DNA of 62,215 nucleotides from a bacterium (GTDB taxonomy: Bacteria > Pseudomonadota > Alphaproteobacteria > Rickettsiales > RI-342): NCBI GenBank assembly GCA_016124905.1, contig WGMV01000009.1, forward strand, positions 1 through 62,215. The letters run 5' to 3'. The notes beneath the pieces are model-generated. The model saw only the letters and a list, made by a program, of their open reading frames with translations. It was not told the DNA's origin and did not search any database. This document shows positions 1 through 62,215 of the stretch, one piece after another. Made by a program: the position numbers and the translations under genes. The number at the start of each line of letters is the position of its first letter. Position 1 is the first letter of the stretch.

Positions 1-125
1 GCGGCGTCGTCGGCGTTGCAGGCGTCGTCGGTGTGGTTGGCGTCGTCGGCGTGGTTGGCGTCGTGGGTGTTGTTGGCGTGGTCGGTGTCGTCGGCGTGGT
101 CGGTGTCGGCGGCGTCGTCGGCGTA
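1..125 (-). repeat. 9-bp tandem repeat encoding Thr-Thr-Pro
   Basis: On the plus strand the sequence is a run of cgtNgtNgg units; read on the minus strand each codes Thr-Thr-Pro. About a dozen units are visible and the run continues past the window edge. Third codon positions vary, so the array is kept at protein level while being partly scrambled at DNA level. It forms an extended, probably rigid spacer at the C-terminal side of the TadG-like protein. Confidence 0.85.
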
Positions 126-745
126 TCAACAACCCCCCAGTCCTTACGGTTCAGCATTTTGCCGGATTCCACAATGGCGCATTTACCGCCATTGGAAGAA
201 CATTCCGTTTCCGTGCAGGAACACACATCCATTCCATCGGCAACCAGCTTACGCGTGCTGCCTTCTTTCACAACATGGCGCATGCCGATTTTATCGGTGG
301 AAAGCTTGAATGTATCGGATTGCGGAAACGCCATGCTGACATACAAAAATTCCTCGCCCTGCGCATTTTTGCGGATTTGCGGCTTGGTGGTGACGAAAGG
401 CGGCTGGTCGGGGTTACGGTTTTCGTCGATATATTTAATGATGTAATCATCCAGGATATCCAGCGCCTCATCATCCGTCATGCAATCCTTCAGGATGTTG
501 AACGGGCGCGGCGTGGCATTGGCCGCGCAGCGAATGCGCATATAGGCCAGCTCTTTAGTCGGCACCACGGTGGAGCTGCGCACAAGCTCCTCGTAATTGC
601 TTTCATGCATGAAGGTTTTGCCCAGATCCACCGAAAGGGCCAGAATCCCCGCCAGAACAATAAGACCGAAGGCGAACATGATAAGAATGCCGCCCCGCTG
701 GTCGTCACGGCATTGGCGAATAGCTGCTGATACGCGCTGATGCAT
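1..745 (-). CDS. TadG-like Flp pilus assembly protein, C-terminus beyond window
   Basis: Open from an ATG at 745 to the window edge, so only about 248 residues are seen and the end is missing. The N-terminus has the short basic stretch RDDQRG followed by a hydrophobic segment of about 22 residues ending in SVDLGK, the hallmark of the putative Flp pilus-assembly TadE/G-like family, whose members are anchored by one N-terminal helix with the rest in the periplasm. A Cys-containing patch (CSCTETEC) follows near residue 185, then a low-complexity Thr-Thr-Pro tail starting near residue 208. The ATG lies one base after the stop of the TadE-like gene upstream, so the two are surely co-transcribed. 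Family call from the N-terminal segment; the role in minor pilin assembly is known for the family, not shown here. Confidence 0.75.
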   Translation of the reverse strand, partial: MHQRVSAAIRQCRDDQRGGILIMFAFGLIVLAGILALSVDLGKTFMHESNYEELVRSSTVVPTKELAYMRIRCAANATPRPFNILKDCMTDDEALDILDDYIIKYIDENRNPDQPPFVTTKPQIRKNAQGEEFLYVSMAFPQSDTFKLSTDKIGMRHVVKEGSTRKLVADGMDVCSCTETECSSNGGKCAIVESGKMLNRKDWGVVDTPTTPPTPTTPTTPTTPTTPTTPTTPTTPTTPTTPATPTTP

Positions 746-746
746 G

Positions 747-1415
747 TTACTTATCTTCCTCTTCTTCTGGCAAATCCCACTGCATGTGATAGCGCATCGG
801 CTTCACAACATGGCTTGTTACGGCAATCTTTCCGAAAATCCCTGAATCTCCAAAAATGATTTTGGACTCGATATAGGGCTTGTAATTGCAGGCCACATCC
901 ACCACCACAAATTGCGTGGTGGGGTTCTCTGTGACCATGCTTTTGCCATTGAGCACGGCGTCTTCGCATTTGGCATTACTTAATCCACCGCTGCTGCCGC
1001 CAGATGTAACAGGCGAGGTAGGCGAACCTTCCTTGGGACTGTCGGGGTTGGTGGGGGTCTGCCCCTGCTGGATCAGGCTGCAATCACCCGCTTTCACGGT
1101 CATGGATTTGGTATAGACGGGCACAATGCCTTGCTCGCCCGTGCAAAATGCAAGGCTGACCTGTGCGCCAAAAGGTCGCATCATCAGCTCCGCTGCGGGC
1201 AGCAACGGGTCAACCTGCACACCTGGCACCCAATATGGAATGGTGCTCAATGCCTCTCCTATTTGGTCAGCTGCCTGATTAATCTTATTTTTCATGCGAA
1301 CATAAGCGGTTATTTCCACCATGCCAAAGAAAATCGTCACCATTGTCATCAGAATGATGGCGAGTTCGATATACGCCACCCCTTGCTGCGATGTGTTGTT
1401 TCGATTTAGTCGCAT
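747..1415 (-). CDS. TadE-like pilus assembly protein
   Basis: 222 residues. The N-terminus has QQGVAYIELAIIL followed by a hydrophobic helix (residues about 12-38), the conserved Glu in the membrane segment being typical of TadE-family pseudopilins (consensus G-x-A-x-x-E-F/L). The remainder is predicted periplasmic, with a Pro/Ser/Gly linker near residues 125-150 and several Cys. The start overlaps the preceding gene's end by 10 bases (1406-1415) and its stop is one base from the next ATG, giving a three-gene operon of TadE, TadE and TadG types. Family known role: minor pseudopilins of the Flp/Tad secretion machine. The rest of the tad locus (flp, cpaB/C, tadA/B/C) is not in the window. Confidence 0.75.
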   Translation of the reverse strand: MRLNRNNTSQQGVAYIELAIILMTMVTIFFGMVEITAYVRMKNKINQAADQIGEALSTIPYWVPGVQVDPLLPAAELMMRPFGAQVSLAFCTGEQGIVPVYTKSMTVKAGDCSLIQQGQTPTNPDSPKEGSPTSPVTSGGSSGGLSNAKCEDAVLNGKSMVTENPTTQFVVVDVACNYKPYIESKIIFGDSGIFGKIAVTSHVVKPMRYHMQWDLPEEEEDK

Positions 1416-1993
1416 GGGCTTTCCCCATCAAACACGCGCTGGCCGCCCATGCTGCCGAATCGCTCGTTACGCAGCACGGTTGTATATTCATGCTCCATGA
1501 AGCTGCCGAATATTTCTTTGATTTTCAGCACGGGGGTAAAAATCGGCCAGTTATATTTGGCGTAATAGACCACCAGCTCGTTTCCCTGCCCCAGGTCCAT
1601 GGTATTGGTGGCGGGGTCGGTAAAGTTAAACGCGGTTACCGGCGCCACGCTGATAATCAGCTTATCCTTGTCGCAGGCATCCACCAGCCCGAAGGATTTC
1701 TCACGCATGGTTTTACGGATAACGGCGGGGGTCACCGCAAATTTCTCGTCACACACGCCGCCGATAAATTCATTGCGCTGGCATCCCACCATGGCCTGAC
1801 GCGCCGCCTGGTTCATCATGTTATCGATCAGCGCATTCCCGAAGGTAACAAACCCGATTTCCATCAGCCCCATGAAAAAGAAAAGAAATACCGGAAAGGC
1901 GATGGCGAACTCGATCATGGTCGCGCCTTCTTCGTTCCTTGCGAAACGGCAAAGACGGGTAGGGCTGCATCTGGGCCGTTGGATGGATACCAT
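1406..1993 (-). CDS. TadE-like pilus assembly protein
   Basis: I place the start at the ATG at 1993 (195 residues): it follows an AAAAGG stretch at a fair distance, and the family signature FARNEEGATMIEFAIAFPVF falls at about residues 18-37. The longer open frame up to 2155 would run into lysS and adds residues without family character. Gly-Ala-x-x-x-Glu-Phe before a hydrophobic helix is the TadE motif. It is the first gene of the minus-strand pilus operon and is divergent from lysS, with a 138-base intergenic region holding a perfect palindrome. The periplasmic part contains paired Cys (CQRNEFIGGVC), possibly a disulfide. Confidence 0.75.
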   Translation of the reverse strand: MVSIQRPRCSPTRLCRFARNEEGATMIEFAIAFPVFLFFFMGLMEIGFVTFGNALIDNMMNQAARQAMVGCQRNEFIGGVCDEKFAVTPAVIRKTMREKSFGLVDACDKDKLIISVAPVTAFNFTDPATNTMDLGQGNELVVYYAKYNWPIFTPVLKIKEIFGSFMEHEYTTVLRNERFGSMGGQRVFDGESPCD

Positions 1994-2066
1994 GTGGTCG
2001 GCCTTTTGGGTCATATGTATGCAGGATACCATGCGAAAGGGATGAATCGGTGACAGGCTAATGAAA

Positions 2067-2087
2067 TTTAAGCGACTAAAGCTTAAA
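2067..2087. promoter_or_regulatory. Palindrome in divergent tadE/lysS region
   Basis: A perfect 7-bp inverted repeat, TTTAAGC and GCTTAAA, separated by exactly 7 bases, 45 bases upstream of the lysS ATG and about 75 bases upstream of the TadE-like start. The size and position suit a dimeric regulator's operator. The two TTAA cores are 11 apart, so it does not match the CtrA spacing of 7. Confidence 0.4.
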
Positions 2088-2131
2088 TATTTGGTAAAGA
2101 ACCGACTCTTTTTGAACTTTAGGCACAGCGA

Positions 2132-3730
2132 ATGACGACCATCCCAAACCAGCAATTACGTGAACTGACCCTTGCCGGCCGCGCCTGGCCCTTCGAAGAA
2201 GCCCGCAAATTGCTGAAACGTTTCGAAACTTCCCCTCCTTCCAAGGGCTATTGCCTGTTTGAAACCGGTTACGGTCCGTCCGGCTTGCCGCATATCGGCA
2301 CCTTTGGCGAGGTTGCCCGCACCACCATGGTGCGCCGGGCCTTCATGGCCATGTCCGATATCCCGACCAAACTCATCGCCTTTTCCGACGACATGGACGG
2401 CCTCCGCAAGGTACCAGACAATATCCCCGAGCAGGAGATGGTGCGCAGCCATATCGGCAAACCCCTCACCGCCATCCCCGATCCTTACGGCACGCATGAG
2501 AGCTTTGGCCACCATATGCACGCCCGCCTGCGCGCCTTCCTGGATCGTTACGGATTCGAGTACGAATTCAAAAGCGCCACGGACAGCTACAAATCCGGCG
2601 AGTTTGACCAGGCCTTGCTGACCATCCTGAAACATTACGACGCCGTCATGGCCATCATGCTGCCCACCCTTGGTGAGGAGCGCCAGCAAAGCTACAGCCC
2701 CTTTCTTCCTGTATGCCCCCGCACCGGCAAGGTGCTGCAGGTGGCCATCACCTTGCGGGACGAAGCCGGGGGTACGATCAGCTATCAGGATCCGGAAACG
2801 GGCGAAACCGTCACCACACCCGTCACCGGCGGCCATTGCAAGCTGCAATGGAAAGCCGACTGGGCCATGCGCTGGCTCGCGCTGGATGTGGATTACGAGA
2901 TGTGCGGCAAGGACCTCATTCCTTCCTACGACCTTTCCAGCAAAATCGTCCGCGCCCTCAAGCACCGCGCGCCGGACAACATGGTCTATGAGCTTTTCCT
3001 CGACGAGCAGGGTCAGAAAATCTCCAAATCCAAGGGCAACGGCCTCACCATTGACGAATGGTTGACCTATGCGCCAGAGGAAAGCCTGGCCTATTACATG
3101 TTCCAGCAGCCCACCCGTGCCAAACGGCTGTATTTCGATGTCATCCCCAAATGCGTGGACGAATACCTGAGCTTTCTGGACAAATTCCCCGGTCAGGAAC
3201 CTGCACAGCAGGTGGAAAACCCCGTCTGGCATATCCATGGTGGTAACCCGCCTAAGGCGGAAAGCCCTCTTAGCTTCTCGCTGCTGCTGAACCTTGCTTC
3301 GGCCTGCAATCCCGAGCACAAGGGCGTGCTCTGGGGCTTCATCAGCCGTTACGTGCCAGGCGCCACGCCGGAAACCGCGCCGATGCTTGACCGCCTTGCG
3401 GCCTATGCCGTGCGCTATTACCATGATTTCGTCAAACCGACGAAACGCTACCGCGACGCCACGCCGGAGGAAGCCGCCGCCATGCGCAGGCTGGAAGCGG
3501 AATTGCGCGCCATGCCCGCCACCGCCACGGCCGAGGAATTCCAGCAGAAAGTGTACGATATCGGCAAGGAAGCCGGGTTCGCAGAACTCAAACTCTGGTT
3601 CCAGGCATTGTACGAAGTGCTGCTCGGCCAGCCCCAAGGCCCGCGCATGGGTTCCTTCATCGCCCTCTTCGGCCGCGATGAAAGCTGTGCGCTGATCAGC
3701 GAAGCCCTTTCCCGCAAGGCAGCTGCTTAA
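2132..3730 (+). CDS. lysS: Lysyl-tRNA synthetase, class I
   Basis: 532 residues. Charges tRNA-Lys with lysine in the cytoplasm. It is the class I form found in archaea and many alphaproteobacteria, not the common class II bacterial enzyme: the HIGH-type signature is PHIGT (residues 53-57) after GYGPSGL, and the KMSKS-type signature is KISKS (296-300). Length fits the family (about 520-540). The stop TAA shares a base with the ATG of the next gene (TAATG), implying translational coupling to the HAD phosphatase. Confidence 0.95.
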
Positions 3731-4596
3731 TGGTACAGGAAATCGCAGGTCTTTCTAGCCTGATGGGGCAGTATGATGCGCTGATCCTCGATCTCTGGGG
3801 CGTCATCCATGACGGCGAACAGCTATATCCCGGCGTGCGCGAATGCCTGGTGGAGCTGAACAAAGCTGGCAAAGCCGTGCAATTCCTGTCCAACGCCCCG
3901 CGCAAGGCGGCCAACACCAGCGCCGTGCTTGACCGTATGGGAATTGAGCAGAACCTGTACGACCGCATCCTGACATCGGGCCAACTGGCGTTTGAATGGT
4001 TGCGTGACGGGTCCATCAATACCGTTAAAGGAACCCATGCTCTGTTCATAGGGCCTGAGCGCGACCGTCATGTGATGGAAGGCACCGACATCACCGAAAC
4101 CAGCGTGGAAAAAGCCGATTTCGTGCTGAATGCAGGCCTGGATGACAACGACCTGGTAGTAGACCATTATGTGCCCCAGCTGGAAGCCGCGGCCAAACGC
4201 AAGCTCCCCATGCTCTGCATCAACCCCGACCGCGAGGTCATCAAGCAGAACGGCTTCATCTGGCCCTGCGCAGGCTGGCTCGCGGAGATTTACGAGCAGA
4301 TGAACGGCCACGTGACTTATATCGGCAAACCCTACCCTGGCGTTTATGCCGACTGCCTTGCCTATTGGCCGCGGCACGAAAAAAAGCGCATCCTGGCAGT
4401 GGGCGACAATCTCAGCACCGACATACGTGGCGCAAACGCCGCCGGCATCGATAGCCTGCTGATTGCAGGCGGCGTCATGAAAATCGCCTGCGGCCTGGCC
4501 GATACGGATGAAATCCCCTCGCTGACGGAGCTCGAGCCGTATATGCGCTCGCACAAAGCCTGGCCCGCCTACATTGCGCCGCGCTTTAACTGGTAA
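3730..4596 (+). CDS. HAD-superfamily class IIA hydrolase (TIGR01459 type)
   Basis: 288 residues, translationally coupled to lysS by a one-base overlap. The N-terminal motif DLWGVIHDG (residues 21-29) is the nucleophile motif of the alphaproteobacterial HAD-IIA family described as TIGR01459, with Trp where classic HAD phosphatases have the second Asp. Motif II is FLSNAPR, and the C-terminal motif IV region GDNLSTDIRGANAAG is intact. Expected to be a cytoplasmic small-molecule phosphatase; the substrate is unknown. The gene is followed by an 8-bp inverted repeat (gcatctgt at 4597-4604, acagatgc at 4635-4642) without a T tract. Confidence 0.85.
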   Translation: MVQEIAGLSSLMGQYDALILDLWGVIHDGEQLYPGVRECLVELNKAGKAVQFLSNAPRKAANTSAVLDRMGIEQNLYDRILTSGQLAFEWLRDGSINTVKGTHALFIGPERDRHVMEGTDITETSVEKADFVLNAGLDDNDLVVDHYVPQLEAAAKRKLPMLCINPDREVIKQNGFIWPCAGWLAEIYEQMNGHVTYIGKPYPGVYADCLAYWPRHEKKRILAVGDNLSTDIRGANAAGIDSLLIAGGVMKIACGLADTDEIPSLTELEPYMRSHKAWPAYIAPRFNW

Positions 4597-4660
4597 GCAT
4601 CTGTACGATTCCCGCACAGGGTGGTAGGATAAAAACAGATGCAATCAATAGGCGGCCTCC

Positions 4661-6352
4661 TTGTCGGACACTCCCTGGATAGATTCATACCCTGAGGGCA
4701 AGGAATGGGAGATTTCAATCCCTCCCCAGCCCTTATTCCGGCTGCTCGACCATGCCGCTTCGCATTTCCCCAGCCACCCTGCCATCCATTTTCTAGGCAA
4801 GCGTTATAATTATGCGGAATTATCCGCCTTCGTAACCAGCCTCGCGGCCAGCCTGCAGGCAATGGGGGTGGGCAAGGGCGTGCGGGTGGGGCTGATGCTG
4901 CCCAACTGCCCGGCTTTCATCATCAGCTATTACGCCATTTTAAAAGCTGGCGGCACGGTGGTGAATTTCAACCCGCTCTACGCCCCTTCCGAAATCATCC
5001 ATCAGGCAATGGACGCGCAGCTTACCATCATGATCACGGCGGATCTGGCCATCACGCTGGATAAGCTATTACCCATCCAGCGCAATTGCGGCATTGAAAA
5101 ACTGCTGGTGGTTGACTTCATCCGGCAGCTGCCTTTTTTGAAAGGACTGGCCTTCCGCCTGCTGAAATCCCGCCACCTGGCGGATTTCGCGCCCACTCCC
5201 CAGGTTCTCGCGTGGGAGCCCCTGGCAGAGCATTCTGAACAGCGCTTAATAGATCCGGTTATCGACCCTCTGCAAGACATCGCCCTTTTACAATATACAG
5301 GCGGAACAACCGGCATCCCCAAAGGCGCTGTACTGACACATGCCAATGTATACAGCAACGCCATGCAATGCATGGAATGGGTCAGGGGAACTTTAATTCC
5401 GGGAGAGGAACGTTTCCTGGGCGTCCTTCCGCTCTTTCACGTCTTCGCCATGACCAGCATCATGAATCTCGGCATAGCGCTGGGGGCGGAACTGATCCTG
5501 CAGCCCCGTTTTGAGATCGATCCCCTGCTTGCCGCGCTGAAACGCCACCGCCCCACGGCCATGCCCGGCGTTCCCGCAATGTACAATGCCATCATTCAGG
5601 CGCTGGAGAAAAAACCGGCTCTCGCAGCCATTAAAAGCCTGAAAGCCTGCATTTCCGGGGGCGCCCCCCTGCCGGTGGAAATCAAGCAGCGTTTTGAGGA
5701 ACTGACCGGCAGCGTGCTGGTGGAAGGCTATGGCCTGACGGAAGCCTCCCCCGTGTGCGCCTGCAACCCGCTTACAGGCAAACCGGTTGCCGGTTCCATC
5801 GGCCTGCCATTCCCCGCCACACGCGTCAGCATCCGCGAACCGGAAGCCCCATTCGCCCCCCTTCCCATCAACCAGCATGGCGAAATCTGTGTCAGCGGCC
5901 CCCAGGTCATGCGGGGTTACTGGCAAAAACCCGAGGAAGACAAACATTGCCTGTTTGATGATTCAAACGGCAGGCGCTGGCTGCGCACCGGCGATATCGG
6001 CATGATGGACGAACGGGGTTATGTCTACGTGCTGGACCGCCTGAAGGACATGATCATCACCAATGGCTACAAGGTCTACCCGCGCCATGTCGAAGAGGCC
6101 CTCTACACCCACGAGGCCATCAGCGAATGCGCCGTCATTGGCGAAAAAGACAAGGATTCCGGCCAAAAGGTGGTCGCCTTCATTGTGCCGAAACCAAATG
6201 CAACCGCAAACGAAACCATGCTGAAAACTTACCTGGAAAAGCATATATCTAAATATGCTATGCCAAAACACTTTCATTTTGTGGAAAGCCTGCCAAAATC
6301 CATCATCGGTAAAGTATTGAAAAAGAATCTTAAGGGAGACGATCATGGCTGA
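4661..6352 (+). CDS. fadD: Long-chain fatty-acid-CoA ligase
   Basis: 563 residues from a TTG start; the N-terminus WIDSYPEGKEWEISIPPQPL matches the usual FadD beginning, which supports TTG over the later ATGs. It activates fatty acids to acyl-CoA with ATP. The AMP-binding motif YTGGTTGIPKGAV is at about residues 211-223, followed by the FadD-type segment around LPLFHVFAM and, near the C-terminus, the ANL signature GYVYVLDRLKDMIITNGYKV and the catalytic Lys in the PKSIIGKVLKK end. Overlaps the GNAT gene by 8 bases and heads a string of fatty-acid oxidation genes. Confidence 0.9.
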   Translation: MSDTPWIDSYPEGKEWEISIPPQPLFRLLDHAASHFPSHPAIHFLGKRYNYAELSAFVTSLAASLQAMGVGKGVRVGLMLPNCPAFIISYYAILKAGGTVVNFNPLYAPSEIIHQAMDAQLTIMITADLAITLDKLLPIQRNCGIEKLLVVDFIRQLPFLKGLAFRLLKSRHLADFAPTPQVLAWEPLAEHSEQRLIDPVIDPLQDIALLQYTGGTTGIPKGAVLTHANVYSNAMQCMEWVRGTLIPGEERFLGVLPLFHVFAMTSIMNLGIALGAELILQPRFEIDPLLAALKRHRPTAMPGVPAMYNAIIQALEKKPALAAIKSLKACISGGAPLPVEIKQRFEELTGSVLVEGYGLTEASPVCACNPLTGKPVAGSIGLPFPATRVSIREPEAPFAPLPINQHGEICVSGPQVMRGYWQKPEEDKHCLFDDSNGRRWLRTGDIGMMDERGYVYVLDRLKDMIITNGYKVYPRHVEEALYTHEAISECAVIGEKDKDSGQKVVAFIVPKPNATANETMLKTYLEKHISKYAMPKHFHFVESLPKSIIGKVLKKNLKGDDHG

Positions 6353-6803
6353 TATTCACATCCGCAGCGCCTTCAGCGCCGATGATATGGAAGCCGTGCG
6401 CAGCATCCGCCAACAGGTTTTTATTGATGAACAGGGCGTATTTCCGGAAGAGGAATGGGATGGGCTTGATGGCACCGCCCAGCACTACTTGGCCTATACG
6501 GGCGGACAGCCCGTTGCCACCGCCCGCCTGCGCCGCGTACAAAAAAATGGCGAGCAGGAATATGCCAAGATCGAGCGCGTATGCGTGCTGAAAGCCGCTC
6601 GGGGCAAAGGCATCGGTTATCAGCTGCTTCAATCCGTCATTGAGGATGCCATTGCCGAAGGCCTGAATGACCTGCGGCTGGAAGCGCAGACAGTCGCCAT
6701 TCCCTTTTACGAAAATCTCGGTTTCGAACCTTACGGCGAGTCTTACATGGATGCCCGTATCCAGCATCGCCGCATGAAAATGCTCATCCCCGAAATCGCT
6801 TAA
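6345..6803 (+). CDS. GNAT-family N-acetyltransferase
   Basis: 152 residues. The acetyl-CoA binding motif A is seen as RGKGIGYQLL (about residues 86-95), and the C-terminal strand-helix has IPFYENLGFEPYGE, both typical of GNAT enzymes; the front half (FIDEQGVFPEEEWDG) resembles the ElaA/YjcF group. Substrate not known. Its ATG lies inside the end of fadD, so the two are translated from one message; the role in fatty-acid oxidation is unclear. Confidence 0.85.
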   Translation: MADIHIRSAFSADDMEAVRSIRQQVFIDEQGVFPEEEWDGLDGTAQHYLAYTGGQPVATARLRRVQKNGEQEYAKIERVCVLKAARGKGIGYQLLQSVIEDAIAEGLNDLRLEAQTVAIPFYENLGFEPYGESYMDARIQHRRMKMLIPEIA

Positions 6804-6857
6804 AGCTTCGCTAACCAGTCATCTGTAGCATGGAAGCATTGAACATAAGGATGCACC

Positions 6858-7994
6858 ATGAACGCCATTATCAGCAGCTGGTCACGCTCCCCCTTCACAC
6901 TTGCCAATAAGGGCACCCTTGCCCGTGTAAGGCCGGATGAGATGGCCGCCCAGGTGGTAAAGGCGCTGATCGCTAAACATCCTTCCATTGCCGATGAGAT
7001 TGAGGATGTAATTGTCGGCTGCGCGTTTCCAGAAGGCGAACAGGGCATGAACGTCGCTCGCATCATCGGCTTTCTGGCAGGCATTCCGCAAAAAGCGGGC
7101 GCGGTGACGGTTAATCGCTTTTGTGGCTCTTCCATGCAGGCCATCCATATGGCCGCAGGAGCTATCGCCACCGGCAGCGGTGAGGTATTTCTTTGCGGCG
7201 GCGTGGAAAGCATGACGCGTATCCCCATGGGCGGCTATAATTTCCTGCCGCACCCAGGCCTGATGAAAACCTACCCGGAAGCCTACACGGCAATGGGCAT
7301 CACTGCCGAGAATGTCGCCAAAAAACATGGCATCACGCGGGAGGCACAGGAGGCATTCGCCCTTTTCAGCCAGCAGAAGGCAGCCAAAGCCATTACCGCA
7401 GGCCTGTTGAAAGACGAAATCACGCCGATTTCCTATAAGGATGCCACCATCGAAACCGATGGCTGCCCGCGCCCGGACACTTCAACGGAGGGCCTTGCTG
7501 GGCTGAAACCCGCTTTTCTGGAAACCGGAACCGTTACGGCAGGCACCGCTTCCCCGCTTACGGACGGCGCAGCCTTTTGCATCGTCGCGTCCGAAGAAGC
7601 CTGCGACCGCCTTGGCCTGCCCAAGCTCGCCCGCATCAAAAGCATGGCCGTCAGCGGCTGCGCGCCGGAGATAATGGGCCTAGGCCCCATCGGTGCGAGC
7701 CGCAAGGCTCTGGAACGCGCCAACCTGAAAATCAGCGACATGGACGTGGTGGAACTGAACGAAGCCTTCGCCGCCCAGTCCCTCCCCTGCATCAGCGAGC
7801 TGGGCCTTAACCCGGAAAAGGTCAATCTCGATGGCGGGGCCATCGCCATCGGCCACCCGCTCGGGGCCACCGGCGCACGCATCACCGCCAAGGCTGCCAG
7901 CCTGCTGGGCCGCACCAAGGGCCGCTATGCGCTCGCCACCCAATGCATCGGCGGCGGCCAGGGCATTGCCACCGTGCTGGAAGCCGTGAAGTAA
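6858..7994 (+). CDS. Acetyl-CoA acyltransferase (thiolase)
   Basis: 378 residues with a good ribosome site (AAGGATG). Degradative thiolase: cleaves 3-ketoacyl-CoA with CoA to acetyl-CoA and a shortened acyl-CoA. The nucleophilic Cys is C89 in NRFCGSSMQ; the NEAF motif (ELNEAFAAQ), the catalytic His motif GHPLGATGAR near residue 332, and the second Cys in QCIGGGQG near 362 are all present. With the FadN-type gene downstream it would supply the last beta-oxidation steps. The lineage resembles FadA/YusK thiolases that partner FadN-type multienzymes. Confidence 0.92.
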   Translation: MNAIISSWSRSPFTLANKGTLARVRPDEMAAQVVKALIAKHPSIADEIEDVIVGCAFPEGEQGMNVARIIGFLAGIPQKAGAVTVNRFCGSSMQAIHMAAGAIATGSGEVFLCGGVESMTRIPMGGYNFLPHPGLMKTYPEAYTAMGITAENVAKKHGITREAQEAFALFSQQKAAKAITAGLLKDEITPISYKDATIETDGCPRPDTSTEGLAGLKPAFLETGTVTAGTASPLTDGAAFCIVASEEACDRLGLPKLARIKSMAVSGCAPEIMGLGPIGASRKALERANLKISDMDVVELNEAFAAQSLPCISELGLNPEKVNLDGGAIAIGHPLGATGARITAKAASLLGRTKGRYALATQCIGGGQGIATVLEAVK

Positions 7995-8060
7995 TTTCAC
8001 AGAACCGTCACATCCCTGTGGTTCATTGCTAAAAAACAAATGAATATACAGGGATGAATA

Positions 8061-8615
8061 ATGACGAACTCCTACAATCCCGCCATGGAAGGCGATGGCC
8101 TGACACTGGCGCCTGACTCACCAACCGCGGCCATCGGCAAGGTTGTGCACTGGCGCGCCATACACGACATTAACCTGCTGGAACTCCATGCCAGCGAAGC
8201 ATTTGCCGCCATCATGGTGCCCTATATGGAACGCTTCAATGCGCTGATGCATAGCGAACGCCCTATGCATGATCTGGAAAATCTTGCCGCGGAAATAGGC
8301 GAGACACTGGCAGGCAAGCTAAACTTTATATCGGCGGAAGACGCAAAAATCCTCGGTCCCATATACAAGGACTGGTCGATTCGCATCCAACGCCAGCATT
8401 GCTATGAAGATGGTCATTCCGGGCCCCATTTCTTCGGATTGGAAGTGTGCCGCACCTTTTACGCAACCCTCAGGACCATGAAACAGGACAACCGGCTGCA
8501 GGAACTGGGCGATACGCATGAAACCGGCGTCGAAAAAGCGGTCCATATCCTGGAATCCCTGGATGCTGTGGATATCGACACGGAAAAACAGCTGAACCGC
8601 CTGTTCAAGGCTTAA
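8061..8615 (+). CDS. Unknown protein, 184 residues
   Basis: Not recognised. A soluble, mildly acidic protein with no signal peptide or membrane segment; a His/Cys-containing stretch (QRQHCYEDGHSGPHFFG) lies at about residues 112-128. The C-terminal third looks helical. A clear ribosome site (CAGGGATG) precedes the ATG. Its TAA overlaps the ATG of the next unknown gene by one base, so the two are translated together. The pair is inserted between the thiolase and the FadN-type gene, all in the same direction, which may mean co-expression with fatty-acid oxidation but gives no function. Confidence 0.75.
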   Translation: MTNSYNPAMEGDGLTLAPDSPTAAIGKVVHWRAIHDINLLELHASEAFAAIMVPYMERFNALMHSERPMHDLENLAAEIGETLAGKLNFISAEDAKILGPIYKDWSIRIQRQHCYEDGHSGPHFFGLEVCRTFYATLRTMKQDNRLQELGDTHETGVEKAVHILESLDAVDIDTEKQLNRLFKA

Positions 8616-9148
8616 TGATAAACGGAATTTCCATGAACGACGAAGCCATCGATGCGCTCAATAGTCTTTCCACCCATCTCACCGCACGGGCCTCATCCTT
8701 GTTGAGCCAGTTTGAACTCAGCGCAGTCATCCTGAGGGATTCTCTGCTGTTCATGCAGCAGTTCGATGCATGGAAAGCCCGTGACAGTCGCAAAATTCCC
8801 AATGTCCTGCTAGATTCCGCTTACGAATATGGCCGACACCTTGCCGAACATATCACCCTGCTGGAACGGCAGGATGGGGTGGCGCTCGAACAGATACTCA
8901 TCAACACGGTAGAGCACGAAATTGAAAGGCAAGGTCTGGCAGGAGCCGATTTTATTCAGGGCAACCAACTGGTGAATGCCTGGACGAATGGTTTCTGGAA
9001 AGGCATGCGGGAAGCGGAAAAACAAATCCGCGGTCAGGAAAATGCCGATGAATTGCTTCAGATCATGCGCGACCGCGGAGAGATACTGTTGCGCATGGTT
9101 CAGAAGTGGGATGAATCCGCCGAGGCTACGGTTGCAGCCTTTAAATAG
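8615..9148 (+). CDS. Unknown helical protein, 177 residues
   Basis: Not recognised. Almost entirely helix-forming, with no Cys and no signal peptide; heptad-like hydrophobic spacing runs through residues 10-60 and 120-170. The first ATG (8615) overlaps the previous stop as TAATG; a second ATG at 8633 follows GGAATTTCC and could also be the start, giving 171 residues. Paired with the preceding unknown gene, so the two products may interact. Confidence 0.72.
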   Translation: MINGISMNDEAIDALNSLSTHLTARASSLLSQFELSAVILRDSLLFMQQFDAWKARDSRKIPNVLLDSAYEYGRHLAEHITLLERQDGVALEQILINTVEHEIERQGLAGADFIQGNQLVNAWTNGFWKGMREAEKQIRGQENADELLQIMRDRGEILLRMVQKWDESAEATVAAFK

Positions 9149-9216
9149 TCTTTCACGCTGATACTTTTCTTTTACCACCATTGCTCTAAGCTGCTCCCTG
9201 AAACAGGAGACAGCTC

Positions 9217-11571
9217 ATGGCTATCAAAAAAATCGCGGTATTCGGCTCAGGCGTTATGGGCGCAGCCATTGCGGCCCATTGCGCCAATGCAGGGGCGGAA
9301 GTCACCCTGCTCGACATCGTGCCGAAAGACGCCGCCGACCGCAACCAGCTCGCCGCCGATGCCATCGCGCGCATGGTGAAAGCTTCGCCCTCTCCCTTTG
9401 CACACCCGAGCTTCGCCAAACGCATTACACCCGGCAATATCGAGGACGACATCGCCAACCTCGGCGACCATGACTGGATGATTGAAGCCATCGTTGAAAA
9501 GCTTGAGATCAAGCAATCGCTCTACAAAAAACTCTATGACATCCGCAAAAAAACCGCCGTCATCTCTTCCAACACCTCCACCCTGCCGCTGCATGAGCTG
9601 ACCAAGGGCATGCCGGATGACTTCCGTCAGCATTTCATGATCACCCATTTCTTTAACCCGCCGCGCTTCATGCCGCTGCTGGAACTCGTACCCGGAGAGG
9701 CCGATGCCAAACTGGTGAAGGAAGTTCGGGATTTCTGCGACATCGCCCTCGGCAAAGGCGTGGTAGACTGCAAGGATACCCCCGGCTTCATTGCCAACCG
9801 TATCGGCTGTTTCTGGCTGGTTGCCGGTTTGGTGGAAGCACTCAAACTCGGCATCTCGGTGGAAGAAGCCGACGCCGTCATGGGCAAGCCGCTGGGTTTC
9901 CCTAAAACCGGCATGTTCGGCCTCTACGATCTCATCGGCATCGATCTGATGCCCCTCATCGCCAAATCCATGCTGACCACCCTGCCTGACAATGACGAAT
10001 TCCGTAAAATCTACGCCGAGCCCGAACTCGTCACCAAAATGATTGCCGACGGCTATACCGGCCGCAAGGGCAAAGGCGGTTTCTACCGCATGGTCAAGGA
10101 CGAGAAGGGCGGCAAGAAGAAAGAGGTTATCAATCTCAAAACCGGTGACTACGCAAAACCGCAAAAGCCGCAGCTTGCAAGCGTGGAAGCTGCTCGCTCC
10201 GGCATAGCCAACCTCATGACCCACCCGGATATCGGCGGCCAATACGCCTGGGCCGTCATGCGCCAGACGCTCGCCTATGCCGCCTCCCTCATCCCGGAAA
10301 TCTCCGATTCCCTTAGCGATGTCGATGCCGCCATGCGCATGGGCTATAACTGGAAATACGGCCCTTTCGAACTCATCGACCGCTTCACTGCCGATGGCAA
10401 ATCCGGCCCCGCATGGTTTGCTGAAAAACTGAAAGCCGAAAAACTTCCCGTACCCTCCCTGCTGGAAAAAGCGGGTGACAAACCCCTTTACACAATCGAA
10501 AACAACCATCGCACGGTCATGACACCCAAAGGCGCGCGCGCGCCCATACCGCTCAAGCAGGATGCCTGGCAACTGGCCGACAAGGTGCGTGGCAAGGAAC
10601 CCTTGCTGAAAAACGCCAGCGCCCGCCTGTGGGACGTGGATGACGGCGTGCTTTGCATCGAGCTCACCTCCAAGATGAACAGTGTCGACCCCGACATCAT
10701 GACCATGATCGTGCAATCCGTGCAGGAAGTGCAGAAGCGTGGCGCCAAGGGTCTGATGATCGGCGGTGACGGCGAAAATTTCTCCGTCGGCGCCAACCTC
10801 AACCTGCTGCTCTTCGTCTCCAACGTCGCGGCGTGGGAACAGATCGACACCATCCTGAAACAAGGCCAGGATGCTTACATGACCATGAAATACGCTCCCT
10901 TCCCCGTCGTGGCCGCATTGGGCGGCATGGCGCTGGGTGGCGGCTGCGAAATGGTGCTTCATTGCGACGCCGTGCAGGCGCATCTGGAAAGCTATATCGG
11001 TCTGGTGGAAGTCGGCGTAGGCCTCGTCCCCGGTTGGGGTGGCTGCAAGGAAATGGCCCTGCGCTGGCTGCAGAACCCTCCCGCCGGCGGCCCCATCCCG
11101 CCGCTGGGCAAGGTGTTTGAAATGCTCGCCACCGGCAAGGTCTCAAATTCCGCCTACGATGCCATGGACATGCAGATCCTCCGCAAGCAAAGCCCCGCCG
11201 GCGGCGACCGCATCTCCATGAACCGCTCCCGCCTGCTGGCCGATGCCAAATCCCGCGTGCTGGAACTGGCCGACGGTTACACTCCGCCTTCGCCGCCTCC
11301 ATTGCACCTTCCCGGCCCATCGGCGTGCGAAACACTGATGTATGGCGCCGAAACCCTGCACGCGCAGGGCAAAGCCTCCGCGCATGATATGACAGTGGCG
11401 CATTACCTGGCCACTGTGCTTACAGGGGGCGATGTGGATGCGACAGATACGGTGAACGAACAGCACCTGCTCGATCTTGAGCGCCATGTGTTCATCCCGC
11501 TGTTAAAAACGCCGCAAACCCTGGCTCGCATCGAATACATGCTCGCCAACGGAAAACCATTGCGCAACTAG
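9217..11571 (+). CDS. fadN: 3-hydroxyacyl-CoA dehydrogenase/enoyl-CoA hydratase, FadN type
   Basis: 784 residues, strong ribosome site (AGGAGA). The order of domains is dehydrogenase first, hydratase last: an NAD-binding GSGVMG motif at residues 10-15, the dehydrogenase C-terminal domains to about 390, then a crotonase fold with the oxyanion motif ALGGGCEMVLHCD near 568 and GLVEVGVGLVPGWGG near 590. This order is that of FadN, opposite to FadB/FadJ, and the length fits FadN (about 790). It performs hydration and NAD-dependent oxidation of enoyl-CoA in beta-oxidation, with the thiolase upstream as partner. The duplicated C-terminal dehydrogenase segment (MRMGYNWKYGPFELID) is also seen. Confidence 0.92.
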   Translation: MAIKKIAVFGSGVMGAAIAAHCANAGAEVTLLDIVPKDAADRNQLAADAIARMVKASPSPFAHPSFAKRITPGNIEDDIANLGDHDWMIEAIVEKLEIKQSLYKKLYDIRKKTAVISSNTSTLPLHELTKGMPDDFRQHFMITHFFNPPRFMPLLELVPGEADAKLVKEVRDFCDIALGKGVVDCKDTPGFIANRIGCFWLVAGLVEALKLGISVEEADAVMGKPLGFPKTGMFGLYDLIGIDLMPLIAKSMLTTLPDNDEFRKIYAEPELVTKMIADGYTGRKGKGGFYRMVKDEKGGKKKEVINLKTGDYAKPQKPQLASVEAARSGIANLMTHPDIGGQYAWAVMRQTLAYAASLIPEISDSLSDVDAAMRMGYNWKYGPFELIDRFTADGKSGPAWFAEKLKAEKLPVPSLLEKAGDKPLYTIENNHRTVMTPKGARAPIPLKQDAWQLADKVRGKEPLLKNASARLWDVDDGVLCIELTSKMNSVDPDIMTMIVQSVQEVQKRGAKGLMIGGDGENFSVGANLNLLLFVSNVAAWEQIDTILKQGQDAYMTMKYAPFPVVAALGGMALGGGCEMVLHCDAVQAHLESYIGLVEVGVGLVPGWGGCKEMALRWLQNPPAGGPIPPLGKVFEMLATGKVSNSAYDAMDMQILRKQSPAGGDRISMNRSRLLADAKSRVLELADGYTPPSPPPLHLPGPSACETLMYGAETLHAQGKASAHDMTVAHYLATVLTGGDVDATDTVNEQHLLDLERHVFIPLLKTPQTLARIEYMLANGKPLRN

Positions 11572-12047
11572 AAAACCGCAGCGTGGCTGCCAGCACATAA
11601 TAAATCACCAGCCCGGCAGAGCGTGCCAGCGCACCGTCGTAATGAAGCCTGCCCCCCTGCACGCTCAGATGATCGGCAAGAACATCCTGGTTCCATCGAT
11701 CTGCGCGCTGATTTCTTCGATATCCTGATCGGTGATGCATTCCGGCGCGCGCACCACGAAGGTATCGTCATGGCATGGCGATCATGCCCTATGACCACAT
11801 AATGCATGTAATGCAGACCGCGCGGCGGACCCCTGCTTTATGCCAGATAAAGGACGGTTTCCCAGCAATACGGACATATAAACGCGCCTGTTGCGCTGCA
11901 ATATAAATATAATTGAGCGTGCCTCCGGAACAATATATGCTGCGGACATTCCAACCTAACTGAGAAAATACGTTTCACCACAAGGCGTTGACAGCATCAT
12001 CCACCGTATATTGCGTCGCAACATACTAGAAACATTGGATTTTTTTA
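11572..12047. other. Intergenic stretch with a possible decayed ORF
   Basis: 476 bases without a convincing gene. On the minus strand from 11820 to about 11580, stretches in three frames look protein-like in turn: MHYVVIGHDR, then DTFVVRAPECITDQDIEE, then a stretch starting QDVLADHLSVQGG. This would fit a small gene broken by frameshifts, but I cannot name a family. The right part (from about 11980) is the promoter region of the following gene. Confidence 0.3.
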
Positions 12048-12113
12048 ATGTTAGATTCAACGAACTGTCACAAAAGAATCCTATTCGTATCGGTAACTGC
12101 TCAAGGTGCCGAT

Positions 12114-12806
12114 ATGACTACCGATATTGCCGCTCCACTTAAGCTGTCACAGCTCGTTGATAAATCCATCCAGGACAATCAACCCTATTTTGACGACGAC
12201 GAACGGTACAACGAACAGCACCCCCCCAAAACCGCCCTCGCCTTGAGAGCATCGCCCGCGGTCATGGAGGCATTTGAGCAATTGCTCAATCAAGTGCATG
12301 ATGATCTGAATCCCGATGATGTCATCATTCACTACAGCACCAACGATGCTCTCGTTATCGAAGTGCCAAACCTTGGCGCATACCGCCTGTTGCAAACGAA
12401 AAGCATCAAGCCATCCGCCGGTTTCGTGCATCACCCGCTTGTCCGGGTCAGCATGGGTGATTTTCACCTGGAATGGTTGTCCTGGATGGACACGATGGCC
12501 GTCACGCAAGCCGATATAGACCTGCTCGATTCCGTCGCTCTGGAGCACGGCTATAAATACCGCGATAATAAAAACGGACGCGAAGGCAATTCCGGTCATC
12601 TGCCAGATGGTCAGGTACTTGCGCTGGATGGAACCTTCATACCGGAAACCAATCACGAGGAACTCAGCCACAATGAGCTTGTCGCGCTGAACAATCAGCG
12701 CCTTGCCCTTTATGGCGAGCGTGCCGCGAACATCCTCGCGCGTGCAGAGCATCTGATCGAATCGGCCAGACAGACCGATGGCATGACCGTAAACATACTG
12801 TACTGA
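12114..12806 (+). CDS. Unknown protein, about 230 residues
   Basis: Not recognised. I prefer the ATG at 12114 because AAGGTG lies six bases before it; an in-frame ATG at 12048 would give 252 residues. The sequence starts MTTDIAAPLKLSQLVDKSI, has no signal peptide or transmembrane segment, and no Cys from the chosen start. It is rich in Asp, Asn and His with a helical C-terminus (NNQRLALYGERAANILARAE). It stands alone between fadN and another orphan, with long spacers on both sides, and shares a promoter-region block with that next orphan. Confidence 0.7.
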   Translation: MTTDIAAPLKLSQLVDKSIQDNQPYFDDDERYNEQHPPKTALALRASPAVMEAFEQLLNQVHDDLNPDDVIIHYSTNDALVIEVPNLGAYRLLQTKSIKPSAGFVHHPLVRVSMGDFHLEWLSWMDTMAVTQADIDLLDSVALEHGYKYRDNKNGREGNSGHLPDGQVLALDGTFIPETNHEELSHNELVALNNQRLALYGERAANILARAEHLIESARQTDGMTVNILY

Positions 12807-12919
12807 TCAAAAACAAATGCCGGAGAACATGCACCGACTGCGTGCATGATTTATTCGTTGAAAATAAAGTTGAGCAACGGTTTTTGCAGCGCAACATATT
12901 ATAATAATTGAATTTATCG

Positions 12920-12971
12920 CCTCTACCGTTCAATAAAATGTAACAATTGAGTCCTATCAAAACGGTAGAGG
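12920..12971 (+). promoter_or_regulatory. Hairpin covering the ribosome site of the 12979 gene
   Basis: A perfect 11-bp inverted repeat, CCTCTACCGTT (12920-12930) and AACGGTAGAGG (12961-12971), with a 30-base loop. The GAGG ribosome-binding core of the ATG at 12979 is inside the 3' arm, so the folded form would hide it. Could be a translational switch; it is not a terminator (no T tract). Confidence 0.5.
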
Positions 12972-12978
12972 TAATACC

Positions 12979-13965
12979 ATGCCGTTACAGATCATCGACC
13001 TGCCCGAAGATGCCGCATCCCGTTATGAACGGTTCAGAGCGAATCACAGGGCGACCTACAGCGCGCAACATGCATTACCTGAAAACTGGGACGATTTTCT
13101 AAACGCGATAAACCTTGCCGCTGCTCATTTGAGTTCAAAACGCAATTATGAGCTGCACATTGCATTTAAGGATAATTGCCTGGCATTCAAACTCTGCCTG
13201 GAGGATCAGTCCAAAAAAGCCGATCACTGTTTTGAATTTTCCACCCATTATGATCACATCCCCTATGCGACCAATGGCAATGTCGTGGTTTCTCCCGCCC
13301 TGCAGGGTCACGGCCTAGGAACAGAAATGTTTTTGTTCAAAATATGGCTGGAACACCATCTCGGTTACAGCCACACCTCCATCAACATGACCGATGAGGG
13401 CATTGCCGCATGGACCGGCCTCGGCGCCATCATGTCGGATTTGGACTGGTGCCATTATTACCAGCCGGCCATCGTAAGGTTTTTGCATGAACACAGTCAG
13501 GATATACCGCGTCGCACCTGCGCACTTCTGGAAGATATCTCGCAGATAGATGACTCACGCTGTGCGTTTCTTGTGAAATCCATCAGAGATCCCATATGCA
13601 TTGGAGCAAAACAATACACCATCGGCAATTACCTTCTCAGCCATCCGGCAATCGATAACATCTTTATGGATATGGACGACGAGGAAGGCAGCCCCTTCTC
13701 CGAGCAGACCATACGCGGGCATTTTGTGTCGGATGCTCCCGGTGACGATAGTGATGTATCCGGTCCTAATTGTTCGGCCATTTTGTTTCATGCGGCTGAA
13801 ATGGAGAACAGGCGCAATTTTTCTCAAGGCATGCCGTATGAGGAATCGAGCAACCTGCTATACAGGATCGCCTCCGTTCTCCTCTCAAGCGCTTCGTCTT
13901 TTGATTTTTATTGCGAGCAGATAGCAGGCTACGAGGTCAATTCCATGCCCGCATGGCACATCTGA
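12979..13965 (+). CDS. Orphan protein with a GNAT-like core
   Basis: 328 residues, no named family recognised. Residues about 105-155 contain NVVVSPALQGHGLGTEMFLF followed 20 residues later by GIAAWTGLGAI; the QGHGLG matches the acyl-CoA binding motif A of GNAT proteins and the AWTGLGA resembles their C-terminal strand-helix. The N-terminal 100 and the C-terminal 170 residues show no match I know. No signal peptide. Convergent with rlmH, only two bases apart, and preceded by a hairpin over its ribosome site. An acetyltransferase role is inference from one motif. Confidence 0.7.
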   Translation: MPLQIIDLPEDAASRYERFRANHRATYSAQHALPENWDDFLNAINLAAAHLSSKRNYELHIAFKDNCLAFKLCLEDQSKKADHCFEFSTHYDHIPYATNGNVVVSPALQGHGLGTEMFLFKIWLEHHLGYSHTSINMTDEGIAAWTGLGAIMSDLDWCHYYQPAIVRFLHEHSQDIPRRTCALLEDISQIDDSRCAFLVKSIRDPICIGAKQYTIGNYLLSHPAIDNIFMDMDDEEGSPFSEQTIRGHFVSDAPGDDSDVSGPNCSAILFHAAEMENRRNFSQGMPYEESSNLLYRIASVLLSSASSFDFYCEQIAGYEVNSMPAWHI

Positions 13966-13967
13966 AC

Positions 13968-14426
13968 TTACACCTTGTGATAAGGATGTCCTTCCAGAAT
14001 GCTCCATGCCCGGTAAAGCTGCTCCGTCAACAGGATGCGCGCCAGCATGTGGGGCCAGGTGAGTTTGCCGAATGAAAGCAAGAGATGCGCCTGCTTGCGC
14101 AGCTCAGGATGGACACCTTCCGCTCCGCCAATCACAAACCCCAGATGCTGACAGCCCCCGTCACGCCAGTCACGCAGCTGATGCGCAAATTCAATACTGT
14201 CGGGGTTTTTACCCCGTTCATCGAGGATGACCAGCCGGTCCACCTTGCCAAGCGCCAGCTTCAAAAGCTCAGCCTCTTCACGTTGCAGTGCTTCGCCTTG
14301 CTGAGCTTTTTTCGCCACCACATCCTGCACCTGGATGGCCCATGGGCATCGCTTGAGATATTCATCGATAAGGGATTTCTGCGCAGCCTCTCGCATTTTG
14401 CCAACACAGGCGATGGTGATGCGCAT
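13968..14426 (-). CDS. rlmH: 23S rRNA (pseudouridine1915-N3)-methyltransferase RlmH
   Basis: 152 residues, the usual length. SPOUT-fold methyltransferase that methylates pseudouridine 1915 in helix 69 of 23S rRNA using S-adenosylmethionine. The knotted cofactor site is seen as GFVIGGAEGVHP (about residues 96-107), and the C-terminus LLTEQLYRAWSILEGHPYHK is the strongly conserved family ending. Downstream of and nearly touching an orphan gene (14429-14977), so probably in one transcript with it. Confidence 0.95.
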   Translation of the reverse strand: MRITIACVGKMREAAQKSLIDEYLKRCPWAIQVQDVVAKKAQQGEALQREEAELLKLALGKVDRLVILDERGKNPDSIEFAHQLRDWRDGGCQHLGFVIGGAEGVHPELRKQAHLLLSFGKLTWPHMLARILLTEQLYRAWSILEGHPYHKV

Positions 14427-14428
14427 GC

Positions 14429-14977
14429 TTATGCTTCGGGGTTCATGCTGGTGCGGTAAGCACCATAGGCATAATCGGCGGAATAAAGATAACGCGCCTC
14501 ACCCGATGCCGCAGGTGCCGGCATGGCCGGAATCGCGCTGGATTCACCTTCTTCATAAGGCGGCGCATTGTAAAGCAGCTGATCCTGAAGCGGATCAAGA
14601 AAGCTCTCACTGCCAATGGAAAAATTCTTCGGTCCATTGTTTTGAAGCGCCTGCTTGAACATGGCATCCACATCCGTGCCGCTCACCTGGCCTTGTGCAA
14701 ACATCTGTGCAAAAAACGGGGCGAAACCGAAAGGAATCACATAGCCTGGCAATGCAGGAACCGCTTCTGATTCCGCATCCTTTTCCTTCTCGGCACGAAT
14801 GGGCTGTTTGGAGTTCGGCTGCTGGCGTAAATTAAAATCGATGGCTTCATTATGGATGACGGGGGCCACGGCCGAAACAGGCATCATGCCGGCCACATGA
14901 CCAGTCGCGACCACACTCGCCAACGCTACTGGGGTTGGCGTCACGCTACCGGGAAGAGCGGGCGTGGCATTAAACAT
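14429..14977 (-). CDS. Unknown Pro/Ala-rich protein upstream of rlmH
   Basis: 182 residues from the ATG at 14977 (an in-frame TTG two codons earlier is less likely). Not recognised. Low-complexity Ala/Pro/Val N-terminus, then a central EKEKDAESEAV linker, a short hydrophobic piece (YVIPFGFAPFFAQMFAQG, residues about 80-97) and a Tyr-rich end (YLYSADYAYGAY). Probably partly disordered; no clear signal peptide. A perfect CtrA-type site sits about 48 bases upstream. Its stop is two bases from the rlmH ATG. Confidence 0.7.
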   Translation of the reverse strand: MFNATPALPGSVTPTPVALASVVATGHVAGMMPVSAVAPVIHNEAIDFNLRQQPNSKQPIRAEKEKDAESEAVPALPGYVIPFGFAPFFAQMFAQGQVSGTDVDAMFKQALQNNGPKNFSIGSESFLDPLQDQLLYNAPPYEEGESSAIPAMPAPAASGEARYLYSADYAYGAYRTSMNPEA

Positions 14978-15024
14978 GGTCAAACTCGGTCAATCAAAAA
15001 ATTTTTCAAATGCGTCTGGTTAAC

Positions 15025-15039
15025 TTAATACTATGTTAA
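15025..15039. promoter_or_regulatory. CtrA-type binding site TTAA-N7-TTAA
   Basis: TTAA TACTATG TTAA is an exact match to the CtrA consensus of alphaproteobacteria. It lies 48 bases upstream of the minus-strand orphan at 14977 and about 145 bases upstream of rpiB. It is nested in a larger palindrome, GGTTAAC-N10-GTTAACC (15018-15041). Cell-cycle control of the orphan and perhaps rlmH is inferred. Confidence 0.55.
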
Positions 15040-15183
15040 CCATAACACAAAATCAGGCATTTGTCAAACTATCCACAGGCTTGCCGGGCAGCCTCAAACA
15101 TCCATAAACAACTGTATCTTCAATTTGTTTCAGCTTGTTTACGGCCGCTTGCCGTCATTGGCGGCAAATGCTACATAGAGCCC

Positions 15184-15639
15184 ATGGATCTCTTTCCCAA
15201 TCTCCTGCCCATTGCCATCGGTGCCGACCATGCGGGCTTCAACCTGAAAACCGACCTCATCCGTTTCCTGAAAACGGAAGGGTTCACCGTGCTGGATGTC
15301 GGCACGAATGACGAAAGCTCCTGTGATTACCCTGATTATGCGCACGCACTGGCCAAAGCCATCGCCGCTAACAAAGCTGCCCGGGGCGTGCTGATCTGCG
15401 GTTCAGGCATTGGCATCAGCATCGCCGCCAACCGCCATCCGGAAATTCGCGCCGCCCTGGTGCGCAGCCCGGAGGAAGCCACCCTCGCCCGTCAGCATAA
15501 CGACGCCAACGTGCTGGTGCTGGGCGCGCGCTTTACCAATAACGATATCGCCAAAACTTGCCTTCAGGCCTTTTTATCAACCGATTTTGAAGGTGGCCGC
15601 CATGCCAAGCGGGTGGAGAAAATAAACCCTAAAACTTGA
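15184..15639 (+). CDS. rpiB: Ribose-5-phosphate isomerase B
   Basis: Start chosen at the ATG at 15184, giving 151 residues, the normal length for RpiB; the upstream in-frame extension to 15061 does not resemble the family. Interconverts ribose-5-phosphate and ribulose-5-phosphate in the pentose phosphate pathway. Signatures: IGADHAGF near the N-terminus, [17 protein letters not shown], and the active-site loop [15 protein letters not shown] carrying the catalytic Cys; [12 protein letters not shown] also fits. rpiB next to glyA is a common alphaproteobacterial arrangement. Confidence 0.93.
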
Positions 15640-15689
15640 CTTTTCGCCCTCCTCGGGCGACAGAACGCACGATATTCACAGGAGCCCTT

Positions 15690-16988
15690 ATGCCAGCCAC
15701 CGCGAAAAACCTGTCCGCCAGCGGCAACCCGTTTTTTACCCAGTCCCTAGCCGAGCGCGATCCCGAACTCGCCAAAGCCGTCTCCAAGGAACTGGTGCGC
15801 CAGCAAACGCAGATTGAACTCATCGCATCCGAGAACATCGTCTCACGCGCTGTGCTGGAAGCCCAAGGCTCGGTATTGACCAACAAATATGCCGAAGGCT
15901 ATCCCCACCGCCGCTATTACGGCGGCTGCGAATACGTGGATGTGGCGGAAGACCTGGCCATTGAACGTGCCAAGAAACTCTTCAAATGCAGTTATGCCAA
16001 CGTGCAGCCCCACTCCGGCGCGCAGGCCAACCAAGCCGTGTTCATGGCACTGCTGAAGCCGGGCGATACCATCCTCGGCATGGCATTGAACGCGGGTGGA
16101 CACCTCACGCACGGCGCTGCCCCCACGCAGTCCGGCAAATGGTTCCATGCCGTGCAATATGGCGTCAAGCAGAGCGACGGCCTCATTGACTACGTCGCCG
16201 TGGAAAAACTCGCGCTGGAACACAAGCCCCAGCTCATCATCGCCGGTGCTTCCGCCTACCCGCGTGTGATCGATTTCGCCAAATTCCGTGCTATCGCCGA
16301 TAAGGTAGGCGCATACCTGATGGCCGACATCGCACATTATTCCGGCTTGGTCGCCACCGGCAATTACCCCTCTCCCTTCCCGCATGTGCACGTGGCCACC
16401 ACCACCACGCACAAAACCCTTCGCGGCCCGCGCGGCGGCATGATCATGGCCGACGACGAGGATCTGGGTAAGAAGATCAACAGCGCCGTGTTCCCTGGCC
16501 TTCAGGGCGGCCCGCTGATGCATGTCATCGCCGCCAAGGCCGTCGCCTTCGGCGAAGCCCTCACGCCCGAATTCAAGGCCTATGGCAAACAAGTGCTGGC
16601 CAACGCCCGCAAGCTTGCCGCCAGCCTGCAATCCCGCGGCGTGGATATCGTCAGCGGCGGCACGGATTGCCACATGGTTCTGGTCGACCTCCGCTCCAAG
16701 AACGTCACCGGTAAGGACACCGAAATCGCCCTGGAACGCGCAGGCCTCACCTGCAACAAAAACTCCATCCCCTTTGATCCACAGCCCCCAGCCGTTTCCT
16801 CCGGCATCCGCCTGGGTTCCCCTGCTGGGACCACCCGTGGCTTCGGTGAGGCGGAATTCCACCAGATTGGCCAATGGATCGCCGATGTCATTGACGGCCT
16901 TGCCAAGAATGGCGAGCAAAACGGCGCGGTGGAAAAGCAGGTGCGCCAGGAAGTCGAAAAACTTTGTGCCGCATTTCCGATTTATTAA
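15690..16988 (+). CDS. glyA: Serine hydroxymethyltransferase
   Basis: 432 residues from the ATG at 15690, preceded by AGGAG at 15680-15684; the open frame upstream overlaps rpiB and is not family-like. PLP enzyme converting serine and tetrahydrofolate to glycine and 5,10-methylene-tetrahydrofolate. The PLP lysine is in [15 protein letters not shown] (about residue 240). The N-terminal [11 protein letters not shown] and [15 protein letters not shown] motifs are intact. Follows rpiB by 50 bases; the next gene nrdR begins after a 107-base gap, so a separate promoter there is possible. Confidence 0.97.
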
Positions 16989-17095
16989 GCCTTTACGGGT
17001 TATGGTAGCTCACGGCTAAGTAAACCCCCATATCTGGTGTAAACCTGGTGTGGGGTAAACTTTGGCCTTGGGATAACCAAATAGGCTAGACACCC

Positions 17096-17560
17096 ATGCG
17101 CTGCCCCTTCTGCGGTCATCACGACACGCAAGTAAAAGATTCCCGCCCGAGTGACGATGGCATGGCCATCCGCCGCCGGCGCTTCTGCCCTTCCTGCGAA
17201 TCGCGCTTCACCACATTCGAGCGTGTTCAGCTTCGCGAGCTCACCGTGGTCAAAAGCAGCGGCGAAAAACGCCCCTTCGACCGCGAAAAAATTGTTCGCT
17301 CTATCGAGATTGCCTGCCGCAAACGCCCGGTCAAGCCGGACCAGATCGAACAGCTGGTCAACAACATCGTCCGCCGCCTCGAGCGTTCCGGCGATTCGGA
17401 GATTCGTACCTCCACAATCGGGGAATACATCGTTGAAGGCTTGAAAGAGCTGGACCTCGTCGCTTATATTCGTTTCGCCTCCGTTTACCGTAACTTCCGC
17501 GAAGCGAAAGATTTTGAAGCGATTGTCGACGCACTCAGCAAACCCGCCGGAAGAGCTTAA
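17096..17560 (+). CDS. nrdR: Transcriptional repressor NrdR
   Basis: 154 residues, full length. Zinc-ribbon plus ATP-cone repressor of ribonucleotide reductase genes. Zinc ligands are the CPFC pair (C3, C6) and the CPSC pair (C31, C34); the ATP cone spans about 49-139 ([19 protein letters not shown] at its start). First gene of a tightly packed run nrdR-ribD-ribE-ribBX-ribH-nusB-thiL. The 107-base leader carries a short direct repeat (ctggtgtaaac, then ctggtgtggggtaaac) at about 17033-17059; I did not find a clear NrdR box. Confidence 0.96.
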
Positions 17561-17573
17561 CCACCACGCATGG

Positions 17574-18644
17574 ATGAAACATGCCCTGCGGCTGGCCGAC
17601 CGCGTGCTTGGCCGCGCATGGCCTAATCCTGCCGTCGGCTGTGTCATCGTCAAAGATGGCCAGATCATCGGCACTGGCTTCACCCAGCCCGGCGGCCGCC
17701 CCCATGCCGAGACCATCGCCCTTAAACAGGCCGGGCCCCACGCCAAAGGCGCCACCCTCTACACCACGCTGGAGCCCTGCGCCCACCATGGCCGCACCCC
17801 GCCCTGCGCCGAAGCCCTGATTCAGGCTGGCATCGCCCATGTCGTCTCCGCCACGCGCGACCCCGACGCCCGCGTCAACGGCCAGGGCATCGCCATGTTG
17901 AAAGATGCACACATCCACGTGACCGAAGGCGCGGAAGAAAAAGCCGCCAAAGCCCAGAACCAAGGGTTTTTCCTGCGCACCACCCAGCAGCGCCCGTTGA
18001 TCGCCCTCAAAATCGCCAGTTCCATCGACGGCAGTATCGCCACGCGGGATGGCGAAAGTCAGTGGATTACCGGGGAAGCCTCCCGCCGCCATGCCCACGG
18101 GCTCCGCACCCGTTATGATGCCATCCTCACCGGCATCGGCACCGTACTGGCGGACGACCCGCTATTGACCTGCCGCCTGCCAGGCCTGGAGCATCATTCC
18201 CCTGTCCGCATCCTGCTGGACCGCAAATTGCGCCTCACGCCCGAGCATAAGCTGGTCCAGTCCCTGCAAAAAGCGCCTCTCTGGCTGGTGACCACCAGCG
18301 CGCAAGCATCCTCACCGGCCGCGCAAGGCTTTGCAAAAGCAGGCGTTACCGTCATCGATGGCGGCGACATGAAAGAGATTGAACCGGTCTTGAAACTGCT
18401 GGGAGAACGCGGCCTCACCCGCATCCTCGTGGAAGCCGGCATGCAGCTTTCCACCAGCCTGATCCGCGATAATCTGGTTGAGGAAGCCTGGTGGTACCAG
18501 GCCGCCACCCTGATGGGGCACGACGCCATGCCCGCCGTGGGCGAACTCAACCTTCAGAACCTGAGCAAGGCACTTCGCCTGCAGGTTACCGCCACTCAAC
18601 AGCTCGGCACCGACCTGCTGGTCCATCTGGCGAAAGGTAATTGA
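17574..18644 (+). CDS. ribD: Riboflavin biosynthesis deaminase/reductase RibD
   Basis: 356 residues from the ATG at 17574; TTG codons at 17514 and 17523, inside nrdR, are possible earlier starts because the family usually has about ten residues before this Met. Bifunctional: an N-terminal zinc deaminase (HAE at 44-46, PCAHHGRTPPC at 68-78) and a C-terminal NADPH reductase (from about residue 145, LKIASSIDGSIATRDGES). Converts diaminohydroxyribosylaminopyrimidine phosphate to the reduced ribitylamino product. Three bases separate it from ribE. Confidence 0.95.
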   Translation: MKHALRLADRVLGRAWPNPAVGCVIVKDGQIIGTGFTQPGGRPHAETIALKQAGPHAKGATLYTTLEPCAHHGRTPPCAEALIQAGIAHVVSATRDPDARVNGQGIAMLKDAHIHVTEGAEEKAAKAQNQGFFLRTTQQRPLIALKIASSIDGSIATRDGESQWITGEASRRHAHGLRTRYDAILTGIGTVLADDPLLTCRLPGLEHHSPVRILLDRKLRLTPEHKLVQSLQKAPLWLVTTSAQASSPAAQGFAKAGVTVIDGGDMKEIEPVLKLLGERGLTRILVEAGMQLSTSLIRDNLVEEAWWYQAATLMGHDAMPAVGELNLQNLSKALRLQVTATQQLGTDLLVHLAKGN

Positions 18645-18647
18645 ACC

Positions 18648-19259
18648 ATGTTCACCGGCATCATTTCCGCCATCGGTACCATCATGGATATCCAAGAGAA
18701 AAACGGCTCACTTCAGGCCAGAATCTCCTGCCCTTATGATGCCGCCTCCATCCAGCTCGGCGCATCCATCGCCTGCAACGGCATGTGCCTCACCGTTACC
18801 TCATTGGAAAATACGAAGGAAGGCTGTCAGTTCTCTGTCGACATCTCACCGGAAAGCATTGCCGTCACGCAAGCGGGACAATGGCAGAACGGAACCCTCC
18901 TCAATCTGGAACGCGCCCTGAAAATAGGCGACGAACTCGGCGGCCACCTCGTCACCGGCCATGTGGACGGATTGTCGGAAATCCTGCACATCCAGCCAAT
19001 GGGCGACAGCTATCGCATCGAACTGGCCGCCCCCGCCACCCTCGCCCGCTTCATCGCCGCCAAAGGTTCCGTCACGCTGGATGGCATTTCTCTTACTGTC
19101 AACGGTGTGGAGCAAAATCGCTTCTGGGTGCAGATAATCCCCCATACCTGGACCAACACCAACCTGCACACCCGCAAACCCGGCGACAAGCTACAGCTGG
19201 AAATTGACGTGCTGGCGCGTTATATCGCCAGAATGCAGGAATACGGAACCCAGCCATGA
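18648..19259 (+). CDS. ribE: Riboflavin synthase alpha chain
   Basis: 203 residues, two tandem lumazine-binding barrels: the first opens MFTGIISAIGTI with the IACNGMCLTV segment, the second begins near GGHLVTGHVDGL (about residue 97) and has VTLDGISLTVN. Dismutates two 6,7-dimethyl-8-ribityllumazine molecules to riboflavin. The catalytic N-terminal MFTG is intact. Overlaps the next gene by four bases (ATGA). Confidence 0.95.
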   Translation: MFTGIISAIGTIMDIQEKNGSLQARISCPYDAASIQLGASIACNGMCLTVTSLENTKEGCQFSVDISPESIAVTQAGQWQNGTLLNLERALKIGDELGGHLVTGHVDGLSEILHIQPMGDSYRIELAAPATLARFIAAKGSVTLDGISLTVNGVEQNRFWVQIIPHTWTNTNLHTRKPGDKLQLEIDVLARYIARMQEYGTQP

Positions 19260-20350
19260 CCCTTTGCAACATTGAGCAATTGATCGACGACGCCCGCAAC
19301 GGCCGCATGTTCATCCTCGTGGATGACGAGGACCGCGAGAACGAGGGCGATCTCGTCATCCCCGCGCAAATGGCCACGCCCGATGCGGTGAATTTCATGG
19401 CCACCCACGGCCGCGGCCTCATCTGCCTGGCCCTGACGCGCGACCGGGTGGAAAAACTCCGCCTCCCCCTCATGGCCCAGGCCAACCAGAGCCGCCACCA
19501 GACAGCCTTCACCGTCTCCATCGAAGCCCGCGAAGGCATCAGCACCGGCATTTCCGCACCCGACCGCGCCCGCACCGTGGCGGTCGCCATCGACCCCGCC
19601 AAAGGCGATACCGACATCGTCTCCCCCGGCCACATCTTCCCGCTGGTAGCGCGCGACGGCGGTGTGCTCGTCCGTGCTGGCCATACGGAAGCCGCGGTGG
19701 ACATCGCCCGCATGGCAGGCCTCATCCCCGCGGGCGTCATTTGCGAGATCATGAGGGATGACGGCACCATGGCCCGCATGCCGGACCTAGAGAACTTCGC
19801 CAAAAAACACGGCCTGAACCTCGGCTCCATTGCCGATCTCATCGCCTACCGCCGCCGGCACGAAACCATCATCCGCCGCGTGGCCACCATGCCTTTCCAC
19901 AGCCGTTTCGGCGGCGATTTCCAGATGGTCGTGTTCGAAAACACGCTGGAAGGCATCGAACACATCGCCCTTATCAAAGGCGATATTTCCACACCCGAGC
20001 CGGTCTTAACCCGTATGCATGCTCTGCATATTTTCACCGACGTGCTGGGCGATGACCACGAAGGCAAGGGCGGCGAACTCCAGCAGGCCATGCAGATCGT
20101 CGGCAAGGAAGGCCGCGGCGTCATTGTGCTGCTGCGCGAAAACCAGCGCCGCAAGCTGGCCGACATGGTCTCCGCCCGGGTCAATCCGGCCCCCGGCACC
20201 AGCCACCCCATCCGCGATTACGGCATCGGCGCGCAAATTCTGCTCGATCTCGGCGTGAAACAAATGGTCCTGCTCACCAACTCCCGCCCGCAGGCCATTG
20301 GGCTGGACGGCTACGGCTTGAGCGTGGTAGACCACAGACCTATTCAATAA
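19256..20350 (+). CDS. ribB: DHBP synthase with degenerate GTP cyclohydrolase II domain (RibBX type)
   Basis: 364 residues. The first 200 form an intact 3,4-dihydroxy-2-butanone-4-phosphate synthase: acidic loop DDEDRENEGDLV (about 23-34), STGISAPDRART, SPGHIFPL and GHTEAAVDI. The second half is RibA-like by its ending (KEGRGVIVLLREN, GIGAQILLDLGV) but lacks the three zinc-binding Cys: the place where RibA has its Cys cluster reads FTDVLGDDHEGKGGELQQ. GTP cyclohydrolase activity is therefore not expected and a separate RibA must exist elsewhere. This matches the RibBX variant known in Proteobacteria. Confidence 0.93.
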   Translation: MTLCNIEQLIDDARNGRMFILVDDEDRENEGDLVIPAQMATPDAVNFMATHGRGLICLALTRDRVEKLRLPLMAQANQSRHQTAFTVSIEAREGISTGISAPDRARTVAVAIDPAKGDTDIVSPGHIFPLVARDGGVLVRAGHTEAAVDIARMAGLIPAGVICEIMRDDGTMARMPDLENFAKKHGLNLGSIADLIAYRRRHETIIRRVATMPFHSRFGGDFQMVVFENTLEGIEHIALIKGDISTPEPVLTRMHALHIFTDVLGDDHEGKGGELQQAMQIVGKEGRGVIVLLRENQRRKLADMVSARVNPAPGTSHPIRDYGIGAQILLDLGVKQMVLLTNSRPQAIGLDGYGLSVVDHRPIQ

Positions 20351-20362
20351 TTTAGCCGCCTC

Positions 20363-20788
20363 ATGCACATCCTGATCCTCGAAGCCCGTTTTTACGACCA
20401 TATCAGCGACAAGCTCGCCGCCGGCGCCATCGCCGCGCTCGAAGCCGCTGGCGCAAGCTATGATCGCGTCACCCTGCCCGGCGCGCTGGAAATACCGCCC
20501 GCCATCGCCATGGCCGCCGCCACCGGCAATTACGATGGCTACGTGGCCCTGGGCTGCGTCATCCGCGGTGAAACCTTCCATTTCGACGTGGTCTGCAACG
20601 AATCCGCCCGCGGCATCATGGATCTCGGCATCCAGCACAAACTCGCCATCGGCAACGGCATCCTGACCGTGGAAAACGAAAAACAGGCCCTTGAACGGGC
20701 CGACCCTAAGAAAATGAACAAAGGCGCGGGCGCGGCGGAAGCCTGCCTTGCGCTGATTGCCCTCAAACGCCAATGGATGGGACTATGA
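20363..20788 (+). CDS. ribH: 6,7-dimethyl-8-ribityllumazine synthase
   Basis: 141 residues, on the short side for the family because the N-terminus begins right at the first strand ([14 protein letters not shown]). Condenses the ribitylamino pyrimidine with dihydroxybutanone phosphate. Seen: [25 protein letters not shown] with the catalytic His segment, and [15 protein letters not shown] in place of the more usual G-V-L-T-T-D-T/N stretch. Overlaps nusB by four bases. Confidence 0.94.
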
Positions 20789-21276
20789 CCACCGACCCCC
20801 GCCCCACCAAGCCGCTTCCACCCAAGATGATGCAACGCAGCGCCGCCCGTCTGGGCGCGGTGCAGCTGCTGTTCCAGCATGAGTCGGGCATGAAAAACGT
20901 CAACCTGGACGAAGCACTGAAAGGCCTGAGCGTGCAGCTGCTGGACAACATGCGCGAAGGCGATGAGGAGGAAGGCCTCTCCTATCAGCCGGACATGGCT
21001 TTCCTGCGCCAGATCGCCGAAGGCTGCATCACCAACGCGCAAAAACTGGACGATGCCATCATCCCGCACCTCTCCGCCGAGTGGCGCTACGAGCGCATCG
21101 ACCCCGTGCTGCGCACCATCCTCCGCGCCAGCGCGTGGGAACTGATGACGACCGACACCCCAACCAACGTCATCATCAACGAATATATCGAGGTCGCCAA
21201 AGCCTTCTTTGAAGATCGCGAGATCGCCTTCGTCAACGGCTTCCTCGATCAGATGGCCAAACGCCTACGCCCATAA
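20785..21276 (+). CDS. nusB: Transcription antitermination factor NusB
   Basis: 163 residues from the ATG at 20785, which overlaps the ribH stop as ATGA; an earlier in-frame ATG at 20773 is less likely. All-helical RNA-binding protein that pairs with NusE (S10) on boxA of rRNA leaders. Family landmarks are [15 protein letters not shown] at the start, [20 protein letters not shown], and [20 protein letters not shown] with FVNGFLD at the end. An acidic insertion ([12 protein letters not shown]) near residue 60 separates the helices. Confidence 0.94.
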
Positions 21277-21294
21277 ACAAGGCCAGCCAGTTGG

Positions 21295-22263
21295 ATGACA
21301 ACCATGCGTGAGTTCGACTGGATTGATCGTTATCTGCGGCCCCTAACCCTTGGGTTTGAAGGTTCCTTCAACCTGAAGGATGACACGGCTCTGCTACAGG
21401 CGCCGCAGGGATTGCTCGTCACTACCGATACCATGGTCAGCGGCATCCATTTCATCGGCAATGAACCGCCCAGCCTCATCGCCCGCAAACTTATGCGTGT
21501 AAACCTGTCCGATCTGGCTGCATCGGGCGCAACGCCCCATGCCTATACGTTGAACCTGAGCCTGCCCGGAGAATGCGATGAAAGCTGGATGCAGGCTTTC
21601 ACCTCAGGCCTGGCGGAGGATCAGCAACTCTATGCCCTGCATCTGGTCGGCGGCGATACCACCCTCAGCCCACAGGCATTGGTGCTGACCATCACCGCGT
21701 TTGGAATCCCGGGCACTCATGGCGTAAAACACCGCAACCGGGCAACGCCCCATCAGGATATCTGGGTCACAGGCACCCTGGGCGATGCCGCCCTGGGCCT
21801 GAAATGCGCGCATGGCGCGTTGACCGGCCCCTCTGGCCATTGGCTCAACCGCTATCGCCTGCCTGAACCACGCCTGCTGGCCGCGCATATGCTCGCCTCC
21901 TATATTCAGGCAAGCATCGATATTTCCGATGGCCTGATGGCCGACATGCGGCACATCTGCGCGGCCAGCAACGTGGGCGCGGCCATCGCGCGCAACACAT
22001 TGCCCCTCCATGAAGACACGCAACGGCTGCTGAATGAATTGCCGGAATACTGGCCCTCCATCGTGGCAGCTGGCGATGATTACGAGCTGCTCTTCACCGC
22101 CAGGCCGAAAGATGCGGAAAATATCCGGCTGGCCGCAAAAAAACTTCCGCATGCCGTTACCCGCATAGGCCGCACCACGGCCGAGGCAAATTCACTTCAT
22201 TTACTGGATGATAGCGGCAAACCCATTGCTCTTCTGCGCGAAGGCTATGTGCATCGGGGCTGA
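21295..22263 (+). CDS. thiL: Thiamine-monophosphate kinase
   Basis: 322 residues. Phosphorylates thiamine monophosphate to the pyrophosphate with ATP. Conserved pieces: LKDDTALL, TTDTMVSGIHF, NLSDLAASGATP, LVGGDTTLSP, DISDGLMADM and GDDYELLFT, all in family order. A second ATG at 21304 could also serve. Last gene of the riboflavin/nusB run, 18 bases after nusB, a frequent alphaproteobacterial placement. A perfect DnaA box TTATCCACA lies downstream at 22330-22338, alone. Confidence 0.95.
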   Translation: MTTMREFDWIDRYLRPLTLGFEGSFNLKDDTALLQAPQGLLVTTDTMVSGIHFIGNEPPSLIARKLMRVNLSDLAASGATPHAYTLNLSLPGECDESWMQAFTSGLAEDQQLYALHLVGGDTTLSPQALVLTITAFGIPGTHGVKHRNRATPHQDIWVTGTLGDAALGLKCAHGALTGPSGHWLNRYRLPEPRLLAAHMLASYIQASIDISDGLMADMRHICAASNVGAAIARNTLPLHEDTQRLLNELPEYWPSIVAAGDDYELLFTARPKDAENIRLAAKKLPHAVTRIGRTTAEANSLHLLDDSGKPIALLREGYVHRG

Positions 22264-22372
22264 GTTTCGCTGCGGCACAGCATTGGCAATCCTTGCGCAG
22301 CCCTGGCTTGTTTGCTATTCGCAATAGACTTATCCACAGGCGGCAACCTCAGCGAATGGAACACATCTTCCC

Positions 22373-22921
22373 ATGATGGCCATGCAATACACCATATCCC
22401 TGCCCCGGGGGCATGCGCCGGAAGCCATTCAGGAACGGGTGGAGAAGCGTCACCCCCTGTTCGTGGGCCGTGAGGGCCTCAAGCATAAATCCTATCTCTA
22501 CAATGCCAAAGAGGCCGTCTACGCCCCCTTCTACGTATGGGAGAATGACGACGAGCTGACCAACTTCCTGCTTGATGACCTCTTTCACGGCGTTGTCACC
22601 AGCTTCAGCCGCCCGCGCATCCGCAGCTGGCAGGTATTGCATACCTACGATGCCAACCGGCCGGACAAGGCCCGTTACGCGCGTCTGGAAAGCGATACCA
22701 TCCCCGCGGAAGCCGACGTGCGCAAACTGGTGGAAAAGGAATGGGCCAACCAGACCGCCCTGCGCGTGCATGAAGAGCTCGGCTTTCACATCATCGGGCT
22801 GGACCCTGATCGCTGGGAAATCATCCGTTACAGCGAATGGACGGACAAAAGCGCCGCTCCCAAACCGGAAGCCGATTGCATCCTGGAATACGATATACTA
22901 GACCTCTGGCGAAAAATCTGA
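22373..22921 (+). CDS. DUF4865-like protein
   Basis: 182 residues. Start ATGATGGCCATG leaves the exact Met uncertain. The N-terminal MQYTISLPRGHAPEAIQERV and the segment YAPFYVWENDDELTNFL followed by RPRIRSWQVL resemble what I recall of the DUF4865 family, whose function is unknown. No signal peptide or membrane segment; the last third is acidic. Lies 109 bases after thiL and 21 bases before the deformylase-like gene, so probably co-transcribed with the latter. Confidence 0.6.
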   Translation: MMAMQYTISLPRGHAPEAIQERVEKRHPLFVGREGLKHKSYLYNAKEAVYAPFYVWENDDELTNFLLDDLFHGVVTSFSRPRIRSWQVLHTYDANRPDKARYARLESDTIPAEADVRKLVEKEWANQTALRVHEELGFHIIGLDPDRWEIIRYSEWTDKSAAPKPEADCILEYDILDLWRKI

Positions 22922-22942
22922 ACCCGCAATCAAGAGGCCTTC

Positions 22943-23482
22943 ATGCCCGCACTCGATCTCGTCATCGCCCCGCACCCCGTTTACAAGGAAAAAAGCACAC
23001 CGGTGGACGGCATGACGCCGGATATCAAGATGCTGCTCGACGACATGATGGACACGCTGGAGGCATATGACGCCATTGGCGTGGCCGCGCCCATGGTCGG
23101 CATCAGCAAGCAGCTGGTGGTCATCAAGCTGGAGCAGGATGGTGAGATCCATTCACTGCAAATGGCCAACCCGCGCATCATCCATGCCAGCAAGGAAATG
23201 ACCACGCTGGACGAAGCCTCCATCACCTTCCCCGACGTGGTGACCGCCATTACGCGGCCGAGTGAAATCACCGTGGAATATCTTGGTACGGACGGTCAAA
23301 CGCATCGCCTTGATGCCAAAGGGCTTTTGGCCACCTGCATCCAGCACGAGATGGATTATCTGGACGGCAGGACACTACTGGATTACCTTAGCCCCATGAA
23401 GCGCGACATCGCCCTTCGCCGGATGAAAAAAGCATCCAAGCATCACCATCATCACGTCCACAGCGCCTTTTGCAATCACTAG
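22943..23482 (+). CDS. Peptide deformylase-like protein lacking catalytic residues
   Basis: 179 residues with the peptide deformylase fold pattern, but all three catalytic motifs are altered. Motif 1 (G-x-G-L-A-A-x-Q) reads IGVAAPMVG at 45-53, the Gln becoming Met51. Motif 2 (EGCLS) reads EASIT at 91-95, the metal Cys becoming Ser93. Motif 3 (HExDH) reads HEMDY at 135-139, the second metal His becoming Tyr139. Only H135 and E136 remain. The C-terminus is unusual: KASKHHHHHVHSAFCNH, a possible new metal site. Deformylase-like proteins without the active site are known in alphaproteobacteria; this is unlikely to deformylate Met. Binding to nascent chains or ribosomes is a guess. Confidence 0.85.
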   Translation: MPALDLVIAPHPVYKEKSTPVDGMTPDIKMLLDDMMDTLEAYDAIGVAAPMVGISKQLVVIKLEQDGEIHSLQMANPRIIHASKEMTTLDEASITFPDVVTAITRPSEITVEYLGTDGQTHRLDAKGLLATCIQHEMDYLDGRTLLDYLSPMKRDIALRRMKKASKHHHHHVHSAFCNH

Positions 23483-23485
23483 AAC

Positions 23486-23647
23486 ATGAAGCCGCATCAA
23501 CGCCTCACCGACGAACAGCTTCTGCACATGCGCCTGCGTGTGCCCGCAACCGAACCGGATGAGGAAATCGAGCTGCTGCGCGAGGAAAAAAAGCGCCTGA
23601 TGCAGGAGATAAAACACCTGCGCATGCAATATCAGTCGCAGGAATAA
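23486..23647 (+). CDS. Small coiled-coil protein, 53 residues
   Basis: An ATG three bases after the deformylase-like stop opens a 53-codon frame ending TAA at 23647. Residues 25-52 (EEIELLREEKKRLMQEIKHL and on) have strong charge and heptad patterning of a coiled coil. Not recognised. Position and spacing suggest translation coupled to the gene before, so it could be a partner. Convergent with the 869-residue gene, four bases away, without a visible terminator. Confidence 0.6.
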   Translation: MKPHQRLTDEQLLHMRLRVPATEPDEEIELLREEKKRLMQEIKHLRMQYQSQE

Positions 23648-23651
23648 GGGC

Positions 23652-26261
23652 TTAGCCCAGTTCGGTGCCTTGATCTACCGACGGATTATAACCCGTGCCT
23701 TGATGGCTATCCAGTCCCACCGGCTGAATGCCGTAATGTTCGCAGCGGATCTGGTAGAGATTCTGGAAATCAGGATTGCTGGCCATCATCTGCTCCAGCG
23801 CCTGGCGTGCTTCTTCATCAATCTCGTTATCATTGCCATACAGCCACTGGCGTATCATCGGAATATAGGCCGGGCAAAGCTCCTGAAGCGCCGCTTCGGT
23901 CTCGGCCCAGCTTTTGCCGCCTTCCACATGGTCAAGCAGGCGGAACAGCAGCCCACCCGCAGCACCAAACGCGCCCTCATTTGAATCGAGCTGATGATTC
24001 TCGTTCGTATCGAAACGGAACAGCGTGGAAAGGTCGTTGAAAGACTCCGCCGTCACCGGGTAATGCGTCTGGCTGAAAAGCTCCATCAGCTTGGAAGAGA
24101 AATCCACATTCGCCGCAGGCGGATCAATATGCTCCGGCGGTGTAGCCGTCGTCGTGGGTGTAGTCGTACGCTCCTGATCCGCTGTGGGCACTTCCGGAGC
24201 GGCAACTGCAGGATAGACATCCGGGTTGGTTGCGGTAGCCAGGTCGGGGTCCGTGGTCTGAACCTCCGTCCGCGCCACATTCACCTCGGCACGCATATTC
24301 TGGCCGTCGTGATTAAAGTCGTTGGACAAAAAGTTATTGCGGCCGGCCTCGCCGGTCAGAATATTGGAGAAAAGGTCCTGGATGAACTCAAGAAACGCAT
24401 GCGGAATTTCTTCCGCCAGGTCCTCGAACCGGCCTTTAACCTCGTCAAACCCCTCCGCCTCATTAACCAGCATCGTTTCGGGGTTATCTTCCGGCGTGGC
24501 CACCGTACCGTCCGAATGTGTCTGGTAATACACAGCCGGTGCACTGGCATAATTCGCCTGACGGTTCGTAACGCCATAGATGGCCGCACCAGCGTCATTG
24601 GCAGTGGCAAGCGCCGGATTATCCGTCGTCAGGTTGGTATTCGCACGCGCCGCGGTGGCAATTTGCTGCACCTGGGCCATTTGCTCATCGGTAAAAATGG
24701 CTTCGAGATCAGCCTGCGTGAACTGATCGAGATGCTGGCCGACAAACGGCACCATCACCTGATCCATATAGGAAGCGTAGGAAACGGCGAATTGCTCCGG
24801 CGGCAGGGCCAGAATGGCCTGCATGTCGTGACGCATCTGATCGGTCGCAAGCCCGCTATGAGGCCCATAGAGGATGTCCAGCATAACCTGAGCGCCCATG
24901 GACGCCTGCTGGTCATCGAACATCAAATTGCCGAGTATCTCATTGAAATCGTCCATCGGCACGCCGTCTTGCAGCATACGCGCGCCGGAAATCAAGCTCA
25001 TCCGCGTCAGGCTTGTCTGCGCTTCGGCACGGGTAACCCCATTGACCGATGCAAAGGCATCAACCAGGCTGCCGCCATTGGTGCGAGCCTGATCAAGGGC
25101 ATTCCAATACATGGTGAGCTGGTTGGCGGCCTCCGGTGTACCGCCCGCCTCAATCAAGTAAGACCCGATAAACTGAGTTGCCTGAAGGAAATCCCCCTTC
25201 AAATCATCGCTCAACGCCGACATCCCGACCATTTGGTATGCGCGTGAAACCAGCAAGGCCCGACGTTCCGGATCAGGCTCGGTTGCTATCGAACCGAGGA
25301 TGTTACGGAAATGCGGAGTCGGAGACCCATTGTTCCGAATGTCATCCGGATGCGCTTCCCAAAAGAAATTATCTACATCGGTTGTACCAACCCACGCATT
25401 CAAAACACCGTCATTGCGCGCATCATCCAGCGTACGCCCCTGGATGGTTGAGCCCGCTTCCCGTGCGGCATGCAAGGAAGCGCCCAAATCTTCATTGGGA
25501 TCGCCCGTGGGAGTGATGAATGCACCCCCGCTCATGATAGAGGGAATGGGTAATCCCCATTGAATAACAGGCTGCGGCGCATAAGCGTGCGTGCCGTCCG
25601 CTGTCGCAACCGGAGGCGAGGCAGCACCCGTTTCCGTACTGGGCGTTTCAGCAGCAGGAGATTCAACATTCGGAAGCGTGGCCGTTTCTTCCGGGTTTGT
25701 TGGCGTCGTCGTTACCGTTGGCGTCGTTTCAGCAGGCGGTGCTTCCGGAACTTCCGGCTCTTCCACTTCAGGGGTCGCAGGCGCATCAATCAAATGCTGG
25801 CTGATCGCCCTATCGCGCCCAAATACTCGTTCAATCGTCTGCGGAGGCACCACCGCGCGAATCAGGCTCGGCGCGTCGGTAATGGTTCCGGCATCCATAG
25901 CATCGAATATTTGGTCGAACGTAACGCCATTAAACAGGCTGGACATGTCCTCATCACTGACCACCCCGTTCTGCACGAGATAGTCCACCAGGTTCATTTC
26001 ATGGTTATCGCCAATGCCCTGGGTTTCAAAATAGATGCTGAGCGTTTCAGGGCTCATGGCAATGTTGATGCTCTGCCCACTGACCGAAATACTGGCCGAA
26101 CCATTGATGATGTCGTCAAGGCTCGTATTGTTCAGCTGGTCGGCATATTGGGGAAGCGCAGCAATAATCTGGCTGTCATCTCCCTCATAGCTGGTATTGG
26201 CGAAACGCAGATACCACGCCACCAAACCTGTCAGCTGTGCAAGTCGTTGATCATCCACCAT
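23652..26261 (-). CDS. Large unknown protein with an EF-hand-like loop
   Basis: 869 residues, no family recognised. Good ribosome site (AAGGAG) ten bases before the ATG. No signal peptide or transmembrane segment. Two Pro/Thr/Glu-rich linkers (about 155-215 and 690-725) split it into three parts. The middle is rich in Ala, Gln, Asp and helical. A canonical EF-hand loop, DTNENHQLDSNE, is at about residues 749-760 with ligands at positions 1, 3, 5, 9 and 12; a weaker one, DFNHDGQNMRAE, is near 647. Only two Cys. Very acidic. It could be exported by a signal-less route or act inside the cell; there is no evidence for either. Separated from metH by 83 bases. Confidence 0.75.
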   Translation of the reverse strand: MVDDQRLAQLTGLVAWYLRFANTSYEGDDSQIIAALPQYADQLNNTSLDDIINGSASISVSGQSINIAMSPETLSIYFETQGIGDNHEMNLVDYLVQNGVVSDEDMSSLFNGVTFDQIFDAMDAGTITDAPSLIRAVVPPQTIERVFGRDRAISQHLIDAPATPEVEEPEVPEAPPAETTPTVTTTPTNPEETATLPNVESPAAETPSTETGAASPPVATADGTHAYAPQPVIQWGLPIPSIMSGGAFITPTGDPNEDLGASLHAAREAGSTIQGRTLDDARNDGVLNAWVGTTDVDNFFWEAHPDDIRNNGSPTPHFRNILGSIATEPDPERRALLVSRAYQMVGMSALSDDLKGDFLQATQFIGSYLIEAGGTPEAANQLTMYWNALDQARTNGGSLVDAFASVNGVTRAEAQTSLTRMSLISGARMLQDGVPMDDFNEILGNLMFDDQQASMGAQVMLDILYGPHSGLATDQMRHDMQAILALPPEQFAVSYASYMDQVMVPFVGQHLDQFTQADLEAIFTDEQMAQVQQIATAARANTNLTTDNPALATANDAGAAIYGVTNRQANYASAPAVYYQTHSDGTVATPEDNPETMLVNEAEGFDEVKGRFEDLAEEIPHAFLEFIQDLFSNILTGEAGRNNFLSNDFNHDGQNMRAEVNVARTEVQTTDPDLATATNPDVYPAVAAPEVPTADQERTTTPTTTATPPEHIDPPAANVDFSSKLMELFSQTHYPVTAESFNDLSTLFRFDTNENHQLDSNEGAFGAAGGLLFRLLDHVEGGKSWAETEAALQELCPAYIPMIRQWLYGNDNEIDEEARQALEQMMASNPDFQNLYQIRCEHYGIQPVGLDSHQGTGYNPSVDQGTELG

Positions 26262-26344
26262 GGATAAAACACTCCTTCAGGCTTAAAATTAGCATGGGAA
26301 TGTTTACTATTTGTGACCATTAACGGATTAAGGTCGCTAAATCG

Positions 26345-28978
26345 CTAAAGATTGGGCGCCAGCCACTTTTCGGCCACTTCCAGGCTCCAGCCCTTGCGTT
26401 TGGCGTAATCCTCCAGTTGGTCGCGCCCGATTTTGCCCACCCCAAAATATTTCGCCTCCGGATGGCTGAAATACCAGCCGCTGACGGATGCTCCCGGCCA
26501 CATGGCCATGCTCTCCGTCAACGCAATCCCTGCGTTTTTCTCGACTTCCAGCAGCTTGAACAGCGTCTTTTTCTCGGTATGTTCCGGGCAGGCCGGGTAT
26601 CCCGGCGCCGGGCGAACACCAATATATTTCTCATTTATCAGCTGTTCATTGGTCAACTGCTCCCAGGGAGCATACCCCCAGGCCTCCTTGCGCACGCGCT
26701 CATGCATCCGCTCAGCCAGAGCCTCGGCAAAACGGTCCCCGAGCGCCTTCACCATGATACTGCTGTAATCATCGTGCTTATTTTCAAAATTCCGGGCGAT
26801 TTTCTCAACTTCCTCGCCGGTAGTAACGGCAAACGCCCCCATATAATCCTCAACACCGGGCGGGGCGATATAATCCGCCAGGCACTGATTAGGGCGGTCG
26901 GCCTTGCTTTTCCTCATCTGCTGACGCAGATGATGGCATACAGCCAGGCGATTGGTGCGCGTCAGGTCCGTAAACAGCTCAATATCGTCATCCCCCAGTC
27001 GGTTTGCAGGCCAGAACCCAACCACAGCCCGTGGGTGGAACCATTTTTCGCCGATGATTTTCTTCAGCATGGCCTGCGCATCCTTCCACAGCGCCTGCGC
27101 CGCCACGCCATAGGTCGGGTCGGTCAGAACATCGGGAAAATGCGCCCGCAAATCCCAGCTCGCGAAAAACGGCCCCCAGTCGATATAGCGGGAAAGCTCT
27201 TCCAAATCATAATCATCATAACACTGAACCCCGAGATACCCCGGATAACAGGGTTGATGCTTCGACCAGTCGATCTTCACCGCATTGGCGCGCGCCTCAG
27301 CCAGCGTCAATCTGGCATTTTCATGCTGGTTTCGCGCATGTACCTCCCGCATGGTGGCATAATCATCCGCCACGCCCTGCAAATATTCTGAACGGTGTTC
27401 TTTTGAAGCCAGCTTGGTCGCTACCCCCACCGCGCGTGAAGCGTCCGTCACGTATACGACACCGCCCTGATAATTTGGGGCAATTTTGACCGCCGTGTGT
27501 ACCTTGCTGGTGGTTGCGCCTCCGATAAGAAGCGGAATATCAAACCCCTCACGCTGCATTTCGCTGGCCACATAGCACATTTCGTCCAAGGAAGGCGTTA
27601 TCAGCCCCGAAAGACCGATCATATGCGCCTTATGCTCCTTTGCGGCCTCGAGAATTTTTGCCGCAGGCACCATCACCCCAAGGTCAATCACCTCAAAATT
27701 ATTGCACTGAAGCACCACGCCCACGATATTCTTGCCGATATCATGCACATCCCCCTTCACGGTGGCCATGATAACGCGCCCGGTCGGCTCGCGCTTATTC
27801 TGCTCGGCCTCCTTTTCCATAAACGGCATCAAATAGGCCACCGCCTGCTTCATCACCCGGGCGGATTTTACCACCTGCGGCAAAAACATCTTGCCCGCGC
27901 CAAACAAATCGCCCACCCGGTTCATCCCGTCCATCAGCGGGCCTTCGATCACATCCAGCGGCTTACTGGCCGCCAGCCGTGCCGCTTCCGTATCCTGCTC
28001 CACATAATCGGCAATGCCTTCCACCAGCGCATGCTCCAGCCGCTTGACGACCTCCCACTCGCGCCAGCTTAAATCCTGCGTCTTAACCTGCCCACCCTGC
28101 CCCTTGAATCGCTCGGCAATGGTCAGCAGTCGTTCGGTGGCGTTGGGGTCGCGGTTCAGCACCACATCTTCTACCGCCTCACGCAATTCGGGGTCGATAT
28201 TATCATAGACCATCAATTGCCCGGCATTGACGATGCCCATATCCATCCCCGCCGGAATGGCATGGTACAAAAACACACTATGCATCGCTTCACGCACATG
28301 GTTGTTCCCACGGAAGGAAAAACTCATGTTGGAAAGCCCGCCCGATACGTGACAATGCGGCAATTCCGCGCGGATGCGTTTGGCCGCCTCGAAAAACTCC
28401 ACGCAGTAATTATTATGCTCTTCAATCCCCGTTGCCACGGCGAAGATATTGGGATCGAAAATAATATCCTCCGGCGCAAAGCCGATTTTCTCCGTCAGCA
28501 GTTTGTAGGCCCGCTGGCAGATGGAAAATTTCCGCTCCGCCGTGTCGGCCTGTCCGTCTTCATCAAACGCCATCACCACCACAGCAGCGCCATAACGCAT
28601 GATGGTCTGCGCCTGGTTCAGGAAAACCTCTTCCCCCTCCTTCAGACTAATGGAATTGACAATCCCCTTGCCCTGCAGGTTCTTCAGCCCCGCCTCCAGG
28701 ATGCTCCATTTGGAGGAATCCACCATCACCGGCACGCGGGCGATATTGGGCTCTGCGGCAATCAACCGCAAGAATTCCACCATCGCCTTCTCGGCATCCA
28801 GCATGCCGTCATCCATGTTAATGTCGATGACCTGGGCGCCATTTTCCACCTGACTGCGCGCCACTTCCACCGCCGCGGCAAGGTCACCGTTGAGGATAAG
28901 GTCACGAAAGCGGGCCGAGCCCGTCACATTCGTGCGCTCGCCAATATTGATAAACAGGCTGCTGTTGGGAATGCTCAT
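26345..28978 (-). CDS. metH: Methionine synthase, folate/cobalamin/activation part
   Basis: 877 residues from the ATG at 28978 (GAGG upstream); a TTG six codons earlier overlaps the previous gene and is less likely. Domains in order: methyltetrahydrofolate binding (starts [11 protein letters not shown], about residues 10-280), cobalamin-binding cap and Rossmann domain with the B12 motif [10 protein letters not shown] (near 415), and the AdoMet-dependent reactivation domain (about 550-870, with [12 protein letters not shown] and the [13 protein letters not shown] end). The homocysteine domain is missing here because it is encoded by the separate gene just upstream. Transfers the methyl group from methyl-folate to homocysteine through B12. 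Confidence 0.95.
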
Positions 28979-28985
28979 GCCCGCC

Positions 28986-30041
28986 TCACGCCGCAATCGT
29001 CACGGCTTCAAGGCCGGAAAGCCGCATCACCACCGGCTGCGGGTGCACCTTGCGCGGTGCCTGCTGCGCCACTTTTTCAGCAATCGCCCGGATATGGTCC
29101 GGCGTGGTGCCGCAGCACCCCCCAACGATATTGATCAACCCATCCATCGCCCATTCACCCAGCTGTCGCGCCGTTTCCTCCGGCGGCTCGTCATATTGCC
29201 CAAAAGCATTGGGCAACCCCGCATTGGGGTAGGAAATCACCAGCGTGTCCACCACCCGCGCAAGGTCGGCGATATAAGGCCGCATCAAATCCGCCCCGAA
29301 GGCACAGTTAAGCCCCACCGCCAGCGGCTTTGCATGCCGCACGGAATGCCAGAATCCTTCCACCGTCTGGCCGGAAAGGTTCCGCCCGCTCCGGTCCGTG
29401 ATGGTACCGGAAATCATCATCGGCACGTCGCGCCCCAGTTCATCGGCCAGCTCCATCACAGCATGGATGGCCGCCTTGGCATTCAGCGTGTCGAAAATCG
29501 TCTCGATCAGCAGAAAATCCACCCCGCCCTGTACCAGTGCCCGCGCCTGCTGCTTATAGGCCGCCTGCATCTGGTCGAAATCCGTATTGCGAAAGCCGGG
29601 GTTATTCACATCCGGCGAAAGCGAGCAGGTGCGGTTGGTTGGCCCCATGGCTCCGGCCACAAACCTCGGTTTTTCGGGTGTGGCAGCCGCATCCGCCGCT
29701 TCCCGCGCAAGCCGCGCTGCCGCCAGGTTCAGCTCATCCACGAACCCCTCCATGCCGTAATCCGCCATGGCAATGGTGGTGGAGCTGAAGGTATTGGTCT
29801 CAAGAATATCCGCCCCAGCGGCCAGATAAGCCGCATGGATATCCTGAATGGCATCCGGCTGCGTCAGCACCAGCATGTCGTTATTGCCCTTAACATCCTG
29901 CTTCCAGTCCGCAAACTGCGTGCCGCGATATTCCTTCTCACCGAATCCCAGCTTCTGAATCATCGTGCCCATGGCACCGTCAATCACAAGGATACGCTGC
30001 TGGGCAATTTGCTGGATTTGCTCTCTCACACTGGCTGGCAT
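28986..30041 (-). CDS. metH: Methionine synthase, homocysteine-binding part
   Basis: 351 residues: a complete homocysteine S-methyltransferase barrel as a stand-alone protein. Zinc ligands are the Cys in GLNCAFGAD and the pair in [12 protein letters not shown]; the N-terminal [12 protein letters not shown] is intact. It corresponds to the first domain of one-piece MetH (about 1200 residues). Its stop is seven bases before the ATG of the second half, so the two subunits would be made in step and must assemble. Divergent from the ABC ATPase across a palindromic region; no cobalamin riboswitch was recognised upstream. Confidence 0.93.
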
Positions 30042-30082
30042 CTATTGCGGGCACCTTGAATTGGGGTTAGACACGTTTCTAT

Positions 30083-30226
30083 GAATCTATTCATGTTCTC
30101 GCTGCGCTGAGCCGAAAACAGTGGTTTTGCGAGCACCGAAGCGGAGCGTATTCTATATACGTGAGCATCGGAGCACAGAAAAACCACTGTTTGCAGGCCA
30201 GAGCAGTAGAGAACAGGGATAGATTC
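30083..30226. repeat. Long imperfect inverted repeat between metH and ABC gene
   Basis: Arms of about 65-70 bases close to a hairpin about 144 bases long. Outer ends gaatctat (30083-30090) and atagattc (30219-30226), then gttctc with gagaac, then aaacagtggtttt with the matching aaaaaccactgttt, and an inner gagcaccga with tcggagcac. Mismatches and bulges lie between the paired blocks. The size and shape suit a small palindromic mobile element or a structured RNA. I see no second copy in the window. Confidence 0.6.
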
Positions 30227-30258
30227 TAACAGCCACACGCAGCTTAGCAAGGCCTCCC

Positions 30259-31194
30259 ATGCCAAACGCCGTTTCCATCAAAAACCTGGTCAAAACCTAT
30301 GCGGGCGGCAAAAAATCCCCCCCCAAGGAAGCCCTGAAAGGCATCAGCCTGGATGTGCCGGAAGGCTCGTTCTTCGGCCTGCTCGGCCCCAACGGCGCGG
30401 GCAAATCCACGCTCATCAACATCCTTGCGGGGCTGGTGATGAAAACCAGCGGCACGGTGGAAATCAACGGCTACGATATCGACTCCCACCGCCGTCAGGC
30501 CAGCTTCTCCCTCGGGGTCGTCCCGCAGGAACTGGTGGTGGACACCTTCTTCACCGCACGCCAGGCCATGGACATCCATGCCGGCTATTACGGCGTCCCC
30601 AAGGAGCAACGCCGCACGCAGGAACTCATCGACGCCATCGGCCTCACCCAGCAGGCCGACATGTCCTCCCGCCGTCTCTCCGGCGGCATGAAACGCCGTC
30701 TCTTGGTCGGCAAATCCCTCGTCCATAGCCCCAAGGTGCTCATCCTCGACGAACCCACCGCCGGGGTAGACGTGGAACTGCGTGAACAGCTCTGGGATTA
30801 CGTCAAAAAGCTCAACCAGCAAGGCACCACCGTGCTGCTGACCACGCACTACCTGGAAGAAGCACAGGAACTCTGCGACCAGATCGCCATCATCAACCAC
30901 GGCACCGTAGTAGCCATGGACAGCAAGGAAAAGCTGGTGAAACGCATGGACCGCAAGGAACTCACCGTCACCTTCAGCAAACCCATCAAAGCCGCCGACA
31001 AATCCCTGGCCCAATACAACCCGGTGGTCGACGCCCAAGGCCGCCTCACCCTCACCTACCAGCCCACCAAAACCCACATGGGCGAGATCCTCGCCGCCAT
31101 CCACAAAACCGGCGCCGACATCACCGATCTCTCCACCATCGACCCCACGGTGGAAGACATCTTCCGTCAATTGACCACGAAAAAAGCCGCCTAA
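30259..31194 (+). CDS. ABC transporter ATP-binding protein
   Basis: 311 residues. Walker A GPNGAGKS (43-50), signature LSGGM (141-145), Walker B VLILDEP (161-167) and the switch His in TTHYLEEA (198). The layout and C-terminal extension of about 80 residues resemble the ABC-2/DrrA-NodI type that powers export with a separate permease. No permease gene is next to it: a tRNA follows, then the prp operon on the other strand, so it is an orphan here. The substrate cannot be told. The ribosome site AAGG lies about eight bases before the ATG. Confidence 0.92.
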   Translation: MPNAVSIKNLVKTYAGGKKSPPKEALKGISLDVPEGSFFGLLGPNGAGKSTLINILAGLVMKTSGTVEINGYDIDSHRRQASFSLGVVPQELVVDTFFTARQAMDIHAGYYGVPKEQRRTQELIDAIGLTQQADMSSRRLSGGMKRRLLVGKSLVHSPKVLILDEPTAGVDVELREQLWDYVKKLNQQGTTVLLTTHYLEEAQELCDQIAIINHGTVVAMDSKEKLVKRMDRKELTVTFSKPIKAADKSLAQYNPVVDAQGRLTLTYQPTKTHMGEILAAIHKTGADITDLSTIDPTVEDIFRQLTTKKAA

Positions 31195-31225
31195 AAAGCA
31201 TCTGACTACGGATCAGAAGGCTAGC

Positions 31226-31302
31226 TGGCGCAACCGGCGGGATTCGAACCCACGACCCTTGCCTTCGGAGGGCAATACTCTATCCAGCTGAGCTACGGTT
31301 GC
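31226..31302 (-). tRNA. tRNA-Arg (anticodon CCG)
   Basis: A 77-base cloverleaf on the minus strand. Acceptor GCAACCG pairs with CGGTTGC, discriminator G and encoded CCA end at 31226. D arm GCTC...GAGT, anticodon stem TTGCC/GGCAA with loop CTCCGAA giving anticodon CCG (reads CGG), T arm GTGGG TTCGAAT CCCGC. All stems are well paired. Sits between the ABC ATPase gene and prpD. Confidence 0.96.
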
Positions 31303-31358
31303 GCTGGGCGGACAATGCAGGCTGGATAACAGAAAGCCCGGGTTTGTGCAAATCCGGC

Positions 31359-32792
31359 TTAAACCCAGGCGCTCACGAATTCCTCGACCCGCATCTTCTC
31401 CAATTTGCCAGCATCCTGACACATCGCAAAAATCGCCTCGGCCTTATTCGCCTTATAATGCGTCTTGAGGTTATCAAGAAACTTACGCTCCAGCACGGGA
31501 ATGCCCTCTGCCCGGCGGCGGCGATGGCCGATCGGGTATTCGATCTCCAGCTTCTCCGTCTTGCTGCCGTCCTTGAAGAACACCTGCACCGCATTGGCGA
31601 TCGAGCGCTTGTCGGGGTCGTGATATTCCTTGCTGTAGCGGGCATCCTCGCTCACCACCATCTTCTCGCGCAGCGCATCGATGCGCGGGTCTTTCGCCAC
31701 ACCATCCTCATAATGGTCGGCGGTCAGGTTGCCATACAGCAGCCCGATGGCCACCATATATTGCAGGCAATGGTCGCGGTCCGCCGGGTTATGCAGCGGC
31801 CCCGTCTTGCTGATGATGCGAATGGCGGATTCATGCGTCACCAGCTCCACACGCTCAATCTGGTCGAGCTTGTCCTTGATCTGCGGGTGCAGCTTCACCG
31901 CCGCCTCCACCGCCGTTTGCGAATGGAACTCCGCCGGGAAGGAGATCTTGAACAACACCTGCTCCATCACATAGCTGCCATAAGGCCGCTGAAACGCAAA
32001 CGGCTTACCTTTGAACAGCACATCGTAAAAGCCCCATTTCTGCGCTGTCAGCGCGCTTGGGTAGCCCATTTCGCCGCTCAGCACCACCATCGCCAAACGC
32101 ACCGCGCGGCTGGTCGCATCCCCCGCCGCCCATGATTTGCGCGAGCCCGTATTGGGGCTGTGGCGATAGGTGCGCAAACTCTGCCCATCCACCCATACGT
32201 GGGAGATGACATCGATGATCTGCTCACGCGTCGCGCCCATCATCTGCGCCGCCACCGCCGCGCTCGCCAGCTTCACCAGCACCACATGGTCAAGCCCCAC
32301 ACGGTTAAAGCTGTTCTCCAGCGCCATGCAGCCCTGAATCTCATGCGCCTTGATCATGAAGCCCAGCACATCGCGCATGGTGAAATTCGCCTTGCCGCTG
32401 CGGTTCATGTAATCCGCCACCGCCAGAATCGCGCCAAGGTTATCGGACGGATGCCCCCACTCCGCCGCCAGCCACGTATCGTTGAAATCCAGCCAGCGCA
32501 CCATGCAGCCAATATCGAACGCCGCCTTGATCGGGTCCAGCACATGCTTCGTGCCCGGCACGCGCGCACCATTTGGCACGACCGTGCCTTCCACCACCGG
32601 CCCAAGCATCTTCACGCATTCCGGAAATTTCAGCGCCAGAATCCCGCACCCCAGCGTATCCATCAGGCAATAACGCGCCGTACGATAGGCCTCCTCGCTC
32701 GTAATTTTATAGTTCAGCACATAATCGGCAATATCCACCATCGCCTGATCCGGCGCGGGGCGATGATTAAGGTCGGTATTGTGATGAGACAT
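31359..32792 (-). CDS. prpD: 2-methylcitrate dehydratase
   Basis: 477 residues, the usual PrpD length. MmgE/PrpD-fold enzyme that dehydrates 2-methylcitrate to 2-methyl-cis-aconitate in the methylcitrate cycle. Conserved pieces: [31 protein letters not shown], and [18 protein letters not shown]. Last gene of a seven-gene operon, two bases after prpC. No acnD or prpF is present, which fits the use of PrpD rather than the AcnD/PrpF route. Confidence 0.94.
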
Positions 32793-32794
32793 GA

Positions 32795-33919
32795 TTATCG
32801 CTTCTCCAGGGGTACATAGGTCAAATGGCCGGGGCCGGTATAATTCGCCGATGGGCGGATGAGCTTGTTATGCGCACGCTGCTCCATCACATGCGCCGCC
32901 CACCCCGCCACGCGGGACATCACAAACACCGGCGTAAACATCGGCGTGGGAACCCCCATCATGTGATAGGTGCTGGCGCTGAAAAAATCGAGATTCGGGA
33001 ACAGTTCCTTCTCATCCCACATCAGTTTCTCAATCGCCTCACTCACCGCAAATAGCTGCGGTTTACCACCCTCTGCACACAGCTTGCGCGACCATTCCTT
33101 GATCACCTTATTGCGCGGGTCGCACTCGCTATACACACGATGCCCGAAACCCATGATGAGCTTTTTCTCCGCCATCATCTGCTTCACACCCGCCACCGCC
33201 GCTTCCGGCGTGTCAAACTTCGCAATCAGCTCCATCGCCGCCTCATTCGCCCCGCCATGCAGCGGCCCGCGCAAGGTGCCAATGGCCGAGGTAATGGCCG
33301 AATAAAAATCCGACAAGGTCGAGGTCGTCACCCGCGCCGCAAAGGTGGAAGCATTGAACTCATGCTCCGCATACAACACCAGCGACACATGCATCGCCTT
33401 CGCATGAAGTGCAGACGGCGCCTTGCCATGCAACAGCGTGAGGAAATGCTCCGCAATCCCCTCACCATCCGTCACGCAGTTAATGCGCTTGCCCTCATGC
33501 GCAAACTTCCACCAATACACCATCACCGCCGGGAAGATCCCCAGCAGCCGGTGCGTAATCGCATGCTGCTCATGTACCTTCGTTTCCGGCTCAATCGTGC
33601 CCAGAAACGAGCAGGCCGTGCGCATCACATCCATCGGGTGCGCATCGGCAGGGATACGCTCCAGCACTTGCTTCAAACTGTCCGGCACATCGCGCAGCCC
33701 TTGCAGCTTTTTGCGATATGCAGCCAGCTCTTTCGCATTCGGCAAATGCCCTTCCACCAGCAGAAAAGCCACTTCCTCAAACGTCGCCTGCTCAGCCAAA
33801 TCATAAATGCTGTAGCCGCGGTAATCCAGATCATGCCCACCACCGGCGGAGGAGATTTCCGTATCACCCGCCGTCACTCCGGCAAGGCCGCCCTGTTTTT
33901 TGGCAAGTGGCTCGCTCAT
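32795..33919 (-). CDS. prpC: 2-methylcitrate synthase
   Basis: 374 residues. Citrate-synthase fold; condenses propionyl-CoA with oxaloacetate. The His motif [16 protein letters not shown], the second His in [17 protein letters not shown], and the Asp/Arg region [19 protein letters not shown] are those of the short PrpC/citrate synthase II type rather than the long GltA. Start ATG overlaps the prpB stop by four bases. Placement with prpB and prpD supports the methylcitrate role over housekeeping citrate synthase. Confidence 0.94.
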
Positions 33920-34791
33920 GCTTTTTCCTTCCCGAACAATGCATCCAGCTTCTTCTCATATTCATAATAACCAAGGAACTGATACAGCTCCTCGCGCGTC
34001 TGCATCAACGGCAGCACATCACGCTGATGCCCCTGCGCCATGATGGATTCATACACTTTCAGCGCCGCCTGGTTCATTGCGCGGAACGCACTCAGCGGAT
34101 ACAGCACCATATCCACGCCCGCCCCTGCCAGCTCGTCCGCGCTATAAAGCGGCGTTTTGCCAAACTCCGTCACATTCGCCAGCAGCGGAACCTTCACCGC
34201 CTGCTTGAAGCGCGTGTAATGCGAAATCTCCGTCATCGCCTCCGCAAAAATCATGTCCGCCCCGGCTTCCACATAGGCCACCGCGCGCTCAATCGCCGCA
34301 TCCAGCCCTTCCACCGCCAGCGCATCCGTCCGCGCCATGATAACGAAATTCTTATCCACCCGTGCATCCACGGCGGATTTGATGCGATCTTGCATTTCAC
34401 CGGTCGAAACAATCTCCTTATTCGGCCGGTGCCCGCACCGCTTCTGCAGAATCTGGTCTTCCATATGCACCGCCGCCACACCTGCGCGTTCCATCTCTCG
34501 AATCGTGCGGGCAATGTTGAACGCACCGCCCCAACCCACATCAATATCCACCAGCAGCGGCAGGCTGGATGCCGCTGTAATACGTCGTGCGTCCTCCACC
34601 ACATCTTCCAGAGAAGTAATGCCCAAATCCGGCAATCCGTGCGATGCATTCGCCACACCCGCTCCGGAAAGATAAATCGCCTTATGCCCCGTCTTTTCCG
34701 CCATCATCGCCGCATAGGCATAAATGGTGCCGACAATCTTCAGAGGCTTCTCATTCTTCACCGCTTCGCGGAATTTCTTTCCCGGTGTCAT
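33916..34791 (-). CDS. prpB: 2-methylisocitrate lyase
   Basis: 291 residues from the ATG at 34791, which follows AGGAG by five bases; a GTG two codons earlier is too close to that site. Splits 2-methylisocitrate into pyruvate and succinate. The isocitrate-lyase-family signature KRCGH is at 117-121 (catalytic C119); the magnesium region is VDIDVGWG (81-88). The length and the [18 protein letters not shown] segment fit PrpB rather than AceA. Confidence 0.95.
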
Positions 34792-34799
34792 ACCCACTC

Positions 34800-35567
34800 C
34801 TATTTCGCTGCCAGCCGCGCCGCGCCATCCAGCCGGATGACACTGCCATTTAGCATCTCATTCTCCGCAATATGCAGTGCCAGTTTCGCAAACTCCTCCG
34901 GTTCCGCAAAACGCGCCGGGAAAGGAATCGTCGCCGCGATCGAATCCTGTAATTCCTGCGAGATCTCGCCAATCATCGGCGTGGCCACCGCACCCGGTGC
35001 AATCGCCATCACCCGCACACCGAACCGCGCCAGCTCCCGCGCAGCAGGCAACAGCATCGCCACCACCCCGCCCTTGGAAGCAGAATAGGCCGCCTGCCCG
35101 ATCTGCCCCTCAAATGCCGCAATCGATGCCGCATGAATAATCACCCCCCGCTCGCCCGATTTCGTGAGCACTTCTAGCCCCGACATCGCATTCGCCGCCA
35201 GACGCATCACGTTGAAAGACCCGACCAGGTTCACATTCAGCACCTTGCTGAAATGCTCCAGATCCGCCGGGCCTTCCTTGCCCAGAATCCGCTTGCCAAT
35301 GAGAATGCCCGCGCAATTCACCACAATGCGCGGCCCGCCATGCGCCTTGGTCGCCGCATCCATCGCCTGCTGCACCGCCTCGCCATTCGTCACATCCGCC
35401 GTCAGCGCGATGCCGCCAATCTCCTTCGCAATCACCTCCGCTGCTTCCAGCTTCACATCCACCACCGCTACCTTGGCACCCGCAGCAGCCAGTGCGCGTG
35501 CAGTCGCCGCGCCCATACCGCTGCCGCCGCCAGTTACCAGTGCGGAAATCCCTTGGGTCAGTTTCAT
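34800..35567 (-). CDS. Type II 3-hydroxyacyl-CoA dehydrogenase (SDR)
   Basis: 255 residues, classical short-chain dehydrogenase: TGGGSGMG at 12-19, NAD-favouring D37, catalytic S148, Y161 and K165 (YSASK). The insert around [20 protein letters not shown] and the [15 protein letters not shown] ending match the HSD17B10-type family, which oxidises 3-hydroxyacyl-CoA and 2-methyl-3-hydroxybutyryl-CoA with NAD. Sits between an acyl-CoA dehydrogenase and prpB, which points to making propionyl-CoA, for example from isoleucine. Confidence 0.9.
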
Positions 35568-36703
35568 GCGCTTTCCTTTGCCAGTTCGCGTGCAATGATC
35601 AGTTTTTGAATATCACTCGTGCCTTCATAAATGCTGCACACACGCGCATCGCGATAGATACGCTCCACATGATATTCCGCTATATAGCCATAGCCGCCGA
35701 GCGTTTGAATCGCATCCCGCGCAACGCTCTCCGCCGCTTCGGATGCAAATAGCTTTGCCATGCAGGCTTCTTTCAAACAGGGTTTGCCTTCATCACGCAA
35801 CCGCGCCGCCTGCAGCACCAGCAACCTTGCCGCCTCAATTCGCGTGGCCATTTCCGCTAAGCGGAAACCCACCGCCTGATGCTCCATAATTGGCTTACCA
35901 AAACTCTGCCGCTCCTTGGCATAAGCAATCGCTGCATCATACGCGGCCTGCGCCAGCCCGAGCGACTGCGCCGCAATACCAATGCGCCCGGCCTCCAGGT
36001 TTGCCAGCGCAATCTTATATCCCTCGCCTTCCTCACCCATGCGGTTACCAATGGGAATACGCATGCCGTCAAACGTGATCTGTGCCGTATCAGTGGAATG
36101 CTGCCCCATCTTATGTTCCACCGCCGTCACCACATAACCGGGCGTATTGGTCGGCACCAGAAACGCCGACATGCCGCGCTTTCCAGCACTTGCATCTGTC
36201 ACCGCAAATACCAGCGCCACATCGCCATGCTTGCCGGAAGTGATGAACTGCTTGGTACCGTTCAGCACATATTCATCACCCTCCCTGCACGCTGTGGTGC
36301 GCAAGGCCGCTGCGTCTGATCCTGCCTGCGGCTCCGTCAGTGCAAACGCGCCGATCATCTCACCCTTTGCACATGGCAACAGGAAACGCTCTTTCTGCTC
36401 ATCGCTGCCGAAACGCAAAATGGCGGAACATACCAGCGAGTTCTGCACGCTCATGATGGTCGAGCAACCCGCATCGCCCGCCGCCACTTCCGCAATGGCC
36501 AGCGCCATGGCTACATAGCCCGCATCCGCACCGCCCCAGGCCTCCGGCACCACCATCCCCATCAAGCCAAGCTGGCCCATTTCTTTCAGTTCAGCACGTG
36601 GAAATTCACCCGTCCGGTCACGCTGCACAACACCGGGCAAAAGCCTCTCCTGCGCAAACTGCCGCGCCATATCGCGGATCATTTTCTGGGTCTCGTTCAG
36701 CAT
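35564..36703 (-). CDS. Acyl-CoA dehydrogenase
   Basis: 379 residues from the ATG at 36703, preceded by GGAG; a GTG two codons earlier is too close to that site. FAD enzyme making the trans-2-enoyl-CoA. Seen: FALTEPQAGSDAAAL, the ITSGKHGDVALVF strand, and the C-terminal IYEGTSDIQKLIIAREL bearing the short-chain-type catalytic Glu (about residue 362). Most like short/branched-chain acyl-CoA dehydrogenases. Overlaps the SDR start by four bases. Confidence 0.92.
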   Translation of the reverse strand: MLNETQKMIRDMARQFAQERLLPGVVQRDRTGEFPRAELKEMGQLGLMGMVVPEAWGGADAGYVAMALAIAEVAAGDAGCSTIMSVQNSLVCSAILRFGSDEQKERFLLPCAKGEMIGAFALTEPQAGSDAAALRTTACREGDEYVLNGTKQFITSGKHGDVALVFAVTDASAGKRGMSAFLVPTNTPGYVVTAVEHKMGQHSTDTAQITFDGMRIPIGNRMGEEGEGYKIALANLEAGRIGIAAQSLGLAQAAYDAAIAYAKERQSFGKPIMEHQAVGFRLAEMATRIEAARLLVLQAARLRDEGKPCLKEACMAKLFASEAAESVARDAIQTLGGYGYIAEYHVERIYRDARVCSIYEGTSDIQKLIIARELAKESA

Positions 36704-36705
36704 CC

Positions 36706-37893
<1,188 letters not shown>

Positions 37894-37918
37894 CACGCCT
37901 CCCAGCCGGCCCCATGCA

Positions 37919-39544
37919 TCATAATGACTTCGCCCGCTCACGCAGGATATATTTTTGGATTTTCCCGGTTGGCGTTTTATCCAGCGGGCCAAACACCACC
38001 TGCTTCGGCAATTTGTAGCGCGCCATGTTGGCTGCGCAATGCGCGATAATCTCTTCTTCCGTCACTTGTATACCAGGCTTCAGTTCAATGAAGGCACATG
38101 GCACTTCCTGCCATTTCTCATCCGGCTTGGCCACCACCGCCGCCTCCAGCACCGCCGGGTGACGGTACAGCACGCTTTCCACCTCAATGGAGGAGATATT
38201 CTCCCCTCCGGAAATGATGATGTCCTTCAACCGGTCCTTCACCTCGATATACCCATCCGGGTGCCGCACGGCGAGATCCCCCGTATGATACCATCCCCCA
38301 TGGAAGGTCTTTGCCGTGGTATGCGGATTTTTCAAATAGCCCGACATCACCACATTGCCCTTCATCATGCATTCGCCGATAGTTTTGCCATCCCACGGGG
38401 TTTCTTCCATGGTTTCGGAATGCGCCACCATCATCTGCTCCAGCACCGGCGAGCGCACGCCTTGCCGTGCCTTCAGCCGCGCGCGCTCTGCGGGGTCATG
38501 CTCGTTCCATGGCGCATGCCACGCGCAGGACATATTCGGCCCGTATACCTCCGTGCCGCCATACACATGCGTCACATTAAAACCCATCGCTTCCATGGCT
38601 TCCAGCACAGCAGCGGGCGGCGCCGAACCTGCCGTCATCACCTCTATCCTGCGGTCGAACTTCCGCTTCACCGCATCGGGTGCGTTCAACAGAATGTTCA
38701 GCACCACCGGGGCCGCTGTGAAATGCGTCACCCCATGCGTCTCAATAAGCCGGAAAATATCGGCCGCATCCACCTTGCGCAGCATCACATGCGTGCCTGC
38801 CAGCATGGTCACCGTCCAGTGAAAGCACCATCCACTTGCATGAAACATCGGCAGTGTCCACAGATAGGTCGGGTGATGCTGCATGTTCCACACCAGCGCA
38901 TTGCCGACGCTGTTCAGATAAGCCCCACGATGGTTATAGACCACACCCTTGGGATCGCCCGTCGTGCCGGACGTATAGTTCAGCGCAATCGGCTCCCATT
39001 CATCCACCGGCCATTCCCAGGCATATTCGGGATCACCGGTTTGCAGAAACGCCTCGTAATCCATCTCACCGATCAGCTCGCCCGAACCCTCGTAAAGATA
39101 ATCGTCGATATCAATCACGATGGGCCTGCCCTTCATTAAGCCCAGCGCTTCCTTCATCACCGGTGAAAGCTGCCTGTCCGTCAGCAGCAGCTTTGTCTCC
39201 GAATGATCCAGCATGAAGGCAATCATTTTCGCATCCAGTCGCGTATTCAGCGCGCTGATCACCGCGCCCGCCATTGGCACGCCAAAATACACCTCCATAT
39301 GCGCAGGCGTATTATGCGCCATGATGGATACCGTATCGCCACGCTTGATGCCTTTTTTAACCAGCGCCGAGGCAAGCCTGCGGCAACGCGCATACACCTC
39401 CGCCCAGCTATGCTTTCTGTCTCCATGAATCACTGCCACATGGCTTGGATAAACCTGCGCGCTGCGCTCGATAAAACCAAGCGGGGAAAGCGGCAGGCAG
39501 TTCGCCTCGTTCCGCAGCAAATCGGCATAAATGGATGCGCTCAT
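37919..39544 (-). CDS. Acyl-CoA synthetase (DmdB-like)
   Basis: 541 residues; ATG at 39544 with GGGGAG six bases upstream. ANL-family ligase with NYTSGTTGDPKGVVYNH (about 188-204), FHASGWCFHWT, the YGGTEVYGP segment and the C-terminal GYIEVKDRLKDIIISGGENIS; catalytic Lys in KTPTGKIQKY. This group includes medium-chain and methylmercaptopropionate-CoA ligases and differs from the fadD at 4661. First gene of the minus-strand catabolic operon; its promoter must lie in 39545-39755, shared divergently with the stress protein gene. Confidence 0.92.
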   Translation of the reverse strand: MSASIYADLLRNEANCLPLSPLGFIERSAQVYPSHVAVIHGDRKHSWAEVYARCRRLASALVKKGIKRGDTVSIMAHNTPAHMEVYFGVPMAGAVISALNTRLDAKMIAFMLDHSETKLLLTDRQLSPVMKEALGLMKGRPIVIDIDDYLYEGSGELIGEMDYEAFLQTGDPEYAWEWPVDEWEPIALNYTSGTTGDPKGVVYNHRGAYLNSVGNALVWNMQHHPTYLWTLPMFHASGWCFHWTVTMLAGTHVMLRKVDAADIFRLIETHGVTHFTAAPVVLNILLNAPDAVKRKFDRRIEVMTAGSAPPAAVLEAMEAMGFNVTHVYGGTEVYGPNMSCAWHAPWNEHDPAERARLKARQGVRSPVLEQMMVAHSETMEETPWDGKTIGECMMKGNVVMSGYLKNPHTTAKTFHGGWYHTGDLAVRHPDGYIEVKDRLKDIIISGGENISSIEVESVLYRHPAVLEAAVVAKPDEKWQEVPCAFIELKPGIQVTEEEIIAHCAANMARYKLPKQVVFGPLDKTPTGKIQKYILRERAKSL

Positions 39545-39755
39545 CCATACTCCCCGTGATGATTGTATTTTTTATCATCTTACGGGGCTGGCACTGCCCC
39601 GCAACGCTTTTTCATATTGCACCGCATTATTGCCCTTACCGTTCCTTTATGGCCAAGCGGCCACGTGCCATCGCATCTTTACGGCACGCCGCCTAGTCTG
39701 AGCACGCTATGGCAGATGCTGCCATTACACACCAAATAGGAAACAGGAGACACCC

Positions 39756-40253
39756 ATGACCAAGACCATCACCGCGACATTTCGCACCCGTGCCGATGCA
39801 GAATCCGCCATTGCTGAACTGGAAACCTCCGGCTTCAGCCGTAACGACGTCAGCGTGCTGATGAACGAACAGACGCGGAGCAAATTCTTCGGCATTGAGG
39901 ATGCCAGCAAAGCGCCGGAAGGCATCGCCACCGGTGGCGTAGTTGGCGGCATTATCGGCGCCATCGCGGCCGGACTGGTTGCCATCGGCTCGGTTGCTGT
40001 TCCGGGTGCGGGCTTTCTGGCAGCTGGCCCGCTTGTTGCCGCCTTCACCGGCGGTGGCGCAGGTGCGCTGACGGGCGGTCTGGTAGGCGGCCTTATCGGC
40101 CTCGGTCTGCCGGAACACGAAGCCAAGCTTTACGAAAGCGATGTGAAAGGCGGGGCCATTCTCATTGCCGTGACCACTCATAATGATGCGGAAAACGACC
40201 TGGCGGAAGCCATTCTGAAACGCAGCAATGCGCAAAACCTCGCTGCAGCCTAG
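39756..40253 (+). CDS. General-stress-protein-17M-like glycine-zipper protein
   Basis: 165 residues, strong ribosome site (CAGGAGA). The N-terminus KTITATFRTRADAESAIAEL matches the start of the general stress protein 17M/YflT domain. The middle (about 58-125) is a Gly/Ala-rich hydrophobic stretch with GxxxG spacing (GGVVGGIIGAIAAGL), probably two membrane helices, and the end AILIAVTTHNDAENDLAEAI is the usual second half. Membrane-associated stress role inferred from family. Confidence 0.75.
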   Translation: MTKTITATFRTRADAESAIAELETSGFSRNDVSVLMNEQTRSKFFGIEDASKAPEGIATGGVVGGIIGAIAAGLVAIGSVAVPGAGFLAAGPLVAAFTGGGAGALTGGLVGGLIGLGLPEHEAKLYESDVKGGAILIAVTTHNDAENDLAEAILKRSNAQNLAAA

Positions 40254-40263
40254 CTACTCCGCA

Positions 40264-40297
40264 AGGAAGCCCTCTTGTATGACAAGGGGGCTTTCCT
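40264..40297 (+). terminator. Hairpin after the stress-protein gene
   Basis: aggaagccctctt pairs with aagggggctttcct around a short loop, 10 bases after the stop codon. There is no T tract after it, so efficiency as an intrinsic terminator is uncertain. Confidence 0.5.
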
Positions 40298-40570
40298 GGC
40301 ACAACCCATGCAATTACCTTGACTTTTCCAGCGCGTAGCATTAAAAGACCAGCCGAGTGTTTGTTTTACTCTTCGCCTTTGCGGGCCGTCCAAACCGGCC
40401 TATCTTACTGATACATAAGGGTCTTCTGAGAAGTCGATCATTATGCTGCGTGACTAAGAGTTACAGCGAAAGCTGAGAATACAAGGCTCTTTCTGTTGTT
40501 TTCGGCCCTTAAGGCAGGCAATGACAGTCACTACGCATGATCAATAGACTACTTTTTAGGAGAACTACCC
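40298..40570 (+). promoter_or_regulatory. Long leader region of the cold-shock gene
   Basis: About 270 bases without a gene between the stress-protein hairpin and the cold-shock ATG. A TTGACT at 40319-40324 could be a -35 box. Long leaders are a known feature of cold-shock mRNAs. It contains the 12-mer GCGTGACTAAGA (40448-40459), repeated in the helicase leader. The ribosome site AGGAG is at 40558-40562. Confidence 0.5.
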
Positions 40571-40777
40571 ATGGCTACCGGTACCGTTAAATGGTTCAAC
40601 CCCACCAAAGGCTACGGCTTTATTCAGCCGGAAGAAGGTGGCAACGATGTGTTTGTGCACATCAGCGCGGTTGAGCGTGCAGGCCTCGCCGGTCTGAACG
40701 AAGGCCAGAAAGTCAGCTACGAACTCGCCACCAACAAAGGCAAGACCTCTGCTGCAAACCTGAAACTGGTTGCCTAA
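40571..40777 (+). CDS. Cold-shock protein, CspA family
   Basis: 68 residues, one cold-shock domain. Starts [20 protein letters not shown] with RNP1 KGYGFI, then RNP2 VFVHIS. Binds single-stranded RNA and DNA, acting as an RNA chaperone in the cytoplasm. Followed by a GC hairpin and a DEAD-box RNA helicase on the same strand, a functionally matching neighbour. Confidence 0.95.
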
Positions 40778-40809
40778 TACGCGTCCTATTTCTTGACTAC
40801 CGAATACTG

Positions 40810-40836
40810 TTGCCCGCGGCATTCCGCTGCGGGCAA
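40810..40836 (+). terminator. GC hairpin between csp and helicase genes
   Basis: TTGCCCGC pairs with GCGGGCAA around an inner ggcattccgct. It is followed by TAAGG, not a T tract, so it could be a weak terminator, an RNA-stabilising 3' structure, or a processing point between the two genes. Confidence 0.5.
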
Positions 40837-40840
40837 TAAG

Positions 40841-40852
40841 GCGTGACTAAGA
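40841..40852 (+). promoter_or_regulatory. 12-mer GCGTGACTAAGA shared with the csp leader
   Basis: An exact copy of the 12 bases at 40448-40459. Here it is 164 bases upstream of the helicase ATG; in the csp leader it is 112 bases upstream of the csp ATG. Possible shared cold-response element. Confidence 0.4.
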
Positions 40853-41015
40853 ACCGCATTATTTAGCACTCCAATGGGTGCTGTGTGATCCGCCCCTTTT
40901 AGCAGCGCGCCTGCAAGCTGCATATTTCCGCACCACAAAGGGTGCATGGCCCTGCAATCAGGGTTCTGGCGAGATTCACAGCTTTTCATAATAAAAATAC
41001 ATTAAAGGATACCCA

Positions 41016-42521
41016 ATGGAGAATTTCCAATCTCTCGGGCTGCCCATGCAGCTTATGCATTCGCTTGAGCAAATGCAATTCAACACCCCCACCCCTATCC
41101 AAGCCCAGGCCATTCCGCTTGCGCTGGAAGGCAAAGATATTCTCGGCTCCGCCCAGACGGGCACGGGCAAAACCGGTGCCTTCGGCATTCCGCTGGTGGC
41201 CCACCTGCTCAACAAACCGCGCGGCTCTGCCCTGGTGCTGACGCCGACGCGCGAACTCGCCGTTCAGGTGCTGGAAGCACTGGAAAAGATGCTCGGCAAA
41301 TATAGCCCCATCAAAACCGCCTTGCTTATTGGCGGTGAGCCCATGCCCAAGCAGTTTCAGCAGCTGCGCGCGCGTCCGCGCCTCATCGTCGGCACGCCTG
41401 GCCGTATCAACGACCACCTGGCGCGCGGCACCCTGGCCCTGCACGATGCGGGCTTCCTGGTACTGGACGAGACCGACCGCATGCTTGACATGGGTTTCGG
41501 TGTTCAGCTGGAAAAGATTGCCAAATACCTTCCCAAGCAGCGCCAGACGCTGATGTTCTCGGCCACCATGCCCGGCAACATCATGCAGCTTTCCAGCAAA
41601 TACCTGACGGATCCTGTCCGCATCACCGTTGGTTCCACCACGGCCGCTGCTCCCAAGATTCAGCAGGAGATCATCCAGACGTCCGAGGGCGATAAATACA
41701 ATCACCTGATCGAACAGCTGAATAACCGCGAAGGCTCCATCATCATCTTCGTCAAAACGAAATGGGGTGCCGAGAAAATGGCGATTAAACTTTCCCGCAG
41801 CGGCCACAGCGCGGACGCCATCCATGGCGACCTGCGCCAGAACAAGCGCGACCGCGTAATCCAGTCCTTCCGCGATAAGAAACACCGCATCATGGTGGCA
41901 ACCGACATCGCTGCGCGCGGTCTGGATATTCCGCACATCGAGCACGTGATCAACTACGACCTGCCCCAGGCGCCGGAAGATTATATTCACCGCATCGGCC
42001 GCACGGCCCGCGCGGGTGCGGAAGGCTCGGCCATCTGCCTCATCACCCCGCAGGATGGCAGCAAATGGCGCGCCATTCACAAACTGATGCATCCGGGTGA
42101 AAAACTGGAAGGCTTCTCATCCGGCGGCAACCGCTCGGAAGGCAAACGCTCCGGTGGCCGCGGCCGCAACGGCGGTGGTTTTAAGGGCAATCGTCAGGAT
42201 GGTGATGCTCGCCGCCCTCGCCGCGACGATCAACCGCGGGATGCGCAAGCCCCCCGTGGTGAAGGGCGCAACCGAAAAGGTGATGAGTTTCACGCCGCGT
42301 CCGACATGCCGCGCACGGAAAGACCGCATAAAGAGCAGCCGAAACAAAACTGGGCACATGATGCCGCTCGTCCCCGTCAGGAACGCAGCGAACGTCTGGA
42401 AGGCGGTAGCGACAAGCCTGCGCGATTTAAACCTCGTGGCAACGGCCAGTCCAATACCTGGACAAAAGGCAACAGCCGCGGAGGCAATCCGCGTGGTCAG
42501 AACCGCGGTTTTGCCGCTTAA
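41016..42521 (+). CDS. DEAD-box ATP-dependent RNA helicase (RhlE/SrmB-like)
   Basis: 501 residues. Q motif near 23-30, Walker A AQTGTGKT (46-53), PTRELAVQ, motif II as DETD (about 149-152) rather than DEAD, MFSAT (about 180), and HRIGRTARAG (about 325). From about residue 367 the tail is Arg/Gly/Asn/Lys-rich (GGNRSEGKRSGGRGRNGGGF) and likely disordered and RNA-binding. Probably involved in RNA unfolding in the cold or ribosome assembly, given the csp neighbour. Leader of 238 bases. An intrinsic terminator follows. Confidence 0.94.
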   Translation: MENFQSLGLPMQLMHSLEQMQFNTPTPIQAQAIPLALEGKDILGSAQTGTGKTGAFGIPLVAHLLNKPRGSALVLTPTRELAVQVLEALEKMLGKYSPIKTALLIGGEPMPKQFQQLRARPRLIVGTPGRINDHLARGTLALHDAGFLVLDETDRMLDMGFGVQLEKIAKYLPKQRQTLMFSATMPGNIMQLSSKYLTDPVRITVGSTTAAAPKIQQEIIQTSEGDKYNHLIEQLNNREGSIIIFVKTKWGAEKMAIKLSRSGHSADAIHGDLRQNKRDRVIQSFRDKKHRIMVATDIAARGLDIPHIEHVINYDLPQAPEDYIHRIGRTARAGAEGSAICLITPQDGSKWRAIHKLMHPGEKLEGFSSGGNRSEGKRSGGRGRNGGGFKGNRQDGDARRPRRDDQPRDAQAPRGEGRNRKGDEFHAASDMPRTERPHKEQPKQNWAHDAARPRQERSERLEGGSDKPARFKPRGNGQSNTWTKGNSRGGNPRGQNRGFAA

Positions 42522-42540
42522 CTGCGACAAAATCGAATAA

Positions 42541-42570
42541 AAAACAGCCGGGATAATTCCCGGCTGTTTT
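42541..42570. terminator. Intrinsic terminator, probably bidirectional
   Basis: AAAACAGCCGGG and CCCGGCTGTTTT form a perfect 12-bp stem around ATAATT, with A and T runs at the ends on both strands. It serves the helicase gene and the converging small secreted protein gene. Confidence 0.9.
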
Positions 42571-42586
42571 CGTTTAACCTGTCAGG

Positions 42587-42892
42587 CTAGAAGCTGAAGC
42601 CGAACCAGCCGCGCGGTTCTTCACGGTACACCACACGCTCCACCGGGGCACGCCGCACATAATAATCGCGCTCGCGACGGTGGTGCTTATGCACATGGCG
42701 CGGTTCCACATACCGTACAGGACGATAATAAGTAGGCTGATAATAAGCAGGCTCGTAATAGGCCCGCTCCCGAACCACATAGGAAGGCCCGCCGATATTC
42801 AGGTAAAAACGGCTGTCACCAGCATGGGCGGCTTGGGGTGCCATGGCGCTTAAACCGGCCACGACGGCAAGAGCAAGCATGAGGCGTTTCAT
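42587..42892 (-). CDS. Small secreted Tyr/Arg/His-rich protein
   Basis: 101 residues with a clear signal peptide (MKRLMLALAVVAGLSAMAPQAAHA, cleavage after residue 24). The mature part is very unusual in composition: repeated YY, YxP and RR/HH groups (YYEPAYYQPTYYRPVRY, then HVHKHHRRERDYYVRR), ending in Trp/Phe (GWFGFSF). No family recognised, though short periplasmic proteins of like composition are common in proteobacteria. It could bind metal or cell-wall polymer; not shown. Convergent with the helicase. Confidence 0.75.
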   Translation of the reverse strand: MKRLMLALAVVAGLSAMAPQAAHAGDSRFYLNIGGPSYVVRERAYYEPAYYQPTYYRPVRYVEPRHVHKHHRRERDYYVRRAPVERVVYREEPRGWFGFSF

Positions 42893-43064
42893 AGGTCATC
42901 TCCAGTATCAGTGTTCTGATACCTATGATACGAGCGTGTGAAAGGCATCCTTCGTACATTACAGGTTTTTAATCTTCCCTTTAATGCAGCGCGCAAACTT
43001 GCCAAATAACGGCTTCTGGTGCAGTATCGCCATCTCGTTGGTTATCAAGAATATGGAGAAGAAC

Positions 43065-44228
43065 ATGCGTACCATCACCTTGGCGGCGTTGCTAACCTGC
43101 ACCACTCTGCTTTCCTCAGCTGCCTTGGCTTTGGATGGATCGGAATCCTTCTCTCTTCAAAGCGAAGATAGCGGCAACCTATCCGGCATCACTCTGGATG
43201 CCCCGGCATTGGATGACAGTAAACCGGCTGAAGCCGTCCCTTCCCTCACCACCACGGTGGAAACCGCAAAATCCACGTTAGAGGAAGCGCCTGCCAAGGC
43301 TGTTGCGCTGCCGGATGACAAAGGCCTTATCAAAGAAACCATCCAAAGCACCACCACGGTAGAAACCACCACCAAAACCACCGTGAAAGAAGAAACCGGC
43401 AACATCACCAAAGCAACGACCGCCACAGCCGGCAAAACCATTGTGGCCGATTATCCCGCTCCGGTGAAAATCTACCCCGGCGCTTATACCGGCCAGCCGG
43501 ATGAATATTCCCAGGAAGCCGTGCTCTGGCTCATAAGCGAAGCGCGTTACCACATGCTGACCGGTAACAAGGAAAAAGCCGCCAAGTCGCTCGAGAATGC
43601 CTCCACCGCCATGTTCGAGCTCAACCGCCGCAATGAACTGAGCGGCACCCACAACGCCGTGCGCGCTCTGTATATCTCCTATGCCATCGCCGATAAATCC
43701 ATCGGCATCGTGGTGCCGTTGTTCGGCAACAGCAACCAGGCTAGCGTCGGCAGCTGGGATAGTGCCGAAACCAACCCCGAACTGACGGATCTGCAGGCCA
43801 CGCTGGTGAACCTCCGCTTCAACAACATGATGGCATCCGACATCAAGGACGCTCAGGCTAAGGTCAATGCTGGCGCGCTGATGGAAGCCAACGACATCCT
43901 GAGCAAATCCCAGGAGCGCGACCTGCGCTATTTCTATTTTAGCTCCGTCGGCTATGACAAAGGCAAGCTGGCGCTTGAAACCGCCGAAACGCTCGCCAAG
44001 GCCGATGCCTTCACCGAAAGCAAACGCCTGCTGAAACAGGTGAAAGAAACACTGGATAAAGCCAATAAAAGCTCCGCTGACCGCGAGCTGGACGCAAGCT
44101 TCAAAAGCTTCGGTGAAAAGCTGGATGCAGCACTTGCCAGTGATTCCCCCTCGCCATCCTCCATTGCCGAGCTGCGCGAGCAATGGAACAAATGGTCCAG
44201 TGAAAAGGGCCGCTTCGGCGATAAATAA
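43065..44228 (+). CDS. Unknown secreted helical protein
   Basis: 387 residues from the ATG at 43065, six bases after GGAG and starting directly with a signal peptide (MRTITLAALLTCTTLLSSAA, cleavage near ALA). Earlier in-frame ATGs (43053, 42984) would put a polar stretch before it. A Thr/Glu/Lys-rich linker at about 85-125 follows; the rest (140-387) is helical with repeated pairs of helices (EAVLWLISEARYHMLTGNKE, ETAETLAKADAFTESKRLL) that look like TPR-like or YfdX-like repeats. Periplasmic; function unknown. Confidence 0.75.
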   Translation: MRTITLAALLTCTTLLSSAALALDGSESFSLQSEDSGNLSGITLDAPALDDSKPAEAVPSLTTTVETAKSTLEEAPAKAVALPDDKGLIKETIQSTTTVETTTKTTVKEETGNITKATTATAGKTIVADYPAPVKIYPGAYTGQPDEYSQEAVLWLISEARYHMLTGNKEKAAKSLENASTAMFELNRRNELSGTHNAVRALYISYAIADKSIGIVVPLFGNSNQASVGSWDSAETNPELTDLQATLVNLRFNNMMASDIKDAQAKVNAGALMEANDILSKSQERDLRYFYFSSVGYDKGKLALETAETLAKADAFTESKRLLKQVKETLDKANKSSADRELDASFKSFGEKLDAALASDSPSPSSIAELREQWNKWSSEKGRFGDK

Positions 44229-44249
44229 TCCGAACCGGGGCATCGCCAT

Positions 44250-44702
44250 ATGCTGAACATCTATGTGGATGGCGATGCCTGCCCGGTGAAGGATGAGGTG
44301 ATGCGCGTGGCGGAACGTCACGCGCTTTCCGTATACATGGTCAGCAACAGCGGGTTGTTCCGTGCAACCGGCCCCAATATTCACCGTATTCTGGTCGGCC
44401 AGGGGCCTGATGCCGCGGACGACTGGATTACCGAACATATCGAAGCGGGCGACATCGCCATCACGGCCGATATCAAACTCGCCGCCCGCTGCCTGGAAAA
44501 ACAGGCCGATGTCATCGGCCCAACCGGCAAACCTTTCACCAAGGCCAACATCGGTAGCGCGCTCGCCATGCGTGAATTCACCGCCTACCTGCGCGAGGCC
44601 GGCGAGATCAAAGGCCACAACCCCAGCTTCACCAAGCAGGACCGTTCTCAGTTTCTACAAACGCTGGAACAGGCAATCCAGAAGCGCAAACGCACCCTTT
44701 AA
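44250..44702 (+). CDS. YaiI/YqxD family protein (UPF0178)
   Basis: 150 residues, full length. Starts MLNIYVDGDACPVKDEV, the family signature with the acidic DGDACP motif, and keeps GDIAITADIKLAARCLEK and TNIG-like KANIGSALAMREF. A PIN-like fold nuclease is suspected for the family but the role is not established. Twenty-one bases downstream of the secreted helical protein, same strand. Confidence 0.92.
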   Translation: MLNIYVDGDACPVKDEVMRVAERHALSVYMVSNSGLFRATGPNIHRILVGQGPDAADDWITEHIEAGDIAITADIKLAARCLEKQADVIGPTGKPFTKANIGSALAMREFTAYLREAGEIKGHNPSFTKQDRSQFLQTLEQAIQKRKRTL

Positions 44703-44783
44703 AATGTATTTATTGTATACGAGCGCCGCGAGTGGGACCCTTGAAGCCTCGTGCCCTAATGGGCGCAAAGCGCAGGTTAGGCA

Positions 44784-46916
44784 TTAAGCCGCGTCCCGGT
44801 CCAGCCAGTCGTTGCCCTTACTCACCACCAGATTGGCAAGCGCCACAACAACGGCACGGTCATAAAGCGTGCCCATATCATCCAACAGCTGACGAATCGT
44901 GTCATCGGTAGACATGGCCTTACGGAAGGCACGGTCGGACGTAAGGCTGATGAACGCATTGGCCACCGCCACAACTCGCGCCGCCATGAGTATCTTCTCA
45001 CCCTTCATGCCAAGCATCCCGCTGCCATCCCAGAACTCCTTACACTGACGGATCGTATCCGCCACCGGACCGTCGAATTCGATATCCTGAAGCAGATCGG
45101 CGGTAGCGATAATGCTCTCGCGTATCTTCTTCAGGTCGCCCGCCTTCAGTCTGCCTTCCTGTGTCAGCAGCGCCTCGGGAATGAACAGCTTTCCAAGGTT
45201 CATCAGACTGCCGGCGATCTCCGCCGTCTTTTGTGTGGTCTCATCCAGCTTCATGCTTTCCGCCAGCGCGCGTGCAAGCTTTGCCACCCGCACGGAATGA
45301 TCGGCCGCGAATTTGTCACGCTTGTCGATCAGCCCCATCAGGGTCGCCACCAGGCGCGTCATCAGGCGCTCGGCCTTATCCTTCTGCAGCGACAGCGCCG
45401 TGATATCCTGCTCCACCACCAGCACGCCTTTTTTGTGCGTTCCCTCCGGTGTGGGCAGATCATCCACGGGTATATAGGTCGTCTGCAAAACCTGAAGCCC
45501 CTTCTTGGCAATCAGCTGGTGTACATGCACATGGCTGGTGCGGGTGCTCAACGCATCCTCCATCCAGGGCTGATGACGCTCCGCCTCATGCGGGCCGATC
45601 ACCTGCACCAGATGCTTGCCGACAATGTCTTCCGCCTTTGTCTTCAACAAGGTGGCCAGGCGACGGTTGGCATAATGATAAATGCCTTCCTCGTCGCAGA
45701 TAAACATCACATCCGGCTCGGCATCCGTCACCACTTCCAGCAGCGCATGCTCATAGGATAGCTGCGCCGTCACACCCTTCAGGTCATGCGCCAGTTCCTC
45801 GGCGCGCTGCAGGCTCACCTTGCGCCACATCCACACCACACCCACGATCACGAGCATAAACACCACCGCCAGCATCAGCCCCATGCGCTGAATCTGCTGG
45901 TTCGCTTCATGCAGCGCATCCTTGGCCGGCAGGCTTGCCATTACCAGCCAGGGAACATTCGCAACCTTTTGCGCCACGGCCATCACCTTGGTGCCGCTCA
46001 TATCCACACCCGATACGAATCGGCCGGAATCCTGCAGCAACTTGGCCGGCACCAGATCAGGTGTGGTGGCATCCATATTTTTCAACGCCACGTCCTGGCC
46101 TTTATTTTCCAGCCACTCCACCTGTTTTGCCCCCTGGCGCACCAGCTGCAGCGTCACGTTTTTATATGGCTCCACGGTGGGAATATCGGTTTGCAGCAGG
46201 CTGGCATCGGCACGCTCAACCGCCACCAGCCAGCCGCGCTGGTCGGTATCCATGCGGGTGCCTTGCACGGCAAATACCGGTACGACAAACGCCATGGCCA
46301 AACGCCCGTCCGCCATCGGGTACAAATCGATGAAATGGCTTTTCGCCAGCGGCAGCTTGGCCAGCCTGTCCTTCAAGCCTCCCGCCTCCAACGGCGGCAT
46401 GGTGCGCGACATCACCAGCGGCTCACGCTTCATGTTCAGCAAGGCGACCCCACCCACCACCACCGGTGCCGATGACGGCGTGGGCGGCAATGCATAAGTC
46501 GGTTCAAACCCGCCGCGTGCGGCCGCCACCTGCACCAGCATGCGCAGCGAGGTGATTTCCGGCAGGCTGTAATCCGGCCCCTGTCCTTGCGCGGCAGCTT
46601 GCTCCACTTCCGAGAGATAAAGCGTCACCGTATCGTTATTGGCAATATCCTGCAGCACATCGAAGCGGCTTTGCAGGCGTGCGCGCAGGGCTTCCGCACG
46701 GCTGTCGGCCAGCACACGGAGCAAATGCTGTGCCTTGAGGCTCTCCTGCTCACGCTGGTGGCTACCCACTTGCCAGAGCACGGCGAAACCGGCCAGCATA
46801 ATAAACGCCAGCAGCATGGTAAGACTGCGGATACTGGCGGGGGTGCTTCTGGCGCCCGCACTCCCCTGTTCGGCATGGATCATGGTTTGGGTCGAAGCTT
46901 GCTGCTGGTCGGCCAT
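44784..46916 (-). CDS. Membrane sensor with PAS and degenerate HD-GYP domain
   Basis: 710 residues. Transmembrane helices at about 30-50 and 343-364 enclose a periplasmic sensor domain of CACHE type (about 51-340). The cytoplasmic part has a PAS domain (about 395-505) and a C-terminal HD-GYP-like domain (about 520-690). The HD-GYP motifs are all damaged: HDxGK reads MNLGK, HHExWDGSGYP reads QCKEFWDGSGML, and the Asp of VADVFDALTSDR is Asn in VANAFISLTSDR. No metal or c-di-GMP hydrolysis is therefore expected; it may only bind the nucleotide or signal by contact. Divergent from the LapG-like protease gene. Confidence 0.85.
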   Translation of the reverse strand: MADQQQASTQTMIHAEQGSAGARSTPASIRSLTMLLAFIMLAGFAVLWQVGSHQREQESLKAQHLLRVLADSRAEALRARLQSRFDVLQDIANNDTVTLYLSEVEQAAAQGQGPDYSLPEITSLRMLVQVAAARGGFEPTYALPPTPSSAPVVVGGVALLNMKREPLVMSRTMPPLEAGGLKDRLAKLPLAKSHFIDLYPMADGRLAMAFVVPVFAVQGTRMDTDQRGWLVAVERADASLLQTDIPTVEPYKNVTLQLVRQGAKQVEWLENKGQDVALKNMDATTPDLVPAKLLQDSGRFVSGVDMSGTKVMAVAQKVANVPWLVMASLPAKDALHEANQQIQRMGLMLAVVFMLVIVGVVWMWRKVSLQRAEELAHDLKGVTAQLSYEHALLEVVTDAEPDVMFICDEEGIYHYANRRLATLLKTKAEDIVGKHLVQVIGPHEAERHQPWMEDALSTRTSHVHVHQLIAKKGLQVLQTTYIPVDDLPTPEGTHKKGVLVVEQDITALSLQKDKAERLMTRLVATLMGLIDKRDKFAADHSVRVAKLARALAESMKLDETTQKTAEIAGSLMNLGKLFIPEALLTQEGRLKAGDLKKIRESIIATADLLQDIEFDGPVADTIRQCKEFWDGSGMLGMKGEKILMAARVVAVANAFISLTSDRAFRKAMSTDDTIRQLLDDMGTLYDRAVVVALANLVVSKGNDWLDRDAA

Positions 46917-47004
46917 GTGGTTTCCATAGGGGCTGCCACGGCATTGCGCCGCGACATGCCAAATAATGTATGAACTCTTTCAGGAATGACTATATAGTGG
47001 CCAT

Positions 47005-47646
47005 ATGCTGAGGCAACCCAAACCATTTCATACTGCCGCCATAGCCCTTTTTTGGTCGCTTTGGCTTGCACTTGGCTTTGTGGCGGATGCATCGGCGTTT
47101 CCGGCTTATTTCAGCCCTCCCAAGCGGGAATCCGGCGATATCAGCATGTTCAAGAAATGGCTGCGCGTGTTGGATACGCACCCAAAAGACCTGAACAAGG
47201 CTCTGGAAAATTGCCCAAACGATCAATGCAAACCCGCCCAGTGGGAAGAATTCGTATCGAGCGCGGAATCGCTTGGCCGCGAATCCCAGATCTATGCAGT
47301 AAATGATGAAATGAACCGCTCCCCTTACATCACCGATCTGGTTAACTGGGGCATGGATGACTATTGGGAAACCCCGCTGCAATTCATCAACCGCAGCGGT
47401 GACTGCGAGGATTACGCCATCGCCAAATACATGACCCTGCGGGAACTGGGCTTCTCGCCCGAGGATATGCGCATCGTCATCCTGAAGGATTCCAATATCA
47501 ACATGATGCACGCCGTGCTGGTGGTCTCGTTCAATGGCCGGGCACTGGTGCTGGATAACTACATCCCCAAAGTCACCGAAAGCACCCGCATCAAGCATTA
47601 CCATCCAATTTACGCCATCAATGAAAACCACTGGTGGCGGCATTAA
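47005..47646 (+). CDS. Transglutaminase-like cysteine protease (BTLCP/LapG family)
   Basis: 213 residues with a signal peptide (cleavage near ADASA-F, residue 31). The catalytic triad is plain: C134 in SGDCEDYA, H169 in MMHAVL, D184 in VLDNY. This periplasmic family includes LapG, which clips surface adhesins under control of a c-di-GMP receptor. Two further Cys (70, 75) may form a disulfide. It lies between a dead HD-GYP membrane sensor and an AGCS symporter, and 2.4 kb from the giant adhesin operon, so a role in adhesin release is worth considering. Confidence 0.9.
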   Translation: MLRQPKPFHTAAIALFWSLWLALGFVADASAFPAYFSPPKRESGDISMFKKWLRVLDTHPKDLNKALENCPNDQCKPAQWEEFVSSAESLGRESQIYAVNDEMNRSPYITDLVNWGMDDYWETPLQFINRSGDCEDYAIAKYMTLRELGFSPEDMRIVILKDSNINMMHAVLVVSFNGRALVLDNYIPKVTESTRIKHYHPIYAINENHWWRH

Positions 47647-47663
47647 CATAAAGGGAGAATAAC

Positions 47664-49154
47664 ATGAACCTGGCCGGCATGGGTGAGTCGCTGCTGCAGA
47701 TCATCAACAACGCCTTTTCAGCCTTTCTGTTCTACAAAATCGCAGGCTTTGATTTCATCGTGCTCTGGCTATTGGGCGCCGCCCTCTTCTTCACCCTGGC
47801 GCTGCGTTTTGTGAACATCCGACTTTTCGGCCATGCCATCGATATCGTTCGCGGCAAATACGACCAAGCCGCCGACAGCGGCGAGATCAACCATTTCCAG
47901 GCATTATGCGCCGCCATTTCCGGCACGGTGGGGCTTGGCTCCATCGCGGGCATTTCGGTGGCCGTGGCCGTGGGCGGGCCGGGCGCGGTGTTCTGGGTGG
48001 TGCTCGCGGGCCTGTTCGCCATGTCCAGCAAATATGCCGAGGTCGTCCTCAGCCTGTCCTACCGCCGCATCGACAATGCCACCAGCAAGGTCTATGGCGG
48101 CCCGTTCCATTACATCCGTCATGGCCTGGCGGAAATCAACATGCCCGTGTTCGGCAAATACCTGGCCATTGTCTTTGCTTTCTTCTGCATGGGCGGCGCC
48201 CTAGGTGGCGGCAACATGTTCCAGTCCAACCAGTCGGTCAAAATCCTGGTGAACACCTTCCACTCGCTGGAGGATTACAAATGGATACCCTCCCTTCTCA
48301 TCGCAGGCAGCGTGTTCCTCGTGCTTATCGGCAGCATCAAACGCGTGGCCAAGGTCACTAACATCGTCACGCCGCTTAAGGGCGTGCTTTATATCTGCTG
48401 CTGCCTGTTGATCATCGCCGTGAATGCAGGGGAGATTCCCGCTGCCCTGGCAAGCATCTTCAGCAATGCTTTCTCGGGTGAGGCCGCTGCGGGCGGACTT
48501 ATCGGTATGCTCGCCATTGCCTTCAAGCGCGCATCCTTTGCCAACGAGGCCGGCCTTGGTTCGGCCCCCATCACCCACGCCGCCGCCAAAACTACCGAGC
48601 CCGTACGCGAAGGCGCAGTAGCGCTGCTGGAACCTTTCTTTGCCGCCATCATCGCCCTGATGACGGGCTTAACCGTCGTGGTGACCAAGGCCTATGTCGG
48701 CGGCACACTGGAAGACGGCGTGCTGATCGCCGCCCGTGCGTTTGAGACCGTTGGCCCCTGGTTCCCCATCCTGCTGACCATCAACGTGCTGATCTTTGCC
48801 TATGGCTGCATCCTGGGCTGGAGCTATTATGGCGAAATGGCCTGGACCTATCTTTTCGGCCAGCGCGGCATCCGTCTTTATCAGCTGCTTTTCTGCACGG
48901 CGACTTTCTTCGGCGGCATCATGCATTTCGGCCTGGTGCTCGATTTTTCTGATTTGCTGATTCTCGGCATGGGTGTGCCCAATCTCATAGCCGTCTATCT
49001 GCTGACCCCCCGCATCATCAAAGAAACCAACAGTTACATCCAACGACTGAAAACCGGTGTATTCGACAAGCCTGCTCAGCCCGAACCCGCCCCGGCTTCC
49101 GCAACCACGGCCAGGCCGAAAAACAAAAAGAAACCGGCAAAAAAGCAGAAATAA
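47664..49154 (+). CDS. Sodium/alanine (AGCS) symporter
   Basis: 496 residues, polytopic inner membrane protein of the alanine/glycine:cation symporter family. Landmarks are ISGTVGLGSIAGISVAVAVGGPGAVFW, GGPFHYIRHGL, and GLGSAPITHAAAKTTEPVREG, which is the conserved family segment. A Pro/Lys-rich cytoplasmic tail (residues about 470-496, ending KKKPAKKQK) is extra. The ribosome site AGGGAGAA precedes the ATG, 17 bases after the protease stop, so the two are likely co-transcribed. Confidence 0.93.
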   Translation: MNLAGMGESLLQIINNAFSAFLFYKIAGFDFIVLWLLGAALFFTLALRFVNIRLFGHAIDIVRGKYDQAADSGEINHFQALCAAISGTVGLGSIAGISVAVAVGGPGAVFWVVLAGLFAMSSKYAEVVLSLSYRRIDNATSKVYGGPFHYIRHGLAEINMPVFGKYLAIVFAFFCMGGALGGGNMFQSNQSVKILVNTFHSLEDYKWIPSLLIAGSVFLVLIGSIKRVAKVTNIVTPLKGVLYICCCLLIIAVNAGEIPAALASIFSNAFSGEAAAGGLIGMLAIAFKRASFANEAGLGSAPITHAAAKTTEPVREGAVALLEPFFAAIIALMTGLTVVVTKAYVGGTLEDGVLIAARAFETVGPWFPILLTINVLIFAYGCILGWSYYGEMAWTYLFGQRGIRLYQLLFCTATFFGGIMHFGLVLDFSDLLILGMGVPNLIAVYLLTPRIIKETNSYIQRLKTGVFDKPAQPEPAPASATTARPKNKKKPAKKQK

Positions 49155-49156
49155 AA

Positions 49157-49184
49157 AAGGCCGCCGGAAAACTCCGGCGGCCTT
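49157..49184. terminator. Intrinsic terminator between symporter and sapC
   Basis: AAGGCCGCCGGA and TCCGGCGGCCTT form a perfect 12-bp stem with a 4-base loop just after the symporter stop, in a convergent region. It can stop both the symporter and the adhesin-sapC transcripts. Confidence 0.9.
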
Positions 49185-49202
49185 GATCATTTAATTGCCG
49201 GA

Positions 49203-50009
49203 CTAAGCGGCCTTGCGTGTGTCCAGCGTGGCGAAACGGGCAAGCTTCGGCCAGTTACGGCTGGAAGCCAGCACCATGTAAATCAGGCCGAGATAGCCCT
49301 GCTCGCGCAGCTTCAGGATGGTCTCACCCGGCAGCTGGTTGAATTTGGCTTCGTCCAGAATCTTGAACCCGCTGAGGCGGATGGTTTTGCCCTGGCTGAC
49401 ATTCACCTGAATTCCCTGAAGCGACAGCAGATCATACTGCTTCAGCACTTCAACAAACCCACGCGTCAGCATGTGCTGCTGATGCACGGCCGTGCAGAAA
49501 TCCAGCGCGCCCTGCGTGAAAGCCGTCGGTTTCTTGTCGGCTTCAAAAAAGGCATTGCCCGGACCTTTGGCGGTAAAGCTTTCAGCAGCCTCATCCACGC
49601 ACAGCACCAGGCGCTTGCCGTTATCCACTTCCATCAGCACAAACGGATATTGGCGCACATAGGCCGGGATGTAATTGGCATCGTTCCACTGGCCTTTGTC
49701 GCTGACAAAGTAGTTGCTCTGCTCCAGGCCAAGCACCACCACCGGCAGCGCCGAGTCATCACCCGTGAAAACGATCGGGTAATAAAGGGCCGCTTCCGGC
49801 AGTTCCGCCAGCGTAATGGGCACGGAGTTGGTCTGCTGGGCGAAGTTGAAATTGCCGTCTTTCTTGAGACCGGCGGTGCCATGCACCTCAGCGTCAAGCG
49901 GACGGGGGTTCTTCAGGAAAAGCGGCAGACCGGTCTGGGCGGCTTCCTGTGCGGAAGCCGCTTTATCCGAACCAGCTTTACCATTGGAGGCTTTGGTCGT
50001 CTTGCTCAT
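49203..50009 (-). CDS. SapC family protein
   Basis: 268 residues. The SapC domain is clear from ALYYPIVFTGDDSALPVVVLGL, NYFVSDKGQWNDANYIPAYVRQYPF and the later TRGFVEVLKQYDLLS. SapC proteins are linked by name to S-layer or surface proteins but their biochemical role is not settled. The N-terminal 30 residues are Lys/Ala-rich and polar, no signal peptide. It starts nine bases after the adhesin stop (AAGGGGAACCC ribosome site), so it is translated from the same message and may aid secretion or surface fixing of the adhesin. Confidence 0.9.
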   Translation of the reverse strand: MSKTTKASNGKAGSDKAASAQEAAQTGLPLFLKNPRPLDAEVHGTAGLKKDGNFNFAQQTNSVPITLAELPEAALYYPIVFTGDDSALPVVVLGLEQSNYFVSDKGQWNDANYIPAYVRQYPFVLMEVDNGKRLVLCVDEAAESFTAKGPGNAFFEADKKPTAFTQGALDFCTAVHQQHMLTRGFVEVLKQYDLLSLQGIQVNVSQGKTIRLSGFKILDEAKFNQLPGETILKLREQGYLGLIYMVLASSRNWPKLARFATLDTRKAA

Positions 50010-50018
50010 GGGTTCCCC

Positions 50019-53000
50019 TTATTGGCTGACTTGGCAGGTGCCCATATTGTAAGCCGGGCTGAAGCCGGAGCTGAGGAAGCCCGCGGCGCAGCCGGAGCTG
50101 CCGCCTTGGTTTTCACCTTGCTGCGACTGGCCGCCCTGTGCGCCCGGACCAGCAGCCGGCGCGATGCCAGCCAGTTCCGTATCGCTCATACCTGCCACGT
50201 TGAATGAGTTAGGTGTAGCGGGCGGGGTGCTGCCATTCAAGCTCAGATTCACCTTAACCGGGGTGAAACCGAACGGCGCGTTGAAACCATTGGTCTCAAT
50301 GGTCTGACCGGCGATCGAGAAGATCGGCTCGGGCGACCTGTCGCGGAACAGTTGCTCCAGCAGGGAGAGGAAGAAGCTGAAACCCGACGGACCGGCTGCA
50401 GGCAGGCTGAAGATCTGGCCAACCGTGGACTCATCATCCTGGTCATGCAGCTTGGTCTCGATATAGGCGATCTGTGCAGGCGTAGCGGTGCCACCAAAGA
50501 TACCGTTGAAATAAACCCCGCGGGCATCAATCACTTGATTATCCATGAAGTTATTTTCCAGATCGATGAAGTAGCGGCTCTGGCCCTGGAACACGTTGTT
50601 CACACCGACAAACTGCAGGAACCCGTCTGCACCCTCAGCCACCAGGCCGTCCTGACCGCCGACAACGGTGTTGTCCTGCAGGTCCGTCTCGCTGTTGATC
50701 AGGTGAATGCCGCGCGTGGCGTTGGTAATGCGGTTGAAGCGCAGTACGGTGTTCTGGCTGTCATCGACATAGATGCCGTCGCTGGCCGTATCCACCACGT
50801 TGCTGCCAACCTGCAGACCGTCCGCACGCAGAGCATAGATACCCGCATCACCGCTGCCGGTAACCGTGTTGCTAAGCACCTGCGCGTTCGGCGTATCCGT
50901 CAGCTTGATGCCGTTTTCAGCGGAATCCGTCACCACGTTGCCTTCCACCAGCGCATTGTTGCTGCTGCCGGTGAAGAAGAAGCTCGGACCGGCAAAGAGC
51001 TGGAACACCTGGTCACTGCCACCTTCGCCGCTATCGTCACCCGGTACGGTTTCGGACTGAACGCCGCTGATGTCGATACCGTCTTCACCCGCGCCGGTGA
51101 TCGTGTTGCCACGCACCACCACATTATCGCTGGCAAAGATATGAATACCATCGCGGGCAACCTGGCCAAGCTCGCTGGTGCCGATTACGTTGCGCTCGGT
51201 TACCAGGCCGTCGGCATCGTATGCATTGATGCCATGCTGGCCAGCCGCGCCGATCGTGTTGTCAGACACCACGATGCCCACGCTGCCATCGCCGCCGAGG
51301 ATGAGCGGCATGATGGAGTCACCACCTTCACTGCCCATTTCATCGGCATAGGTGCTGGCAATCTCTACGCCGTCGCTGCCGACATTGTAGATGATATTGC
51401 GCAGAACCTGACCATAGCTGGCATTCTCAAGATGCACGCCGTCTTCGCCGATATCGCCGAAGGACTGGCCGCTGATGGTGTTGTCGGCAATCAGAATGCC
51501 GCCCACATTCGTGGCGCGAACGCCATTCTCCGTGATCGGGCTTTCCGACGTGCCGGTAATAACGTTGTCCGTCACTTCCACGCCATAGCTGGTGCCGTAA
51601 TAGTAGCCTTCGTAATCTTCTGAATAGAGGTTTTTGGCTGCCATCACATACCCGGCATCCTGCCACACATCCACGCCATCGCTACCCGCGCCGGTGATGG
51701 TGTTGCGGCGAATCTTGGCATAATCGCTGTTGCCGAGGTTCACGCCATCCACACCGGAATCGGTGATGATGTTGCGGCTGATACGGATATCATTGGTCTC
51801 GTAAGCGCGAACGCCATGAGTGCCGGAATCGCTGATATCGTTGCGGGCCACAACCGTATGCGTGCCGGAGGAGCCTTCGCCACCTTCGGACGAATCCTCC
51901 ATAAGGCCCATCGGCAGGTCATCCCAGTAAGTGCCGGAGTAGCTGATATCCACTCCATCATCGCCGGAGCCGGAGATGGTGTTGCGGAGCACGTGCACGC
52001 CGTCGCTGTAGGATACATGCACACCGTCTTCATTCGAGCCGGTGATGCTGTTGCCGCGCACGCGCAGCAGGTCGGCATGGTATGCCAACACGCCGTTATC
52101 GCCAGCACCGCGGATGGTGTTGTGGTCAACATCCACAGCGAAGCTGTCGTTGATTTCCACACCATTCTCGCCGGGACGGAAGATATCGTTGCGACGAACA
52201 TCGGTGTAATCGCTGTTATCCACATCGATACCATTGCCACCCGTGAAGGCGATACGGTTGCCATTAATGTCGGAGTTACGGCTGTCAGACAGCTCGATAC
52301 CGTTATCACCAACAAACGCGATGCGGTTGCGGTTGATGTCGGCATTGCGGCTGCCATCTACATCGATACCGTCATGCAGTGCGAAGACGATGAAGTTGTG
52401 GTTCACATCCACATTGCGGCTGTCATTCACATGGATACCGTCGCCAAGCACGAAAGCCACCACGTTGTTATCGATGTTGGCATCGCGGCTGTCGGATACT
52501 TCGATACCATTATCACCGGCAAACGCGATACGGTTGCGGCGGATGTCAGCACCACGGCTGTGATCCACGTCGATACCGTCACCTAGCACAAAGGCCACCA
52601 CGTTACCTTTCACGTCCACATAGCGGCTGTCCTCAACATGGATACCGTCGTTTCCAGCGAAGATCACGTCATTGCCGCGGATATCGCCGTAATCGGCATT
52701 GTCCACGTCGATGCCGTTATGGCCGGCAAACGCAACGCGGTTACCGATCACGTCCGCATTGAAGCTGTCGGACACTTCGATACCGTTGTGCAGAACGAAG
52801 CTGACACGGTTCTGGTTCACATCCGCAAAAGCGCTGCCTTCAACATCGATGCCATCATCGGCAGCACCGGTTACGGTGTTGCGTTTGATATCGGCAAACG
52901 CGCTGTCACGCACCTGAATGCCATCACCCAGCGTCAGGAATACATTATTGTCGTTCACATCGGCGGCAAAGCTGTTGCGCACGTCAATGCCGTCATCGCC

Positions 53001-56000
53001 GGTAAAGCCAACCGTGTTGCCATTCACATTGGCAAACCCGCTGCCTTCAACATAAATGCCGTCATGCAACGCGCCCATGACCGTGTTGTCGAGCACGTTT
53101 GCAAACCAGCTGTTGCTCACATGGATGCCATCGCCACCCACCAGCGCAACCGAGTTGTTGCGTACGGTGTTGAAGATGCCGTCCTGAACTTCGATACCGT
53201 TATTAACCGCACCGATCACGGTGTTGTTGGCAACCGTCACGAAGCTGCTCGGATCAACGAAGATACCGTTATCGCCCACCAGGAACACATTGTTCCCATT
53301 GATATAGGCGAAGCTGGAATCGCGTAGGTCGATACCGTTGCCAAGCACCAGGGCAACCGTGTTGTCCACGATACGGGACAGCCAGCTGTTGCTCACCTTG
53401 ATGCCGTTTTCGCCAGCGCCAACCACGGTGTTGTCATGGATGTTGGCCAGCAGGCTGCCATCCACATCGATACCGTCATGACCAACCAGGGTCACGCCGT
53501 TACCGGCAACGGTGCTGAACCAGCTGTTGCTCACATTGATACCATCACCCAGGGCAAGGGTAACCGTGTTGTCCACGATACGGGACAGCCAGCTGTTGCT
53601 CACCTTGATGCCGTTTTCGCCAGCGCCCGCAACGGTGTTGTCATGAATGTTGGCCAGCAGGCTGCCATTCACGTCGATGCCGTCTTGAGCAGCCAGGAAC
53701 ACGCCGTTACCGGCAATGGTACTGAACCAGCTGTTATTGACATGGATACCATCGCCACCGAGAGCCAGGGTAACCGTGTTGCCAAGCACGCTGTTCAGAA
53801 TGCCGCCATCCACTGCAATGCCATGGCTACCGGTGCCGGTAACTTGGTTGCCGCTGATGGTGGTCAGACTACTGCCGCTCAGTTCGATGCCTTCTTCGCC
53901 GGCGCCCGTCACGGTATTGTCAGCAATGGAGCTCAGCAGCGTGCCGGTCACTTCGATACCATCCTGGAAGGACAGGGTAACGAGGTTGTTGCTCACATCG
54001 AGGAACCAGTTGTTATCCGCATGGATGCCGTCGCCGCCCAGAGCCAGGGTAACCGTGTTGCCCTTGATCTTGTTCAGCAAACCGCCATTCAGCAGAATGC
54101 CGTGGCTGCCGGTACCGGTAACCGTGTTGCCGATAATGCCGACCAGGCTGCTGCCGCTCACGTCAATGCCTTCTTCACCGGCACCCGTTACGGTGTTGTT
54201 GCCAATCAGGCTGCCGTTAGAGCCAAGCACCTCGATACCGTCACCCGTCACGAGCGTGACCAGGTTATCGCTGATATTGGCAAGCTGGCTGTTATTCACA
54301 TGGATACCGTCGCCACCCAGAGCCAGCGTTACATTATTGCCGGTGATCTGGTTCAGCAATCCGCCATCCACCAGGATACCATGGCTGGCCGTACCGGTAA
54401 CATGGTTGCCGCTGATGGTCGTCAGGCTGCTGTCGCTCAGGTCAATGCCTTCTTCGCCGGCACCGGTCACCGTGTTGTCGGTGATGCTGCTGCCGCTGGA
54501 GCTGATGACTTCAACGCCATCCAGGCCAACGAGCGTAACATTGTTGCCGCCGATATGACTGCCCAGGCTGCCATAAACATGGATACCATCGCCTTCGGCA
54601 CCCGTCACGGTGTTGCCAGTCACGTTGGCCAGCGCGCTTTGGTCGATGTTGATGCCATCGCCGCCAACCAGGCTCACGCTGTTGTTGCGCACCGTGTTGG
54701 AGAGGCCGTACTGCACCTGGATACCATGGCTGGCAGCACCGGTAACGGTGTTGTTTTCCACCACCACGAAGCTGCTCGGATCCACAAAGATGCCGACATC
54801 GCCAGCACCGGTCACCGTGTTGGTGCCGATATGGGCAAGGTTTGAATCGCGTAGGTCGATGCCATCATCACCGGCAAGGGTGATACCGTTATTATCCACC
54901 AGCACACCGTTGGTGTTGCTGACGAAGATACCGTCATTGCCAACCCAGGTTACGGTGTTGCCGCTGACGTTGGCGCGCGCACCGGCCAGGCCGCCTGCGC
55001 TGTTGTTGATATGGATACCGTCCACCACGGCGCCTTTGGACAGACCGGCCGCGATGATCTTGTTACCCGTCACCACGATGCCGCTGCGCAGCTGGCCAAG
55101 GATGGCATCAAAACCGCCACCGATGATTGCGCCGCTGTTATCGGCATAGATGCCATGGTTACCGGCGCCTTCGGAACCGATGCCAAGGCCGCTCTTCACC
55201 GTGTTGTTGGTAATGCGTGCTTCGCGGTTATTCACCACATGGATGCCGTCATGACCAGCGCCCTGGGCGTTCAGCAGACCGCCCTGGATGGTATTGTTAT
55301 CGACGCTGACCTGACGGCCGCCTTCGATATTGATGCCATCCACAACCGCACCATAGTTGATGCCGTCGCCGATCGTGTTCAGGCTGACATCCGTGCTGTT
55401 GCTGTTTTGGACGTAAATACCGTGGTTACCAACGCGGTTGATCGCGTTGCTGTTGATATGCGCATTGTTGTTGGACACCAGCTGGATGCCGTTTGCACCC
55501 GCAGCAATACCACCTGCGGTGATGCCGGAGAACGTAGCACCGGCATTGCCGCCTTTGATCTGGTTGTGGTGGATGTTTGCACCCGTGCTGCCGGTCACGA
55601 AGATACCGTTAGCGCCAGCGCCTTTGCCACCGGCACCCAGACCGGTCAGACCAACGGTGCCGTTGCCGCCTTTGATCTGGTTGTTGGAGATCACAACATC
55701 CTTGTTGCCATCCACATGGATACCGTCACGCACGGCGCCATCGGCACCCATAGTGTTACCGGAACCATTGCCGCCGGCGATCGTGTTGTTGTCGATCGTG
55801 GCTTCTTTGCCGCCCAGAATGCTGATACCGTCCAGACCGGCGGAAGTGATGCTGTTGAGCTTCACCTGAACATAGTCGCTCGGGTTTACATAAATGCCGT
55901 TCAGGCCGGTTTTGCTGATGATGTTGCTCAGCGCTTCGGCGTAGTTGCTGCCATTGATGTAGATACCGTTACGGACCGTGTTGCTGATCTCGTTGCTGTT

Positions 56001-59000
56001 CACATGCGCACGGACGGAACCGTTCACATTGATGCCGTCGCCCGTGATGTTGTTCGCACCGCCGGTCAGGCCAACCTTATTGCTTTGGATCACAACATCG
56101 GCGCTGCTGTTCATCTCGATACCGTCGCCACCCGCACCGTTGATGGTGTTGGACTTCACTTCATCCACATTGGCGGAACCGTAGATACCATGACGCGCAA
56201 CATTCTTAACCTTGTTGCTGTTGATCAGGATAACACCGGTATTGTTGGCAGAACCGTAATTGATGGCCCCACCGGAATTGATACCGTCGCCTTTGGTGCC
56301 GTCGATATCGTTGCCGGTGATGGTCAGGCCATCGGTAGCTTCCACATGGATGCCGCTCAACCAGCCCGTGCCGCTGTTTTCCAGGCCTGCACCCTTGATA
56401 GTGTTGTTGGTGATCTGAACATTATCGACATTGCCGCCATAGATGCCCAGACGCGCAACGTCCTGAATGTTGTTGCGGTCGATCTTCACATTAGCGGATT
56501 CAAGCACACCCACGCCGGATGCACCGGTGGAATCGCTGATGGCGTTACGAAGGATCTGGGCATTGTCGCTGTACCAGACATTCACCCCATCCCAGCCGGA
56601 ACCGCTGATGGTGTTGCCATCGCTGGAACCGGAACCACCCACCGTGGCGCCTGCGCTGTTCCACAGCGCAATGCCGTTATCGTGGCTGTTGCTCACCTTG
56701 TTTTTCTTGATGGTCACACCGGCGGAGCCATTGGCCTCGATCCCGTCATCGCCGGAACCGGAAACCGTGTTGCCCTGGATCACGTTCGTGCCCGTCAGGC
56801 CGCTTACATACACGCCATCGCCCAGAGAACCGGTGATGGAGTTGTTCCACACGTTGGAGCCCGCGCTGTTTTCAACGCGCACACCCGTGCCAGAACCCGT
56901 GATGAAGTTGCGGTCAGCGGCATTGGCGCCACCTACCGTCACGTTATCCGCGCTCAGAACATACACGCCGTTCGCACCACCCGTGATGGTGTTGCCGATC
57001 ACCGCGCTGTTCGGGCTCGGGTCGATGAACACGCCGCTGCCCACCACATTGACAATCTCGTTGCCGGTAACGGTGGAGCTGGCGGAATCCACGATGGAAA
57101 CACCATCGCTGCCAATGTTGTTGGCGCCACCCGTGAGGCCGATCTTGTTCTTTTTCACCGTGGCATTGCTGCTGGCGTAAACGGAGATAGCATCGCCCGC
57201 GACGTTATTGATCGTGTTTTTCTCGATCCAAGGCGTCTGGCTGCCGGTGACATAAATACCGTCATGCAGCGTCGCACCGGTCACCGTGTTGTCATGGATG
57301 TTCAGCGTGCCGGTATGACCGCCAATATACATGCCATACTGGTAGCTGTTGGTGATGGTGTTGGTGGCAATCTCGGTGTTGCTGCTGTTCAGCACGCCAA
57401 CGCCGGAAGCACCCTGCGTGTTGCTGATGGTATTGCTAAGGATTTTTGCACCGGTGCTGTCTTGCAGGTTCACCCCGTCCCAAGCAGCGCCCGTCACCGT
57501 GTTGGTATAGATCACGGCATTGGTCGTCCCGGAAACTTCGATGCCGTTATAACCATCGCTGCCGGAATAGCCGCCACCGACCGTGCCGGTGCCGTTGATG
57601 TTGTTGTAGGTGATTTGAACAACACCGGTCGATCCATCAACGTCGATCCCGTCATTGCCGGAATTATTGACCTTGTTGTTGGTGATGTTGGTGGTGCCGC
57701 TGAGGTTGGTCACGTAGATACCATCCACACCAGAACCGCTGATAGAGTTATTCTGAACCGTCACAGTATTGCTATTGCGGGCATAGATGCCATCAAGCGC
57801 CGCACCGGTGATCGTGTTGTCATCGATAGTGATGCCGGTCTCATTGCTTTCGACATAAATACCATGCCAGGCCGTGGTGCCGTTGATGGTGTTGCCAATG
57901 ATATCGGTATCGGTGCCATAGGAAATCCACATGCCACCCCAGTTATTGTTCAGCGTGTTACCGCTGATGGTGTTGCCGCTGCCGCCGCCCAGCGCGAACG
58001 CGGAACGGAAGGAATTGGCAATCACGTTGCCGGAAGCAATCGCATTGGTCGCATCAGAGATACTGATGCCATCCCAGCCAGCGCCCGTCACCGTGTTGCC
58101 GGTGATGTGATGGCCATTGCCGCCATGCACTTCAATGGCATTCAGCTGGAACGGATCAATCGCGCCAGTGCCGGAGCCGTTTATAACGTTATTCTTGATG
58201 TCCAGGTTGTTGGAAGCCGTGGCATACACAGCCTGGTATTTGGAATTATCGATCTTGTTGTTATCCAGCACCGTGCTGTGGCTGTTCTGGACGTAAATGC
58301 CTACGCCAGCGCCATCGATGTAGTTACGGTCACCGGCATTGGCGCCGCCCACCGTCACGTTGTCGCTGTCCAGCACCACCACGCCGTACGCGCCGCCGGT
58401 GATAGTGTTGTTGGTCACCGACGTATTCGGGCTCGGATCTACCCAGATACCGGTATAGCCGAAATTATCGACCGCGTTGCCGCTCACATTCGCGCCCGCA
58501 GTGTTGATCAGCGTGATACCGTTGCCATTCACATGGTCGCTGACGATCGGGCTGAAGAAGATGCTGTGGCCGATATGGTTGTTGGTCACATTCAGCGTGC
58601 CGCTAACATTCTCGGAACGGATGCCGTCACCGCCAACATAGTTGACCCAGTTATCATTGATTGTGTTGGTGCCATAGAGGCCAGCCACCAGAATGCCGTT
58701 GGCATTGCTGTTGCCCAGATGGTTGCCAATGATGTTCAGGCCCGTACCGCCATAGGAATAAATGGCGCCATACATCGGCACATTGCCAATCACGTTGAAG
58801 CGCAGGTAGCTGTTGGTCAGGTTCTCGGTATACATACCGACGCGCTCAACACCGTCGATCACGTTGCCGAGCACATCGAAGTTATAAACGGAACCGCCTT
58901 CGGCATCCACGCGGATCCCATCCCAGCCGGAATTGGTGATCACGTTGCCCTCGCCGACACCCGTGCCGCCGATGGTCACATCATGGCTGCGCAGCGCCTG

Positions 59001-61946
59001 GATACCGCTGCCCACATCCCATGCCGGGCTGTGCGTTTCGGTGATCTTGTTACCTTTGATGTCGATATGGTCGGAATCGGCGATCAGGATACCATCGCCA
59101 ACGATGTTGTTCGTGCCCTGAGACACGCCGAATTCGTTCTGGCCGATGAAGTTGCTCAGGATCTTGGATCCGGTGCTGCTGAACAGCGAAATCGCGTTGC
59201 CAACCAGGTTATGCAGCACGTTGTTCTTGATCTGCGTATCGCCCGTGGCGCCCGTTACCACAATGCCTTTGGCACCGTGGTGAATGACGTTGCCGTCAAT
59301 CGTCGTGGCGGAAGCATCCAGCACATCGATACCGGTCGTAACGGCACCCGTGATGGTGTTGTGATCGATGCTGTTACTGGCGCTGCCACCAACAATGCCC
59401 CAACCCACATAGATGGGGTCCAGACCGCCATCGAGGGAAATAGCCGTATCGCTGCCGGCAATGTTGTTACCGGAAATCACCGCATGGCTGGTGCTCACCA
59501 CCGCAACGCCGATGTCGTGGCCGCTGCCGGTCACGGTGTTGTTCGTAACCTGCACGCCGTCAGCCGCATCGAATACCAGGATGCTGGAAGCCGACCAGCT
59601 GTCCGGCGTATAGCCGATCTCGCTGATGCTGTTGCCGGAGATGGTGCCCGTGGCTCCATAACCCAGCTGAATGCCGTTTTGGGCGATGTAATCCACCGCG
59701 CCGGCACCCGTGATGGTGTTGTTGGTGATGTTGGCGGTCAGGAAATCACCATTGGTCGTGATACCGTTCTTTTGGAAATCCTTAACCACGCTGTTGCTTA
59801 CATTGAGCGTACGGGCCACGCCGTCATCGTTACCGGCATAAATGCCGTTGCCGCCTTGCACGCCGCTATTGCCCGAATGGCGAACGCCCTTGACTTCAAC
59901 ATGGTCAACCGTACCGCCGGCATTGCCATACGCAATACCCGTGAAGCTGCCCGGGGCAGCCGCGCCGTTCTGGTTGCCGTCAACCGTCAGGTTGCTGATA
60001 TTAACGTTATTTGCGCCTTCCACACCGATGATGGCCGTGCGCGGCGTGCCGAAAACGGTCACGTTATTGGCAAGCGCGCCCGGAGCAACGATGTTGGTCA
60101 CGCCAACACCGGAACCAACCAGGTTCAGGTTTTTGCCGATTTTTACTTGCTCGGCATAATTACCGGCGGCGACATTCACCGTCGCACCCGTACCGGCAAT
60201 GTGAACACCCTGCTGGATTTTCGCAGCATTGGATTTCACGTTCACCGTGGAGGAGTTGCCGCTCAGCTTGGTGGAATCCAGCAGCGTGCCAACATTGTTA
60301 AAAATCTGGCCGTTCAGGTTGGTGGTCGGCGCATTTACGAACACATTGCCCGTACCCATGGTCAGGTTACGGTTGAAATTCACCACATCGGCCGACAGGG
60401 TCAGGTTATGCGTCGTCGTCGTCAGGCCGGAGGTGGAAACATTGATATCCCCATTGCCCAGCAGCAGACCGGCCAGATAACCGGCCAGAGGACCGTATTC
60501 GGAATAATCCGCCCGCGTACCCACATCGATGAAGCTGTCGGAATCCAGCGTCACGTTGGCGTTTTTCAACGCATTGGCCAGTGCGCTGGCGGAAACGATG
60601 TTACGGTTTTCAACCGAGTTCCACGGCCAGATGTTCAAGGAACCGCTATGGATAATGATGTAGGAAGGATCCAGCAGCAGGTCACCGGCAATGCCGCTTT
60701 CGGCATTCAGGTTCACATCACCGAGGAACACAAAGCTTTCTTTACCGGAAACTTCAGCGAAACCGCCTTTGCCAGCACCAACGCCCTGGGCGGAGATGCT
60801 GCCCATGAAGCCCGTCGTATCATTGGACCAGACGATCACGCGACCACCATCGCCATTCACCGTGGCATCGGATTTCAGGGTCGCGCCCTCTTCAATCACC
60901 GTGCTGGTGGCATTGCGCTCAGGGCCTTTACCCTGGAAGTTGCCGCCAACAAGAATTTCACCGCCGCCCAGCTCACCGGAAGTATCAATGGTCGCACCGG
61001 ATTTCACAGCAACATCGCCGCCCAGCACTTTAACGCTGCCGCCCTGGCCACCAACACCTTTGGCAGACACATTGCCGGAGACTTCCGCTTTGCCACCATT
61101 ACCGGCATCGATCACAATCTCACCGCCGACATATTGCATGCGGTTGGCACGCACTACGCCGCTTACGTTGATGCTTTGGGAAACTACATCGCTGGCTTCG
61201 TTGGCCGTAATTTGAACCTTACCGCCATCGGCTTCGATCACGCCATCCATCTTCACGCTACCGGCCTTCTGGTCCGGCACAACGAAGTTGATCAGCTTGT
61301 CGCCATAGAAATCGAGCGTGTAGGTTTCGCCAGCAGCCAGAGCGACCTTACCCAGGTTCGCCTGAATCACGCCGCTGTTTTCCACACCAGGCGCAACCAG
61401 GGCGACAAGGCCGCCCTCTTTGGCCGTGATGGTACCTTGGTTGATGACCTTGGCGCCCGCCTGGCCCGGCTGGGAGAATACATAACGCCCGGCGTTAAAA
61501 TCTTTGTTGGTAATGTTGGCGGTCGATGCCAGCAGGCCACCCACGTCAATTTTGGCGGTATTGCTGAACATCACACCGCTTTCGTTGATGAGCCACACGT
61601 TACCGTTGGCTTTCAGCGCACCCTGAAACACCGTAACCTGACCGTTGGTTACGCGGTTAAGCGCAATGGCGCTCGCGCCAGGTTGGTAGAACTGGACCGT
61701 TTCAGCAGGCGTGGTGTTGAAGCTGCGCCAATTGATGATGGTCTTGTTGCTGTTCTGGTGAATATCCGTCTTCACCGCGGAAGGATGGCTGATGGTCGCA
61801 CTGCCCGACACCACATGACCGCCCTGCGGGCCCGCCATCGCAACCCCCGAAACGCCCGCGACCGCCATGGCGGCGGAAATCGCCGTGCTGCGGCGAAGCG
61901 TGTTGGACCAGCGGAAGCTTTGCTTGGCTTTGCGTGCGGTCATCAT
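50019..61946 (-). CDS. Giant secreted beta-helix adhesin (filamentous haemagglutinin N-terminus)
   Basis: 3975 residues, encoded in 11.9 kb. An extended signal peptide (about 1-39, ending AMA-G) is followed by a TPS-type haemagglutinin domain (about 40-290; SGSATISHPSAVKTDIHQ, NSNKTIINWRSFN, NVWLINESGVMFSN). From about 560 to 3770 comes a very long right-handed parallel beta-helix of PbH1/NosD type with Asn ladders (NNTITG, GNTVTG); the central part has near-exact 23-residue rungs. The last 200 residues are non-repetitive and hold the only Cys pair near the end (SSGCAAG, GTCQVSQ). ATG at 61946 or 61943 after GGAAGGG. A TpsB/FhaC outer-membrane partner is not in the window. Surface adhesin or biofilm role inferred from family. 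Confidence 0.9.
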   Translation of the reverse strand: MMTARKAKQSFRWSNTLRRSTAISAAMAVAGVSGVAMAGPQGGHVVSGSATISHPSAVKTDIHQNSNKTIINWRSFNTTPAETVQFYQPGASAIALNRVTNGQVTVFQGALKANGNVWLINESGVMFSNTAKIDVGGLLASTANITNKDFNAGRYVFSQPGQAGAKVINQGTITAKEGGLVALVAPGVENSGVIQANLGKVALAAGETYTLDFYGDKLINFVVPDQKAGSVKMDGVIEADGGKVQITANEASDVVSQSINVSGVVRANRMQYVGGEIVIDAGNGGKAEVSGNVSAKGVGGQGGSVKVLGGDVAVKSGATIDTSGELGGGEILVGGNFQGKGPERNATSTVIEEGATLKSDATVNGDGGRVIVWSNDTTGFMGSISAQGVGAGKGGFAEVSGKESFVFLGDVNLNAESGIAGDLLLDPSYIIIHSGSLNIWPWNSVENRNIVSASALANALKNANVTLDSDSFIDVGTRADYSEYGPLAGYLAGLLLGNGDINVSTSGLTTTTHNLTLSADVVNFNRNLTMGTGNVFVNAPTTNLNGQIFNNVGTLLDSTKLSGNSSTVNVKSNAAKIQQGVHIAGTGATVNVAAGNYAEQVKIGKNLNLVGSGVGVTNIVAPGALANNVTVFGTPRTAIIGVEGANNVNISNLTVDGNQNGAAAPGSFTGIAYGNAGGTVDHVEVKGVRHSGNSGVQGGNGIYAGNDDGVARTLNVSNSVVKDFQKNGITTNGDFLTANITNNTITGAGAVDYIAQNGIQLGYGATGTISGNSISEIGYTPDSWSASSILVFDAADGVQVTNNTVTGSGHDIGVAVVSTSHAVISGNNIAGSDTAISLDGGLDPIYVGWGIVGGSASNSIDHNTITGAVTTGIDVLDASATTIDGNVIHHGAKGIVVTGATGDTQIKNNVLHNLVGNAISLFSSTGSKILSNFIGQNEFGVSQGTNNIVGDGILIADSDHIDIKGNKITETHSPAWDVGSGIQALRSHDVTIGGTGVGEGNVITNSGWDGIRVDAEGGSVYNFDVLGNVIDGVERVGMYTENLTNSYLRFNVIGNVPMYGAIYSYGGTGLNIIGNHLGNSNANGILVAGLYGTNTINDNWVNYVGGDGIRSENVSGTLNVTNNHIGHSIFFSPIVSDHVNGNGITLINTAGANVSGNAVDNFGYTGIWVDPSPNTSVTNNTITGGAYGVVVLDSDNVTVGGANAGDRNYIDGAGVGIYVQNSHSTVLDNNKIDNSKYQAVYATASNNLDIKNNVINGSGTGAIDPFQLNAIEVHGGNGHHITGNTVTGAGWDGISISDATNAIASGNVIANSFRSAFALGGGSGNTISGNTLNNNWGGMWISYGTDTDIIGNTINGTTAWHGIYVESNETGITIDDNTITGAALDGIYARNSNTVTVQNNSISGSGVDGIYVTNLSGTTNITNNKVNNSGNDGIDVDGSTGVVQITYNNINGTGTVGGGYSGSDGYNGIEVSGTTNAVIYTNTVTGAAWDGVNLQDSTGAKILSNTISNTQGASGVGVLNSSNTEIATNTITNSYQYGMYIGGHTGTLNIHDNTVTGATLHDGIYVTGSQTPWIEKNTINNVAGDAISVYASSNATVKKNKIGLTGGANNIGSDGVSIVDSASSTVTGNEIVNVVGSGVFIDPSPNSAVIGNTITGGANGVYVLSADNVTVGGANAADRNFITGSGTGVRVENSAGSNVWNNSITGSLGDGVYVSGLTGTNVIQGNTVSGSGDDGIEANGSAGVTIKKNKVSNSHDNGIALWNSAGATVGGSGSSDGNTISGSGWDGVNVWYSDNAQILRNAISDSTGASGVGVLESANVKIDRNNIQDVARLGIYGGNVDNVQITNNTIKGAGLENSGTGWLSGIHVEATDGLTITGNDIDGTKGDGINSGGAINYGSANNTGVILINSNKVKNVARHGIYGSANVDEVKSNTINGAGGDGIEMNSSADVVIQSNKVGLTGGANNITGDGINVNGSVRAHVNSNEISNTVRNGIYINGSNYAEALSNIISKTGLNGIYVNPSDYVQVKLNSITSAGLDGISILGGKEATIDNNTIAGGNGSGNTMGADGAVRDGIHVDGNKDVVISNNQIKGGNGTVGLTGLGAGGKGAGANGIFVTGSTGANIHHNQIKGGNAGATFSGITAGGIAAGANGIQLVSNNNAHINSNAINRVGNHGIYVQNSNSTDVSLNTIGDGINYGAVVDGINIEGGRQVSVDNNTIQGGLLNAQGAGHDGIHVVNNREARITNNTVKSGLGIGSEGAGNHGIYADNSGAIIGGGFDAILGQLRSGIVVTGNKIIAAGLSKGAVVDGIHINNSAGGLAGARANVSGNTVTWVGNDGIFVSNTNGVLVDNNGITLAGDDGIDLRDSNLAHIGTNTVTGAGDVGIFVDPSSFVVVENNTVTGAASHGIQVQYGLSNTVRNNSVSLVGGDGINIDQSALANVTGNTVTGAEGDGIHVYGSLGSHIGGNNVTLVGLDGVEVISSSGSSITDNTVTGAGEEGIDLSDSSLTTISGNHVTGTASHGILVDGGLLNQITGNNVTLALGGDGIHVNNSQLANISDNLVTLVTGDGIEVLGSNGSLIGNNTVTGAGEEGIDVSGSSLVGIIGNTVTGTGSHGILLNGGLLNKIKGNTVTLALGGDGIHADNNWFLDVSNNLVTLSFQDGIEVTGTLLSSIADNTVTGAGEEGIELSGSSLTTISGNQVTGTGSHGIAVDGGILNSVLGNTVTLALGGDGIHVNNSWFSTIAGNGVFLAAQDGIDVNGSLLANIHDNTVAGAGENGIKVSNSWLSRIVDNTVTLALGDGINVSNSWFSTVAGNGVTLVGHDGIDVDGSLLANIHDNTVVGAGENGIKVSNSWLSRIVDNTVALVLGNGIDLRDSSFAYINGNNVFLVGDNGIFVDPSSFVTVANNTVIGAVNNGIEVQDGIFNTVRNNSVALVGGDGIHVSNSWFANVLDNTVMGALHDGIYVEGSGFANVNGNTVGFTGDDGIDVRNSFAADVNDNNVFLTLGDGIQVRDSAFADIKRNTVTGAADDGIDVEGSAFADVNQNRVSFVLHNGIEVSDSFNADVIGNRVAFAGHNGIDVDNADYGDIRGNDVIFAGNDGIHVEDSRYVDVKGNVVAFVLGDGIDVDHSRGADIRRNRIAFAGDNGIEVSDSRDANIDNNVVAFVLGDGIHVNDSRNVDVNHNFIVFALHDGIDVDGSRNADINRNRIAFVGDNGIELSDSRNSDINGNRIAFTGGNGIDVDNSDYTDVRRNDIFRPGENGVEINDSFAVDVDHNTIRGAGDNGVLAYHADLLRVRGNSITGSNEDGVHVSYSDGVHVLRNTISGSGDDGVDISYSGTYWDDLPMGLMEDSSEGGEGSSGTHTVVARNDISDSGTHGVRAYETNDIRISRNIITDSGVDGVNLGNSDYAKIRRNTITGAGSDGVDVWQDAGYVMAAKNLYSEDYEGYYYGTSYGVEVTDNVITGTSESPITENGVRATNVGGILIADNTISGQSFGDIGEDGVHLENASYGQVLRNIIYNVGSDGVEIASTYADEMGSEGGDSIMPLILGGDGSVGIVVSDNTIGAAGQHGINAYDADGLVTERNVIGTSELGQVARDGIHIFASDNVVVRGNTITGAGEDGIDISGVQSETVPGDDSGEGGSDQVFQLFAGPSFFFTGSSNNALVEGNVVTDSAENGIKLTDTPNAQVLSNTVTGSGDAGIYALRADGLQVGSNVVDTASDGIYVDDSQNTVLRFNRITNATRGIHLINSETDLQDNTVVGGQDGLVAEGADGFLQFVGVNNVFQGQSRYFIDLENNFMDNQVIDARGVYFNGIFGGTATPAQIAYIETKLHDQDDESTVGQIFSLPAAGPSGFSFFLSLLEQLFRDRSPEPIFSIAGQTIETNGFNAPFGFTPVKVNLSLNGSTPPATPNSFNVAGMSDTELAGIAPAAGPGAQGGQSQQGENQGGSSGCAAGFLSSGFSPAYNMGTCQVSQ
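53340..53753 (-). repeat. Two 207-bp repeats in the adhesin
   Basis: A three-rung, 69-residue unit occurs twice in a row, each ending NGIKVSNSWLSRIVDNTV. The anchor gttgtccacgatacgggaca is at 53361 and 53568, exactly 207 apart. The first unit in protein order overlaps the last rungs of the 279-bp series. Confidence 0.8.
53619..54455 (-). repeat. Three 279-bp super-repeats in the adhesin
   Basis: Three successive copies of a four-rung, 93-residue unit that begins EEGI(D/E)(L/V)S, then HGI, DGIHx and DGI(E/D)V rungs. The same DNA anchor (coding EEGI) occurs at about 53884, 54163 and 54442, exactly 279 apart. The copies are close in sequence at protein and DNA level. Confidence 0.8.
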
Positions 61947-62000
61947 GTGTAAGTACCCTTCCTGCGGATTGATCTGAATTTACTAAAAATTGACGTTACA

Positions 62001-62015
62001 TTAACAGTTATTTAA
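62001..62015. promoter_or_regulatory. CtrA-type binding site TTAA-N7-TTAA before the adhesin
   Basis: TTAA CAGTTAT TTAA, an exact match to the CtrA consensus, about 55 bases upstream of the adhesin ATG in an AT-rich region. It places the adhesin-sapC operon under possible cell-cycle control. Confidence 0.55.
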
Positions 62016-62091
62016 TTTTTTACCAGTGGTTACACGTGAAGCTTTTGTGACTTTACAAAACCTTAGGCTAGAAGCGTTTGTTAAGGCCGAA

Positions 62092-62215
62092 ATACACTCG
62101 GGGGTCGTCGCCATCCTGGCCTTGGGCGCACGGCTCCACGCCGCGCTCCAGGCAGCCGAGGAACTGGCCGGCATGGGGCTTTCCGCCACCGTCGCCGATG
62201 CACGCTTCGCCAAGC
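62092..62215 (+). pseudogene. dxs: Partial dxs (1-deoxyxylulose-5-phosphate synthase) lacking its N-terminal part
   Basis: A plus-strand frame open from 62005 to the window edge codes GVVAILALGARLHAALQAAE and then GMGLSATVADARFAK, which is the start of the C-terminal transketolase-like domain of Dxs (around residue 500 of about 640). The preceding 500 residues are not here: upstream is only the adhesin promoter region, and the residues just before (EAFVKAEIHS) do not match the family. No suitable start codon. So this is either a truncated remnant or an artefactual join; the end continues beyond the window. Confidence 0.6.

Follow-up and report, generated by a model that had tools for sequence, protein, structure and literature searches.

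The window, by which we mean the whole 62,215-nucleotide stretch of DNA that was analysed, belongs to a genome of 2.36 Mb, which is large for Rickettsiales. On its forward strand, the ORF list and Pfam place a coding sequence for a protein of 179 amino acids at 22943-23482, preceded by a Shine-Dalgarno-like AAGAGG (22932-22937, +) that was read from the DNA 5 nt before the ATG. The protein is referred to below as the pseudo-deformylase, and its C-terminus reads KHHHHHVHSAFCNH. A gene recognised by Pfam as DUF4865 (22373-22921, +) ends 21 nt upstream of this coding sequence; it was absent beside the pseudo-deformylase orthologues at the 23 loci compared and is therefore probably not part of the pseudo-deformylase system.

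The window protein matched the peptide deformylase (PDF) family PF01327 with an E-value of 7.8e-42 (143 bits against a cut-off of 22.8) and TIGR00079 with 128.8 bits (cut-off 103.95), and it scored below cut-off for NF009484 and NF001159, two models of narrower scope. An AlphaFold2 model based on a 17-sequence alignment had the PDF fold (mean pLDDT 90.9), and its best Foldseek match was a PDF, 5j46 (E 2.1e-16, TMq 0.88), so the deformylase core looks intact, as the earlier note on this DNA had claimed. In the register of E. coli Def, each of the three active-site motifs carries a substitution. Motif I (AIGVAAPM, residues 44-51; 23072-23095, +), with its GVAAPM ending, has Met51 (codon 23093-23095) in place of the catalytic Gln, which is Gln50 in E. 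coli. Motif II (EASIT, residues 91-95; 23213-23227, +) has Ser93 in place of the metal-binding Cys (Cys90 in E. coli), where active PDFs read EGCLS. Motif III (QHEMDYLDG, residues 134-142; 23342-23368, +) reads HEMDY, with Tyr139 for the second metal His (His136 in E. coli), and thus departs from an HExxH with both metal His. The first metal His (His135), the catalytic Glu (Glu136) and Asp138 are retained. The window protein therefore lacked all three residues by which active PDFs were recognised, namely the motif I Gln, the motif II Cys and the second His of motif III. The roles of these residues in E. coli PDF are established, and a protein that lacks the Gln together with two metal ligands should be incapable of the known PDF chemistry. 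ORF translation and alignment to E. coli Def reproduced the coordinates, the length and the three substitutions that had been reported for this reading frame.

The sole other PDF match in the genome was a protein of 173 amino acids at G000:C30:11069-11530 (-), in which the motifs GIGLAAVQ, EGCLS and HELDH are all intact. A true def gene, for which a search elsewhere in the genome had been advised, is thus present, and therefore, judging by the sequence of this second copy, the cell need not rely on the window copy for deformylation. The intact motifs also rule out a sequencing error in, or decay of, the only def gene. The ORF adjoining this PDF was read by eye as methionyl-tRNA formyltransferase (fmt). 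The substitutions, the second PDF and the conserved tail described below support well the earlier description of a dead deformylase with a metal-type tail, neither of the two outcomes that the note had named as refuting it (no His tail in close relatives, no other active deformylase gene) was obtained, and the window protein is very probably a pseudo-deformylase, an old PDF paralogue in which catalysis has been lost.

The genus offered no further genome and the family one other (G001), where the sole PDF detected has the motifs EGCLS and HEIDH; the search was therefore widened to the order. PDF matches at E ≤ 0.001 were obtained in 82 of 88 Rickettsiales genomes and were wholly absent from six (G029, G034, G036, G063, G070 and G085), with 11 weaker matches (E 1.9e-20 to 3.8e-7) lying outside the sequences read. 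One of the genomes, G039, encodes a PDF that includes the 183 residues given for PDB 3u04, a structure from Ehrlichia chaffeensis, which belongs to Rickettsiales. An intact pseudo-deformylase was present in 26 of the 88 genomes, distributed over 13 of 29 families; among the 62 genomes lacking an intact copy, 56 had a canonical PDF among the sequences read; these 56 include G060, whose pseudo-deformylase gene is broken, and G050, which has a fragment of that gene. Genomes carrying the intact gene were larger, with a median of 2.0 Mb against 1.5 Mb (26 vs 62; Mann-Whitney p 0.003, relatedness ignored). The earlier note had asked whether the three substitutions are conserved in orthologues, and they are: Met was found in 26/26, Ser in 25/26 (Ala in L009) and Tyr in 26/26. 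His135 and Glu136 were likewise present in all 26, the Gly position of motif II held Ala in 22, Ser in three and Arg in one, and M51, H135, E136, D138 and Y139 were invariant in the 23 aligned members. NCBIfam models named 'peptide deformylase' matched all 23 of these aligned members. In G086, a genome rated 100% complete, the pseudo-deformylase is the only PDF found; a canonical def gene may sit in an assembly gap there.

We built a tree of 91 core sequences after removing the tail and the three diagnostic columns from the alignment and dropping two G060 fragments as too short. The tree separated a clade of 26 sequences (25 with Met/Ser/Tyr and one with Met/Ala/Tyr) from the other 65 (62 with Gln/Cys/His, two with Gln/Ser/Tyr and one with His/Ser/His), and the split received an SH-aLRT value of 99.6 and a bootstrap of 100. 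The sets of 26 and 62 used for residue comparison had been chosen by patterns that include the Met, Tyr and Cys, and fixation was counted from the clade in the 91-sequence tree instead; by this count, the substitutions are fixed in one clade. A tailless second-PDF type occurs in family f17 (L105 in G017, L125 in G037 and L115 in G053). Two of these proteins keep Gln but read EGS at motif II and HEIDYT at motif III; in the other one, Gln is replaced by His and Cys by Ser. Since this type lies outside the dead clade in the tree, it seems to have reached loss independently.

A neutral relic heading to loss is suggested by one genus, g12, which we take to be Rickettsia: G011 has an unbroken gene, a stop codon disrupts it in G060, G050 retains a fragment, and in G033 no copy was found. 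Across the order, intact genes occur in the 13 families, and 22 aligned members share 40-51% identity with the window protein. Seven close pairs gave pN of 0.15-0.24 against pS of 0.60-0.80, with dN/dS of about 0.09-0.17 in the three pairs for which dS was computable, and the close pairs tested are under purifying selection. Neutral decay is contradicted by these values for the order as a whole; it is highly improbable as an explanation and would apply at most to genus g12. According to the available part of PMC2635572, a 'peptide deformylase' orthologue group is missing from R. canadensis and the typhus-group rickettsiae; this group may be the pseudo-deformylase gene.

The same conservation can be read as the mark of an altered active enzyme, in which Ser93, His135, Glu136 and Tyr139 would form a metal-free or differently metallated site for another N-terminal group. 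Conservation of these residues (Ser93 in 25/26, the other three in 26/26) exceeds the needs of a bare scaffold, but L009 has Ala in the place of Ser93 and, from established enzymology, the simultaneous loss of the Gln and two metal ligands should end the known chemistry; we regard an altered enzyme as quite improbable. Some precedent for it exists in Trypanosoma brucei, whose type 3 PDFs with altered motifs are described as active in the available text of PMC12690207. Type 3 PDFs in general are presented there as motif-altered, weakly active or inactive proteins of S. aureus, S. pneumoniae, archaea and protists (PMC12690207). From that description alone, they resemble the pseudo-deformylase in being accessory and in having motifs I and II altered, whereas the pseudo-deformylase additionally has the His-to-Tyr change in motif III and a metal-type tail. 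The accessory Def2 of Vibrio, as far as the same text covers it, is similar in being a second PDF beside a canonical one and in commonly having Met at the position of E. coli R153, but in V. cholerae Def2 none of the three motifs is altered and the enzyme is active (PMC12690207).

The class was also searched with the orthologue alignment, and the best 29 loci were read. Outside the order, four of its 237 genomes proved to encode a tailless protein with the same core signature (L186-L189 in G254, G202, G128 and G297), and these four represent three families. None of 298 further genomes of the phylum passed E ≤ 1e-61, a cut that could drop weaker members. When the 29 class sequences were added to give a tree of 120 sequences, all 30 dead-type proteins fell into one clade, to the exclusion of every other PDF (FastTree support 0.985); the 26 members from the order formed no clade by themselves, and the four outside members fell among them. 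The four tailless relatives imply that the dead core is, as judged from these genomes, more widespread than the tail and can exist without it.

E. coli PDF docks on the ribosome by its C-terminal helix through L149, K150, R153, K157, K160 and R163, as given in the available text of PMC12690207. The counterpart in the window protein spans residues 151-167 (23393-23443, +), which AlphaFold2 modelled as a helix and in which the lysines are conserved. Among the 26 pseudo-deformylases, K150 was present in 26/26, K157 in 25/26 (one Arg), K160 in 26/26 and Lys or Arg at position 163 in 26/26, so that four of the five positions K150, R153, K157, K160 and R163 are conserved or held by Lys/Arg. The position of R153 was occupied by Arg in 3/26 and by Met in 13/26, much as in the canonical PDFs of the order. 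Compared with E. coli Def (PF01327; PDB 1bs4/2w3t), the pseudo-deformylase thus shares the fold, the length, the docking helix with K150, K157 and K160, the first metal His and the catalytic Glu, and differs in its replaced Gln, metal Cys and second metal His and in an extra H-x-H-x3-C-x-H tail.

The retained docking residues would suit an inactive competitor or regulator, a dead PDF that fills the ribosomal PDF site and thereby adjusts deformylation or the moment at which trigger factor and methionine aminopeptidase act, with the tail serving only as an accessory element for affinity or stability. The helix residues are conserved as they are in active PDFs, and the four tailless clade members from three families outside the order point to a function of the core itself. 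A competitor of this kind nevertheless leaves unexplained why the tail ligands are kept, in exact form in 23/26, while the linkers vary; we consider it possible, although rather unlikely.

The tail lies at the extreme C-terminus of the window protein (HVHSAFCNH; 23453-23479, +), where it was delimited by a DNA pattern and by the orthologue alignment, and it is disordered in the AlphaFold2 model, with residues 169-179 below a pLDDT of 50. The conserved element is H171-x-H173-x3-C177-x-H179, in which H171, C177 and H179 are invariant and H173 is conserved in at least 90% of the 23-member alignment, while the residues between them vary. An exact H-x-H-x3-C-x-H ending was found in 23/26 orthologues; among the others, L007 and L016 have H-G-H-(A/S)-C-x3-C-E-H and L096 ends in HGSDNCACC. 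Upstream of the ligands, most members have P-P where the window protein has H-H, and the KHHHHH run was ruled out as a conserved feature, since only H171, H173, C177 and H179 recur. The earlier emphasis on a histidine-rich tail therefore stands for the His/Cys ligands but not for the run of five histidines. The tail had also been called untypical of deformylases, which is true of 72 of the 80 canonical PDFs of the order, none of these having the full tail, but the remaining eight carry it (in G012, G016, G023, G026, G042, G055, G076 and G084). Partial His/Cys ends were seen on the canonical PDFs of G020 and G040. Four other canonical PDFs, those of G014, G051, G072 and G083 (L225, L226, L227 and L231), have a His-rich loop insertion before motif II and no tail.

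We searched the 88 Rickettsiales genomes with the DNA pattern H-[V/I/M]-H-x3-C-x-H followed by a stop (or Trp), using the reversed pattern as a control. The results showed 31 matches against 2 for the reversed pattern, and by reading frame the 31 comprised 23 pseudo-deformylases (one being the broken G060 copy), one canonical PDF (G012), two trigger factors (G006 and G021), one Nfu-type scaffold (G008) and four chance matches. Applied to 240 class genomes, three of them from this order, the pattern gave 10 matches, of which, by eye, only the window's own was a gene end; the other nine lay in frames of at most 109 codons, also judged by eye. Of 42 trigger factor C-termini examined in the order, four carry the tail (at the very end in G006 and G021, near the end in G004 and G086) and 38 lack the full tail. 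The trigger factors L065 (G006:C57) and L066 (G021:C4) end in HVHGPDCNH and HVHGPGCNH, and no pseudo-deformylase was found in either genome; in G004 (L131) and G086 (L140) the pseudo-deformylase is present and a similar stretch lies near the trigger factor end. The Nfu-type iron-sulfur scaffold (L067 / L052, G008:C230) ends in GHDHGHVHSDSCNH. Tailed canonical PDFs occurred in 0/24 genomes with the dead gene and 8/56 without it (p = 0.10), and canonical PDFs with any His/Cys segment in 2/24 and 12/56 (p = 0.21), the genomes in both comparisons being related and not independent; mutual exclusion of a tailed canonical PDF and the dead paralogue was accordingly set aside as a hint at most.

In the window's genome, H-x-H-x3-C-x-H gave 18 DNA matches against 4 for the reversed pattern, two of them in recognised genes and the rest judged by eye to be off-frame. 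The two in-gene matches were the pseudo-deformylase and an ABC ATPase ending in THHHDHHHAGVHVHGEDCAHD. This ATPase (L243), encoded at G000:C13 around 36999, carries the His/Cys tail and is followed by an ABC-3 family (ZnuB-like) permease gene, because of which we call it ZnuC-like. Its tail, HVHGEDCAH, lies near its end and resembles the HVHSAFCNH of the pseudo-deformylase; the cores of the two proteins are unrelated, and a motif so short could be convergent. The ABC-3 permease family also includes importers of metals other than zinc, and for this reason we go no further than to say, from the company of the ZnuC-like ATPase, that a metal bound by the tail would probably be zinc. The occurrence of the same tail on this importer ATPase and on the Nfu scaffold, neither of them ribosomal, is what would be expected of a metal store or buffer with no link to the ribosome, for which the PDF fold would be a mere soluble carrier of a zinc- or nickel-binding tail. 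Against a carrier of that sort stand the retained docking lysines and the invariance in 23 aligned members of M51, H135, E136, D138 and Y139, which are far from the tail in sequence, and we judge it improbable.

The explanation we tentatively prefer, at somewhat short of an even chance, is that the pseudo-deformylase has kept the PDF fold and the 50S-docking surface and carries a metal-binding tail, the metal probably being zinc. Its C-terminal helix would seat it at the ribosomal exit site near trigger factor, where it would compete or rotate with the true deformylase and where its tail would hold a metal ion. Rather than deformylating, it might then act as an adaptor, or as a metal store or donor that serves either newly made proteins or the true deformylase; it might also sense metal or do no more than compete for the site. 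A binding protein for nascent chains and a metal-handling protein, the two roles that the earlier note had suggested, are interpretations to which these features lend themselves. Several findings count against the preferred explanation: 3/26 orthologues have no exact tail and the four relatives outside the order have none, R153 is mostly replaced, no zinc- or ribosome-related neighbour is shared, the full tail is missing from most trigger factors (38/42) and canonical PDFs (72/80), and 62/88 genomes of the order have no intact copy.

A broader reading, which we think unlikely, is that exit factors (the pseudo-deformylase and sometimes the true deformylase or trigger factor), chiefly in larger-genome Rickettsiales, share one portable zinc-binding tail. 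Zinc would then be kept at the tunnel exit, where nascent proteins could be supplied with it or denied it, and the dead deformylase would be its dedicated carrier. If the tail does bind zinc on the ribosome, it would offer a way to learn at what place and stage of their synthesis bacterial proteins acquire metal. Annotation models label the pseudo-deformylase a deformylase although the loss of its active site is old and fixed, and PDF gene counts would consequently overstate how many active deformylases, and hence how many drug targets, Rickettsiales and some other Alphaproteobacteria possess.

A search of the open-licence literature returned, among the matches listed, no account of the pseudo-deformylase family or its tail, and a published link to the zinc regulon (Zur, zinc, peptide deformylase) was dropped as nothing relevant appeared among the matches listed there. 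In a word search of two papers on Rickettsiales evolution, deformylase, zinc, trigger factor and metal were absent from the main text. A phage origin was also rejected, since no relative could be confirmed when viral contigs were scanned with the orthologue alignment; among 160 matching phage records, the 10 listed reached at most 41.5% identity.

Gene neighbourhoods were compared at 23 loci, with flanks of at most 1.5 kb except in the window, where they measured about 2.4 and 2.5 kb. No neighbour common to these loci ties the pseudo-deformylase to zinc or the ribosome, and an operon function was rejected, there being no general neighbour. Two further neighbour clusters proved to be ORFs overlying the pseudo-deformylase gene itself, nearly all of them antisense. 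A transporter-like gene (MFS by eye) lies beside the pseudo-deformylase at four loci, all of family f2 (L010, L018, L020 and L023), and an FAD/NAD-type protein (by eye) is encoded beside it at three (L009, L021 and L024). In the window, the reverse strand at 23652-26261 encodes an 869-amino-acid protein with no Pfam match, in which D-x-N/D-x-D stretches resemble EF-hand loops by eye.

Follow-up and report, generated by a model that had tools for sequence, protein, structure and literature searches.

Genes and features of the locus

The window (the whole stretch of DNA that was analysed, 62,215 nucleotides) contains a gene for a giant TpsA-type surface protein, hereafter called the adhesin. It is followed by genes for a SapC family protein, a symporter, a LapG-family protease and a DvhD-like receptor. 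The features are collected in Table 1. The protease and receptor genes are located 2-5 kb from the adhesin gene.

Table 1. Features of the adhesin locus and their positions in the window
Feature	Position	Strand	Basis or remark
TpsA-type giant surface protein	50019..61946	-	3975 aa, pI 4.4
TPS secretion domain	61098..61832	-	PF05860 108.8 bits; TIGR01901 E 1e-18
Right-handed beta-helix, about 123-132 rungs, residues ~690-3800	50547..59879	-	PF13229 E 6e-241; NosD E 2e-174; cyclic-profile count
Highly regular stretch, 44 consecutive rungs of 22-24 aa, residues about 2340-3332	about 51885..54929	-	core spacing; AF2
C-terminal retention module (cap, linker, LapG-type site, hook)	50028..50606	-	alignment; profile matches in 20/175 genomes of the order
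Second PAAG, farther upstream; may or may not be used	50391..50402	-	[T/A/P]AAG consensus
PAAG, predicted LapG cleavage site	50148..50159	-	[T/A/P]AAG consensus
Cysteine hook, last 23 aa	50022..50090	-	Cys 3953 and 3971, 18 residues apart
SapC family protein (PF07277)	49203..50009	-	9 bp after the adhesin
AGCS-type sodium/alanine symporter	47664..49154	+	assigned by eye from sequence
LapG-family periplasmic cysteine protease (PF06035, BTLCP)	47005..47646	+	solved LapG 4u65 E 3e-18, 4fgo E 8e-18
DvhD-like inner-membrane receptor, dCache-PAS-HD-GYP, HD changed to MN	44784..46916	-	sequence and structure matches to DvhD

The N-terminus of the adhesin is signal-like, ending in ...GVAMA as judged by eye, and lies ahead of the TPS domain. 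The PF05860 score was obtained in the genome search; a Pfam hmmscan of the adhesin alone returned no TPS domain, probably as a filter effect of the repeats. The matches to PF05860 and TIGR01901 show that the haemagglutinin-type secretion domain, which the first-pass annotation had placed before the helix, is real. The N-terminal 560 aa are much less regular than the 44-rung stretch. On the opposite strand, a 2313-aa frame (window 55011-61952, +) is open in the codon register of the adhesin. It stays open because TTA, CTA and TCA account for only six adhesin codons, and it is probably a coding shadow.

The beta-helix and its rungs

Along the protein, 44 successive copies of the G-I/V rung core are spaced 22-24 aa apart, and the longest run at exactly 23 aa comprises 27 rungs. 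When the same protein was shuffled 500 times, the maxima were 4 and 3, respectively. The near-exact 23-residue rungs, about 44 of them, that had been noticed in the sequence beforehand are thus far above the level of shuffled sequences. The 36 exact-23 rungs that were tabulated all share one Gly and one Asn, and their I/V positions alternate as expected of inward-facing strand residues. For residues 690-3800, a cyclic 23-position profile counted 124-127 rungs, and arithmetic from spacing or length gave 123-132. Therefore, the proposal that the helix exceeds 100 rungs holds. The first ~1,800 aa of the helix are much less regular than the rest.

Twelve rungs of the regular part (residues 2986-3261) were folded by AlphaFold2 with a four-row alignment; the irregular two thirds of the helix lie outside this model. 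The predicted structure was a right-handed beta-helix with strands throughout (pLDDT 97.2, pTM 0.93), so that the solenoid which the first-pass annotation had asked to be checked by structure prediction was obtained. The nearest solved folds are the right-handed beta-helices AlgG, AlgE4 and RbmB. A beta-helix rises by ~0.48 nm per rung, and about 125 rungs would therefore give a rod of about 60 nm. This predicted length is close to that reported for CdrA, 70 nm (PMC7616799). Rungs of such regularity lend themselves as a template for stiff protein rods.

The fibre is acidic, with a pI of 4.2 in the regular part. At an E-value threshold of 0.001, Pfam gave only Beta_helix and NosD matches in the adhesin and no RTX or other calcium repeat, although filters may hide weak matches, as the TPS domain was also dropped. 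Since no known calcium repeat was found and an acidic fibre need not bind calcium, the earlier description of the fibre as calcium-friendly was not upheld. Two further candidates were rejected. The match to the copper protein NosD (TIGR04247) reached 248 bits, below the cut-off of 300, and lies within a 3975-aa TPS protein. The other was a TxT face for ice binding: TVT occurs often in one part of the array, but the most regular part has lost it.

Origin of the array and comparison with relatives

When each codon was compared with that one rung further on, positions 1, 2 and 3 agreed in 54, 58 and 45% of cases, and the codons used for the same amino acid in adjacent rungs were barely more alike than chance (0.60 versus 0.51 expected). 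The 69-bp period that had been described thus stands as a regularity of the protein, but not of the DNA. Since adjacent rungs are alike in protein and not much in DNA, it is selection on the protein that maintains the register. A recent tandem expansion of the whole array was rejected, because codon similarity is near chance outside one 3-rung block. In this block, codons 2722-2803 and 2792-2872 share 87% DNA identity; it looks like a recent duplication and is the only block that looks recent.

The proteins of relatives have conserved ends and differing middles, with lengths of 467-4014 aa and a rung period of 22 or 23. The highest number of consecutive strict rungs among them is 19 (L091), and none is as regular as the window protein. 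At least two relatives have a PbH1-type TPS protein comparable in size (L091, 4014 aa; L009, 3887 aa). Thus, the architecture, for which a search in other genomes had been proposed, is not unique, but the rungs of these relatives are less regular. These comparisons suggest that the ends are conserved while the rod between them is free to change in length and in the type of its rungs.

The C-terminal hook and the predicted cleavage motif

The adhesin has exactly two cysteines, and both are located behind the PAAG motif. A disulfide between them would close a loop at the very end of the protein. To follow this tail, a profile was prepared from the last ~180 aa of the window protein and of four relatives. 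In 12 of the 19 proteins with the module, the two cysteines are likewise 18 residues apart.

The sequence [T/A/P]AAG is the LapG/DvhG consensus as given in PMC13090378. It was detected in the last 150 aa of 18 of the 19 hook proteins retrieved; one hook protein (L043) has PQAG in its place. In total, 31 sites were found in these C-terminal segments, against 1.1 expected from composition-preserving shuffles, and the remaining 33,829 residues of the 19 proteins contain four. The distance from the last site to the first hook cysteine is 7-41 residues. Of nine TPS proteins without the module, eight had no such site.

Known TPS proteins offer parallels for both elements. CdrA is held in CdrB by a C-terminal cysteine hook (PMC7616799, PMC11898600), HMW1 and HxuA are anchored by a C-terminal disulfide (PMC5422565), and CdrA and LapG are the precedent for the release of a TPS adhesin by LapG (PMC4694147). 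As in FhaB and CdiA, a TPS domain is combined with a long beta-helical shaft. However, the shaft of the window protein is built of PbH1 rungs, and no C-terminal prodomain or polymorphic toxin of the FhaB/CdiA type was found in it; the tail is a hook module conserved across 20 genomes. The first-pass annotation was correct that the layout is not that of a typical FhaB. A CDI toxin tail was rejected on the same ground, since the tail is conserved and not variable.

The protease and the DvhD-like receptor

The LapG-family protease possesses a signal-like N-terminal segment and the motifs of a C-H-D triad (GDCEDYA, HAVL and LVLDN).

For the receptor, the solved structure that matched best by sequence was the PAS/HD-GYP part of DvhD (E 6e-38). 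An AlphaFold model of the receptor had a pLDDT of 81 and a pTM of 0.46, the domains being better than their arrangement. The closest solved structures were all three DvhD structures of Desulfovibrio, which were the best match in every domain: HD-GYP with Z 26.8, PAS/HD-GYP with Z 26.6 and the periplasmic dCache with Z 19.5 (next dCache, 15.9). The HD motif of the receptor reads MN, and MN or LN was found in the homologues of the order where it was readable. The HH positions read C and K. Thus, the metal ligands are lost as in DvhD. According to PMC13090378, the HD and HH ligands of DvhD are SQ and MN (SQ being its HD motif), the protein does not hydrolyse c-di-GMP, and it restrains DvhG when c-di-GMP is high.

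We infer that the receptor binds c-di-GMP, although the contacts are only partly retained. Among the DvhD contacts named by that source, L577 and R650 are kept in the alignment, Y523 and Y652 are replaced by F and M646 by L, Y621 is lost, and K582 is probably shifted or lost. The genome of the window encodes GGDEF proteins (five matches); the two weakest of the five are PAS-GGDEF-EAL proteins without the periplasmic part of LapD. LapD had also been considered as the receptor; these two do not have its shape, but a LapD may be encoded among the other three.

Co-occurrence in the order and the class

We surveyed 175 genomes of the order. The receptor was found in 33, LapG in 39, TPS proteins in 62, SapC in 24 and the hook module in 20. 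LapG was present in 19 of the 20 hook genomes versus 20 of the 155 others. In all 26 cases in which the receptor and protease genes lie on the same contig, they adjoin. Fisher p-values for key pairs were 1e-13 and smaller; the genomes are related, so these values overstate independence. An alphaproteobacterial MAG (L009) also carries a hook TpsA together with LapG.

In 13 of 20 genomes, the SapC gene comes immediately after that of the hook adhesin. A single cluster of protease, receptor, TpsB, hook TpsA and SapC was found in L037, L093 and L099, and protease, TpsB and TpsA are together in L042. The gene order of L093, receptor (-), protease (+), SapC (-), TpsA (-) and TpsB (-), equals that of the window apart from the symporter gene. 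Since the symporter is absent between protease and SapC in this syntenic locus, it is probably an unrelated neighbour. SapC was also seen beside LapG in G096 and G103.

Six members of the order (G018, G020, G024, G030, G038 and G078) have a LapG-family protease and TPS or hook genes without a DvhD homologue. DvhD is therefore not obligatory, and another receptor may control LapG in these genomes. Of 20 loci belonging to other families of the class, 18 had receptor and protease close together. No TPS gene was found near the pair in the 20 more distant class genomes, within the 7-20 kb of DNA that was read around it. Within our sample, the association with TPS thus seems to be a feature of this order.

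Proposed mechanism and alternative readings

The hook tail, the cleavage motif and the LapG and DvhD-like genes, which were missing from the first-pass annotation, likely give the mechanism of the locus. We propose, with a probability of roughly 0.7, that the adhesin is a hooked TPS fibre which is releasable by LapG and is under c-di-GMP control through a DvhD-type receptor. The components of this scheme (secretion domain, helix, hook, motif, protease family and triad, receptor architecture with lost metal ligands, and neighbourhood) come from sequence, structure prediction or genome statistics. The adhesin would be exported N-end first through a TpsB pore and would fold outside the cell into the beta-helix rod. 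Its last residues would stay in the periplasm, where the two cysteines would form a disulfide loop. In this proposal, the fibre stays attached because the loop cannot pass the pore. The periplasmic protease could then cut at the PAAG just before the hook and free the rod. The receptor, an inner-membrane protein with a catalytically dead HD-GYP domain, would sense c-di-GMP and restrain the protease when its level is high; when the level falls, the fibre would be shed. Our confidence is higher for the hook and the protease than for the direction in which the receptor acts. The adhesive function is suggested by the class of the protein.

It is also conceivable that the fibre is hooked and cut by LapG, but that the HD-GYP protein encoded nearby is a sensor for something else, with the protease under some other control or none. 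In G018, G020 and G078 a hook TpsA and LapG occur without a DvhD homologue, and the contacts Y621 and probably K582 differ in the receptor. However, receptor and protease genes adjoin in 26/26 same-contig cases in the order and are close together in 18/20 loci from other families of the class, DvhD is the best match for all three receptor domains, and the receptor lacks the metal ligands just as DvhD does. We therefore regard an unrelated sensor as unlikely.

A permanently tethered adhesin, in which the hook holds the fibre as in HMW1 and the PAAG merely belongs to a flexible linker, is very unlikely. HMW1 and HxuA do use a C-terminal disulfide anchor (PMC5422565), and the motif sits within a linker rich in Gly, Ala and Pro; yet shuffling yields 1.1 sites where 31 are seen, and LapG accompanies the hook in 19/20 genomes. 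The idea that the protein is a secreted polysaccharide-active beta-helix (epimerase- or lyase-like) or a carbohydrate matrix protein is highly improbable: the nearest rung folds are AlgG, AlgE4 and RbmB, but proteins of one fold need not have the same activity, no rung position other than the structural G and N is invariant among the 36 exact-23 rungs tabulated, and the retention module implies surface display.

The preferred reading, a hooked and LapG-releasable fibre, combines two systems of which both halves are already known, CdrA/LapG/LapD and DvhD/DvhG. With CdrA/CdrB and LapG/LapD of Pseudomonas aeruginosa, the locus shares a TPS adhesin, a C-terminal cysteine hook, a LapG-type site near the C-terminus and the LapG protease. 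Cleavage at this site is predicted here, and the assignment to the CdrA type, which depends on that prediction, is a likeness and not proof of a CdrA system. The stalk of CdrA consists of MBG2 repeats (PMC7616799), whereas that of the window adhesin is a PbH1/NosD-type beta-helix; furthermore, the protease gene is here beside the adhesin and the candidate receptor is DvhD-like instead of LapD. With the DvhD/DvhG/DvhA system of Desulfovibrio vulgaris, it shares a gene for a dCache-PAS-dead HD-GYP protein adjoining one for a LapG-like protease, and the motif [T/A/P]AAG. However, DvhA is type 1 secreted with an N-terminal retention domain, a substrate type that the TPS adhesin with its C-terminal hook does not match, and DvhG has a membrane anchor and a long linker, whereas the window protease has a signal-like N-terminus. 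Strictly speaking, the locus does not qualify as a Dvh system, since its adhesin is not type 1 secreted. HMW1 and HxuA of Haemophilus influenzae are likewise TPS proteins with a C-terminal disulfide loop, anchored in TpsB, but their passengers differ and LapG release is not described in the sources consulted.

These results suggest that CdrA-type hooked TPS adhesins and a Dvh-type c-di-GMP receptor are wired together in this order. In the part of the literature that could be searched, we found no account of a TPS adhesin under DvhD-type control. An odd repeat protein thereby becomes a testable circuit that would decide when the cell holds on and when it lets go. Whether SapC is a further dedicated component, beside the dead-HD-GYP receptor, the LapG-type protease and the hooked giant TPS fibres, is a more tentative matter, to which we give somewhat less than an even chance. 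If so, SapC would be linked to adhesin display, and the uncharacterised SapC family (PF07277) would gain a process to belong to. Searches for SapC with TPS, and for PF07277 or "SapC family" by name, gave no matching papers in the searchable literature.

TpsB and the ends of the assembly

The contig of the window (C9) ends 269 bp upstream of the adhesin start, and no TpsB gene was seen beside the adhesin in this assembly. The genome encodes two TpsB proteins, one on C1 and one on C3. The former is followed by another giant TpsA, which continues on C19. The latter is most like the TpsB proteins of hook-type loci (35-44%) and runs off its contig end. By synteny, the adhesin and the C3 TpsB may be neighbours across an assembly break, but C9 ends in a dxs-like frame. 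This frame lies at window positions 62095-62215 (+), where synteny predicts TpsB. It was rejected as a real neighbour, since it is 5'-truncated and unique in the genome; a chimeric assembly join is possible.

Five further TPS proteins (L029-L033) were observed in the 2.36 Mb genome of the window (G000), on contigs C3, C15, C19, C11 and C8. One of them, at least 3988 aa long, reaches no stop codon within its contig. At the other contig end, window positions 2-124 consist of an imperfect 9/18-bp tandem repeat (CGGCGTCGT).
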